DNA of 64,000 nucleotides from Piscicola geometra. Lineage: Eukaryota; Annelida; Clitellata; Hirudinida; Piscicolidae. Under the pieces are notes generated by a model. That model was given only the letters and a program-made list of their open reading frames with translations, ran no database searches and had not been told where the DNA came from. Below, piece by piece: positions 1 through 64,000 of the stretch. Location: NCBI GenBank assembly GCA_943735955.1, contig OX030958.1:6361126-6425125 (forward strand). The letters are read 5' to 3'. The translations under genes and the position numbers were made by a program. Every line of letters starts with the position of its first letter. The first letter of the stretch is position 1.

Positions 1-260
1 TCATCATCATCATACCATCCCACAACAACACCACGCCATACCATCTCAAAATGCCCATTTCCTTCACCATCTATGAAACCACCATTACCAAAACACTACA
101 TCACCATTATTATAACCATCATCATCACACATACACATCATCACCACACCCACACGCACACACAAAGACACACAAAGACACACACACACAAAATATATAC
201 ACACACACACAAACACTCACACACACACACCTCGGCATTGTTGCAGGGTAAGAGTAGTAC

Positions 261-1862
261 ATATTTTTGAATGGAGAGTTGGGCACTAAGAACCTTGGCT
301 CTGCCCTCATCCACTTCTGACACCCTCAACCTAGCCATTGCCTCCTCCGTCAGTCGCATGGCGTCCCTGTGGTGGTGGTGGTGGTTGTGGTGGGGTGGTT
401 GTGGTGGGGTGGTTGTTGTGGTGGTGGTGGTGGTGGAGTGGTTGTGGTGGGGTGGTTGTTGTGGGGATTGATGATGATGATGATGATGGACGAGAGAGTG
501 TTGTGTGGTTTTGGTGTAGTTGTGGTGAGGTAGTGTATTATCGTCGCCATCATCAACACCACCACCACCACCATCTATAAATATCAAATAAAATCAGATT
601 AAACACTAACCGGGAGTTGTTGTGAACAGTCTTGAGAAGGGTCGACTTCTTGAGCACCACCCTCACCCACCTTGCCTCATCGTTCGTGACGAGGTACTCG
701 GCCGCCGACTGATCCAGAACGGCTTCGTGGTAGGCGTGATAGCGGCTCTCATAGCACCTGGATGGATGGAGATGGAGATGAGCAAGTGGTTGGCTTTGGG
801 ATTGCATGGGCGGATTGATGGGTTCAAGAGTGCATGAATGAATAGATGAAGGGAGTAGTGGCTGGCATGAGGGAGTGGTGGCTGGCATGGAGGGAGTGGT
901 GGCTGGCATGAAAAAACAGCAAAAGAAAGCATTATTTCCCTCATGAAAATCAACATCGACTTGATTTCATAAAAACGGGAGATTAAAACATTAACGTATC
1001 GTATAACCGGTCAAGTCTTAGGGCAGAAATTGAGAATTTTTTTCTCATTATTTCTATTAACGGCTCTTGACGGCGCCCATCTCCCATCAAAGAAATGCAG
1101 GCCACTAGGTATCGAACCCACGACCTATGGCTATAAGCCAGAAGCGGCGATCTGCTGCAAATCTTGGGGGGGGGGTCCTACCCAGCATGGACGATCCTGG
1201 GGGGGGGGGGGGGGTACTAGGGTCCGGACCGCCCTCCCCCCACTTAAAGAGAACATTTTTAAACTTCTGTTTTGATACGAATATTTAAGTAAGCAAAGAA
1301 TAGTTTTGGTTTAGATAGCTATAACTATAACTATCACTATAACTATACATACTTACAACCTATTATTATAAAATAAATCCTGTTTTACGCCATGTTTGAC
1401 CATTATGCTCGTATTAAAAGAAGATTTAAAAAATGTTTTTTTCCACGCCACCCCCTCACTACCAAAAAGTGGGAAGGTCCTGATCCCAGGAGCCGCCCAG
1501 GATCGCCACTCATGCTATAAGCCACGAGTAGTTAACCACTCAGTCACCCGTTCACACCACAAGATTAAAACTATTTTAAAAGTTTCAACAAAAAAAAGAA
1601 TGTTGACAGAATTAAATGACAAAAATGACATACTTGAAACTTGAGAAGTCAATGATAACATTGTGTTGATATGGAAATAGGAGAGAGAGAATAAAATAAA
1701 AATAGAGAGAGTGAGCGAAGTGAGGGTGGTCGTATAAAACATCAGCTGATTGGACGGTGCTTCAGAAAAGTGTGCACATGCGCTTCAATTACGTCCAATT
1801 ACTGAGTCTTTTCCAATTATACAGTTAATTCCGAGTTTTTGAGAAGGTTGCCAATTGTTTGG

Positions 1863-1902
<40 letters not shown>

Positions 1903-3100
1903 CCCCTGCGTGCTACTCTATCTGAGTGGAGCTTAATTAGAAATGGGACTCTTAGAGAGATTACAAATTCAATTTGCGACTCGAGTTTACCCCGTCAGAA
2001 AGGCACTTTGACAGGCATGAGCCTCAAACGACAACATCGATTGCAACGCATACCAGGCCATTCTGCATCATCATCCGTCAATAAGACTGTCTAGCTGGAC
2101 ACCCTAGAGACAGACAATATAAGGATAATAATAATAATACATCATCATAATCATCGTCATCATTTCATTGTTATCATCATCATCATCATCATCATCTTCA
2201 TCATCATCATCGTCATCATCATCATCATCATCACTATCATGATGACAACACATCAACAATACATGCAAGAGATTAACGACACCTCCGGGAATGTCGCTGC
2301 AAGGCCATTACATTTCATTGTTATCATCATCATCATCATCAGCACCACCACCCATCATAAATAGTCTGACTTGCATCATCCTCATCATCATCAAGACTTG
2401 CTCCTCCACTTCCTCATTTCTAGACTCCAGGTGGCTTTTGCATTTACTGCATGACTTCCTTCCTTCCTTCACGTGTGTCAACCAATCAATCACATCCTCC
2501 ACTTGTCTTTATCCTCATCATCATCATCACCTCCTCCTCCTCATCATCATCATCGTTATCCTCCTCATCATTATTTCATTGTTTTTGTTGTTAGTATTCT
2601 CTTGTTTAGTATTGAAACTATTCTTTTAATAACTTTTATAACCTTTACGCCTGTAAATATATTATGTAACTAAGCGCAGTATTAGGTATGCGCGCAAGTG
2701 TGTGTGTGTGTTTATGTGTGTGCGTGCGTTTATGTGTGTGTGCGTGTGTGTGTTCATGTGTACACGTGCAAAAAGATTCTTTATTTGCATAGCATATGAA
2801 CAAGGCGTACTAAAGTGATGATGAGGCTTATTTGGGTATGTGGTGAGTGGTGCTGATGGGGGTGGCGGTGATACTAATGCACCCTCAATCACATCAAAGC
2901 TAGTCTGCCAGATTAACATCCTGAGTAGATGGACGTGTGTGTGTATCATTGTGCATACATAAACGCGTGCGTGTGTGTGTACGTGTTTGATTGTGGACTT
3001 CCGGACACTACTACTACTAGTACTACTACTGAGAAACGCGATAGATAAGTGGATGATGGTTTTGAGTGAAAAGAAAGAATTGCTTGTGTAGCTTGAAGGG

Positions 3101-3197
<97 letters not shown>

Positions 3198-6100
3198 ACA
3201 CACACACCTGATTGTATTTCTTAATTATTCATCGTTACATGTGCTGCTCATTACATTATCGATTCCTCTTCCTCTTTCTCTCTCTCTCTCTCTCTCGCAT
3301 CGTCTCTCCCCTCTCTCCTCCTCCATCATATATTTCACCTCTATCTCGCTACCCACGTGCACAGGCACTTAAACAAATAGTGTGCTAGTATGATCATCAT
3401 CATCATCAGAAGAACCAGTTTGATCATTATCAGGAGGGCAAGTTTGATCATTATCAGAAGGGCAAGTTTGATCATCATCATGAGGGCAAGTTTGATCATT
3501 ATCAGGAGGGCAAGTTTGATCATTATCAGGAGGGCAAGTTTGATCATTATCAGGAGGGCAAGTTTGATCATTATCAGAAGGGCAAGTTTGATCATCATCA
3601 TGAGGGCAAGTTTGATCATTATCAGAAGGGCAAGTTTGATCATCATCATGAGGGCAAGTTTGATCATTATCAGGAGGACAAGTTTGATCATTATCAGGAG
3701 GGCAAGTTTGATCATCATCATGAGGGCAAGTTTGATCATCATCAGGAGGCGTTCTAAAAAGTGTCGTGCTTTGGGATTTGAATGTGTGAGTGCATGCAAC
3801 AGAAGCCTGCAACTGAGGTCGTGCAGTTGTTGGAAGTTTGCGTTCGTTTGAGAGTGAGACAGAAAAGTAGGAATTCATTTGATTGTCATTTGCATTGTGC
3901 GCCTCAAAAATCCCAACTATTTGCCTGACGTATCGAGGTAGGAAAACTATGCAAATGATGCAGCCATTACTCACTCCTCGACGCTGCCTAGGTAACTGAA
4001 AACAAAGCTAACGAAAAGAAAAGCATAATAAAAAACAAAGAATGAAGAAAAGGAGAATAAAAATGGAAAGCAGATAAGGGAGTGATAAGGCCTTATATCC
4101 TGACCTATCCTAGAGTGGTCGGCTGGAGAGATAAGAGTGAAGAGATACGTATGAAGGCGCCTGTAATGAGAAGGCGAGCAGCTCCGAAAAGTCCGCATTA
4201 ACTCAATGCTATTAAGCGTTTGTGGTTACTATTGTGCTACTTTTATAAAAATAAAAAAGGTTCGTCATTGCTTTGACAACAATGAGACGATTACCCAGTG
4301 TTTCACTGAGGAATCGGTTCATTCAGTGCATTCTGAACCTTCTTATAGGAAAAAAGTTACTTGCAAAACTATGACCAGGCTTCAAACATATGAAAAACTT
4401 TAACATTTTGAAAAATCGTTAAAAGTACGCTTGGTAAACATAATCAGGTAAATTTGAGGCTGAAATGTGCGACCTCTTTCACATGTACTCAAACACACAC
4501 AAACACATCCACCCAGCACACAAAAAGAGCACATATGCTCAAATACGCACAAAACATGTGTGTGAAAGTTGAGATTGGAAGTGAATGCACGAAATCTTCT
4601 CCGTACACGCCACGAATTTTCAAATTTATTCGCTTCTTCATTATAAGTGGCGCATTGAAACATTGGAACTCTTGACTGAAACTTCAAGATTTTAAACATT
4701 TAAATTTGTTTTTTAAGGCAACAAATTCAAATTAATCTTAATAATGTTTCATATTTCTGTTGCAGGGGGCAGACGATAAGATGAAAACGACGACGGCGAC
4801 AGACGACGATGCATGGCGGGAAGCAGTTTTGCAGACGTTCGAAGCTGCGGAGGAAGCGCCATTCGAACACATTTACGAGTATAACAAGATGAAAGTAGAA
4901 AAAGATGGCGTTGTGGACGGAAGAAAACTCAATGGAAATGGCAATGAGAATGTCGTTTTGCGTGGATTTGAAAATGGAGTAAAGGTGGAGAGGAATGGAG
5001 TTGTTGTTCATTCCAGCGGAAATGGGAAAAAAAGTATTAAGTTGGTAGAAGCTGAAGAAGTCACAAGCTATCCTTTAGAAACTCAAAAACAAGCTCGCCA
5101 TCTGGCGAAAGCGTTAAAACAAAAGGGTGTGACGATAGAGACGATGAGTGCCAGGGTGGGTGAAGAGGTGTACAGCTTCCACCAATGGGTGAACAAACGT
5201 GGGAGGCCGTGGATAGGGGTGAAGTTGATGAAGAAGGCAAATTCAGAAGTGGAAAAAGTGTACGCTGGTGTACGTAATGATGAGTTTGTTGAGGGTTTCA
5301 CACAGGTGCATTCCATCGAGAAAAAAAAGAATCACAGAATCAAACGAAATAGAAAGGTAGTTAAAAACGGTATTATTGATTCGAAAACAAGCATTGAGAC
5401 ATCTTTACAACTTGCGTCACTGATGGAGCAAAACTTGAATCCGAAAGACTTTCCCGTTGAAAATACTTCCCTTGCTCCAAGGCATGCCACTACCCCATCT
5501 ACAATCAACCGCCCAACAGACACCAACCCTAAACTCTTTGGCCTTCTCTCACAGGAAAACGCTATCGAAACAACTATCATCAACACCACTCCTTCCCTTC
5601 CACTTGAAACTTCTGAAGGCAGGGAGGAGACAACAGAGATCCTTTCACGGAGGAATACCGCAAAAAGCAGTGTCGAAAAAGTTCTTACGAACAGCGTGTG
5701 TAGAGCTGTTAGTATGAGCATTGCTACGCCGATTGGTGAAGGTGAAGGTAGTGACGTGAGGCTCCCAAAGCTCGAGAAAGTAGAAGGCTTCACAAATATA
5801 TACAATGGCGAAACACACACGAACAACGAAGCAATGAATCTGGAAAACCATCAAGAAAAAGTGGATTACTCAACATGCAATGGAATCCTACGAAGACCAG
5901 TGAGGAAAGTAGTAGCAGATGGTTCAATGACAACAACGAGCTTCAACACATCTAAAAAAGATCTGAAGAAAGAAGCCAGACTGACTGATGAGAAGAGGCT
6001 GTCTCGAATCCAGAACCTCATAAAAGTATTCGACGAAAAGGCGCTCTCTCCCTCACAGACGAGCACCAGCACTCCTCCAAGAACTCCCTTCAACCGCTGG

Positions 6101-9100
6101 ACGTGGAACTCTGTGAGGCGGGAGACCCCTCTGAGAGAATTTGAGAGGTTTGCTAAAAGCAATGCTTCAGAGAGACATTTCAATGGCTGGAAGATGCACT
6201 CGAAGATTGGAAAACGACATACAATCAATCAAATCGCATCATCTCCACCTACTTCACGCCCTTCAATTCCTACAACAAAGCCTACTACAACTACTTATAT
6301 ACCTCCAGCAAAGACTCCAACAACTCCCACAACAACGACACACTACACACACGTTCAAACAACTTTGAAACGAAACAACTTCAACGCCAGCGACCACCAA
6401 ACTAACAGCCTTATGAATGACACCAAGGAAGGAGATGTTGTTGCCCGGAAAAAAGCCACCGATCATGTGGAAAACCACAATAAGCACATGGTTAGCATTG
6501 AGAGGAAGGGTCAAGGTCATTTGAGAAGCATTCAGACGTCAATTGAAGGTCACCTGGCCAAGGTGGAGCCAGTCAAAGAGTGTTTGACGAGGGATTTAAT
6601 AAGCAAAAAAGACTTGCGTACAGTGAACCTAGGATGCCGACCAAGACTGCAGAACGGAGACTTAACTTGCAAAGATAAGAATATCACTGATGCCCGCGTC
6701 GACACTGATCCCCACGCTACCAGAAGCAGCAAGACTCTCTCCTCCACCTCCTCCATCTCCTCCATCATCAACAAATTCAACGAACTTTCCTCGCCTCCCA
6801 CCCCTGCCTCGCATCAACATCCCCATCCCCTCCTCCCCAGACATCATCCAGCCAGAATCAGTCTGTTCAGCTGAAGAGGTAAAATGGAGGGAAAGGATTA
6901 ATGGTGAAAAGACTCCCGGGAAAACGCTGAGTTGTGGACATTATAGCCGGAGAAGACACCGATTGGAACACTTATAGTTGCAGTGTGAAACGAATTAGTC
7001 GCGTCCAGATTTCAATATTCCGATTGTACATACTTTGAGGATTATACTGTAGACTATAGTCTATAGTTTATACGTCAATGGCAACGAAGGGGTAATCGTA
7101 AATCCGTGAACAATGTTCTTGAATGAAATAAATATATGCCACGAACTATAATGAATCAGAACTGATCGCCTATGTTTGGCGTAATTATCGCTTCTTCAGT
7201 TAGGCATGACGGGAAATAATGTTTTAATAAATCATTTTAAAATGTGCCGTTGAACTCAGACACATGAATGTGATGATGAATAACAAATATATAGCGATGA
7301 CGTGATCCCTTCATCGCATTATCACCCCACTATACACCTAACCGCAACATCATCATCAACAACCCGTCAACACCACCCTCATCACCACCATACACCAACT
7401 CATCATCATCATCATCATCATCCCCATCACACACCAACATATCAACACCATAAATGTCACCACTAAACACCATCATCATCACCACTACACCCAATCCCAT
7501 CAACAGTATAATTATCAACAACACATTAACAACATCATCATCATCATTCCCCAAACAACATCATCATCATCATTACCACCACACGCCCTACATACTTCTC
7601 TAGATTCTCCAGTTCACACTCCAGGATGCAGACGCTGTTGAGGTTTGGAGTCTTGCCCAGAAAGTTCCTGAAGCCAGAGGCAAGTGTTCTGTGTGGTGGG
7701 TGGGTGGGTGAGTGGGTGGTGATGATGATGATAATGAAAAAGGTGGTGGTGGTGGTGATGATGATGATAATGAAAAAGGTGGTGGTGATGATGATGATGT
7801 CTATTTATAAAGCGACGTGATGATGATAAGAAACAGCATTTAAAGCGTCACAATCACCACTGAACCACATGCCAAACATCTCCACAACAAAATGATCCCA
7901 CGTCTAATTCAACTACAAAACACCATTACAACGACGCCATACACACCATCAAGCCAATAGACCACAAACACATCATACCACACTACAAAATCATACGAAA
8001 ACAACAAACCAAATCACACCACATAACTCCAAATAACACTAACCACACCCACCTCCACCAAAACCCACCACACATAACTACCCCTCCTCCCCCCCCCTCA
8101 CAAATGCTTTGGCATCTTGCCAGATTCAAGCACATCCTTGGTGGTTAGAGACCAGCGTCTGACAGCTTCCCTCAGGTTGTCTGGATGCCTGTATAGACCC
8201 TCCACTATGCTGTTATATGCCTCCCTGTACATGCCTGCCTTAGAAGGGGGAGAGGGAAGGGGAGGGGAGGGGTGGGTGGTGGTTCAAGGGTGATGATAGT
8301 AGTAGTGATGGTGGTGGAAATGGTAGTAGAAGTAGTGGTGAAGATGCTAATAATGTTATTATTATATTCTAATGATGTTATTATTATATTCTAATTGATA
8401 TTATTATTATATAACAATATTTGTATAAAATATTACTATTATTGTGGTGGTGAATCAATGATGACAAAAGAAGTGGATGATAGTAATGATGGTGATGATG
8501 ATATTAATGATGGTGATGATGATATTAATGATGGTGATGATGATAGTAATGATGGTGATGATGATATTAATGATGGTGATGATGATATTAATGATGGTGA
8601 TGATGATATTAATGATGGTGATGATGATATTAATGATGGTGATGATGATATTAATGATGGTGATGATGATATTAATGATGGTGATGATGATATTAATGAT
8701 GGTGATGATGATAGTAATGATGGTGATGATGATATTAATGATGGTGATGATGATATTAATGATGGTGATGATGATAGTAATGATGGTGATGATGATATTA
8801 ATGATGGTGATGATGATATTAATGATGGTGATGATGATATTAATGATGGTGATGATGATATTAATGATGGTGATGATGATATTAATGATGGTGATGATGA
8901 TATTAATGATGGTGATGATGATATTAATGATGGTGATGATGATAGTAATGATGGTGATGATGATAGTAATGATGGTGATGATGATAGTATGATGGTGATG
9001 ATGATATTAATGATGGTGATGATGATATTAATGATGGTGATGATGATATTAATGATGGTGATGATGATATTAATGATGGTGATGATGATAGTAATGATGG

Positions 9101-11186
9101 TGATGATGATATTAATGATGGTGATGATGATATTAATGATGGTGATGATGATATTAATGATGGTGATGATGATAGTAATGATGGTGATGATGATATTAAT
9201 GATGGTGATGATGATATTAATGATGGTGATGATGATATTAATGATGGTGATGATGATATTAATGATGGTGATGATGATAGTAATGATGGTGATGATGATA
9301 GTATGATGGTGATGATGATAGTAATGATGGTGATTATGATTTTAATGGATGAATAAAGTGAGAAGAGAGTGTGATTTCCTGAAGTTGGCAGAGATGCCCA
9401 ATAACTCAAAATAATTAAATATCATTATTAATATTAATTAAAGCCACCAAGATACATTTAATTTATTAATTATATTCGATCATTATATATTTAATAACTT
9501 AATTGATTATATTGAATTATAATTCAATTGAATACCTTGCGACTGCTGTTTGCCAGGTACTCATACAGAAACCACAGCTGAAAGGTCGTTATTATGTGTA
9601 ATTTGTATGAGACAATAGAAACTAATCTTATTACAAAGTATCTTTACTAGTATTTTATTCTTAAAATAAAGTATTCTTAGATAAAGTATCATTAGTGGGT
9701 ACACACAAGTATCCTTAGTGAGTACACACAAGTATCCTTAGTGAGTACACACAAGTATCATTAGTGGGTACACACAAGTATCCTTAGTGAGTACACACAA
9801 GTACCCTTAGTGGGTACACACAAGTATCCTTAGCGAGTACACACAAGTATCCTTAGTGGGTACACACAAGTATCCTTAGTGGGTACACACAAGTATCCTT
9901 AGTGGGTACACACAAGTATCATTAGTGGGTACACACAAGTATCCTTAGTGAGTACACACAAGTACCCTTAGTGGGTACACACAAGTATCCTTAGTGGGTA
10001 CACACAAGTATCCTTAAACAAAGCATCTTCTCAAAACGCACATTGACACTCTTTCTCTTGTCAATAGACGTCTCCGTCACCACGCGACACCTGTACACTG
10101 CAATGGCGTGTTGCAGCCATCGAATGGCGCTCGGGTAGTCTTCGAGGGTGTAGTAGTGCTTGCCGACGCCGTAGAGTTCCAGAACTGATGGATTGTTCAT
10201 CTATTTATATTGCGAGATTAACTATTACTTATTATTTTAAATATTTTTATTTGATTTATTTATTACACATTATTATGAATATTTTTATTTTATCTATTTA
10301 CTAGATAATATTATTATTTTATTAATTAATTAATTATATATATTATCAAAGTAGAATTCAGTGATATTATATTCAGGTTGGAAAGATTGATTTCTAACTG
10401 AGGGGCAGCAGCAGATCAAAGAGGCTGTAGAACTTCTTGAGGGCGATTATCTTCAGCATCTCTTCCAATTCAGCCATGAAAGCACTTGTAAACTCTGGGA
10501 GTAGTTTTAAAACCAATTATTAATTATTAATGAAAAGAAATTGATGTTGGATTAATAATTAATAATGTTAATAATAAGAATTAATAAATAAATCATAATT
10601 AAAAAGATTATTTGGAAAAAATTAACTAACCTAGTTTCTTTTCAAGAGTCTTTGCTATCACCTTCTTCCAATGAGAAATAAGTTTTGAAGAAAGGGCTTT
10701 GAAGAGCAAATCATTCGACTCGACAGTGAAAACCATGTTTAGTTCTTCAAAATCGACCGTCCTTTGGTCATCGATGTGAGCCTCAGTGTACCTGAACTGC
10801 GTGGAATCCATTATAATATAATGAGTATATGCATTTTATACTTGAGGAATTATCTACTCAATTAACTTTTAATTATTAACAGTTAGGTATTAATTAATAC
10901 GACACAATTATTCTATTCTAATCTAACAAAGTCAATGAATTCTTCGAACATACCTAAACCCAAAAAATATTATGAATAATTATAGAAGACATTTTATTTG
11001 ATAAAATGTATAAAGTATTTGTATTAAAATGTAAATAATCAGCAGGGAAGCCTTAACTGTTAACTATATTAAAGGTACCTTTAGAGATGGAGTTTCTAGT
11101 TCAATCAAATCTTTCTTTATCCATTCAACAACTTGTGTGTTAACTATGGGAACTTTTTTTGCCGAATTCTGTTTTCTTGGAGGCAT
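261..11186 (-). CDS. TPR-like helical-repeat protein, partial (3' end not found)
   Basis: Eight phase-consistent exons are seen: 11186-11079, 10796-10631, 10494-10399, 10184-10006, 8238-8102, 7667-7596, 757-611 and 366-261, giving about 337 residues starting MPPRKQNSAKKVP. No stop codon is reached, so further exons lie to the left. Exon 4 encodes a TPR-like helix pair (ELYGVGKHYYTLEDY, then SAIRWLQHAIAVYR) and runs on into KMLCLRILAGMYREAYN. The pattern 'G-Y-x-WL ... DK-K ... LRLLA-Y' recalls SPO22/TEX11 meiotic TPR proteins, but this is a weak resemblance and I do not assign it. The ~6.8-kb intron between exons 6 and 7 contains the plus-strand gene 4766-6874; the junction is phase-compatible (2 to 2), but the two ends could still belong to separate genes. 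A 23-bp minisatellite starts exactly at the exon 4 donor. Confidence 0.5.
1108..1560 (-). other. tRNA-like (possibly SINE) sequence split by a MITE
   Basis: Read on the minus strand, 1560-1523 and then 1138-1108 join into a tRNA-like sequence once the insertion and one copy of its target duplication are removed. An A-box-like TGACTGAGTGGTTAA is followed by an anticodon-arm-like TGG-CTTATAG-CCA (anticodon would be TAT) and a B-box-like GGGTTCGATACC. The acceptor-stem halves do not pair well, so this is a tRNA-derived SINE or tRNA pseudogene rather than a working tRNA. It is interrupted at the anticodon arm by the element at 1139-1514. Confidence 0.5.
1139..1514. mobile_element. hAT-type MITE, copy 1 (376 bp)
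   Basis: The element is flanked by an exact 8-bp duplication, CTATAAGC, at 1131-1138 and 1515-1522. Its ends are inverted: the left begins CAGAAGCGGCGATC and the right, reverse-complemented, begins CATGAGTGGCGATC, followed by matching GATCCTGGG and GGTCC-GACC-CCCTCCC blocks. The AT-rich core contains GATACGAATATTTAAGTAAG. It matches a second copy at 47912-48286 over its whole length. The 8-bp duplication and CA-G-GCGGCGATC ends fit the hAT superfamily. It carries no transposase, so it is non-autonomous. Long G runs (near 1167 and 1201) look like later slippage. Confidence 0.8.
3104..3207. repeat. (CA)n microsatellite
   Basis: An almost pure CA dinucleotide run of about 100 bp with one CCC interruption near its right end. 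Confidence 0.95.
3391..3750. repeat. 24-bp minisatellite
   Basis: About 15 tandem copies of GATCATTATCAGGAGGGCAA plus GTTT, with units alternating between ATTATCAGGAG, ATTATCAGAAG and ATCATCATGAG. Because 24 is divisible by three, the array is open in frames on both strands (SLIIIRRA on plus, QTCPPDND on minus); I do not regard these as genes. Confidence 0.95.
4766..6874 (+). CDS. large Ser/Thr-rich protein of unknown function, nested gene
   Basis: A single open exon follows a good acceptor (TTTCTGTTGCAG ending at 4765) and stops at 6872-6874. The first ATG in frame is 4781, giving about 697 residues, but the acceptor suggests an upstream exon I could not identify, so the true start is open. 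The first ~180 residues look folded, with acidic EAAEEAPFEHIYEYNK, a basic helix (ETQKQARHLAKALKQKG) and VYSFHQWVNKRGRPWIGVK. The rest is low-complexity and rich in Ser, Thr, Asn and basic residues, with RLSRIQNLIKVFDEKALSPS near the middle and a SSTSSISSIINKFNE segment near the end. It shows no recognisable domain or membrane segment. A poly(A) signal AATAAA lies at 7127-7132. It sits inside the intron of the opposite-strand TPR-like gene. Confidence 0.6.
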   Translation, partial: GADDKMKTTTATDDDAWREAVLQTFEAAEEAPFEHIYEYNKMKVEKDGVVDGRKLNGNGNENVVLRGFENGVKVERNGVVVHSSGNGKKSIKLVEAEEVTSYPLETQKQARHLAKALKQKGVTIETMSARVGEEVYSFHQWVNKRGRPWIGVKLMKKANSEVEKVYAGVRNDEFVEGFTQVHSIEKKKNHRIKRNRKVVKNGIIDSKTSIETSLQLASLMEQNLNPKDFPVENTSLAPRHATTPSTINRPTDTNPKLFGLLSQENAIETTIINTTPSLPLETSEGREETTEILSRRNTAKSSVEKVLTNSVCRAVSMSIATPIGEGEGSDVRLPKLEKVEGFTNIYNGETHTNNEAMNLENHQEKVDYSTCNGILRRPVRKVVADGSMTTTSFNTSKKDLKKEARLTDEKRLSRIQNLIKVFDEKALSPSQTSTSTPPRTPFNRWTWNSVRRETPLREFERFAKSNASERHFNGWKMHSKIGKRHTINQIASSPPTSRPSIPTTKPTTTTYIPPAKTPTTPTTTTHYTHVQTTLKRNNFNASDHQTNSLMNDTKEGDVVARKKATDHVENHNKHMVSIERKGQGHLRSIQTSIEGHLAKVEPVKECLTRDLISKKDLRTVNLGCRPRLQNGDLTCKDKNITDARVDTDPHATRSSKTLSSTSSISSIINKFNELSSPPTPASHQHPHPLLPRHHPARISLFS
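7127..7132 (+). terminator. poly(A) signal for the 4766-6874 gene
   Basis: A canonical AATAAA 253 bp downstream of the stop codon, with no other obvious signal between. Confidence 0.5.
8478..9345. repeat. 21-bp minisatellite (GATGATATTAATGATGGTGAT)
   Basis: About 41 tandem units of a 21-bp repeat, ATTAATGATGGTGATGATGAT, with AGTAATG variants scattered through it. Single-base losses near 8988 and 9301 shift the frame, so long ORFs on either side are in different frames. It lies in the intron between exons 10184-10006 and 8238-8102 of the minus-strand TPR-like gene. Confidence 0.95.
9684..10016 (-). repeat. 23-bp minisatellite overlapping a 5' splice site
   Basis: About 14 copies of a 23-bp unit. 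In the gene's orientation the unit reads AAGGATACTT followed by GTGTGTACCCACT. The first copy coincides with the last bases of exon 10184-10006 (AAGGATACTT) and its donor (gtgtgtac), so every unit is a copy of the exon-intron junction. Confidence 0.9.
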
Positions 11187-11436
11187 CTTAAATCACAGAT
11201 TATCCATGGAAATTCAAATTTGATTGGCGCTAATGAGAAGAAAATACAACTATTTTCAATGTGTAGTAATTAAACTTACAAATTTGAAGAAAAAAAATTA
11301 TAAAATTTTGAATAATGAAAATTTTTATTGGAAAAAATAATATTTCTCATTATACTTAAATCTTCTTTTTCACCAAATATTTAAAAAGTTTTTAAAATTT
11401 GAAGCCTAAATTTATGAAATCTAAAATTTATAAGTA
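11187..11436. promoter_or_regulatory. shared divergent promoter region
   Basis: Only 250 bp separate the ATG of the minus-strand TPR-like gene (11186) and the ATG of the plus-strand gene (11437). The interval is very AT-rich with no tandem array, unlike most spacers here. I infer a bidirectional promoter; no specific factor site is recognised. Confidence 0.5.
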
Positions 11437-12439
11437 ATGTCGACAGACATACAAGACTACGTATACATGATAGACGATGACTTAGGACAAACTTCTGCTA
11501 GACGTTCAACATTGAACGGACAGTCAAAACTTCTGGATCTGAACCACCCTTGTCTTACCAGACTGAATTGTGGCTCTATGCGGGGCATTGGTGTGCAGTT
11601 TTACAACGAAAGTGGCGAAATAGAAAGTGGTGTTCAAGTCAAAGACTACCATTACTTTATAGATGAAAATAATAAAGTTAGCTTTATATTCTATTATTTT
11701 TATATTATTCAAAATATAGCTCTTTATATTGATTTAATTTTTAAATTTTATAGGTCAGACCGATTCCTCCTGGTTCTGTTCTCCAAGGCATGTTTTCTGT
11801 TGAGACCCCACTGAATCCACAACCAACCATCTCTGCCTCAGGCTCTCAAAAACTAGCAGAACAAGTTATTTCTAGTCAATTCAATAAAACTTTTTGACTT
11901 TTCTCTCAAAATTATTTAATTTAAATTTAATTTAAATGCCTCTCTTCAGGTTGAAAAGAATGTAGTAACATCTGAACCTTCAGAAGCCAATCTCATGTTT
12001 GAGAGTTCTGCAGGTTAGCTTTTTTCAAATATCAGTTATCATAAATTTAAATAATTCATTTTTTTTTATTTCAGAAGCAGAGACAAAAATAGATGAGACT
12101 CAAGCATCAGGAAGTGGCTTTGATGAGAACATGGTGATGTCTCAAGGAATGGACATCGAATTGGAGGAGGAAATCATTTCATGCGACATCTTTCTTCAGG
12201 AAAAGGTTGCTCCCAAGGCGGTGAAGGGCAAGAGCAAGAAAAAAAAGAAAAGCCAGGTCATCTCTCCAAAGAACACTGCCACTTATGAAAATCAAATTTA
12301 TTCTCAAGAAACAAATACTGTCCTATTAGATCAATTCAATAAGGGCTTTGATGCTAACCAGTTGAGTAATACACTAAACCAATTGGGCACTGGACAAGTG
12401 GCCTATTTGAACAGTAACTTTAATGCGCCAAACAGTTAA
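11437..12439 (+). CDS. uncharacterised 259-aa acidic/polybasic protein
   Basis: Four exons join in phase: 11437-11676, 11754-11864, 11950-12013 and 12075-12439, giving 259 residues. The N-terminal half is ordered-looking, with DYVYMIDDDLG, then CGSMRGIGVQFYNESGE and KDYHYFIDEN, followed by RPIPPGSVLQGMFS. The middle is acidic (MDIELEEEIISCDIF). A short polybasic segment KGKSKKKKKSQ at about residue 180 could be a nuclear localisation signal or phosphate-binding patch. The tail is Asn/Gln-rich. No family is recognised. A poly(A) signal AATAAA lies at 12607-12612. Introns are 77, 85 and 61 bp and AT-rich, much shorter than in the neighbouring genes. Confidence 0.65.
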
Positions 12440-13624
12440 GTCTTTTTCTGTAATTATGTAACATTTTATTTTACTTTTTAGTGCATCGTAATTTTTAAAC
12501 CACTATTATTTAATTTTTTATGAATCTCAAATATTTAAATCATATGTTGACATTACGAACGAAAATTTTAAGTAATTTTTTATATGCAGTTAAAATTTAA
12601 CTGTTAAATAAAAGGAAATATGTGTTTAGTAGTTTGAAAAAATACTTGGGAATAGACATAAACGAATAGAATCTTGTTTAAAATCTCATTAAAAAACTGT
12701 TTAAATCTTTTCTGTTAGGCGCATCATTATGTAATTAGTTGTTCCATAAATGTTGATTTAGTATTTGTAATTTCTTTTCAACTTTTGGGCTTTTTTAGTT
12801 ACTAAATTTTGTTTTTATTTATAAACTGTTAAAATCTCTAAATTGCTAGCTAGAATATTTAAATTTGAATTATCGAACGTTTAAAGTTTAAACTTTAAAC
12901 CTTCACTTTTCAAGTTCAAGCACATACTTCTCCAATTGTACGCTTATTTCAAAAGAGCATGAGAATTTTTTTGAAATAATTGAAATCATATGTTTGTGAA
13001 AATTTAAGCGAAATAGCAAAGTCATTCAACCATGAAAGATTAAACTTTCATTGTTTTTTTTAAGCTGATAAAAGAAATCTATTATCAGGTGAGAATAATG
13101 CATCATTCTGAAATGTATATAGAAAAGCTTATACTTCATTTGGAAATATATAATTTCAAATTTGCCAAGTTCAATTTTGAGCATTTTAAAGATATTAACA
13201 GATAATGAATACAATTCCAAGTTTCAGTTTTTATAGTTTAAAAACTATAAATTTAAAAACTCCATTCTATTGAATAGATTTATTATTTCAATTTTTTATA
13301 TTTGTGAAGGAGTTGTACTGAATTTTCGGTTTTAAATTATGATATTTATTAAATTAAATAATTTAAATCATAATTTTGTTTGTATATAAAGTTTTAACTT
13401 TGTATTTTTAATGTGTTTCAAAAGTTATATTGCATTTTCTTAATATAGTTATTAAATAAATAAAAAAGATAAAGCCCAAAATTTATATTTTCAGGATAAT
13501 CTATAAATGTAATAAAAAAGAATATTTGGCATAAATAATGAATTTAGAGAACTTTATCTGAATACAAATCAGCTTCCTTATCCCTGGGTGGTGAAAGAAT
13601 TTCGAAAAATAATTTAAATAAAAA
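12440..13624. other. AT-rich spacer without genes
   Basis: This is the 3' region of the 259-aa gene followed by the neurabin 5' region. It is AT-rich and mostly unique, with no tandem array and no convincing exon. The interval before 13625 should hold the neurabin promoter or 5' UTR exon. Confidence 0.5.
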
Positions 13625-15702
13625 ATGTCGGAATCAGCTTCTCAAAGTGAAAGTGACAATGGTGGAGCGAGAAGGAGCAGGACATCTCGTTCGAAACTAG
13701 GAAGCAAAAATTTTATGTTAGAAGAGGAGGATGTGGTGATGCCTAACGTCAACTCACTCAAGAGTCTCTTCCAGAGCAACAACAATCACAAGGGTCGCAA
13801 GGCCACATCGGCAGAACCTAGACAGAGCCAGCAAGCAATGTTTGAGCACTCAGGGAACAGCAATAACAAAGTGCCAGATGAGGTCGACATCGACAACATC
13901 AACCACACTCAACGTTTCCGGGTGACGAGGGCGTTGTTTGCCAAGATGGAAGAGCAGAGCAGGCGGGATCGGATGATGGCAGACAACCGACACCTGCACC
14001 GATCCAAGTCACCCACCCGCTACCCAGGCACCCACACCCGCCTTGCCCTCTCGCCCATGAACTCCAACTCTGAGGTCATGTCAGTCTCCAACACCGATAC
14101 CAACAACAAGTCCTCCAAGGCGTCTGACAAACTGAAGGGCACCTTCACTGACGTGACGAGGAAGTTGAGGGGTGGCAATGAGGGGGGCAGGTTCGAGGGG
14201 GGCAACGTCCGATCAAGCAGGAGCAGCGTGCCGAGCAGTGAGAATGTTCTGGAAGATGTGCCTTCTCCCAAGTGGCTGATGCAGCACTACGAACGCGCCT
14301 CCAAGAGCAGTCCTGCAGTCACAGACGCCAAGACCTCCCATAGCGACTTCACTGGCCTCGAGAGCACTCGATCACGACTCAACAAGACTTCCTCCACATC
14401 GGGACGTGTCCGAGTTACTGAGAGTTGGAGCACCTCGTCCACACCCACGCAGGAACAACCACCCTCGCACTTCAACGGCACCCTCGACACCAACTCCAGC
14501 TGGAAGAGGACCATTTCAGACTCGAACATTTCCAACAAGACAGAAAACAATCCTCAGAGACTCTCGCCTGCGGACAACAAACCTGCCAACTCGCATGCCA
14601 GCAACAAAGTCTCCCGCAAGGTGGCAGGTGAAGAAGGTCTCACTAATGGCGAGATCATCTCAGAGAAGCTGGCAGCCTGGAAGAGCAGGAGGAAAAGCAA
14701 CACTGACACCACCACCACCTCACCCGGCCTCGTCAACAACAACATGCACCCTGACCTCACGACGACGGGCAACAACTCCAACTCAAACTTCAGCAGCAGC
14801 ACCACCAGCATCGCGCAGCATAGAACTACCTCAATCACTCCATCCTCCACCTCCAACAACAACAAGACACTGATCGACCTGAGTGAGGGTGACTCCCTCG
14901 AGGTGAGGAGTGCCCTCAAGGAGAGGTTGAGGAATGGAGGCGTCGACAAAGGAGGCGATAATAGTGAGGTAGTCAAGAAGGTGGATAAGGAGGTGGATAG
15001 AGGGGTGGATGGATTGAAGGAGAGTGTCAACAGTGAGGCTTCCACAGAGGCTTGTGCAGGCGACTCGATGCATGACGACACGCACGAACATCATGTCTTT
15101 GCCTCTGACGAGGTGGAACTGGTCCACAGAGCTGAGTCGGTGTTCTTTTTTGTTGCTGCTCTTCTTCAGCATATTCATATAGCGATTCTTAATCTCTTTC
15201 ATATCTGCGTTGTGAGTCTAAGGAGAAACTTCAATTTCTATTTTAAGCATCCGAATTTTAATTATTTTCTTTCACGCTAGACTAGCTTGGCGTATGTATA
15301 ACAAGTTGTTAAAATAAATCAACTTCGATTAAGGCAAATGAAACTATGCAAATTACTTAATTTATTCATAATGGTGGTGTGCATAAGCGGGTAGCTGCAA
15401 TTCCTATGACATATTTGAAATACGTTATCGCTCGTGCAAACATTCTAGTGACTGACTGCGTGCACAAGTGACTGCTCATTCAATAGCTCATTTCATACTA
15501 CACATTCTAGGCTAATCGGCTGGCCTTTATTCACTTTATTCACTATAGACTATTTAGTCAGCGTCTCTGCTTGTGTCGCTTGTCCTTTTTAAGTGGTCAT
15601 GTCATGAAACTGCGGCGGTGTAGTCTGGGTTTCTTGTTCTAACACTATCATTGTCGTCAACAGCATCATCATCATCACCATTTTAATCACCACCGCCACC
15701 AC

Positions 15703-15771
<69 letters not shown>

Positions 15772-18700
15772 TATAATCTCACTCTTTTCCTATTGCCTTT
15801 CTGTTAACGATGCAATCTAGTATGTACGCATCTATCATTTCTCAATCATCAATGTCTGTAGAGGCATTTTATCTACATACATATACTCCACTTCCTCCAG
15901 CCATCTCCCAACTGCCACATCAATCAAACTCATTCATAAGGCTCGTTTAAATACTCATTTAAATATTCATGCATCATTCAACATCTACTCCATATGCATG
16001 ACAGCCTCAAGAACACTGCCTCTACTAACGCTCAGCATGCATGCAGGCTTCAAGGCGCCTAGTGGCAGTCTTGCACTGTAGTATTAATCTGGCAAAGCAT
16101 TGCTTCATTGAAGCATTGTCAGTCGAGGTCGGTCTCTTAGGAATGCTTGTAAGCTGTCTCAGGCATTTCAAGTTTCCATAGGAATTCTACGCTGTCGTGT
16201 CTGTTTTAAGTTGTCTTTTGTAAGCGCCTCACAGAGTTTTAGTTGCAGTAAACGGGCTTTATGGCAATTCAGAAATGCCTTAAGGGTCATTAGAAGCCCT
16301 TATTATGCAGTCATCAACGTATCATTGATATGTTGATGAGTACTTAATTAGCATAATTAATAGGCTCTTGATTCCTTTGAAGGCATTATGAACATGCTGT
16401 TCTGTGTGTATAAACACTTGCAGCGGCACAATTGATAATTAACCATAATTTGTAATTAGTTAATTTGGAATCAATTAATATCTAGTTTGTAATTAATCAG
16501 GACTAGACGAGTGTTAGAGAAGGTCTGATAGTCAGAAAGGAGTCGTGTTGCATTCAAAGTGCAAGCTATTCTCGTGTGGAGGCTCAATTGAGTGCATCGT
16601 TCCTTGAATCTGTAGGCTTTTCTGTTAGGGTGACAACCTCTCAGAGCTATCCGAAGGCAAGTTACCCTAAGGTTTAAGCTGATGAAGGCTGGGTGGCTAG
16701 GCCTGAGTGGAAACATGAGGTCGCTAATTGCTTGATAAAACGAGCATGATTAGCCTTGATTATAATTAAATAATTCGAGCCTATAATTAAGTTGTTTATT
16801 GGAGTTTTCAGCGTGTGTCTTCTAATGGAAACACACACACACTCACAGAGTTTTCTAATGTAGCACACATGTTAAAATGATGCATTAATGGATGGATGGA
16901 TGGATGCTTGAAGTTGCTATAACCTCCATGCAGAGTGAGTCATCACAGGACAGAGAGCTTGGATGGGTCTGGAGAGGATCAAGATCATCATCATCACCAC
17001 CACCTGCACCACTCTTCCCATCTGAGTACGATAACTTTACAGCCAATTTGATAATGCTTCATTCATCGCTTCCATCACTTCCATCTACATGCATTTATCA
17101 CATTTATTCTCTTCGTCATACTCCATGGACACCCTTTGCATGTCATCTCGATAGGAACGTTTTTTTGCTGCAGTTATACAATGTCCTCACTGCGTTTTGC
17201 CGTAGCCGCGTCTACGCCACACACTGCATCAAAGCCACACACTGCATCAAAGCCACACACTGCATCAAAGCCACACACTGCATCAAAGCCACACACTGCA
17301 TCAAAGCCACACTGCACCAAAGCCACACACATGCATCAAAGCCACACACATGCATTATGCAAGCTGGACGCAAGCCTGTCTGAAGTGCCTGCAGCTTCTC
17401 AAACTTTCGATTGTCTTCAACAACTCACGACTTCTCTGCGTCTCACATGAGAAAAGTCTTGACGTATCTTAAAAATTCAATTTCTGGGAACACTTCACTT
17501 CACTCATACATACGTCAGCTTGCAGCTACGTGCAGCTATGCAGCTTGTGTGTCTTCTGACAGGCATAGTCTTCATTGCTTATATCAGATTATCATCGTTA
17601 TCATCATCATTATAGTCATCATCGTCATCATCATCATTATAATTTTTCAAAATGATACTTGACTTGTAATGTTTTAAATAATAATAATAATAATGTCAAT
17701 TTATAATACGCAAAGGCGCCACTCCACACGACACATCTCTCGATACATACGTCGTGAAACACCGTCAGTAATCGCCTATTTCCCGCCAAATCTTTCAAAA
17801 GCTTTCCAACTCCCCCTCCGACCACCAGGCGAAGGGCAGTACCACGTGCTGCAAAGCGGCGACTACTACTATGAGATCGACGGATTGGGCGATCCTGATG
17901 ATGATGACGATGCAAACTCCTTTCCCGACGCGAAGAAGCCATCGCGGGTTCGCTTCTCGCAGGACAGCATCAAGGTGGGGCAGGCGCTGGAGGGGCAGGT
18001 GCTGGAAGGGCAGGTGCTGGAAGGGCAGGTGCTGGAGGGGCAGGCGCTGGTGGGGCAGGTGCTGGAGGGGCAGGTGCTGGAGGGGCAGGTGCTGGAGGGG
18101 CAGGTGCTGGAGTGGCAGGCGCTGGTGGGGCAGGTGCTGGAGGGGCTCTCGCATTGAAGTCTCAAAGACAATTAATTCCTATTCGCCACGATGCCGTTGT
18201 TGTACATCAGCACCATTCGCTCCATCACTCCGCCAAACCACACCGACCCCCATCAAACCATCCCAAACACAAGCCTCCACACCACGCCTCGCTTCTTCAA
18301 TCATTGCAGGTCTTCTCCACTTACTCGGTCGAGGACTACGACCGCCACAACGACGACGTCGACCCGATGGCAGCCTCGGCAGAGTACGAGTTGGAGAAGA
18401 GGGTCGAGAAGATGAATCTCTTCGAGGTGGAACTCTTCAAGGGTGAGTTTCTTGCTTCACTCTTCGGTGCACTGGTTGCTCTTAGGTGTGTACTGCTCCG
18501 TGTACTGCTTCAGTGTACTGGTCCGTGTACTGCTTCAGTGTACTGGTCCGTGTACTGGTGCAGTGTACTGCTTCAGTGTACTGGTCCGTGTACTGCTTCA
18601 GTGTACTGGTCCGTGTACTGCTTCAGTGTACTGGTCCGTGTACTGGTGCAGTGTACTGCTTCAGTGTACTGGTCCGTGTACTGCTTCAGTGTACTGCTTC

Positions 18701-21700
18701 AGTGTACTGGTCCGTGTACTGCTTCAGTGTACTGGTCCGTGTACTGCTTCAGTGTACTGGTCTGTGTACTGCTTCAGTGTACTGGTCCGTGTACTGCTTC
18801 AGTGTACTGGTCCGTGTACTGGTGCAGTGTACTGCTTCAGTGTACTGGTCCGTGTACTGCTTCAGTGTACTGGTCCGTGTACTGCTTCAGTGTACTGGTC
18901 CGTGTACTGGTGCAGTGTACTGCTTCAGTGTACTGGTCCGTGTACTGCTTCAGTGTACTGCTTCAGTGTACTGGTCCGTGTACTGCTTCAGTGTACTGGT
19001 CCGTGTACTGCTTCAGTGTACTGGTCCGTGTACTGCTTCAGTGTACTGCTTCAGTGTACTGGTCCGTGTACTGCTTCAGTGTACTGGTCCGTGTACTGCT
19101 TCAGTGTACTGGTCTGTGTACTGCCTCAGTGTACTGGTCCGTGTACTGCTTCAGTGTACTGGTCCGTGTACTGGTGCAGTGTACTGCTTCAGTGTACTGG
19201 TCCGTGTACTGCTTCAGTGTACTGCTTCAGTGTACTGGTCCGTGTACTGCTTCAGTGTACTGGTCCGTGTACTGCTTCAGTGTACTGCTTCAGTGTACTG
19301 GTCCGTGTACTGCTTCAGTGTACTGGTCCGTGTACTGCTTCAGTGTACTGCTTCAGTGTACTGGTCCGTGTACTGCTTCAGTGTACTGGTCCGTGTACTG
19401 CTTCAGTGTACTGCTTCAGTGTACTGGTCCGTGTACTGCTTCAGTGTACTGGTCCGTGTACTGCTTCAGTGTACTTTTTCGTGCACTCTGCGTGTACTGT
19501 TTTTGTGTGAAGGTAGGGGAAAAGGCCTTCTGGAGAAAAAGCTTCGTTATGATTGTTATACGAAACTAAATTTTTTTTTACATTTGTTTTAGATATTTGT
19601 TAATATTTTCAAATGAAAAATTTAAATTTTAAAAAAGCTTTTTATAAATAATGTTTAAATATATTTCATATTATTTTTTAAAATTATTAAATGGATAAAA
19701 CAAAATTAATTTGTATTATAAAAAAATAATAATTAGGGGAAAATTTGAAAATTGTAAAAAAGTTGAACTATACAAATGAATTAATAAATAAATAATGAAA
19801 TGTAAAACAGCAATTAGGAGGCTTTTCTCTGTTCCCCTTTTTGTGTAGTGCTGCAGTGTACTTTCAATGCTTGATTTTACGTGTACTTCCCAGTGTACTC
19901 TATGTGTACTGTTACGTGTACTAATCCAGTGTACTCTATGTGTACTGTTACGTGTACTAATCCAGTGTACTCTTTGTGTACTGTTTCGTGTACTAATCCA
20001 GTGTACTCTTTGTGTACTGTTACGTGTACTAATCCAGTTGCATTTTTGTCTTCTGTTACGTGAAATACTCAGTGTTCTTTTCGTGTATTTTTCTAGGTAC
20101 TCTTTTGTTTGTATTAATGTGTGTACTGTTTTTGTGTACTACTCTGGTGTACTGTTCTGCTACTAGTTTGGGCACTGTTGCTCGTCTGTGGTCGTATGTA
20201 GCTACAAGCTATTGTAGCTGTATGTATTTAAGGTGCTTTAGAATGTGTTCGTATATAAGATATTAGTTTTCATATTTGTAGGAGGTTATCGTGCAGTCAA
20301 TGTGAAGGTGTCTTATATCAATATGAATGCACACCATGAATGCATTCAAATGCACCGTGAATGCATACAAATGCACCATGAATGCACCATGAATGCACCG
20401 TGAATGCATACAAATGCACCATGAATGCATACAAATGCACCATGAATGCACCATGAATGCACCGTGAATGCATACAAATGCACCATGAATGCATACAAAT
20501 GCACCATGAATGCACCATGAATGCACCGTGAATGCATACAAATGCACCATGAATGCATACAAATGCACCATGAATGCATACAAATGCACCATGAATGCAC
20601 CATGAATGCACCGTGAATGCATACGAATGCACACCACGAATTCACACCACGAATTCACACTACACCACACCCACCCACCCACCACAGGCAGCGAAGGTCT
20701 CGGCTTCAGCATCATCGGCATGGGGGTGGGGGCGGACGCAGGCCTCGAGAAGTTGGGCATCTTCATCAAGACCCTGTCGCCTGCTGGAGCCGCTGAGAAG
20801 GATGGAAGGTTGGTGAAGAGTATGGTGTGATGGGGGGGGGGGTGTTGTGGTATCGTGTGATAGGGGGGGGGGTGTTTTGTGGTAGGGTGTGGTCTCGAAT
20901 AAATAACTGATTCAAGTATTCAGCCAATACGTATACAAATAGTGTGCGCTGCTGTAAATAGATCCGTATACATTACATTTGGTTATGTGGTTTCGAAAAT
21001 AATTAGCTGAATGAATGAATGGTTGCAATGCGAATTCATGTTCGCTTCAAGCGCAAGCACTCACGCCAAATGCCCTCATTCCAAAGTCGCTTATATGGTA
21101 AAAATTAACTTTTCATACATAAAAGTGTGCCGACTCACCTCTACCGTCCACAAAACATCAACACCACGACGATCATCATCATCAATACCACACTTTCAAG
21201 CAACTAATCTCATCATTATCCACCGACCTCAACCACCATAACCACTAAAACCAACCTCAACACCAACCTCACCACCACTATCACCACAACACCAACATCA
21301 CCACCACTATCACCACAACACCATCCTCACAACCATCAACACCACACTTCCACCATTATAACAACCACTACCACTACAACCAACTTCACCACCACCACCA
21401 TCACCACTAGAACCACAACCAACCATTACAACCACCACAACCAACACAACCACAACATCCATCACGACCACAGCAACCAACACAACCACAGCAACCATCG
21501 TCAACACAGCAACCACCACGACAACCACCACAATCACAGCAACCAACACAACCACAGCAACCATCGTCACCACAGCAACCACCACGACAACCACCACAAT
21601 CACAGCAACCACCACGACCACAGGATCCAAGTGAACGACCAGATCATCGAAGTGGACGGCAACAGTTTGGTGGGTGTCACCCAGTTGTACGCTGCCACTG

Positions 21701-24228
21701 TCCTCAGAAACACTTCGGGACTCGTCAAGTAGGCTTTGTTGTTGTTGCTGGGGTTGTTGTTGGGGTTGGTGTTGGGGTTGATGTTGTTGTGGTTGTTGTT
21801 AGGGTTGGTGTTGTTGGGGTTGTTGTGTTTGTGTTGTTGTTGGAGTGGTTGTTGGGGTTGTTGTTTGTTGTGGAGTTTTCATATTACCGGTGTTGTTGTT
21901 GTTGTTGTTGTTGTCTTTGTGTGATTGTGCTGTTGTGGTTGTTGTGAGAGTGGCATCATGGTAACAGATCTTTTTGTAGTGTTGTGGCGTTTCAGTTTCG
22001 TTTGTTGTTTCGTTGATCGGTCATTACACGTTTTGCTGCTTGCAGAGGTGTCGTAAAACAACAACAGCACAACAATACAACAACAACACGACAACGACAA
22101 TACAACAACTTGCAACACCAACAGCACAACAACTTGCAACACCAACAATACAACAACAGCACAACAACAACTCGCAACAACAACGCAGGTTCGTGGTGGG
22201 ACGCGAGAAGGAGCCGGGCAACAGCGAAGTGGCCAGACTCATCCAACAATCCATCGAGCAGGACAGGCGACGAGACGAACTGCTGCAACAACAACAACAA
22301 CTACTCATCCAACAACAACAACAGCAGCAACAACAACCTCAGAAGCAAGCTAACGAAAGTGATTACGATTATCACGATGGTGGTGATAATGATGATGCCG
22401 ATGATGGTGATGATGATGATGATGATGCGGCTTATGAGGCGTCTGCTACTGGTCAGGATGATTACAAGGTGAGTGGGTCGGTGGAGGAGGGGGTGGTGGT
22501 GGATATGATAATGATAATAATAATAAAAATAAAATAATAATAATAATAAATAATAATAATACCAATAATAGCAATAGCATTATTATTAAAACAAAAACAC
22601 GCATGAACAGCGTGACAGCCTGCCACCACGTCTGCCTGGCGAGGGGATGACGTCAGCGGGCTCTTCGTCTGGTGGTGGTGTTGGCGGCAACAAGTTCACA
22701 GACCACTTGAACCAAGAACTTGACACGAATGCTGTGTACATGCAGCTGCTTGAGGTGGTGGTTGGGTTCTTGTTGGGCTTGCGGTTGGGCTTGTTGTTAG
22801 GGTTGTTGTTGTGGTTGTTGTATTTTTGAGGTGGTTTTATTGAAATTTTGTGTTTTTTTTGTCATGCTGGTTGTTTTTTTTATGCCACACTACCATCAAC
22901 AGCACCACACTACCATGCCAACACCACTATCACCATCAACACCAGTATCAACAACACCACACCAACAACCACACCACCACCATGTCAACACCACACCAAC
23001 ATCGCACTACACCACCAACAACCACACCACCATCATGCCAACACCACGACAACACTACAACACCACACTACGACCATCACGACCACAACCACCACACCCC
23101 CACAACACCTCAACAATACCACACCACGACCACAACCATCACACCACGACTACGACCATTACACCACAACCACCACGACCACAACCACCACACCACCACC
23201 ACAACCAAAACCACCACAACCACCACACCACAACCACCACAACCAAAACCACCACAACCACCACACCAAAACCACCACACCACGACCACCACACCACAAC
23301 CACCACGCCACAACCACCACAACCACCACACCACAACCACCACAACCACCACACCACAACCACCACACCCTAACCACCACAACCACCACGCCACAACCAC
23401 CACACCACAACCACCACACCACAACCACCACACCACGACCACAACCACTACAACCACCACACCACAACCACCACAACCACCACACCACAACCACCACGAC
23501 CACAACCACCACACCACAACCACCACACCACAACCACCACACCACAACCACCACACCACGACCACAACCACCACACCACAACCACCACACCACAACCACC
23601 ACACCACAACCACCACACCACAACCACCACACCACAACCACCACACCACACCACGACCACAACCACCACACCACAACCACCACACCACAACCACCACGAC
23701 CACAACCACCACACCACAACCACCACACCACAACCACCACACCACAACCACCACACCACAACCACCACACCACGACCACAACCACCACACCACAACCACC
23801 ACACCACAACCACCACACCACGACCACCACACCACAACCACCACACCACAACCACCACACCACGACCACCACACCACAACCACCACACCACAACCACCAC
23901 ACCACGACCACCACACCACGACCACAGGCTCAGCAGCAAGTGGCGAAGTTGAAGGACGAACTAAGCAAGTTGAACTCCAAGGTCAATCTTTTATTCTATG
24001 CATGATGATGATGATGACGATGATGACGATGATAATGATGGTGATGATGATGGTGATAATCATCATGATTATGATGTTTAATGAGGTTGAATGGTGTTAA
24101 ATAGGGGGGGTGGCTTGTTTCTCAGTTGGCAGGAGAGACGGCAAGGCGAGTGGAACAGCTGGAGAAGGCACTGCAGGATAGCAAGGTTTGGCTTTGGCGG
24201 TGATGATTATGATGGTGACGATGATGAA

Positions 24229-24278
<50 letters not shown>

Positions 24279-25469
24279 CGATGATGATTGTGGTGATGAT
24301 GATGATGATGATAACGATGATGATGATGATAGCGATGACGAAGATGACAACGACGTTTGTGCTTTTGATTATATCTTTTCGCATTGATCGTTGCGCGCGT
24401 CGCCGACTCATCACTAGCACATCACGGCAAGCACTGCATCATCGACCGCTACTACTGCCCTCAGCAACAAAGAACAGTTATCGCACAGTTGATCCTAATT
24501 TTCTGGGACATTTCTATGACAAAGACCGCATTTAAAAAGAATATCTGTTAAATCAACTCTTCGTCCCGTTTATAAAAAGGCCTTCTCACCTTTTATGGAC
24601 GCCCGCTCGATGATGATGATGATGATGATGATGATGGGTGATGATGATGATGATCATGGTGATGATCATGATGATTATGATGATGATCAAATAAAGTCAA
24701 CCACACATAGAAGCAGTTGTGCCACAGAGACGAGGAGCACAGGACTGCAGTCGAGGCGCTCAGGGAGGCGAACAGGAAGCTGAGTGAGGAGTGCATCAGA
24801 CTTAAAAGTGAACTCAAGAACTCCGAAGCTATGTTAGTTAGTATGTGTGTGTTAGTTAGTGTGTGTGTGTTAGCTAGTGTGTGTGTGTTAGCTAGTATGT
24901 GTGTTTTAGTATGTGTGTGTTAGTTAGTATGTTTGTGTTAGTTAGTATGTGTTAGTTAGTATGTGTGTGTTAGTTAGTATGTGTGTGTTAGTATGTGTTA
25001 GTTAGTATGTGTGTATTAGTTAGTATGTGTGTGTTAGTTAGTATGTGTTAGTTAGTATGTGTGTGTTAGTTAGTGTGTGTGTGTTAGTTAGTATGTGTGT
25101 GTTAGTATGTGTTAGTTAGTATGTGTGTGTTAGTTAGTGTGTGTGTGTTAGTTAGTATGTGTGTGTTAGTTAGTGTGTGTGTGTTAGTTAGTATGTGTGT
25201 GTTAGTTAGTATGTGTTAGTTAGTATGTGTGTGTTAGTTAGTGTGTGTGTGTTAGTTAGTATGTGTGTGTTAGTTAGTGTGTGTGTGTTAGTTAGTATGT
25301 GTGTGTTAGTTAGTATGTGTGTGTTAGCTAGTATGTGTGTGTTAGTTAGTATGTGTGTGTTAGCTAGTAGGTTAGTGTGTGTGTTGGTATGCTTGTAAGT
25401 GATGGCGGTGTATCTAGATTTTTTACTCACATGCATGCATACGCACATGCACCGACAAACCACCCACCC

Positions 25470-25524
<55 letters not shown>

Positions 25525-28500
25525 ACACACACACACACACACGAACAGGCGGGAAGAGTACAAGCGAGAGAAGGGTGAGTTGTTGCGCACACAAGCGGAA
25601 ATGGACGAGAAGATGAAGGAGGCGATCAGGATCCGACGCAAGGTGGGCCATAAAATAAAAATAATAATGATGATGATGGTGATAATAATAAAAATAATAA
25701 TATTTATAATGATAATAATAAGAATGATAAAACTATTATTGATGATGATGATGATGATGATAATAATAATGATGATGGTGAGGATGAAGATAATAATAAT
25801 TATGATGATGATGATAATAAAATAATAACAAACATAATAATAATAAAATTAATAGTAATAATAATAATAATAATTGTTTTTATATATTTTGTAGCTGCTA
25901 CTAACATCTGTCATCGTATTTTCCATCTTAGTTGCTAGCATCTATATATATATTATAGCTGTTCCACGGTTTTAAATTTTAATCGCCGTTAATCGTTTGA
26001 TTTAAATTTTTAATCGTGCGTTAATCGTATTTAACACAATATTTTTTTAGCATATTTGACATTAGTATAAAATAGTATTAAAAGATTTTTCTCTTACAAA
26101 TGTAATAAACATTTTATCAGAATTTAAAAAAAATAATAAATAAAGAAAATAAAAGGAATCCATGAATGATAAAAAATGCAATTGTCACATCATTTTTGAG
26201 CCAGTTTTCGAGTAAAAAGTAATCCACATATGAAAGAATAAAAACTAATTCATAAATGATAAAAAATGGAATTGAAACACATACTTTCTGAGCCAGTTAC
26301 TCAAGAAAACAAGTTTTTCAACATAATTTGGACCTTAAGAAACGCTTGCTAACTATGTGTCTTGACAAGCTGAATAGACGATCAGATGGAACTGTACTTG
26401 CAGAAGATGACAAGTACTTTCTTGCCAGTTTCGCATGAGTCGGATATGTCCCTTTGCGTTGTTGCCACCAAACAAGAGGACAACTCCCGAAGCCTACCTT
26501 ATATTCTGTTCTATAACGTTTAATGATTGACTTATTAATCATTGAGATACCATCATCTTCAGAATCAGAAGTTACATATGTTTAGTTTTTTAGGTTTTCT
26601 TTTCTTTAACTCTTTCATTTGTTAAAAAACATTTTACATTTTTAAATCGGAGGTTTAATGATGTGGCAATTTTCGACCATTGAATGTTCTGGTTATTCAT
26701 TCTCTGCTCCAATTTTGCAATACATTTCGTGTGTGAAACGAATGACATAAGCTGGATCATATTTTGAAGTGCATATTTCTTGTGTGAAGTGACAAATCGC
26801 AAGTAAAACTATTTCAAGTATTTTTCACCCCTTAGAATTTCTGTTGCACATCTTTAAGAAATTTGAAGTTTTTTGATGAAATGCAATTTTCCATATTCGT
26901 TTGTTGAAAGTGAATTAGTTGTGTTTGTGTTCACTTGCTGGCAATGTGGCCGAAGCAGCAAAAAACAGTTCAATATGTAGAAGTTTAAATGCATTACAAT
27001 TTCTAATTGCGTTAATTTTTTTCAAATTCGTTAAACTATTTAGTGGCGTTAAAAATTTTAACGATCTTTAATTGATTAACGCGGTAATCGAAATTCAACG
27101 TAGATTAAAGCACAGCTCTAATATTTATCTATATATATATATTATATTACTATCTATATTAAATAAGAATCATCATTATCATCATGTGCACGAGTGTTTG
27201 CCATTACTTACAATCGCTGTACATTTGTATGTTCCCAGAATGCCGACGACAAGAACTTCTTAGAACCAGGCGGACAAGATACTGACAGGTTGTTGTTGTG
27301 ACAGTTGTATGCGTGTTGTTGTTGTGACAGTTGTATGCGTGTTGTTGTTGTGAAAGTTGTATGCGTGTTGTTGTTGTGACAGTTGTATGCGTGTTGTTGT
27401 TGCGACAGTTGTATTCGTGTTGTTGTTGTGACAGTTGTATGCGTGTTGTTGTTGTGACAGTTGTATGCGTGTTGTTGTTGCGACAGTTGTATGCGTGTTG
27501 TTGTTGTGACAGTTGTATGCGTGTTGTTGTTGTGACAGTTGTATGCGTGTTGTTGTTGCGACAGTTGTATGCGTGTTGTTGTTGTGACAGTTGTATGCGT
27601 GTTGTTGTTGCGACAGTTGTATGCGTGTTGTTGTTGCGACAGTTGTATGCGTGTTGTTGTTGCGACAGTTGTATGCGTGTTGTTGTTGCGACAGTTGTAT
27701 GCGTGTTGTTGTTGCGACAGTTGTATGCGTGTTGTTGTTGCGACAGTTGTATTCGTGTTGTTGTTGTGACAGTTGTATGCGTGTTGTTGTTGTGACAGTT
27801 GTATGCGTGTTGTTGTTGCGACAGTTGTATTCGTGTTGTTGTTGTGACAGTTGTATGCGTGTTGTTGTTGTGACAGTTGTATGCGTGTTGTTGTTGCGAC
27901 AGTTGTATGCGTGTTGTTGTTGTGACAGTTGTATGCGTGTTGTTGTTGTGACAGTTGTATGCGTGTTGTTGTTGCGACAGTTGTATTCGTGTTGTTGTTG
28001 TGACAGTTGTATGCGTGTTTTTGTAGTGACAGTTGTATGCGTGTTTTTGTAGTGACAGTTGTATGCGTGTTTTTGTAGTGACAGTTGTATGCGTGTTGTT
28101 ATTGTGACAGTTGTATGCGTGTTGTTGTGAAAGTTGTATGCGTGTTGCAATGCATTGTTGCAGTAGTGACAGTTCAGTACTTTCTTTAGTGTTGACCTAG
28201 TTAAGGTGGTAATCGGTAATTGGTGCATTTAAAACTAGTGCTTTGAATCTTAGTCGAATCTTAGTCTATTTCAGGTGAGTGAAACTTTGACACTGCACCA
28301 CCACCACCACTACAGGTCGAGTGGCCGATCTGACGACTCTTCTCCTTCTACATATGATATTATCAACGCCAGTGAAGCAGGTCTTTATACGTCTTCATTC
28401 ATGCATGCATGCAAGCCTTCATTAATCATGCATTCATCCATGCATCATGCATTCATGCACTAGGCATTAATTGTTCCAGTTTTATATAACTTCATTGTTT

Positions 28501-28622
28501 TAAGCTATTGATTTAAAAATGTGAGACATCATTTGTACCTTTTCTTAGTGGAAGTAACAGAAAAACCAAGCTACAAATCTTCGACGGGAATAACCCTCGT
28601 CTCGAAAAAAGACTTGTGTTGA
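13625..28622 (+). CDS. PPP1R9: neurabin/spinophilin (PP1 regulatory subunit 9)
   Basis: Exons: 13625 to about 15032 (donor uncertain; 15033, 15140 and 15212 are candidates), 17769-17974, 18310-18442, 20688-20808, 21624-21728, 22189-22468, 22611-22754, 23928-23981, 24126-24185, 24717-24832, 25549-25642, 27239-27288, 28316-28380 and 28549-28622, giving about 969 residues if 15033 is the donor. Exon 1 encodes a Ser-rich N-terminal region corresponding to the actin-binding part. The PP1 docking motif RVRF ([11 protein letters not shown]) is followed by VFSTYS..EDYDR..DDVDPMA, a hallmark of neurabins. The PDZ domain starts [19 protein letters not shown] and ends [11 protein letters not shown]. Coiled-coil exons follow. 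No SAM domain is seen, so it is more spinophilin-like. In animals this scaffold brings PP1 to F-actin at synapses and junctions. The last three exons are the least certain. Confidence 0.9.
15589..15780. repeat. (CAT)n microsatellite
   Basis: A near-pure CAT/ATC tract (core 15703-15770) in the first large neurabin intron. The rest of that intron (about 15.0-17.77 kb) shows no exon. Confidence 0.9.
17217..17352. repeat. 18-bp minisatellite
   Basis: About seven copies of ACACTGCATCAAAGCC with an 18-bp period in the first neurabin intron; the last two units carry an extra CATG. Confidence 0.9.
17975..18150 (+). repeat. 15-bp minisatellite starting at a neurabin 5' splice site
   Basis: About 11 copies of GGGGCAGGTGCTGGA. 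The array starts at intron base 1, directly after ...AGCATCAAG. It stays open in frame with the exon (VLEGQ repeats), but the conserved next exon (18310, VFSTYS) joins cleanly from the 17974 donor. Confidence 0.9.
18488..19490. repeat. TGTACTG-type higher-order minisatellite
   Basis: About 1 kb of alternating 13-bp (TGTACTGCTTCAG) and 12-bp (TGTACTGGTCCG) modules, with a third module TGTACTGGTGCAG placed at intervals, so that longer blocks recur. It lies in the neurabin intron 18443-20687. Long ORFs in all three plus frames ([27 protein letters not shown]) are by-products of the array. Confidence 0.95.
19854..20037. repeat. diverged second TGTACT array
   Basis: Four or five longer units (TGTACTCTATGTGTACTGTT plus ACGTGTACTAATCCAG) related to the array at 18488-19490 but separated from it by about 360 bp of unique AT-rich sequence. 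Confidence 0.85.
20322..20645. repeat. ATGCACCATGAATGCATACAA minisatellite
   Basis: About 300 bp of 21-bp and 12-bp modules made of ATGCACC, ATGAATGC and ATACAA, arranged in blocks that repeat every ~90 bp. It ends 43 bp before the acceptor of the first PDZ exon. Confidence 0.9.
21170..21620. repeat. C/A-rich imperfect array up to the second PDZ exon
   Basis: Degenerate CAACCACCACAA-type repeats, almost free of G, run to the acceptor at 21621-21623 (CAG). The same intron begins (20809 on) with G/T-rich sequence. Confidence 0.85.
22860..23927. repeat. (CCACCACAACCACA)n array ending at a 3' splice site
   Basis: About 1 kb of CCACCACAACCA / CCACACCACAA modules with occasional CGACCA, nearly free of G on the plus strand. 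It ends in the acceptor CCACGACCACAG of exon 23928-23981. The same intron begins at 22755 with GTGGTGGTTGGG and GTTGTTGTTG sequence. Confidence 0.95.
24833..25376 (+). repeat. GTTAGT-containing array starting at a 5' splice site
   Basis: About 540 bp of GTTAGTTAGTATGTGTGT-type units. The array begins at intron base 1 after exon 24717-24832. The donor motif GTTAGT recurs dozens of times. The same intron ends with (AC)n at 25470-25541. Confidence 0.9.
25470..25548. repeat. (AC)n next to a 3' splice site
   Basis: A nearly pure AC run ending CACGAACAG, the acceptor of exon 25549-25642. Confidence 0.95.
25953..27120 (-). mobile_element. decayed hAT transposon in a neurabin intron
   Basis: The ends are imperfect inverted repeats: left TATAGCTGTTCCACGG with AATCGCCGTTAATCG behind it, right (reverse complement) TAGAGCTGTGCTTTAATC followed by CGATTACCGCGTTAATC. 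Minus-strand 26542-26318 encodes a piece of the hAT C-terminal dimerisation domain: [38 protein letters not shown] and HIVSKR. The body is short and lacks the rest of a transposase, so it is an internally deleted, inactive copy. Target duplications cannot be resolved because both flanks are TA-repeats. It occupies most of the intron 25643-27238. Confidence 0.75.
27289..28145 (+). repeat. 26-bp minisatellite starting at a 5' splice site
   Basis: About 32 copies of a 26-bp unit, GTTGTTGTTG followed by TGACAGTTGTATGCGT, with T/C and G/T variants. It begins at intron base 1 after the exon end CTGACAG, and each unit contains TGACAG followed by TTG. Confidence 0.95.
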
Positions 28623-28790
28623 GGTATTTTAGACATTTTGAGACTTTTGTTGAGGTGTTTTAGACATTTTGAGACTTTTGTTGAGGTGTTTTAAACATTT
28701 TGAGACTTTTGTTGAGGTGTTTTAAACATTTTAAGACTTTTGTTGAGGTATTTTAAACATTTTAAGGATTTATTCAGGTATTCAGAGAAT
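28620..28790. repeat. 28-bp imperfect repeat after the neurabin stop
   Basis: Four or five copies of TTGAGGTGTTTTAGACATTT plus TGAGACTT, starting at the proposed stop codon. Confidence 0.8.
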
Positions 28791-29530
28791 TTATTTGGGT
28801 GTTTTAGAATTTATCTTCAGGAAAAAACCTTAAAATCGCGGTTAAGTGCTCATTTTATATTCAGTTTCAAAGCGTAAAGTTGGCAAAGTGATCACAGTTT
28901 TCTGGAACATTATCTAGCTGAAAGATAACTCAATTGTTTTAGTTTATCTTCATTTAAAAGGATGGCTTCATACGTTTTTGGGTTAAGGACGCCTTGATGA
29001 GGTGTCAAGGTAAATGTGTGCACTTAACCATATGCTTATTGGAAAGACCTTGATTTGGAAGGTACTTGCTCCATTTATAACCTGGCTTGAATCAACTGAC
29101 GCACCAAATGACAACCCACAGGACAACGGTGAAGATGCTGCCACCACTCCATTGCGACGTTTCACTACTTTCGCATGACTTTAATACTATTTTTACTGTA
29201 CAAATCTCAAATCTGAACGCCATTCCTCCTTATGTTGTAATTCCATTTTAACATACTTGTATTCCACAATATGTTTGTGTACATAATGTTCTACACTTAG
29301 GAGTTGTTTTCTTATAATTCCTTTCTCCAAGTTGGTTTCTTTCAGCATCCTTTCAAGCATGCAAGTATTAGCAGACAGATAATCAAAATTAAAGTTCTAT
29401 TTAGTCCTCAGTAGATAACTTTTTTCTCATTTCCTTTTCTTTCTATTCCTCGATTTTGTTAATTTAAATAAATACGTTTCAAGGCAGATTATTGTAGCAA
29501 TTAAGTAAGAAGAATTGTCGCGTCACTTGC

Positions 29531-29536
29531 AATAAA
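29531..29536 (+). terminator. candidate poly(A) signal for neurabin
   Basis: An AATAAA in unique sequence about 900 bp after the proposed stop. A second AATAAA lies at 29467-29472. Confidence 0.3.
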
Positions 29537-29940
29537 CTCTGGCCAGCATACTTGCGGCTTCATCTTGACTTCCTTACGACTAGCGATTAAATAATAAATA
29601 ATATCTTGTTATCGATAATTATTAATAATCTTATTTTTAAAGTTTTCTTTTAAGAATTAAACGTTTAAACTTCGTTACATAAAAACAATAAAGATATTTA
29701 TTTTCAAAATAAAAAATACAGTGTAATTGTTGAACGACCAAACTTAGCTCATCTCAACCAAAACTATAATAGGCATAAATTTGCATATTTAATACATAGT
29801 TTTGTAAAACTTTTGAAGCCGATTTACATGGTATATCTTTAAGAATGTAAGTTTTTTTCATTAAATTTTATATATATATTAAATTATTTATTTGTTTATT
29901 CTAATTTAGATTTCAACATGTATTCCTAGGTATACTACAG

Positions 29941-32565
29941 ACAGTGATGGACAATATAATTCCAGGTAGTCTTTTATTATAAAAGTTTTATAATATATAA
30001 TTTAGAATATTTATGTTTTTTATACTATATAATTTAGAATATTTATGTTTCTATACTATATAATTTAGAATATTTATGTTTCTATACTATATAATTTAGA
30101 ATATTTATGTCTTATACTATATAATTTAGAATATTTATGTCTTATACTATATAATTTAGAATATTTATGTCTTTTATACTATATAATTTAGAATTTAGTC
30201 TTTTATACTATATAATTTAGAATATTTATGTTTTTTATACTATATAATTTAGAATATTTATGTTTCTATACTATATAATTTAGAATATTTATGTCTTATA
30301 CTATATAATTTAGAATATTTATGTCTTATACTATATAATTTAGAATATTTATGTCTTTTATACTATATAATTTAGAATTTAGTCTTTTATACTATATAAT
30401 TTAGAATATTTATGTTTTTTTACAATCAATTTTTATATACAACATTTTCCAATACCATTTTTTTAACTAACTCAAGTGCCAAGACGTCTCCAAGTGTATC
30501 CAGTGAGGAAGTTTGGAATCCCAGGTTGACAACTGTCTTAATATTTAACTGAACAACTTTATTAAGTTTTTTATGTTTTTATACTAATTTTTAAATAATT
30601 AAGGGCCAGGAAGCCACCAAGTAGGCCATCCTCTGAAGAATCTTTGGCACCTAGGTTTTTATTTAAATTTTAAAACTTATTTAAATTTTAAAACTTTTAT
30701 TTAAATTTTAAAACTTTTATTTAAATTTTAAAACTTTTATTTAAATTTTAAAACTTTTATTTAAATTTTAAAACTTTTATTTAAATTTTAAAACTAATAT
30801 TTTTTAATAATTAATTGTTCCATTTCAACCATTTAATAAAAATATGAATTTTTATGCTCACTTTTTTATTTTATAATTTTTTAAATTCTTGAAATTGAAA
30901 ATTTTTAGTGCTCGTAAGCCAGATGGGGTGAAAAAGGTTCAAGGACAAGTGGATGAGGTCTTGAAGAAGCTTTACTTATTAAACTTCGAAATAAAATTTT
31001 AATATGATTTAGAAAATTGATTTTTAACATTCATTAGTTTATGTAAAAAATAATATAAAATTTTTTTCAGTTTTAAATTAAAACCTTACACATAGAATCT
31101 ACTCACAATTTTAAACAACTTTTTTCCTTCAGTTGGTCGGCATAATGCACCAGAATATCAAGGCCGTTTTAGATAGAGGCGAGAAACTAGAAGATCTGAG
31201 TGCAAAAGCTGGTATGCTATTAGTTTTTTACATTTCTTTTAGAACTTTACTGAATATTCTCTATTATGCTGAACATTTGACTCAATCACTATTTCGAATT
31301 TTGACAAATTGTCGCGGTCAGATCGACTTAGAATGGCGTTCACGTAACATCCGCAGTCAAATAAAGTTATCAACAATTCTACTTACCGTATTTCGAACGT
31401 TTCCAGATCTATTCACCGTGAAACATAATAATAATAATAATTATTATTATTAAACATCATGTGCATAAGATACAGTATTATTTCACTCCTGAAAAGGAAG
31501 ACAAGCTTTCAAAAAACCAAAGTTAAAAAATTACTAGAAGACTTTTGAGAGTGAAACTAAATTATAATAAGTGCGCTTTATACACGGTTTTACGGTATTC
31601 CAATCTACGTTATTTTTATTCGTATTTAATCAAATAGGTGGACCTGTTATTAGTATAATTCCATGAAGTTAGATCTGTTAGTCTTATACGGGCCTAACAT
31701 TTTCCTATCAGTACGGTTATAATATATTTATAGCCGATTCTAAAGCGAAATTTTTTTAAAAATAAACTAACAAATTGAGTTTTATAAAATCCATATTTAA
31801 ATGGTAATCTTCTAAAAACTTGACACTCATCTTCACTTTCACCACCACTTTCTTCAGCACGACTACCACTTTCTCCACCACAACCACCATCAACACCACT
31901 GCCACTCAACACCACTACCACAGCCACCTTCAACACCACTGCCACTCAACACCACTACCACAGCCACCTTCAACACCACTGCCACTCAACACCACTACCA
32001 CAGCCACCTTCACCACCATTCAGAGGCTTTGAACAAGCACGCGCACATCTTCGAAGCGACGACGAAACGAGTGAACAGGAAGTACTGGTGGAAGAACACC
32101 AAGTGCACCATCGCTCTCGTCCTCGTCGGAATCGTCATCCTCGCCATCATCATCAGTCTGTCCCTATTTCATCTTTTTTTCTATCTAGATTTGTTTTTTT
32201 TTATTTATAATTTTTTTTTCTATCTATATTTTCCAATCTTCTATTTTCATTATTTACAAAATGCGATTTTTTATTTTAAAAGTACCTGCGTTTCATACAC
32301 CGGATTTTCTTAGATATTTTAAAATGAATGTACGTATCTAAGATACATTTACATTTTATTTTACATTTACACTGTATCTTACATTACTTCCGAAAATACG
32401 GTAATAGAGCTGCACCAGATATGTGATGTTACTTAATTGCGATGATCATCTATTCGGTGCAGTTCTGGTAATTTATAAAAATTTTATTATAATTAAATGC
32501 GATGTATTCATGCTCAAACGCTTGCTTCACTAACCACAGGTATAGCAGTAACTCAGTCGACCTAG
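29941..32565 (+). CDS. VAMP/synaptobrevin-family R-SNARE
   Basis: Exons 29941-29965, 30477-30524, 30604-30654, 30909-30957, 31133-31211 and 32024-32155, with a tentative last exon 32540-32565. The SNARE motif runs from KVQGQVDELVGIMHQNIKAV through LDRGEKLEDLSAKA to EALNKHAHIFEATTKRV. The zero-layer Arg is the R of VLDRGE. NRKYWWKN and a hydrophobic anchor (CTIALVLVGIVILAIIIS) follow. RGE and TTK-V-RK-WWKN resemble VAMP8 more than VAMP1-3. The protein would sit in vesicle or endosomal membranes and supply the R-SNARE helix for fusion. The N-terminal segment comes from small Ser/Pro-rich exons. The first exon and ATG were not found. If exon 32024 is not spliced at 32156, the frame runs to 32313 through Phe-rich sequence, which I take to be intron. 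Confidence 0.85.
29985..30420. repeat. ~30-bp AT-rich minisatellite in a VAMP intron
   Basis: About 14 units of TATACTATATAATTTAGAAT plus ATTTATGTTT with length variants; a block of about 190 bp is itself duplicated. Confidence 0.9.
30656..30797. repeat. 19-bp repeat in a VAMP intron
   Basis: About seven copies of AAACTTTTATTTAAATTTT, beginning within two bases of the donor of exon 30604-30654. Confidence 0.9.
31870..32020. repeat. 40-bp C/A-rich repeat before the VAMP anchor exon
   Basis: Three copies of CAACACCACTGCCACTCAAC plus ACCACTACCACAGCCACCTT, running to the acceptor at 32021-32023. Confidence 0.9.
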
Positions 32566-33066
32566 CCATTCGAATACTTGGCCGAGGATTGATTATCATC
32601 ATCATCATTAACATCGTCATCATCATCATCATCATAGCCGTCATCATCCATTCCACCAGGGTTTATCCCACCATTTTTGTTCTCAACAGCAGCATGCATA
32701 TTGTATATAAACAACAAATTGTCTAAAGCAGCAATCAAAGCCTTTATTGATTCTTCACTTTCTCTTTTCATTTCTCCATCATCCTACCATCTTTTCATAA
32801 TCTTCTCATCCCTCCATCATCCTCTCATCTCTCCATCATCTTCTCATCCCTCCATCATCTTCTCATCCCTCCATCATCCTCTCATCCCTCCATCATCCTC
32901 TCATCCCTCCATCATCATCCTCTTCCACGTCATTTTGTTTTCTTCCCATCATCTCTTATTAGTAGTGCCTGGGTTATTGCTTCTTGATTGCTCACGTGAC
33001 ATCGCCTTCATGATAGTAGTGCTGCCCTCAGTTATTCCACATTCATTTATTCAACTTGCCAGCAAT

Positions 33067-33097
33067 CTTTCTGAGCACCTTTTCGACGCTCAGAAAG
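33067..33097. other. 10-bp inverted repeat (hairpin)
   Basis: CTTTCTGAGC and GCTCAGAAAG are perfect reverse complements separated by 11 bases. No T-tract or gene end adjoins it. Confidence 0.6.
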
Positions 33098-33147
33098 CTT
33101 CGTGTTTGCGGGTAGTTTTGTATTCAACAGCATATTTGTGACTATTT

Positions 33148-33290
33148 ATTTTAAGTATTTATGTTAAGAATGACGCATTTATGTCTATTTAAAAGTATTT
33201 ATGTTAAGAATGACGCATTTATGTCTATTTAAAAGTATTTATGTTAAGAATGACGCATTTATGTCTATTTAAAAGTATTTATGTTGAAAA
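33148..33290. repeat. 40-bp repeat
   Basis: Three and a half copies of TATTTAAAAGTATTTATGTT plus AAGAATGACGCATTTATGTC. Confidence 0.9.
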
Positions 33291-34061
33291 TGACTGACAT
33301 TGCCTTGACGATTAGTCACTATGAACGCTTGCTCATGAACCTGCATAGATCTGCAGCACAATCTTTCTTCTCTGTACCTGTGAGATTTACAACTTCTCAC
33401 CAAGACCAATTTTCTTTTGATATATTTTCTTGTTCCGATAGAATTATATATATATATATTTTTTTTATATGCATTTGTATATTACTTTCTTGTGATACTG
33501 AAATCTCAAAGTATTCAACGCTTGCCACAACAAGCACTATATTATACAGACTTTATTTACAAAAGTTTACATTTCACATACACTTTCGACTTGTCTTGCA
33601 CTCCAAGGCATCATACACACGCTCACTCTTGCCACTTGGCCACTTCCTTTCCCACACTAACATACCTACCCACATACAGGGTCATTCCATGACTACCTAA
33701 GGTACTACCTTATACAGTATTAAAACCAAAAAATCAACACCACCTTTTTCTATGCATTTTAAAGCTCCACATGCTCACCTTTCGTGTTTTATAATATAAC
33801 ATTAAACCTTTCAGAATACTCTTGAATTTTTTATTTTCTCACTGATACTTGAATGATCACGGGGTACTTAGCTTGGCCATCTCTTCATTAGACAGTACAT
33901 CGCCACCTTGCATACATTATTTGTTTTTGTGATAAAGGCGCTACCTTCTTCAACTTCATCAATTCAGTAACGACAGTCAGGCACGCCAATAGACTCGTTA
34001 GAAAGCGTTAAAGGATTCGTTACAAACGCGAGTTCTTATATAATTGTACAACGACAAAATA

Positions 34062-34347
34062 ATGGCGATGAGGTTGATGAAAATAAAAGAGTATGAAGAA
34101 GATGACGACCTTTGGAAGCATAATCGAGGACGTGTAATTGTTCGTGTGTAGTTGCACATACAAACGAATGGCGTGTGATCTTCTTCAAGTCATCATCAGC
34201 GTTACCAAATCCGTCTTAAACTTTGAAGATCGTTTCCATTACACCTTTCTCAAGTGTGTCTTGGAGGATGACACAATGACACGGCACAAAGCAGCTGCAG
34301 AGATATACAAATGTGTAAGAGAGAATTGTATGGCTGCCAAACTTTAG
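34062..34347 (+). CDS. possible small gene or terminal exon
   Basis: Two short unique-sequence frames adjoin: 34062 (29 codons, MKIKEYEEDDDLWKHNRGR) and 34169-34347 (MACDLLQVIISVTKSVLNF to VRENCMAAKL). The second has an ordered amino-acid mix (FEDRFHYTFLKCVLEDD) unlike the repeat-born ORFs around it. An AATAAA lies 77 bp past the stop, at 34424-34429. It could be a terminal exon of an unrecognised gene or chance. Confidence 0.25.
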
Positions 34348-36009
34348 AGGCATTTTGCAGTGCATGCGTCGAAGAAGCATGCATGCAGTTTCTAATGGAG
34401 GTCACAGTAATTTTTAGTCTGTAAATAAAGATTGAGTTGAAGAATAAATTTGAAGCCATGTTTTATAATTATTGTGGATGGTGCCTCTGGCATTCACACA
34501 ACATCTTCAACGTTCAAAAGAACAAGGTTAGCGAATAAGATAACCATAAGAATGAAATAATAGAAGATTACTATATATAAAAGTTTATTTTAATAGAATC
34601 TAAGAGCAATTTTTTTGAGTTGTTTGGCAGGCTGGAGTGCAATGCGACACAACCTCAGAGAAGGAGCAATCCATGGTACAATGCTTGAGTTGGTGCTGAG
34701 GCTGGTTTGAAGCTGAAAGAGTGGTTACGGTGGTGAAAGGAGGTGTAAGGATAAGTATACGGAGTGAACATGAATAGGCCAAAGATTTCTAACGAAAGAA
34801 GATGAAGCAGGTGTTGTTGAGGCTCTAGAGATGAAATAGAGAGAAATCTATAACAAAAATTGTAACAATATTATTAAAAATTAAATAAAAACGTTAATAA
34901 GTTAAATGACTAATTTTCTTGATTTATTAACGACTGAAAATAACTTATAAAACGTCTGCAAGACTTCGACACTGTAGGCAAGTGCAGAGAGTTCGAAGGT
35001 AGTTGAGGTGAAAGCAGTTAAGGGTGTAAAGATCAAATGCTGAATTAGTCAATATAATTGATTCAGTTAATATTCTAAAATATGTCTTGGATATGTGTTA
35101 TCCACCAATTACAAGCCATCCTTTGAAGGTATTCACAACACGCACAAGAAGTCCACTTTTACAGAGCAGACGACTTTCAGATGTGCTAGGCGCTTGATTA
35201 TTTATTATGGAGGTATGTCTGCAAGCGCGAACCAACAGACTCCAACAAATAAGGGATTCTTTGGTGGACGTTATATCTTACAAGGTGTGTGAATTTAAAA
35301 TATAACATAATTAGAATAGTACAGCTATTGTATGAAAAGCATGGAAAATATTGAACTTAAAAGTGAATTTGAAGCAGACGTTTAGTGATGGCTGGTAAAC
35401 TCAAGATTTTCAACTCATTCACGCATGCGTAACTAGGATTTCGTTTTATTGTTCCGAATTATAATTTTAATGAAAATAAATAGAATAATTTTAAACGAAT
35501 AAAAAGGTTAAATGATTAGAAATGAATTTTTGATCTGAAAGGTTGATTCTACTTTCAAAAAACACGTCACAGATCTAGAAGTTAAAAAATAAGGGTAAGT
35601 TAAAATGTAACTTAGTTGGATGGATGGAAGGTGAAGATGCTTTTGAGAAGATAAAGAAGCTGACAAAGAATAAATAATGGTGTGAGAGAGGTTAATGATA
35701 GAAAGATGGTGATGAAAACAGAGTGAGATACATATTGTAGGGTGGAAGGGTGGAGGACTTGACTGTTAGAAAGTGAAAAAGCTGGTTTCATATTGAGACG
35801 AGATTGAACAAGCAAGGAAAGCCAGTGGAAGCATCGAGGCATGAGTGGTGAGGGCGTTGTAAAACAATAACAAGGAATAATAATAGTATCAACATCATTA
35901 GTTTCGCTAATGATGTATGCAGACTAGTTGTATATAACTGCAGCCAGCAAGATCATCATCACCACCACAAAAGTTTCTTTTGTACTTTTGTGTGTGTGAT
36001 CAGTTTAAA

Positions 36010-36273
36010 ATGCACAAAATGACTGGATTCAATAAATCTGTACAAGAACTTAAAGATGATCATCATTCTCTTCGTCACAATTCTCATAATTATCATCATC
36101 ATAACTTTCACAATCATCATCATTATGATTATCCTGATACATACAACAATAACAACTATCCTCACACACAATTCCACCCCAAACCACATAAACAACTGAG
36201 CCCCGGACACATGCGTCGTTATGGGCTACAAAAAGAAAAACGTGACACTGCCGTTCAGCTGTTGTCTTCTTAA
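36010..36273 (+). CDS. possible small His/Asn-rich protein (87 aa)
   Basis: The ATG at 36010 opens an 87-codon frame with a unique start (MHKMTGFNKSVQELKDD), a His/Asn/Tyr-rich middle and a basic unique tail (PGHMRRYGLQKEKRDTAV). A TATA-like TGTATATAA lies about 80 bp upstream (35929) and an AATAAA at 36616-36621. The His-rich part is a CAT-repeat translation, so the frame may be accidental. No family is recognised. Confidence 0.25.
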   Translation: MHKMTGFNKSVQELKDDHHSLRHNSHNYHHHNFHNHHHYDYPDTYNNNNYPHTQFHPKPHKQLSPGHMRRYGLQKEKRDTAVQLLSS

Positions 36274-36380
36274 CCTACGAATACTAAAGAAGTTTGTTAT
36301 GTACTTGGTGCTTTTTGTTAGTAAACTGAAATGCCTGCTGTCAGTAACACAACCAAGCAATCAATATTGCCATTTGCGCA

Positions 36381-36462
<82 letters not shown>

Positions 36463-36475
36463 CACACACACAAAT
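36381..36475. repeat. (CA)n microsatellite
   Basis: A CA run of about 85 bp followed by AAATACACGCATACACAC units. Confidence 0.95.
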
Positions 36476-37167
36476 ACACGCATACACACAAATACACGCA
36501 TACACACAGGTATCTACAAATATATTTACAGATACAGCCATATAAAAATATACACAAAAAGTTTGAGAATTTGGATCGAAAAACATAAATAGAAGAATTC
36601 CAAACAAGCGCCTACAATAAATAAATAGCTTATGACGGTCATCATCATCATCATCGTCATCATCATCGTCATCATCATCATCCTCCTCATCATCATCATC
36701 ATCATCATCCAATCATTCTTGAGTAGGAAGCATTGTTGAACGATGAAATGGGCGGTGATGGCGAAGAAGATAATAATGATGATGATACTGATTATGATGA
36801 TGATGATTATGATAATAATGATGATGGTGATGGTGATTATAATTAAAGAAAAATAAAGAAACGACAAAGCGGCCTTAAAATCGTTACATGTAATGATGAT
36901 GAAGATGATGGTGACGATGATGATGATGATGATGATGAGATGACGATATAAAAATTATGATGAGATGACGATGATGGTGACGATGATGATGATGATGAGA
37001 TGACGATGATGGTGACGATGATGATGGTGATGAGATGACGATGATGGTGACGAGTATGATGGTGATGAATGAAATGATGTTGGTGGTGAGAAAAATATTA
37101 AATGAGTAACAATATAAGCCAATAGTAATAGTAGCGTCAAGTATTGTGGCGGTCATGATGATGATTA

Positions 37168-40781
<3,614 letters not shown>

Positions 40782-41262
40782 GTTTTCGTTGTGGAGCAGA
40801 AACGATCATGAATTTTTTCCCGTTTTGATAATTCCCTTTTTTACAATAATTTATCAATCTGAGAAAAAGAGCTGGGAGATTATCTTGGCGACTGGAGACC
40901 GCAAAATTGAAACTCTTGAGTTTTCCTTTTAATAACTCAAAGAGGCATTTAACAGATGAAACACAAAGATCAAAACAAACAGTATTATTTCCAGTTTCAG
41001 CAGCTATGCCAAGAATAAAAATAAGTTTTCACTCTGAAGCGCTTTCTATTTTCTAATGTAAATAATTAATTATCGATATTTATTTATAAATCTTCATGAA
41101 CAATTTAATACAAGGTTCATTTCTGCTTTTGCAATGTTCAATTAATGATTACCTTTAAAGTATTTTATTCTTTGGTCTTCTCTCAGTGTCTAATCGCTTT
41201 ACAAATTATTTAAAGATCCGAGAATATTTCATCCTACAAGCGTTCGTCAATTGTAAATAAAA
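40782..41262. promoter_or_regulatory. divergent promoter region
   Basis: The zinc-finger gene ATG (40781) and the tropomyosin-like ATG (41263) point away from each other across 481 bp of repeat-free sequence. I infer promoters for both genes here; no defined element is recognised. Confidence 0.4.
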
Positions 41263-43572
41263 ATGGCATACCAAGTTACATCAGGTTCTTTGAAAGACGA
41301 TTTCCAGGCGATTAAAAAAGAGACAGACGAACTGAAGGATTCCTACTATGTTCTGATCAAAAGAATTGAAGGAGAGAGGAACACCAAAGCAATCGTTTGC
41401 AAATAATTATTCTATTAATTAATCATTTTAAAATATTTTTTTTCTCCATGGTTATGAAATTTATTATATATTTAGAATCTATTTAGAATATTTTATTAAT
41501 TAATGATGAATCATCTAAATTTTAGATGATTTATCATTAATTAATAAAATATAAGTGTATTAATAAATACTAAATTTTTACTTTTTTAAATTGTCAAATA
41601 TATAAATTCAAAAGCTTGACAAAGATGTGTCATCATTGAACCAAAAAATGGAAACGTTGGCTCAAGAATATGAGGTTTGTGAATCCAAAATAACTAATGA
41701 GTTATATTTTTAACTTATTATTACTCTAATTTAAACTATCCAAATTATTCTCAAAGGTACTTAAATGCAAACTGGAAGAGACTGCTGAGAAGTTTGATGA
41801 AACTGTTAAAAATGCCGACAAAACTGAAGGGTGAGTGCTGTATAAAGTTGAAAAACTCAAGAGCTCACTCACTAAATTTCTTAAACATACTTTTTTTACA
41901 TTTTCATTCATGCAATCTTATCAAAATAGTAGCCACAAACCCATCAACAGTACCATTGTTGTTATCATCATCATCATCACCATCATGGACCACATCCACC
42001 ACCCCCATGAACACCCCAAAGGATGCGCAGGATGCTGGAGCAGCGCAAGGACATCGACGAGGAGCGCATGGCGGGTCTCGAGCAGTTCATCCGCGAGACC
42101 TCCGAGGCTGCCATCGACTCGAACAAGAAGGCCGAGGAGGTGAGCGAGGGTTTGTGTTGGGATGAGAGATTATTCTTACTAGTTTGACTGTTTGTCTATG
42201 TTTAATGACTACTTTTATCACTAAATACATTTTTTCTCACTTTTATCCATCACCAATCACTCCGTCCATTCTTTCTTACTCCATCCATTCATCTTTCGAT
42301 CTTCTCTTTCTCCATCCATCCATCTTTCGATCCTCTCTTTTTCCATCCATCCATCCTCTCCATCCATCCATCCATTACGAATAACTGACAGATCAACAGG
42401 AAGTTGGCCATGACAGAGGCAGAGTCTTCCTCGGCCAGGAAACGCACTGAACAAGCCGAAAAGTTAATCTAACTATTATTATTGTTTTTATTTTTTATTA
42501 TTGTTTTATTATTATTAGTATTATTACTTTTATTATCATTGTTTTATTATTATTAGTATTATTACTTTTATTATTTTTGTTTTATTATTTTTATTACTAT
42601 TATTGGTATTTTTACTACTTTTTTCTTATTATTATTATTATAGTTATCATTTTTCTTTGCAACTAATACAACAGTCTATGCTATCTTATTAATAACTTAT
42701 TATAATGGCATAGTAATGAGTGGTCAGTATAGAGAACAATGATAACGACCAAAGGATGACAAAAGAGCTGCAGGATGGAGTGAAGGCGTTGACGACGCAA
42801 TTGAAGGCGCTGCAAGGAAAAGTGGAACAGGTGGGATGGATGGATGGATGAATAATGAATGAGAAAGAATTAATGAAAGAATGCATGAATGAATGATGCG
42901 ACGACAGGCGGATGAGTTGGAGGAGAAGTACACGAGGACCATTGAAGACCTCAAGGCGAGACTCGAAAGCGTAAGTCATCATTATCATCATCGTCATTAT
43001 CATCATAACCATCATCATCATCATCATGGTTCTAATCATCATCATAACCATCATCATCATCATCATGGTTCTAATCATCATCATCATCATTATCATCACC
43101 ACACACAGACGCAAAGGAGGGCCTCCAACTCTGACGTCACCACTGACAAGCTGCAGAGGGAGGTCGACAAGGTCAAAGGTTTGCGCTCAATTTCTTATTT
43201 TTCTTTTTATTGTCTTTTTTCATATTTTTTTGTTTCGTTTTCCATGTTTTTTCAAAATTATTTCCACCTGCATTTGCTCTCTTATTGATATTATTCTTAC
43301 TATCATTATGATCACACTATCAACGCTATTATCATCACTACTATAATCATCAGCACTACTACCATCAGCACTACTATCATCACCTCTACTATCATCAACG
43401 CTATTATCACCACCACTACTATCACCACCACTACTACCATCAACACTACTATCATCAGTACTACTATCATCAGCACTACTATCATCATTATACAGCTGAG
43501 TTGCAGCAGACGAAGAGTTATTACCAATCTCTGCTGAAGGAGGCCAGGTCCCATGAGATCACCGCCAACTAG
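41263..43572 (+). CDS. tropomyosin-like coiled-coil protein
   Basis: Nine small exons join in phase: 41263-41394, 41615-41674, 41757-41830, 42022-42139, 42392-42462, 42728-42830, 42908-42970, 43109-43178 and 43496-43572, giving 255 residues, in the range of short (~248) and long (284) tropomyosins. The whole protein is heptad-like. DIDEERMAGLEQFIRETSEA, INRKLAMTEAESSSARKRTE and DELEEKYTRTIEDLKARLES followed by KLQREVDKVKAELQQTKSYY line up in order with the tropomyosin pattern (DEERM..L, ..RKLA..E, E.KY...I..L...L, KLQ.EVD). The first ~80 residues do not match well and the start MAYQVTSGS is not the usual MDAIKKK, so it is a divergent family member, expected to bind along actin. The acceptor of exon 4 could also be 42031 (three residues shorter). 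Confidence 0.75.
41488..41552. repeat. 32-bp near-perfect inverted repeat (hairpin)
   Basis: The arms 41488-41519 and 41521-41552 are reverse complements with one mismatch and a one-base loop. The arms are AT-rich and contain TTAATTAATGAT and TCATCTAAA. It lies in the first intron of the tropomyosin-like gene. Confidence 0.85.
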
Positions 43573-44890
<1,318 letters not shown>

Positions 44891-46528
44891 TTAAAGTGGC
44901 TTATGCGAGAAGAGGAATATCTGGAGAAGGGGGACGACCTCAAGGGTGAGAATGTCAGCCAGGATGCTCTCAGCGGAGGAGGGAGTGGAGACCTGCATGA
45001 GGTTGTTCTTCCTGAAGGAGAAGATCGAGGCGGCCAACAAGGGCAGCATGATGAGTGAGTTGTACGCGATGAGACGGTCCCAGAGGATGAGCACTTGTTC
45101 GCACGAGAGGTAGCCAGAGAAGGCTCTTAGCATCCACTTGAAGGCCACCTTCAGAGGCTGCAGGCCCAGTGACCGGAGGTGAAGGAACAATGCGGCCTCC
45201 CTGGAGAGGAGCAGTGTTTCAAAGTGCACGCACAACGAGACGATTCCGTGCGGGTGTGAAGAGATGGTGTGCAGGTGGTGGAAGAGGCGTGTGTAGAATT
45301 CTCGGAAGACGAGGTACAGACTGATGGGGTTGTCGTAGACGTAGCACAAGGGAGCCAGGTACATGCTGAAGCCGTGGAATGGGATGACGCCACTCGGAGG
45401 GTATGGCTGGTCTGGGGGTTTGATCTGGTCTTTGAAGCTGTCAGTGGACTTGTTGCTGTTGTAGTTGGGAGGGCTCTTGTGCCTCAAACAACTAAACACC
45501 TGCTTGTCTCGTAGGAAGCACAAAAGCACTTGGTAAAGGAAGTCCTCGAAGACGAAGTACTTGTCGTCGTTGCTGGCAGTCAACTTGACGTCCTTGAAGA
45601 TGAGAAAGTCGACCAGCATATCGTGCAACACCACTGTCTTCTTGAGCCTCTCCCACTGCATGCTCGCTTCATGGGTCATCTCACAACCCAAAGCAAGCAT
45701 CCACAAAGTGCCCCTGAGACTGACAGGAGCTCCTTTGCGCAGGTAACACTGCGCCTTCTCACTCAAACCTTCATGGATCACACTAAAGCCCAGTGTGACT
45801 CTGCGTTCCTTAAATGTCTCTGAATAACTTTCGTCGAGGCCTGACTGCTGCTTGCTGATGTGGAGGTCTGCAAGTTCAACTTGAAGATCCGTCAATGACT
45901 TTCTTTTGAAGTTGACTCTCATGAGAAACGGAGAAGTCTGAGTGTTTTCTTCGGCGGGGGAATTTTCGTTTGGATTTCGTAGGTTGCAAACCACTTCAAG
46001 GAAGTCTTTGGAGGCGTAAACAGGTCTGAACTTGGAGAGGTCAAGGTCGTTAGAGCTCAACTCCGCCCACTTCGCCACCATTTCCCGTTGCTCCTTGTCA
46101 GAACGCTTTCTAAGCAGAGGCACTGCCAGCTCAGTGCTCATGCTGTGCACGCTGCGAACCACCCTCTGCTGCCAGTGCTCTTGGGCCTTTGCCACGTACC
46201 ATAACTCCTCGCCACGACCCGCTCTTCTTCCGCCCATCAAGCAACTCCCATGTTTGCTCTTTGGTGCCTTCTCCTTGGCAAACTCCAGCGGCAGTTCGAT
46301 GTGGCTCTTTTGTGAGTAGTGGAAAAGAAAGTTTTTCAGAGGCACTCTGGTTTCCTCCAACACAATCATTTCCACTTCAGCTTCAATATCTTCCATCTTT
46401 CCATCCCACTGCATCAACCTTTTCTCCACCAAATCCCTGCACTTCTCTTCCACTCCAGACCACCTTATCCTTCCACACACCTCATCAAACACCTCATTGA
46501 ACTCCCTCTCATTCAGTGCTGCCATCAT
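44891..46528 (-). CDS. TBC1D19: TBC1 domain family member 19 (putative Rab GAP)
   Basis: A single uninterrupted ORF of 545 codons (human protein 526) from ATG at 46528 to TAA at 44891. Family signatures in order: FRPVYASKDFLEVVCNLRNP, the TBC start (LRKGAPVSLRGTLWMLALG), HDMLVDFLIFKDVKLTASND, FVFEDFLYQVLLCFLRD, GVIPFHGFSMYLAPLCYVYD, ISSHPHGIVSLCVHFETLLL, and the C-terminal KWMLRAFSGYLSCEQVLILW then DRLIAYNSL. TBC proteins stimulate GTP hydrolysis on Rabs. The usual arginine-finger motif IxxDxxR reads IFKDVKLT here, as I recall it also does in vertebrate TBC1D19, so catalysis by the standard mechanism is uncertain. The gene has no introns, in contrast to its neighbours. A second Met at codon 2 is equally possible as the start. 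Confidence 0.93.
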   Translation of the reverse strand: MMAALNEREFNEVFDEVCGRIRWSGVEEKCRDLVEKRLMQWDGKMEDIEAEVEMIVLEETRVPLKNFLFHYSQKSHIELPLEFAKEKAPKSKHGSCLMGGRRAGRGEELWYVAKAQEHWQQRVVRSVHSMSTELAVPLLRKRSDKEQREMVAKWAELSSNDLDLSKFRPVYASKDFLEVVCNLRNPNENSPAEENTQTSPFLMRVNFKRKSLTDLQVELADLHISKQQSGLDESYSETFKERRVTLGFSVIHEGLSEKAQCYLRKGAPVSLRGTLWMLALGCEMTHEASMQWERLKKTVVLHDMLVDFLIFKDVKLTASNDDKYFVFEDFLYQVLLCFLRDKQVFSCLRHKSPPNYNSNKSTDSFKDQIKPPDQPYPPSGVIPFHGFSMYLAPLCYVYDNPISLYLVFREFYTRLFHHLHTISSHPHGIVSLCVHFETLLLSREAALFLHLRSLGLQPLKVAFKWMLRAFSGYLSCEQVLILWDRLIAYNSLIMLPLLAASIFSFRKNNLMQVSTPSSAESILADILTLEVVPLLQIFLFSHKPL

Positions 46529-47048
46529 TCAGCTATTCCTCCTTCTTGCCGCTCCTATACAACCCGTTTCATACTGTTTTTGGTCTTTCACACTAAAGAA
46601 ACTCATTTTATAAAGTCATTAAAATTGAATTTAAAGGTTCAAATGACAAATTTTAATTCAAATCTTTAATCCTTCACGGAACCAACGTTTCAGTTCAACG
46701 TAGCGACCACGCATCTCGTTTATTTCTACCGCATTCAAACACCACGATAAACCTCCGTATCCATGGAAACGAAGTGTATGATGTGCCAGTGCAAGTACGA
46801 AGGAATGAAAAGTAAACTGAAGACTATTAATGGTGTTATAATTATGTAAAAACTTAAAATATAAAATAATAAGCGCTATTTAAATTCCAAGATGAGCTTG
46901 TGTCAGATCTACATTCTTCAACGCTCATGGTAAAGTTTTAAACATTTAAATATGGTGGTATTTTTCAACGTTTTGCGGAACTTTGTAATTCGTTTTCAAT
47001 TCTTCGTTGAAATTGTATCGCTTAATTTTTTTAAAAGCATTTTTGGAG
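46529..47048. other. spacer upstream of TBC1D19
   Basis: No repeats and no exons seen. This must hold the TBC1D19 5' region and the LMO 3' UTR; a minus-strand AATAAA (TTTATT on plus) lies near 46718. Confidence 0.5.
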
Positions 47049-50000
47049 CTATTTCAAAAGCTTTTCGGTTGGCGGTGTTGAAGTTATGGAGGTGGAAACT
47101 GTGGGAAAGTGCTTGTTAAGGTTGCTTTCGATCTTTTTGTTCAGGCTTCCACTGATGTGTTCGAAGTTATCGTTGTTGATGTTGTTGTTGTTGTTGTTGT
47201 TGTTGCTGTTTTTGATTTTGTTGTTGTTGCCATGGTTAATGTTGCTGATGCCTTTAATGTCGTTGTTATTCATGTTGTTGAGGCCTGTAATGTCGTTGCA
47301 GTTGTTGTTTATGTTGTTGTTGTTGTTGTTGTTGTTGTTAGAAAGAGTAATCTTGATGCTTCTATCAATTTGTTGTGGAAGAGGAAGAGTGAGGGAGTTA
47401 AATGCTTCAGGATTAAAACAAGGATTGTAGTAAAAGTAGTTGTTGTTGTTGTTGTTGTTGTAGTTGAAAGTAGACAGTTGGTATGGGTCGGAGCAGTGGT
47501 TGATGTGGTTGATGTTTTCGTCGTGGAAAAACCCCAACTGGTTTATCAGGCCTGGAAGCTGGTTGTTGTTGTTGATGTGGTTGTTGTTGTTGTTGATATT
47601 GTTGCTGATGTTGTTGTTGATGCTGTTGTTGTTGCAGTGGTACGAAAGGTACTCGAGAGAGGCTCTGGCGATGAGCATCTTCTCTTCGTAGTCGTACTCA
47701 CAGAGGATCTTGTTCTCGTACAGGTAGTAACGGTCCCCGACGCAGAACCTGGCGAGTGGTGGTGATGATGATACAGTGAACATGAATGAACTTCATTGAA
47801 GTTTTTTTTATGTAGGTAACAGCTGGCTTTTAATGAATCCAGACAAAACCCTTTTGGAATCCCCATTCTGCAACCTGATCCACAATTAAACCCCATTTCA
47901 ATCCATGCCACCATGGGCGGTGATCTGCTGCAAATATTGGGGGGGTTCTAACCAGCATGGTCGATCCTGGGGAGGTCCTGGGGTCCAGACCACCCTCCCC
48001 CCCACATGAAAAAATATGTTTAAAGTTATGTTTTGATACGAATATCTAAATAAGCAAAGAATAGTTTTGTTTTAGACAGCTATCACTATAAATACACATA
48101 CTCACAATGTATTACTATATGAACATTCTGGTTTATGCCATGGTTGACGATTATTCTCGTATCAAATCAAGATTTAAAAATTGTTTTTATTGAAAAAAGT
48201 AGGGAATTCACATTAAGGCGGACACCCTCACTACCAAAATGTGGGAGGGTCCGGACCCCAGGAGCCCCTCAGGATCGCCGCCCATGCATGCCAATATATT
48301 TTTTTTAAACTACATACAGTCCTGAAGTATATCACCATTTCTAACATCACCATCTCTATCATCACCATCTCTATCATCACCATCTCTATCATCACCATCT
48401 CTATCATCACCATCTCTATCATCATCATCTCTATCATCACCATCTCTATCATCACCATCTCTATCATCACCATCTCTATCATCACCATCTCTATCATCAC
48501 CATCTCTATCATCACCATCTCTATCATCACCATCTCTATCATCACCATCTCTATCATCACCATCTCTATCATCACCATCTCTATCATCACCATCTCTATC
48601 ATCACCATCTCTATCATCACCATCTCTATCATCACCATCTCTATCATCACCATCTCTATCATCACCATCTCTATCATCACCATCTCTATCATCACCATCT
48701 CTATCATCACCATCTCTATCATCACCATCTCTATCATCACCATCTCTATCATCACCATCTCTATCATCACCATCTCTATCATCACCATCTCTATCATCAC
48801 CATCTCTATCATCACCATCTCTATCATCACCATCTCTATCATCACCATCTCTATCATCACCATCTCTATCATCACCATCTCTATCATCACCATCTCTATC
48901 ATCACCATCTCTATCATCACCATCTCTATCATCACCATCTCTATCATCACCATCTCTATCATCACCATCTCTATCATCACCATCTCTATCATCACCATCT
49001 CTATCATCACCATCTCTATCATCACCATCTCTATCATCACCATCTCTATCATCACCATCTCTATCATCACCATCTCTATCATCACCATCTCTATCATCAC
49101 CATCTCTATCATCACCATCTCTATCATCACCATCTCTATCATCACCATCTCTATCATCACCATCTCTATCATCACCATCTCTATCATCACCATCTCTATC
49201 ATAACCATCTTCCTCACCACCCTCTATTTATTCAACTTGAAAAACAATTCTTTTACCTCACATGCAGCCAAAAACAAAACGCTCTTGAATCTATGAAAAA
49301 GCACTATACAAATATGTTTAATTGATTGATTGAAAAATCCAACAGACCCTTCCCCCCCTTCCACCTGTGACTGCACTGTTGGCAAGCGAAGCATTCCAGA
49401 TGGTAGACGTTGTGCCTCGCCCTCATCACCATTTCGAACGACGGGATCATCTTGTTGCACACCGAACAGTAGCCCGTCGTGCCGAATAAGCTGCGGTGGT
49501 GGTGGTGGTGGTTGTAGTAGCGGTTGTAATGGCGGTTGTTTTGGTTGTGGTTGTAGTGGTGGTTGTGCTTGTAGTGGTGGTGGTTGTTGTGTGTGGTGGT
49601 TGTGTTTTAATTGTGGTTGTAATTGTAGTTGTGTTGAGGATGGGGGCGATTGTTGTGTGTGGTGGTTGTAGTTGTAGTTGTGTTGATGATGGGGGTTGTG
49701 TAATGGTGGTTGTGGTTGTAGCATTAGCTGTTTTGATTTTGGGGGTTGTGGTTGTAATGGTGGTTGATTTGATTTGATAGTTGTGGTGATGATGGTGTTG
49801 GTGAAGATTGACGTGGCAATGATAGAAGTAGTGATATTAAAATTTTCTTAAACTGTTCAAATAAAAATGCAAACAATGGTGCATCATCCCAAAGGCAAGC
49901 ACTGAGCCGCAACAGCCACCAACCGCAAGTAGTCGCGCCTGCAGAGAAGGAGGTTGGCTTTCGAGAAGAGGGAAGAGCCCACCTGTGAATGAGAATTTTT

Positions 50001-51155
50001 TCAGAATTGAGAAATTGTGTTGAAAAACTTTCAGAATTGAGAAATTGTGTTGAAGAACTTTCAGAATTGAAAAATTGTGTTGAAAAACTTTCAGAATTGA
50101 GAAATTGTGTTGAAAAACTTTCAGAATTGAGAATTTGTGTTGAAAAACTTTCAGAATTGAGAAATTGTGTGGAAAAACTTTCAGAATTGAAAAATTGTGT
50201 TGAAAAACTTTCAGAATTGAGAAATTGTGTCGAAAAACTTTCAGAATTGAGAAATTGTGTTGAAAAACTTTCAGAATTGAGAAATTGTGTTGAAAAATTC
50301 TTTTGTGGTCAAATCTGTACTAAGAATGGCGTTTAGGGACTCAAACGGGATAAATTTCAAAATGTGGAACGATTAGGAACAAAAAATAAGTTTGAAACGG
50401 AAGATAGGATTATTATCGAAAGCAAATTATGATGAATTAAATTCATTTTTATTCTTAATCCAATCAATTAAGATTAAATACAATTTATTAACTATAGTTA
50501 ACTAGAATAACACTTCAAAACTAATAAACCAGACCGTGGTTTAAAGTCTAAAAGCAATGAATTATTATGATAATTTAAAACTCAATAGAAAGATGCTATT
50601 CAGACGGGCCAGGACCTCTCCGAGGCGGCAGTCACAGCAGGAGCACTTGAGGCAGTCCTCGTGCCAGAGACGATCGAGTGCCTTCAAGAGAAACCGCTCC
50701 CTGATGCCCTTCCTGCAACCAGAACACCTCAGTTGTTGTTGTGGTTGTTGTTGTTGGGTGTTGCCAGTGTTGTTGTTGTTGATGGTGATGGTGTTGTTGT
50801 TGTTTGGGTTGTGGAATTGGTTGTTTTGTCGCAAGGTGTTGATTTTCTTTAGAGTGTTGTTGTCTTGCTTGAGGCGACTGAGGTTGTGGCATTGGTGGTT
50901 GTTTTTGTTGTTGGCTTGCTGGCGTTTGTTCAAGTTTTGTAGTTGTGGTTGTTGTTGTTGCGGGTACGAATGAAGTTTGTTGTTTAGTCCCAATGGCGGA
51001 GCAGTGCTTTCTATGGCGTCTTGTCGTGCAGGTGTCGTCTTCATCGGATTATCTGGTCTGCACCAGGCAACCACGTCTTCGACACTGCAGTTCAACGCGC
51101 AGTGCTGCATCGACGAATTATACTCAAACACCACGATGATGAAGCCACAAGTCAC
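47049..51155 (-). CDS. LMO: LIM-domain-only protein, Beadex-like
   Basis: Exons 51155-50616, 49982-49924, 49490-49365 and 47748-47049 join in phase to 474 residues. LIM1: CSGCRKGIRERFLLKALDRL, WHEDCLKCSCCDCRLGE, VGSSLFSKANLLLCRRDYLR. LIM2: LFGTTGYCSVCNKMIPSFEM, VMRARHNVYHLECFACQQCS, HRFCVGDRYYLYENKILCEY DYEE. The order, spacing and RFCVGDR..L.ENKILCEYDYEE ending match Drosophila Beadex and vertebrate LMO1/3. LMO proteins bind LDB/Chip adaptors in the nucleus and compete with LIM-homeodomain factors. Unlike compact vertebrate LMOs (~150 residues), this one has a ~130-residue Gln/Asn-rich N-terminal extension and a ~200-residue Asn-rich C-terminal tail. The start could lie further upstream. The last intron carries a MITE and a 15-bp satellite. 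Confidence 0.92.
47912..48286. mobile_element. hAT-type MITE, copy 2 (375 bp)
   Basis: It matches the element at 1139-1514 along its length. The ends are CATGGGCGGTGATC and, on the right, the reverse complement of CATGGGCGGCGATC. Flanking 8-mers are CATGCCAC (47904-47911) and CATGCCAA (48287-48294), a target duplication with one change. Inner inverted blocks GATCCTGGGG and GGGTCCAGACC are well preserved. It is inserted in the last intron of the LMO gene. Confidence 0.85.
48338..49206. repeat. 15-bp satellite (ATCATCACCATCTCT)n
   Basis: About 57 units, almost identical; the only clear internal variant is ATCATCATCATCTCT at about 48421. It lies in the LMO intron, 50 bp from the MITE. Long ORFs on both strands (TISIITIS on plus, MVMIEMVM on minus) are by-products. 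Confidence 0.97.
49990..50300. repeat. 30-bp minisatellite next to the LMO second exon
   Basis: Ten copies of TGAAAAACTTTCAGAATTGA plus GAAATTGTGT. On the plus strand it stays open and encodes a ten-residue heptad-like repeat (EKLSELRNCV), but on the minus strand it is the pyrimidine-rich 3' end of an LMO intron, which I take to be its real context. Confidence 0.95.
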
Positions 51156-53929
51156 CTCCTACTACTACACGCGTTTCGGACCCTCAGTTTCCCTCTCCCA
51201 TGCACCACCAAGCCAGACAACTCAACTCATATGTACATCGTTTTCCCTTCACACACACACACAAACACAAACACAAACACAAACACATTGCTTTCTTATT
51301 TGCTAATACTTCTTCAATTATGTATAAGAATGTCTTTTTCCAAGTATATATAAGAAAATATGTTTATAAGTATACATAATACATTGATAAATACGAAGTT
51401 GTATATAAATAGAAACAAACATATACATGATATAATTAGACATATATACATGTGGGTGTGTGAGTGCGTGTGTGTAGGTGTGCAGAGGGAGGCGTGAGAG
51501 TAGATGAGAAGATAATGAGGATGGCAGGAGGCAGTGGTGCATAGAGGAGGACCAGTTGCCTTCCATCCATCCATCCATCCCGTGCCCTCCTGTTGCTATC
51601 GATGTTGTGGTCTTTAGTAATGTCTTTTGGTTTTTTTTTGGTTGTGGGTAGTTGTAGATTCGGTCAGAGATTTGGTGTTTTGGTAGAAGATTTGTTGTAG
51701 TAGTTGTAGATTTTTGTTTGTTTGTAGATTTGGTGTTGTTGTAGTAGTTGTAGATTTGGTGTTGTGGTAGTTGTAGATTTTGTTTGTATTTTTGAGGTAG
51801 TAGTAGATTTTCATTGTTTTTGTAGTTTTTAATGCAATTTTTTCTTACTTTTCTGCGTTGATAAGACTTTTGTTTTAGTTTGCTTTGTTAGATTCCGAAA
51901 CTATCGAATTTCCAGCATTTTACTGTGACTGACCATCCTTGTCAAACGGCCATAATCATCATCATCATCATCATCAACATCATCATCAACATCATCATCA
52001 TCATCAGCATCATCATCCCTAAAATTAAGCGATGGCACTACACGACTGCTCACTGGAGCGTGAAGATAAATGCGGATGACGTCATCAGGCATCACACGTG
52101 ACCAGTCATGTGACTTGTTGCCCCGGCAACCATTACTACGCATGCTCCTTGCGTGCTAATTGAGGCGTTCCGGATGATAAAAAGTCGTGTGTGTGTGTGT
52201 GTGTGTTTGTATCTCTGTGTGTTTGTGTGTGTGTTTTTGTGTGGGTGCTTTTACGTGTGTGTGTGTGTGTGTGCGTATGTGTGTGTGTGTGTGTATGCCT
52301 GTGTGTTTGCGTGTGTTTCTGAGTACATTACTGTGTAAATTCATGTTTGTTTTTTGCATTTGAAGGCTTGCCCATTCATTTAAATTGGTAGGATAAGTGG
52401 TAACAATCATACATTGTGTGTATTTACTGTCTAATTTGACTGAAACAGAAAGACTCAGGTCTCAGGCACATCTTATGGAAATTGATACAGCATTGCATGA
52501 GCTTGTGTCTTCTTCAACACTCTGCCTTACATTTTTGAGAAAAGTGGAGCTTTATTTGTGCATTAATAAGTTTAGTTTTGGGAGATAAAAAATCACGCAG
52601 ATCTTTTGACTTCTATAATGGTTATTAATGGTTAGTAAGGCATTTAAAAAGCCCTGCAATTCTTCCAGTATCAATTACAGTGTGCTTCATACAGTCTCCA
52701 CCATGCAGTAGAGGGTGGTTCATGCTGCACCCACCATGCATTCTCGTGTGCACTCCATTAAGCAAGATAAGACTCTGAAAGGGTTTTAAAAGGTCTTCAT
52801 CAATGCCATTGTCTTCTCCACAATGCCTGTCAAAACACACATCTCGCTACTTTTCTGTTTAGTGTTTGTATGCCTTCACGTACATGTGTGTGGGTGGAAG
52901 GTTTGTGCTTTGAGTTTTTATTTTAAGAAAGAAGTATCCTTATCATCAACGCTTAAAAAATCACTTATCTTTTAAGTTTAATTGAAGAATGCTTTAATGT
53001 GTTAATTTCCGCTTGAAACGCATTTAAAACCAAACTTAAAGACATTAAATATATGCAAAAGTCTTCATAATCGAGTCCAGTTTCCACAAAAGAAACAGCA
53101 AACTTCCTTTCTTCGTGTAACGTCTGCTTTTAGACGCCACTTTTTGACGTTATCTCCTTTCACTTTTATATACAGACGACTTTTGTGCGACGACAGAGGT
53201 TATCGTAGTGACGAAAGAATGTGTAAGCGGCCGTAATGTCATTTAGATTATTCTTTTTTTCTTACTTTACCTTTTTCTTGAAAGCTTTTCGGTAAAAGAT
53301 CAAAAGCGTCTCTGTACATTTTTACCCTCTAGAAGTTTATAGCAAAAAACTTTTAAAAACATAAACACACACACACACACAAACACACCCACACACACAT
53401 ACACACACACACCCACACATACACTCACCCACACACGAGGAGGCAAAAGGACGCATCCATCACAGCAGCACATTTACATGCGGATGGCATGAGTTGCAGG
53501 CACCTTTCAACGCTGTGCTCCTCAAATAGATGCTGAAGATGTTGATGCAACCGCAGGAGAGAGACGAGGAGGCTGCAAGGAAAGTAACTTCCAAGCAAGC
53601 ACTGATGCTTTGGTTTGATTTACAGGCAATATTTTATAGCTTACGAAAGAGCATTGTCAGAAGGTTTAGCATACCTCTCCTGTGGCTGCAAAACTGCAAT
53701 ATAACTCCTTCTCATCAAGTATGCATACGTAATTTCCTTCCATCTTTCCATCTGACCACCTCCCCCCTTTGCATCTGACCACCTCCCACCTAACCACTTT
53801 CTATCTTTTAATCTGACCATCAGAAAAGACTCTAGCATATAGTTTATTGTAGTCCGCAATAACCGATCACAGTAGAAAAATTAAAAGGGAAATATAAATT
53901 AAGATACGCATACATAATGAATATCCGAA

Positions 53930-54060
53930 TACACGAGTAAATATTTAAATTCACGAGTAAATATTTAAATTCACGAGTAAATATTTAAATTCACGAGTAA
54001 ATATTTAAATTCACGAGTAAATATTTAAATTCACGAGTAAATATTTAAATTCGCGAGTAA
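53930..54060. repeat. 20-bp minisatellite
   Basis: About six copies of ATTCACGAGTAAATATTTAA. Confidence 0.95.
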
Positions 54061-54204
54061 ATATATTTGAATACATGAATATATTAGGCTTGCGCATGTG
54101 CAAGAGGACACTCGTATGGATACATTGAAGGGAGGCAAGCAACAAACCAGAAGCGCGAGTGAAAATGAAAGTAGCTGACGAACCGAAGCAGTTATAACGA
54201 AGAT

Positions 54205-54390
54205 GAAAGTAGGTCATGAGGAGTAAGTGATTGGCTGGGTGGAAGTAGGTCATGAGGAGTAAGTGATTGGCTGGGTGGAAGTAGGTCATGAGAAGTAAGT
54301 GATTGGCTGGGTGGAAGTAGGTCATGAGGAGTGAGTGATTGGCTGGGTGGAAGTAGGTCATGAGGAGTGAGTGATTGGCTGGGTGGATGA
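54205..54390. repeat. 36-bp minisatellite
   Basis: Five copies of GTGATTGGCTGGGTGGAAGT plus AGGTCATGAGGAGTAA. Confidence 0.95.
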
Positions 54391-55006
54391 AACCAGGTCA
54401 TGTAGTGTGGCGTGAGTGCAGGTCCACATCGTTGCTCTGTAATTCATTAACTTTATGTTTTTGCCGCCTTGCAATGAAAAATGTACTTTAATGTAAGGTA
54501 GCATTCGAAGTTGGAAAAGAAACGCTTTAAATGCTGAAATGCTTCAAAAAGGTGTATTTACAATCGATTAACAATCCGCATTTATGTTGAAACAAACAAT
54601 TACTGCTGCTGCTCCCACTAGAACGACCCCGCCTATCACTACTACTACTATCAGTACCACCACTACTACTATCAATACCATTCTACTTCCTCTCCTCGTT
54701 TGACTCTCAGCCTTCCATCAACCTTTCAAGAAATACTAGAAAGGCTGCATGATGATGATGATGGCGATGATGATGATGGCGATGATGATGACAATGATGG
54801 CGATGATGATGATGATGGCGATGATGATGATAACAATGATGGCATGAAGAGAAATGCTGAAAGATACAGGACAGATGAACAACGGAGTACACGTGTAAAA
54901 CAAAAGGACCTAGCATGCCATAGAGTGGTGGATGGAAAGAATGCATGGACAGAAAGCGAGAAGAAGCAGTCGAAAGTGTTGGCAGGCAATTTCTGTGGCT
55001 TATGCC

Positions 55007-55043
<37 letters not shown>

Positions 55044-55383
55044 TAGTAGTAGTAGTCGTAGTAGTAGTAGTAAAAGAAGTATAAGTAGTAGTAGTAGAGG
55101 AAGCTGTAATGTAGACTACAATAAGTGATATAGAAGTGCGCGCGCGTGTGTGTGTGTGTGTGTGTGTGTTAATGCGAAACGATAAGAAATGCCATGCAAA
55201 AAGACTGAAGCATTGCAGTGAAGCGCGAAGGTTGCTTCCGAAAGGGTGTGAGACTAGGCGAAAAGATGCCGCAGCGACAGGGGATGGAGCGAGCTGCAGA
55301 TGTTGATGGTACATTGGCGAAGGTGATATTGGTTGATGATCAATTGGCTAAAATTTAATATTTGTTTAAAAGTAAAATTGGTG

Positions 55384-55432
55384 ATCGACTGACTGACTGA
55401 CTGACTGACTGACTGACTGACTGACTGACTGG
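55384..55432. repeat. (GACT)n microsatellite
   Basis: About 11 tandem GACT units. Confidence 0.95.
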
Positions 55433-56349
55433 AGATTAAGAACCTCATCGGAGTTGCTGGTTTAGTTACATCTGGAAGTGATCAGAATGACGAGAGGGAG
55501 GAGTGTGAAGGAGGGAGCGTGTAAGGAAGGATAAGTGAAAGAAAGAAGTTGGAGGAGGAGAAGGAAGTGTGGGGAAGTGAGAAGAGTGAAGTTGAAGAAA
55601 GTGCAAGGTGGTGACGTAGCAAAGCTTGAAGTCACAGAACTGCAGCAGCAACAACAGCAGTGGTAGTAGCAGCATGGTGATCATGCACAGATGGAGCAGA
55701 TGAATGCTCCAGTTATAGCACTGCGGGAAGTGTTGCAAGCGATTAGGTAAATGCACGGAAAGAATAATTTTCTATATGCAAGTAGAGGTTGCTGGACGTC
55801 AATGATGATAATGATGATGAGTATGATGATGATGATGATGACGACGTCGATATTGATTATGATAACGATGTTTGAAACGCAAAGGAACACTGCAAGGAGC
55901 GAAGCACACCATACAAATGCTTGTCAGAAAAGTTGATGAAAAAAACTAAAATAAATATTATGACGTGAGTGACTTAAGCGTACATGCCTAAACTTTAAAA
56001 ACACATACATACACGCACATGAACTCACACACGCACGCACGCACACATTGGCATACACTAGATGCTACTTAAAATAATCTAACAGCAATAGAAGTTTAAA
56101 AGCCTCCATCATACGCGATGACTCTGAGAGCCCCACATACAAACATACAAACATACAAACAAATAAACACATAAAGCACATATAAACGCACATACACACA
56201 TAGAAGCAAATCTCCATGTGGTGAAACTAAAAACACGAATAACCACACAAAAACCGCATGAAGACAACCACACCCCAAAACCACACTTGAACAACCACAC
56301 ATCCCACCACACTAACACCACAAAAGAACCACGCCACACTACAGCTCCT

Positions 56350-57900
56350 TCAAATGCAGTGCTGTATCTTGTCTACCCACTCATTGACGGCTTCTTGGTG
56401 GCTGGCGTAGAAGTGGTAGTTGCGTCTGGTGGTCTTCAACTGGAGTGGTGTGGTGGTGGCGATTGAGCTCGAAATGATCAGCACGAGACAACGAAGAATA
56501 TTATAAATGTGGCGCAAACCCGGACGAGCTTTATTAATCTGTTTTTTGCTGACGCTGTTTCTTGGTGTGTATAATCGCTGATATTGAATTCTTACTGCGA
56601 GAATCGCTATAAAAGCCGTAACGCCAAAGCCACCAGCAGATCCACCACACCAGAGCCACACCAACCAAACCAACTACACGACACTATTAAAGTTAAAACC
56701 AGCCACGCCACCTAAATTAACCACACCCAACCACACCATCAAAGCTACAACCAACCACTCAACACCACTTCAGCTACAACCAACCACAGCAAGCACACAA
56801 CCAACCACAGCAAGCACACGAGCGACCACAGCAAGCACACAAGCGACCACAGCAAGCACACAAGCGACCACAGCAAGCACACAAGCGACCACAGCAAGCA
56901 CACAAGCGACCACAGCAAGCACACAAGCGACCACAGCAAGCACACAAGCGACCACAGCAAGCACACAAGCGACCACAGCAAGCACACAAGCGACCACAGC
57001 AAGCACACAAGCGACCACAGCAAGCACACAAGCGACCACAGCAAGCACACGAGCGACCACAGCAAGCACACAAGCGACCACAGCAAGCACACGAGCGACC
57101 ACAGCAAGCACACAAGCGACCACAGCAAGCACACAAGCGACCTCGAAGACGGCTCCCTCCTCGTTCTTCTTGGGAGCTCCTGGCACGTTCTTCACATGAC
57201 TCACCGACACCACCTGACCACAAGTAACACCCTTTATTGTTCTTTATCTTATATAAAAGCATGAAATACAACTATATATAATATATATACAATGATATAT
57301 AACTATATGTAATATATAATATACATATATAACTATATATAATATACATATAATGAAATATAAATATATATAATGATATATAACTATATATAATGATTAT
57401 TTTTGAATTATAATTATCTAGCTATAATATTAATTTATTATTATTTAAAAAAATTAATTATACTAATTATTACTTAATTTAAACATTTATTATTTAATTA
57501 TAATTGATAATATAGTGATAATGAATATTGTCAAAGCAATCGTCCTCACCTCCGCCAAGTCGATGAAGCCCTTGCAGTGGTTGTCGTCGAGGTGGTCGTA
57601 GTAGCGGAGCTGTCAGTGTGTCCAGTCAGTGTTCACATTTAAGAATGCATTAATTTATTCGTGCATGCATTCATACACGCATGCATGCGTTCACTAATGC
57701 AACCCATACATAAATGTATGCATTCACCTATGAATTCCTGATGCAACACATACACATACACACATACATCATGAATACATACACATACACACACGCAAGC
57801 AATACAGCACGCACCTGGTGCTTAACAGAGTCGAGAACAAAGTACCTCAGCTTCCATCCCTTCAGCATCACCCCCCTTTTCTGCAGGTAGCCTGTGATGG

Positions 57901-57949
<49 letters not shown>

Positions 57950-60900
57950 GATAATGATGGTGATGGTGATGATGATGATATCCTTGCACACATCCACAAC
58001 ACTGGTGCAATACCATCACAGACACATCAACATTACAGTCCTACCACCAAAAACAAATAACACAAGCATAGCACCACAACTACCACAAGCACAGCACTAC
58101 TAACTCATTGAATCACAGCACCACAAGCACCACACCACAAGGACAGTACAAGCACAAATACATTTAAACCAAAGCACCACAATCCACCACCACAAGCACA
58201 CCACCACAAGCACACCACCACAAGCCACCACCACAAGCACACCACCACAAGCCACCACCACAAGCACACCACCACAAGCACACCACCACAAGCACACCAA
58301 CACAAGCACACCACCACAAGCACAGCACCACAAGCACACCACCACAAGCACACCAACACAAGCACACCACCACAAGCACACCACCACAAGCACACCACCA
58401 CAAGCACACCACCACAAGCCACCACCACAAGCACACCACCACAAGCACACCACCACAAGCACACCAACACAAGCACACCAACACAAGCACACCACCACAA
58501 GCACACCAACACAAGCACACCACCACAAGCACACCACCACAAGCACACCACCACAAGCACAGCAGCACAAGCACACCAACACAAGCACACCAACACAAGC
58601 ACACCAACACAAGCACACCACCACAAGCACAGCAGCACAAGCACAGCAGCACAAGCACACCAACACAAGCACACCAACACAAGCACACCAACACAAGCAC
58701 ACCACCACAAGCACAGCACCACAAGCACACCAACACAAGCATACCAATACAAGCACAGCAGCACAAGCACACCAACACAAGCATACCAATACAAGCACAG
58801 CAGCACAGCAGCACAAGCACCACAAGCAGCAGCAAGGACACACCTTCATGTGTTCGGTGCTCAGTGGAGGCAGATGAGAAGGGCAGGAATGCCTCGTTAG
58901 AAGACTCCTTCTTGCTCGACACTGTCGTCGTGGTGTGGTTGGGTGGTGGTGTGGTTTGATGGTGTTGTGGTTGGATGGTGGTGTGGTTGGGTGGTGGTGT
59001 GGTTTGATGGTGTTGTGGTTGGATGGTGGTGTGGTTTGATGGTGGTGTGGTTTGATGGTGGTGTGGTTGGGTGGTGGTGTGGTTTGATGGTGGTGTGGTT
59101 GGATGGTGGTGTGGTTTGATGGTGGTGTGGTTGGGTGGTGGTGTGGTTTGATGGTGGTGTGGTTGGATGGTGTTGTTGGATGGTGGTGTGGTTGAATGGT
59201 GGTGTGGTTGAATGGTGGTGTGGTTTGATGGTGGTGTGGTTTGATGGTGGTGTGGTTGGATGGTGGTGTGGTTGAATGGTGGTGATGGTGGTGTGGAAGT
59301 ATGATGTGATGTGGTGTGATAGTGAAAACGTAGTAGTAGTGGTAGCAGTGTAGAATAAATTGTGGCATGGTGGGGCAGCATTAATTTAAGAGATGAAAAA
59401 AACGGGAAAAATGTGAGAAAAAACATCCGACCAAATGGTTAACTTTAAAAAGGCAAACGAACGAGTGTGAGACTGCGACGAGGAGAAGTGGTTGTTGTGG
59501 TAGTGTTGTGAGTGCGTCGACAACTGCAAGTCTGAAGCGTTCTTGGTGCCTGTGTGGTAATGGTGGTGGTGGCGTGTGGTCGCGTCTGGTGGCTTGGCAG
59601 TCAGTCATGATGATAGTCATGCCCATGAAAAACTTTCGAACCGATTAGAAGATTTCGAAATTGAAACAGATTTAGGAACTGTGAATCAAAACCTATTAAA
59701 TGTATATTAATTGTAACAATTTTAAACATTGTAAAACATTCACAGCGGTTGCTTTTAATGGAATAGGGTTACTGTAATGATGTCAATAATGATGTAGTCT
59801 TGAAAGAAGTGAGGATCTATAGACTACAGTATGGAAGGGCAATGTGAGCGAACCAGCGCAGTTGTTGGGCACCAGAGGTAGACACTTTTCGTGGCAGTTG
59901 TAGCCACAATCGTTGCAGTGGTAGCCTGCGGTGGTGGTGCTAGTGGTAGCTGATGCACTTGGAAGCCAGTCTAACCGTATTTATTCAACCTAGTCAGATA
60001 ATATACTTTTCTAACCGCGTTACTATTCATCACTCAAGCATCATCTTTACACCACCATCTTCGTAACTCAGTAACAATCTAACCACACCAACGCCCATCC
60101 GCAAACACCATAAGCCCACTTACCTACCCGCCAAGAGCACAAAAAACCCACAAACCAATACCACCATCAACCCACCCATCCATCTACCAATACCACCATC
60201 AACCCACCCATCCATCTACCAATACCACCATCAACCCACCCATCCATCTACCAATACCACCATCAACCCACCCATCTATCTACCAATACCACCATCTACC
60301 AACACCACCATCAACCCACCCATCCATCTACCAACACCACCATCAACCCACCCATCCATCTACCAATACCACCATCAACCCACCCATCCATCTACCAACA
60401 ACACCATCAACCCACCCATCCATCTACCAACACCACCATCAACCCACCCATCCATCTACCAACACCACCATCAACCCACCCATCCATCTACCAACACCAC
60501 CATCAACCCACCCATCCATCTACCAATACCACAACCAACCCACCCACCAACACTACCAACACCACCATCAACCCACCCATCCATCTACCAACACCACCAT
60601 CAACCCACCCATCCATCTACCAATACCACAACCAACCCACCCACCAACACTACCCACCTATCAAGCACCGACAACCGCTCACCTGACTTGATCAGACCCC
60701 ATAGCACTTGCGCGCAGTAGTTGCATTGCGACGGCGTGGTGTAGTAGTGTGGCGTGAAGGAGTGTTGGTGCTGGAAGATCGACCGCCTGTCTTCGTCTTC
60801 CTCATCGTCTTCATCGATCGAAGTGTGCTGATGTGCCGGCGACGTCGAGGATGATAACTGTTTGCTGCGGTACAGCATCTCGACCTGTGGCGGTGTGGCG

Positions 60901-63881
60901 GGAGAAGGGATTGATGAGAATATTCTTTAAGAGATAGTAGTTGATGTGTCAAATCCATCGAACGCCACCGAAGAATGCCCGCTGAACACCGCACTAACGG
61001 TGAGTTTTCGGTGGTTCGACTGCTGCAGCACCATTCGCCTCCGCTGCTCCTCCCAGCTGGACGCTGAGTGGCTGTTCGAAGTGGTGGCGAGTGATGTGAT
61101 TGGATGCGCGGGAGGTTCCATGCTCTGCCATTGGCCGATCCAGCCGCCGGAAGGAGGGGCTTGGCTCAGATCGCTCTCCAATCGGAAGATCTCCTGTTGA
61201 GGGTTTAAATAATTTATTCATGAATCTATTAATCCAATCAAATCATCAGAATCACCATCATCGCCATCATCAACACCATCATCACCACCACCATCATCAT
61301 CACCACCATCCTCATCACCATCAGAAGATGACTGAATGAGTCGGGTTGCAATAGATCGAGGTTGTCATAGCAGCTGTTCACCACTTGCCTGTAGCCGCTG
61401 CTGCTCCTGTCGCTGTGGTCGTTTGTGGTGATGGTGTGTGGTCGTTTATTTGTAGTGGTTTTGTGATGGTTTCAAAGAATAATGAAAAGACAAGAAGACG
61501 GGTACCCGGGTTTGTCATTTAAAACCGTTGTCATCCGTTTACGTTTTACGTTAAGTAACCCAAAGTAATATGTTATATTTAATAGTTCTGTTTGAAAGGA
61601 TTTCAAACCATTCCACCTCAAACACCACAACGCCCCCTCACCCATTAGCGGTCGGCGTGTCCGAGTCGGACAGTGACGTCGAAGTGTGAAGGTCGAGGTC
61701 AAAGTCTCGCAGTTCAAGGTCATAGGGACAGCCTGCGCTGAGGTCTTCGGTCAAGTAGTAGTCCCATATGCGTAAGCTGGAAGTGCTCGACGTGGGACGG
61801 AGTACCTGGTGGTGGTGGTGGTGGTGGTGGTGATGTTGGTGGTGTTGGCATGGGTGGAATAGGGTGTAAATAATAATAATTTTGTCATTGGTATGATGGT
61901 GGTGATTGGGTGGTTTGAGTGGTGGGATGATGTTGGTGATTGGGTGGTTTGAGTGGTGGGATGATGTTGGTGATTGGGTGGTTTGAGTGGTGGAATGATG
62001 TTGGTGATTGGGTGGTTTGAGTGGTGGGATGATGTTGGTGATTGGGTGGTTTGAGTGGTGGGATGATGTTGGTGATTGGGTGGTTTGAGTGGTGGGATGA
62101 TGTTGGTGATTGGGTGGTTTGAGTGGTGGGATGATGTTGGTGATTGGGTGGTTTGAGTGGTGGGATGATGTTGGTGATTGGGTGAGTGAGGGAATGGTGG
62201 GCTGATGATAATTAGATGGGTAAGGGGGTGGTGTATTGGAGGTGAAGTGAAGTTGATTGAAGAGATCCCTAGCGGTTGTTTAATAGTAGTTGATGGGCCA
62301 TAAAATATTTGGTTAAAATATTCGAAAAATGTTAAAAATCATTTATGAAATATAAATAAATATTTATGAAATAAATTAATCTTAAAACACTAACGGTGTC
62401 GATGTCTTTAAAGCCGAAAAAGAAGTTATAGAAGATTGGCGAGATTTTGTGGTGGTAGGCGATGTAATCCCAGATGGAAAGGGACGAGAGCGTGGTGGTT
62501 GGCGCCCGTTGGTGGTGGTGGTGGTGATGGTGGTTTGTGAGGGTGTCGGCTGCGTCGAACGAGAGAGATAGGTCGGAGTTGTGGTGGTTGAAGAGCGGGT
62601 GGGCTGGTGGGTCGGGTGGCTCGCTGATGGCTGGCAAGTCTGAGGTGAGTGTGTTGTGGGGGGGGGGTTTAGTTTATAGCGGTGGAAAAAACTTTATGAA
62701 AGGTTTTTTTGGTGATTATGGTCGTCCCAAACTCTTCAACCACCCGTTCATAAAACACTCAAGCATTCATAAAACACCCACTAACCACCCCCTACTATTC
62801 CCAACCAACCATGAACCCATCCACCCACAAACCAACCCACCAACTGCTCACCGAACTCCCCACAACTCACGCCAAACCGACCCACCACCGACCAGAATCA
62901 AGCGAGACGGGGCTGACGGCGCTCTGCTCCTTCATCAACCACCCCATCTCGACCCGCCTCAGCTCGGAGTCGAGCATGAACGTCCTGAAGCGGTTCGAGT
63001 GGCAGTGGTAGGCGAGGAAACGTAGGTAGAACTCGTTGAATTCGAACGACATCGGAAATTGCGTGTGAATCTGCGGTGGGAGGTGGGAAGGGATGAGGAG
63101 GAGGAGGAGGGTGGTGATGGATGTGATAATGATGAAAATAATAATAATAATTGAAGTAATAATGAAAGCAATAAGAATAAGTATTAAAAAAAGTATAATA
63201 ATATCAATAATAAAACGATTATTAGCTACAACGACAAATAACAGCGACAACGACATCACACCTGATGGACCACGTCGAGGAACTGCAGAAAGATGGGAGC
63301 GAAAGAGGAGAGTTGGTTGGCAGTGGTGTGGTTGCCACGGTGACTGAAGCGGTGACCGAACGCCAACCACTCCTTCTCTATCAACACCTGTTCAGGGAAA
63401 GTTGTGGTGTGGTGTCATGGATGCTTGTGGAACCATGGATGATGGTGTGATGGATAACGATGGTGGGCCATGGATGGTGCTGGTGTGATGTGATGGTGCA
63501 TAATGATGGTGGTGTTGATGATAGTCATACGTCTACATAAAGAACTAAATAATTAATAAATGAATGAATGACCTTGAATCCTTCGATTGTGCGGTAGTAG
63601 GGGTCGAGGAGAATCTGTGCCACCGACACCACCTATCGAGTCAAAGTTTTTATGCAAAAATCCTTTAAAAAATATATACCAGCCTTCTTTTCTAATCCAA
63701 CCATCCATTCATCCATCCCTATCCATCCATCTCATCCAACCCACCCATCCATCCCATCCCTACCCACCCATCCATCCCTATCATCCCTAACCACCTGAGC
63801 CGTGAAATCCCATCCATCCTCGAGACACACCATGACAGACGACCCTTGCAGGTCTATCAGGTCGGCTATCAGACTCGCCAC
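56350..63881 (-). CDS. SBF: SET-binding factor (MTMR5/MTMR13 pseudophosphatase), C-terminal part
   Basis: Fifteen exons join in phase: 63881-63795, 63632-63573, 63387-63262, 63070-62893, 62639-62395, 61805-61642, 61397-61319, 61193-60999, 60884-60683, 59925-59854, 58921-58844, 57891-57815, 57609-57550, 57213-57142 and 56439-56350, giving 594 residues to the stop; the N-terminal DENN/GRAM half lies right of the window. The myotubularin active-site region reads [15 protein letters not shown] in place of CSDGWDRT, so catalytic residues are missing, as in all SBFs. Then come [42 protein letters not shown] and a WDYY segment. A C1 zinc finger ([17 protein letters not shown] to [14 protein letters not shown]) lies at residues ~419-468, and a C-terminal PH domain ([20 protein letters not shown] to WVDKIQHCI). 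SBFs scaffold active myotubularins and act as Rab GEFs. Confidence 0.93.
56780..57141 (-). repeat. 21-bp minisatellite starting at an SBF 5' splice site
   Basis: About 17 copies of the unit GTCGCTTGTGTGCTTGCTGT plus G (gene orientation). The array begins at intron base 1 after exon 57213-57142 (GTCTTCGAG). Confidence 0.97.
58130..58843 (-). repeat. 14-bp minisatellite starting near an SBF 5' splice site
   Basis: About 650 bp of GTGTGCTTGTGGTG-type units (gene orientation), with GTTG and CTG variants, beginning a few bases into the intron after exon 58921-58844. Confidence 0.95.
58922..59300 (-). repeat. C/A-rich array at an SBF 3' splice site
   Basis: In gene orientation, ACCATCAAACCACACCACCA / CCCAACCACACC units run to the acceptor CACGACGACAG of exon 58921-58844. 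Confidence 0.95.
60150..60660 (-). repeat. 32-bp minisatellite in an SBF intron
   Basis: About 15 copies of CAACCCACCCATCCATCTAC plus CAATACCACCAT (plus strand). In the gene's orientation it is G/T-rich and starts about 25 bp after the donor of the first C1 exon (60683). Confidence 0.95.
61893..62185 (-). repeat. 34-bp minisatellite in an SBF intron
   Basis: Eight copies of GGGTGGTTTGAGTGGTGGGA plus TGATGTTGGTGATT (plus strand); C/A-rich in the gene's orientation, upstream of exon 61805-61642. Confidence 0.95.
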
Positions 63882-64000
63882 CTGCCGAGCGTGCGAGAAG
63901 CATTTAGATGGCGTGGTTGTGGCGAATAGTTTCGAGGTTGAAGATGACGCTTATAATAATAAAAACAATAAAAATAATAATGACAAGCATTATAATAGTG

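Follow-up and report, generated by a model that had tools for sequence, protein, structure and literature searches.

Splice-site-linked polarity of simple repeats at the intron ends of Piscicola geometra

The longer introns of Piscicola geometra often begin G/T-rich and end C/A-rich, and this polarity is real, recurs from gene to gene and is linked to the splice sites. We favour, at a probability of roughly one half, a reading in which simple repeats are anchored at the splice sites and oriented by strand. As such repeats would be kept separately at each end, the complementarity of the ends would be a by-product.

Results

Intron-end skew in a 64 000 nt window

The window, the whole stretch of DNA analysed at the outset, spans 64 000 nt of contig OX030958.1. 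Skew was calculated as (G+T−C−A)/length over the first and last 150 nt of an intron, or over half the intron where it is shorter; values are given below as 5′/3′. The original prediction named ten introns as G/T-rich at the start and C/A-rich at the end, and listed an eleventh (42971–43108) as an exception. All eleven begin with GT and end with AG. The ten are without exception positive at the 5′ end; nine are negative at the 3′ end, the tenth (60682–59926) being balanced there (+0.03).

Six of the ten lie in a neurabin gene on the forward strand. NEB1 (17975–18309, +0.43/−0.36), whose junction was placed by a reading-frame test, has GGGGCAGGTGCTGGA repeats at the 5′ end and a C/A-rich 3′ end. 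The PDZ introns NEB3 (20809–21623) and NEB4 (21729–22188, +0.91/−0.61) were placed by homology and a junction test; the former combines a G/T-rich start with a C/A-rich end (+0.39/−0.76 over 150 nt; +0.54/−0.78 in the measurement of the 52-intron set described below), the latter a GTT-type start with a CAA-type end. A further neurabin intron, NEB2 (18443–20687, +0.30/−0.48 in the 52-intron measurement), supported by homology to Capitella teleta and a junction test, opens with GTGAGT, continues with GTGTACTG-type repeats and has CACCCACCCACCACAG at its end. The exons joined over NEB2, NEB3 and NEB4 match a Capitella teleta protein at 80% identity over 151 aa, ungapped. A short putative intron at 22469–22610, based on translation only, is weakly polarised (+0.21/−0.38). 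The junctions of the coiled-coil intron NEB5 (22755–23927) and of NEB6 (24833–25548, +0.65/−0.56) are inferred from the reading frame; NEB5 has a GGTTGTTG-type start and a CCACCACAA-type end (+0.57/−0.93 over 150 nt; +0.78/−0.94 in the 52-intron measurement), and NEB6 a GTGTGTTAGTTA-type start and an (AC)n end.

The remaining four are on the reverse strand. Two putative introns of a zinc-finger-like gene, both from translation only, have a GTTGTT-type start and an AACAAC-type end (38824–38440, +0.37/−0.72), and (TAG)n near the start with CAACAACAG at the end (39641–38956, +0.25/−0.71). The two SBF introns were placed by the junction test: that in the PH domain (57141–56440, +0.59/−0.19) has a G/T-rich start, with C/A mainly near the 3′ splice site, and that in the C1 domain (60682–59926, +0.77/+0.03) is strongly G/T-rich at the 5′ end and C/A-rich in the last ∼25 nt only. 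The tropomyosin-like exception (42971–43108, forward strand, −0.13/−0.33) has ATC-type repeats, and the frame test found no junction for it. The other exception named in the original prediction, the gene at 11437–12439, is known here from its translation. Overall, in-frame junctions were obtained in 14 of the 17 cases tried in the neurabin, SBF, LMO-like and tropomyosin-like genes (SBF3, LMO2 and TPM1 gave none), the residue gaps expected at these 17 junctions being those that we take to hold for the respective protein families. Occurrence of the pattern on both strands had been put forward as evidence. That argument is void: a sequence with GT first and CA last is its own reverse complement, so genes on both strands test nothing.

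The polarity extends beyond the window

Outside the window we defined 96 introns by homology, in 17 myosin loci spread over 11 contigs. Each junction retained is backed by between 5 and 113 votes, cast by 120 reference proteins; 26 of 122 candidates had fewer than 5 votes and were left out. With 14 introns of the window they form a full set of 110 introns in 20 genes. A first set of 52 introns comprised 50 myosin candidates, minus 12 of poor fit, plus the 14 window introns; for three further myosin exon pairs no junction was found in this set. Some myosin junctions shift by tens of nucleotides or more between the first and the second set.

The start is more G/T-rich than the end in 82 of the 96 myosin introns (P = 9e-15) and in 95 of all 110 (P = 5e-17). 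The gene mean is positive in 20 of 20 genes, with a gene-cluster bootstrap confidence interval of 0.33–0.65 for the difference, and polarity rises with intron length. Independently of any splice-site call, we compared the two sides of the myosin exon matches (93 of 94, the intronless one being excluded): skew downstream minus skew upstream was +0.238, positive in 58/93, whereas positions drawn at random from these loci gave 0.001 (sd 0.041; z = 5.7). In the 52-intron set the 5′ skew falls from +0.34 to +0.05 by 200 nt, and the 3′ skew is −0.40 near the splice site with −0.16 remaining at −200 to −151. Mid-intron skew is −0.035 over the 52 introns and −0.115 in 22 myosin introns of at least 250 nt. 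The random-position control and these mid-intron values (−0.04 and −0.12 when rounded) bear out the original view that the pattern is not a regional skew: it follows the positions of exons and splice sites.

Oriented repeats abut the splice sites

Most of the signal resides in simple repeats. Mean skew is +0.315/−0.370 in the 67 repeat-bearing introns, 64 of which are polarised, and +0.06/−0.07 in the 43 repeat-free ones. The latter weakly share the sign (32/43, P = 3e-5), so repeats do not account for all of the signal. At a threshold of 0.8, a GT run is found at the 5′ end of 33 and a CA run at the 3′ end of 37 of the 110 introns, against 6 with a CA run at the 5′ end and 7 with a GT run at the 3′ end. 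Repeat tracts abut the splice sites (median distance 0 nt). Among the 41 introns with a GT run, 34 have the first one no more than 10 nt from the 5′ splice site (rotation null 22.0, sd 2.2); for CA runs, the nearest is equally close to the 3′ splice site in 33 of 42 introns (null 22.3, sd 2.5). Runs of the wrong orientation tend away from the sites by about 2 sd (2/9 versus 4.3, sd 1.3; 1/17 versus 4.9, sd 1.8). By unit, AC arrays occur at the 3′ end of 11 introns and the 5′ end of 2, ACC arrays at 12 and 0, and GTT arrays at the 5′ end of 9 and the 3′ end of 2. At the 3′ end the C/A-rich tract often takes the place of the U-rich tract: two or fewer U between −20 and −4 are seen in 36/67 repeat-bearing introns versus 4/43 repeat-free ones.

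We suggest that introns of this repeat-rich genome lengthen by the growth, presumably in place, of simple repeats adjoining the splice sites. Mostly G/T-type arrays (GT, GTT, GGAT, TTTG) would persist beside the 5′ site and mostly C/A-type arrays (AC, ACC, AAC, CAAA) beside the 3′ site, each end under its own constraint. The filter may be selection on splice-site recognition, in that the wrong orientation would give decoy signals or bind repressors, and a C/A-rich, G-poor tract would keep the 3′ site usable. Some observations sit badly with parts of this reading. Wrong-orientation runs do exist (the 7 GT at 3′ and 6 CA at 5′ counted above). ATG/CAT arrays, which contain neither AG nor GT, have no more than a weak polarity (5′ versus 3′ end: ATG in 5 and 4 introns, CAT in 1 and 4). 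Finally, ends constrained independently do not predict the co-occurrence of GT and CA runs seen in both the 110 and the 96 introns (see below).

The arrays might instead be oriented with no selection at all, if slippage started from the splice sites themselves (donor GTG/GTT, acceptor CAC AG) and their invariant bases set the orientation. Tracts that touch the sites are what such seeding would leave behind, as are GTG/GTT-like donors (+3 in repeat-bearing introns: G 0.57, T 0.22, A 0.12). However, the units are diverse (ACC, AAC, ATCC, GGAT) and not plain copies of the consensus, and seeding alone gives no account of opposite arrays tending to avoid the sites. We regard it as unlikely.

No evident special matching of the two ends

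The original prediction went further and proposed that the G/U-rich start pairs with the C/A-rich end in the pre-mRNA and so joins the splice sites; as proposed for the AC/GT introns of fish, such a bridge would replace the polypyrimidine tract. That the ends are able to pair is borne out. In 51 introns of 200–520 nt (5 shuffles per intron and kind), 21.9 end-to-end pairs were predicted versus 11.7 after whole-intron shuffling, about double, with more pairs than in the shuffle in 31/51 introns (P = 0.004) and slightly more stable folds (−58.0 versus −55.0, P = 0.03). However, when each end was shuffled separately the pairing survived (23.9 pairs; observed higher in only 16/51, P = 0.02), and fold energy did not differ from these shuffles (P = 0.30, 51 introns). 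NEB4 has 65 predicted end-to-end pairs and 64 after shuffling each end; it folds far better (−177) than its two kinds of shuffle (−137 and −144).

Own ends were then compared with those of other introns, the refutation test named in the original prediction, by an ungapped stacking score whose energies were entered by hand and are thus relative only. Over swaps within a gene, own ends had no advantage (P = 0.38–0.91). Across genes, P was 0.005–0.06 for all 110 introns and 0.03–0.10 without neurabin, 0.06–0.14 for the 96 myosin introns and 0.12–0.24 for the 65 myosin introns of at least 200 nt; in the first 52-intron set, a hint of own-specific pairing (P = 0.0015–0.03) was weaker without neurabin (P = 0.07–0.18). 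Very strong own-specific duplexes occur in few introns, NEB6 (the strongest among the 110), L041:2260, L041:1187 and L050:1953.

End skews do not covary over the 110 introns (rho −0.04) or the 96 myosin introns (rho −0.13); rho is −0.44 (P = 0.05–0.06) in myosin introns of 300–500 nt and of at least 500 nt. GT and CA runs co-occur over all 110 introns (odds ratios 2.5–4.8, P = 0.001–0.027) and over the 96 myosin introns (2.5–4.1, P = 0.01–0.10), but no longer clearly in the 71 introns of at least 200 nt without neurabin (1.3–2.7, P = 0.07–0.41). The co-occurrence over all 110 introns and the absence of a U tract from many CA-rich 3′ ends are consistent with a bridge, but of the 30 introns that carry a CA run at the 3′ end, 17 lack a GT run at the 5′ end (threshold 0.85). 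The correlation between the two flanks of an exon was rho 0.31 (19 pairs, P = 0.20). Thus, of the original interpretation, the polarity, its tie to position and the capacity to pair stand; pairing as the cause of the polarity is not supported, and we consider the bridge improbable.

Discussion

Comparison with known introns

The original prediction knew of no such intron class in animals, a view that does not hold. According to PMC7404189 and PMC9198270, fish and lamprey have bridging (AC)m-(GT)n introns with AC and GT repeats at opposite ends (Lin et al., 2016). As in those introns, GT-type repeats are found here at the 5′ and AC-type repeats at the 3′ extremity of spliceosomal introns (33/110 and 37/110), many of which are without a polypyrimidine tract, and end-to-end pairing is predicted. 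In contrast to them, our introns come from an invertebrate (the best named neurabin match is from Capitella teleta), comprise more unit types than dimers, and show no intron-specific end pairing by within-gene permutation or segment-wise shuffle; co-occurrence of the two repeats is not clear in them once short introns and neurabin are set aside. U2AF large-subunit-like pieces are present in the genome, none of them above the curated cut-off when searched exon by exon.

The idea of ends joined by RNA structure is shared with the nonconventional introns of euglenids, for which PMC4770533 describes a conserved pairing of +4 to +6 with −8 to −6, usually CAG/CTG. In the 110 introns we found no such pairing (own 1.28 versus swapped 1.19, sd 0.07), and +4 to +6 reads CAG in 2/110. 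The junction finder required GT-AG borders, which are therefore no test against euglenid introns.

Strand asymmetry and gene models

Splicing-coupled strand asymmetries at intron extremities were reportedly described by Touchon and colleagues in 2004, and the skew here is probably much stronger. Their mark, opposite skews that peak at the intron ends and weaken inward, is what we observe, and an ordinary asymmetry of this kind, amplified by a high rate of simple repeats, would fit the weak polarity of repeat-free introns and skews that are highest near the sites, the 5′ value having dropped to +0.05 by 200 nt. Here, however, the pattern is largely carried by simple repeats, A exceeds T over the last 100 nt (0.37 versus 0.26, 52 introns), and the U-rich tract is gone in many repeat-bearing introns; other animals are generally T-rich at 3′ intron ends, all measurements here coming from this one genome. 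We think this explanation has little chance of being right. An artefact of gene models or junction choice is very improbable: ab initio predictions are polarised even on the antisense strand, hence biased, and some myosin junctions moved between sets, but the junctions used are constrained by homology and the polarity holds in the splice-site-free test.

Such ab initio predictions reproduced 36 of the 52 known introns exactly; because of their antisense polarity, the extra introns were not used. Genome-wide, GTT...CAA at a gap of 400–430 was counted 305 times versus 417 in reverse order on each strand. At face value this opposes an excess of the bridging order; as overlapping matches were recounted and exon-flanking pairs fell into the control, nothing is drawn from it. 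(CA)8G outnumbers its backward control 2598 to 1472 over both strands (ratio 1.76). Since background ratios are 1.37 for CAG/GAC and 1.49 for CACAG/GACAC (window and 20 fetched regions), the excess of CA arrays ending in AG is modest and not decisive.

Implications

Composition alone can yield complementary intron ends, which by themselves therefore do not establish a bridge. If oriented repeats rule the flanks of most longer introns, fast-mutating DNA would fill the slot of the conserved U-rich tract. More tentatively, and with the odds against it, an invertebrate lineage may use a second splice-site code in most of its longer introns, a G/U repeat touching the 5′ site and a C/A tract replacing the polypyrimidine tract. 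This code would be recognised either by proteins of its own or through promiscuous end pairing that is not specific to the intron, and fast-mutating repeats would then belong to the basic splicing signal throughout the genome. Were the reading of oriented repeats true, U2AF-type recognition of C/A-rich 3′ splice sites would become testable outside vertebrates, as would the question of whether the AC/GT introns of fish exemplify something more widespread.

Results

Polarised introns in the window

The ten introns on which the original prediction rested all run GT...AG. Scoring the ends over 150 nt, or over half of the intron where it was shorter, confirmed a G/T-rich start in all ten and a C/A-rich end in nine; the exception, 60682-59926, is C/A-rich in its last ∼ 25 bases only. 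Neurabin exons joined over three introns encode a protein that is 80% identical, without gaps over 151 aa, to a protein of the annelid Capitella teleta, the best named match of neurabin, and these three introns are therefore real. Across the neurabin, SBF, LMO-like and tropomyosin-like genes, 14 of the 17 junctions tried are in frame and three were not found by frame fit, with expected gaps taken from sequences of these families. The zinc-finger introns, which derive from translation only, are putative.

Other features of the window include a LIM-domain gene (49300-51100, minus strand), which we take to resemble LMO4 and whose intron 50615-49983 is weakly polarised [skew, (G+T-C-A)/length, of +0.18/-0.12 at the 5′/3′ end], and a single-exon frame of 545 aa (44891-46528, minus strand) that presumably resembles TBC1D19. 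Three long minisatellite arrays of about 11 to 42 copies lie at 8476-9347 (21-nt units), 18488-19475 (88-nt units, within a neurabin intron) and 27289-28147 (26-nt units).

Polarity beyond the window

Pattern counts obtained genome-wide (171 Mb assembly, 66 contigs) were confounded. A Pfam search for exons of the myosin head gave 94 matches (one intronless copy excluded), and 20 regions were fetched. With 12 of 50 myosin candidates discarded, 38 myosin introns and 14 window introns formed a first set of 52, in which the start is more G/T-rich than the end in 49 introns (36/38 for myosin). A tblastn search with 120 homologous myosins gave 122 candidate introns, of which the 96 with at least five votes were kept (17 loci, 11 contigs); together with the 14 window introns they make up a 110-intron set from 20 genes, most of it from one gene family. 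Here the start exceeds the end in 95/110 introns and in 82 of the 96 from myosin (p = 9e-15), and the mean difference is positive in all 20 genes (bootstrap CI 0.33-0.65). One locus on another contig than the window's (C33:71565-73751) encodes a myosin head without interruption (open frame of 1400 aa, covering profile positions 2-679) at a GC content of 0.51, versus 0.31-0.46 in the 20 fetched regions; it is probably either a retrocopy or from a contaminating organism.

Presence on both strands had been taken to show that the pattern follows transcription. A GT-first, CA-last order is identical on either strand, so this argument fails; what ties the polarity to introns is where it lies with respect to exons and splice sites. 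A splice-site-free test around 93 exon matches (58 positive) gave z = 5.7 relative to positions drawn at random from their own loci, which answers the concern that intergenic DNA shares the skew, in part only since these loci are gene-rich.

Repeats anchored at splice sites

Skew is greatest close to the splice sites. In the 52-intron set it declines from +0.34 at the 5′ end, reaching +0.05 by 200 nt, and from -0.40 at the 3′ end, where it is still -0.16 at -200 to -151. Of the 41 introns in the 110-intron set that have a G/T-rich 30-nt run, 34 have it no more than 10 nt from the 5′ splice site (rotation null 22.0, sd 2.2); C/A-rich runs come equally close to the 3′ splice site in 33/42 (null 22.3, sd 2.5). 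Runs in the wrong orientation tend to be rarer at these positions [2/9 versus 4.3 (sd 1.3); 1/17 versus 4.9 (sd 1.8)]. Polarity rises with length, from +0.03/-0.12 in myosin introns below 200 nt to +0.32/-0.36 in those of at least 500 nt. It sits mainly in repeat-bearing introns (n = 67, +0.315/-0.370, 64 polarised); the 43 repeat-free introns (median 199 nt) show +0.06/-0.07, in the same direction in 32 (p = 3e-5). AC arrays occupy the 3′ end in 11 introns and the 5′ end in two, ACC arrays the 3′ end in 12 and the 5′ end in none, and GTT arrays the 5′ end in nine and the 3′ end in two; ATG/CAT arrays are weakly polar. Many introns lack a U-rich tract at the 3′ splice site: 36/67 repeat-bearing versus 4/43 repeat-free introns have at most two U in -20 to -4. 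The 5′ splice sites are GTG/GTT-like, not GTA-like (A at +3, 0.12-0.14, 110-intron set).

Pairing between intron ends

That the two ends of an intron pair with each other, linking its splice sites, seems unlikely. In favour of such a bridge, GT and CA runs co-occur (all 110 introns, OR 2.5-4.8, p 0.001-0.027; 96 myosin introns, OR 2.5-4.1, p 0.01-0.10), less strongly once neurabin and introns below 200 nt are removed (n = 71, OR 1.3-2.7, p 0.07-0.41). The strengths of the two ends do not covary (rho -0.04 overall and -0.13 in myosin; -0.44 in each of the top two length classes of myosin introns, p 0.05-0.06). The predicted advantage of own ends over those of other introns held for all 110 introns including neurabin (p 0.005-0.06). 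It shrank without neurabin (p 0.03-0.10), in the 96 myosin introns (p 0.06-0.14) and in the 65 of at least 200 nt (p 0.12-0.24), and vanished when ends were swapped within genes (p 0.38-0.91). The few strong own-specific duplexes, in neurabin intron 24833-25548 (plus strand) and in introns L041:2260, L041:1187 and L050:1953 of myosin loci outside the window, may reflect repeat families common to one gene.

Folding against shuffled controls, as the original prediction proposed, covered 51 introns of 200-520 nt, with five shuffles each. Predicted end-to-end pairs per intron (21.9) exceed those under whole-intron shuffling (11.7), with slightly better fold energy (p = 0.03), but separate shuffling of each end leaves 23.9 pairs and the same energy (p = 0.30); composition alone thus explains the average pairing. 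Single introns, for instance neurabin intron 21729-22188 (plus strand), fold better than both kinds of shuffle (-177 versus -137 and -144 in this case). The ends can pair, with no general sign in our sample of upkeep for pairing.

Discussion

The original study of fish and lamprey AC/GT introns is reportedly that of Lin et al. in 2016, and Touchon et al. in 2004 are said to have described splicing-coupled strand asymmetry at intron ends. Fish and lamprey introns carry AC repeats at one end and GT repeats at the other, which are proposed to bridge the intron in place of U2AF2 (PMC7404189, PMC9198270). The layout here is the same, but the intron-specific end pairing that such a bridge implies was not found in our introns. 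Euglenid introns (PMC4770533) differ from ours in their inner pairing. Among the matches listed (titles and abstract openings, with most subscription papers outside the search) there was no description of the pattern in an invertebrate. Two loci, C1:7088280-7096471 and C16:4641623-4646165, each hold several collinear pieces matching the U2AF large-subunit profile, no single exon being above the family cut-off; they are candidates for U2AF2 or a relative.

We favour, at a probability of roughly 0.5, an explanation in which simple repeats would grow beside splice sites while an orientation filter acts at each site. The polarity, its anchoring, its ties to repeats and to intron length and the absence of covariation are observed; that the repeats grew in place, and why the filter exists, we infer. 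The polarity could also start through slippage of the splice-site bases themselves. UG repeats next to a 3′ splice site are able to repress splicing, and hnRNP L binds to CA repeats; a code read by proteins is therefore possible.
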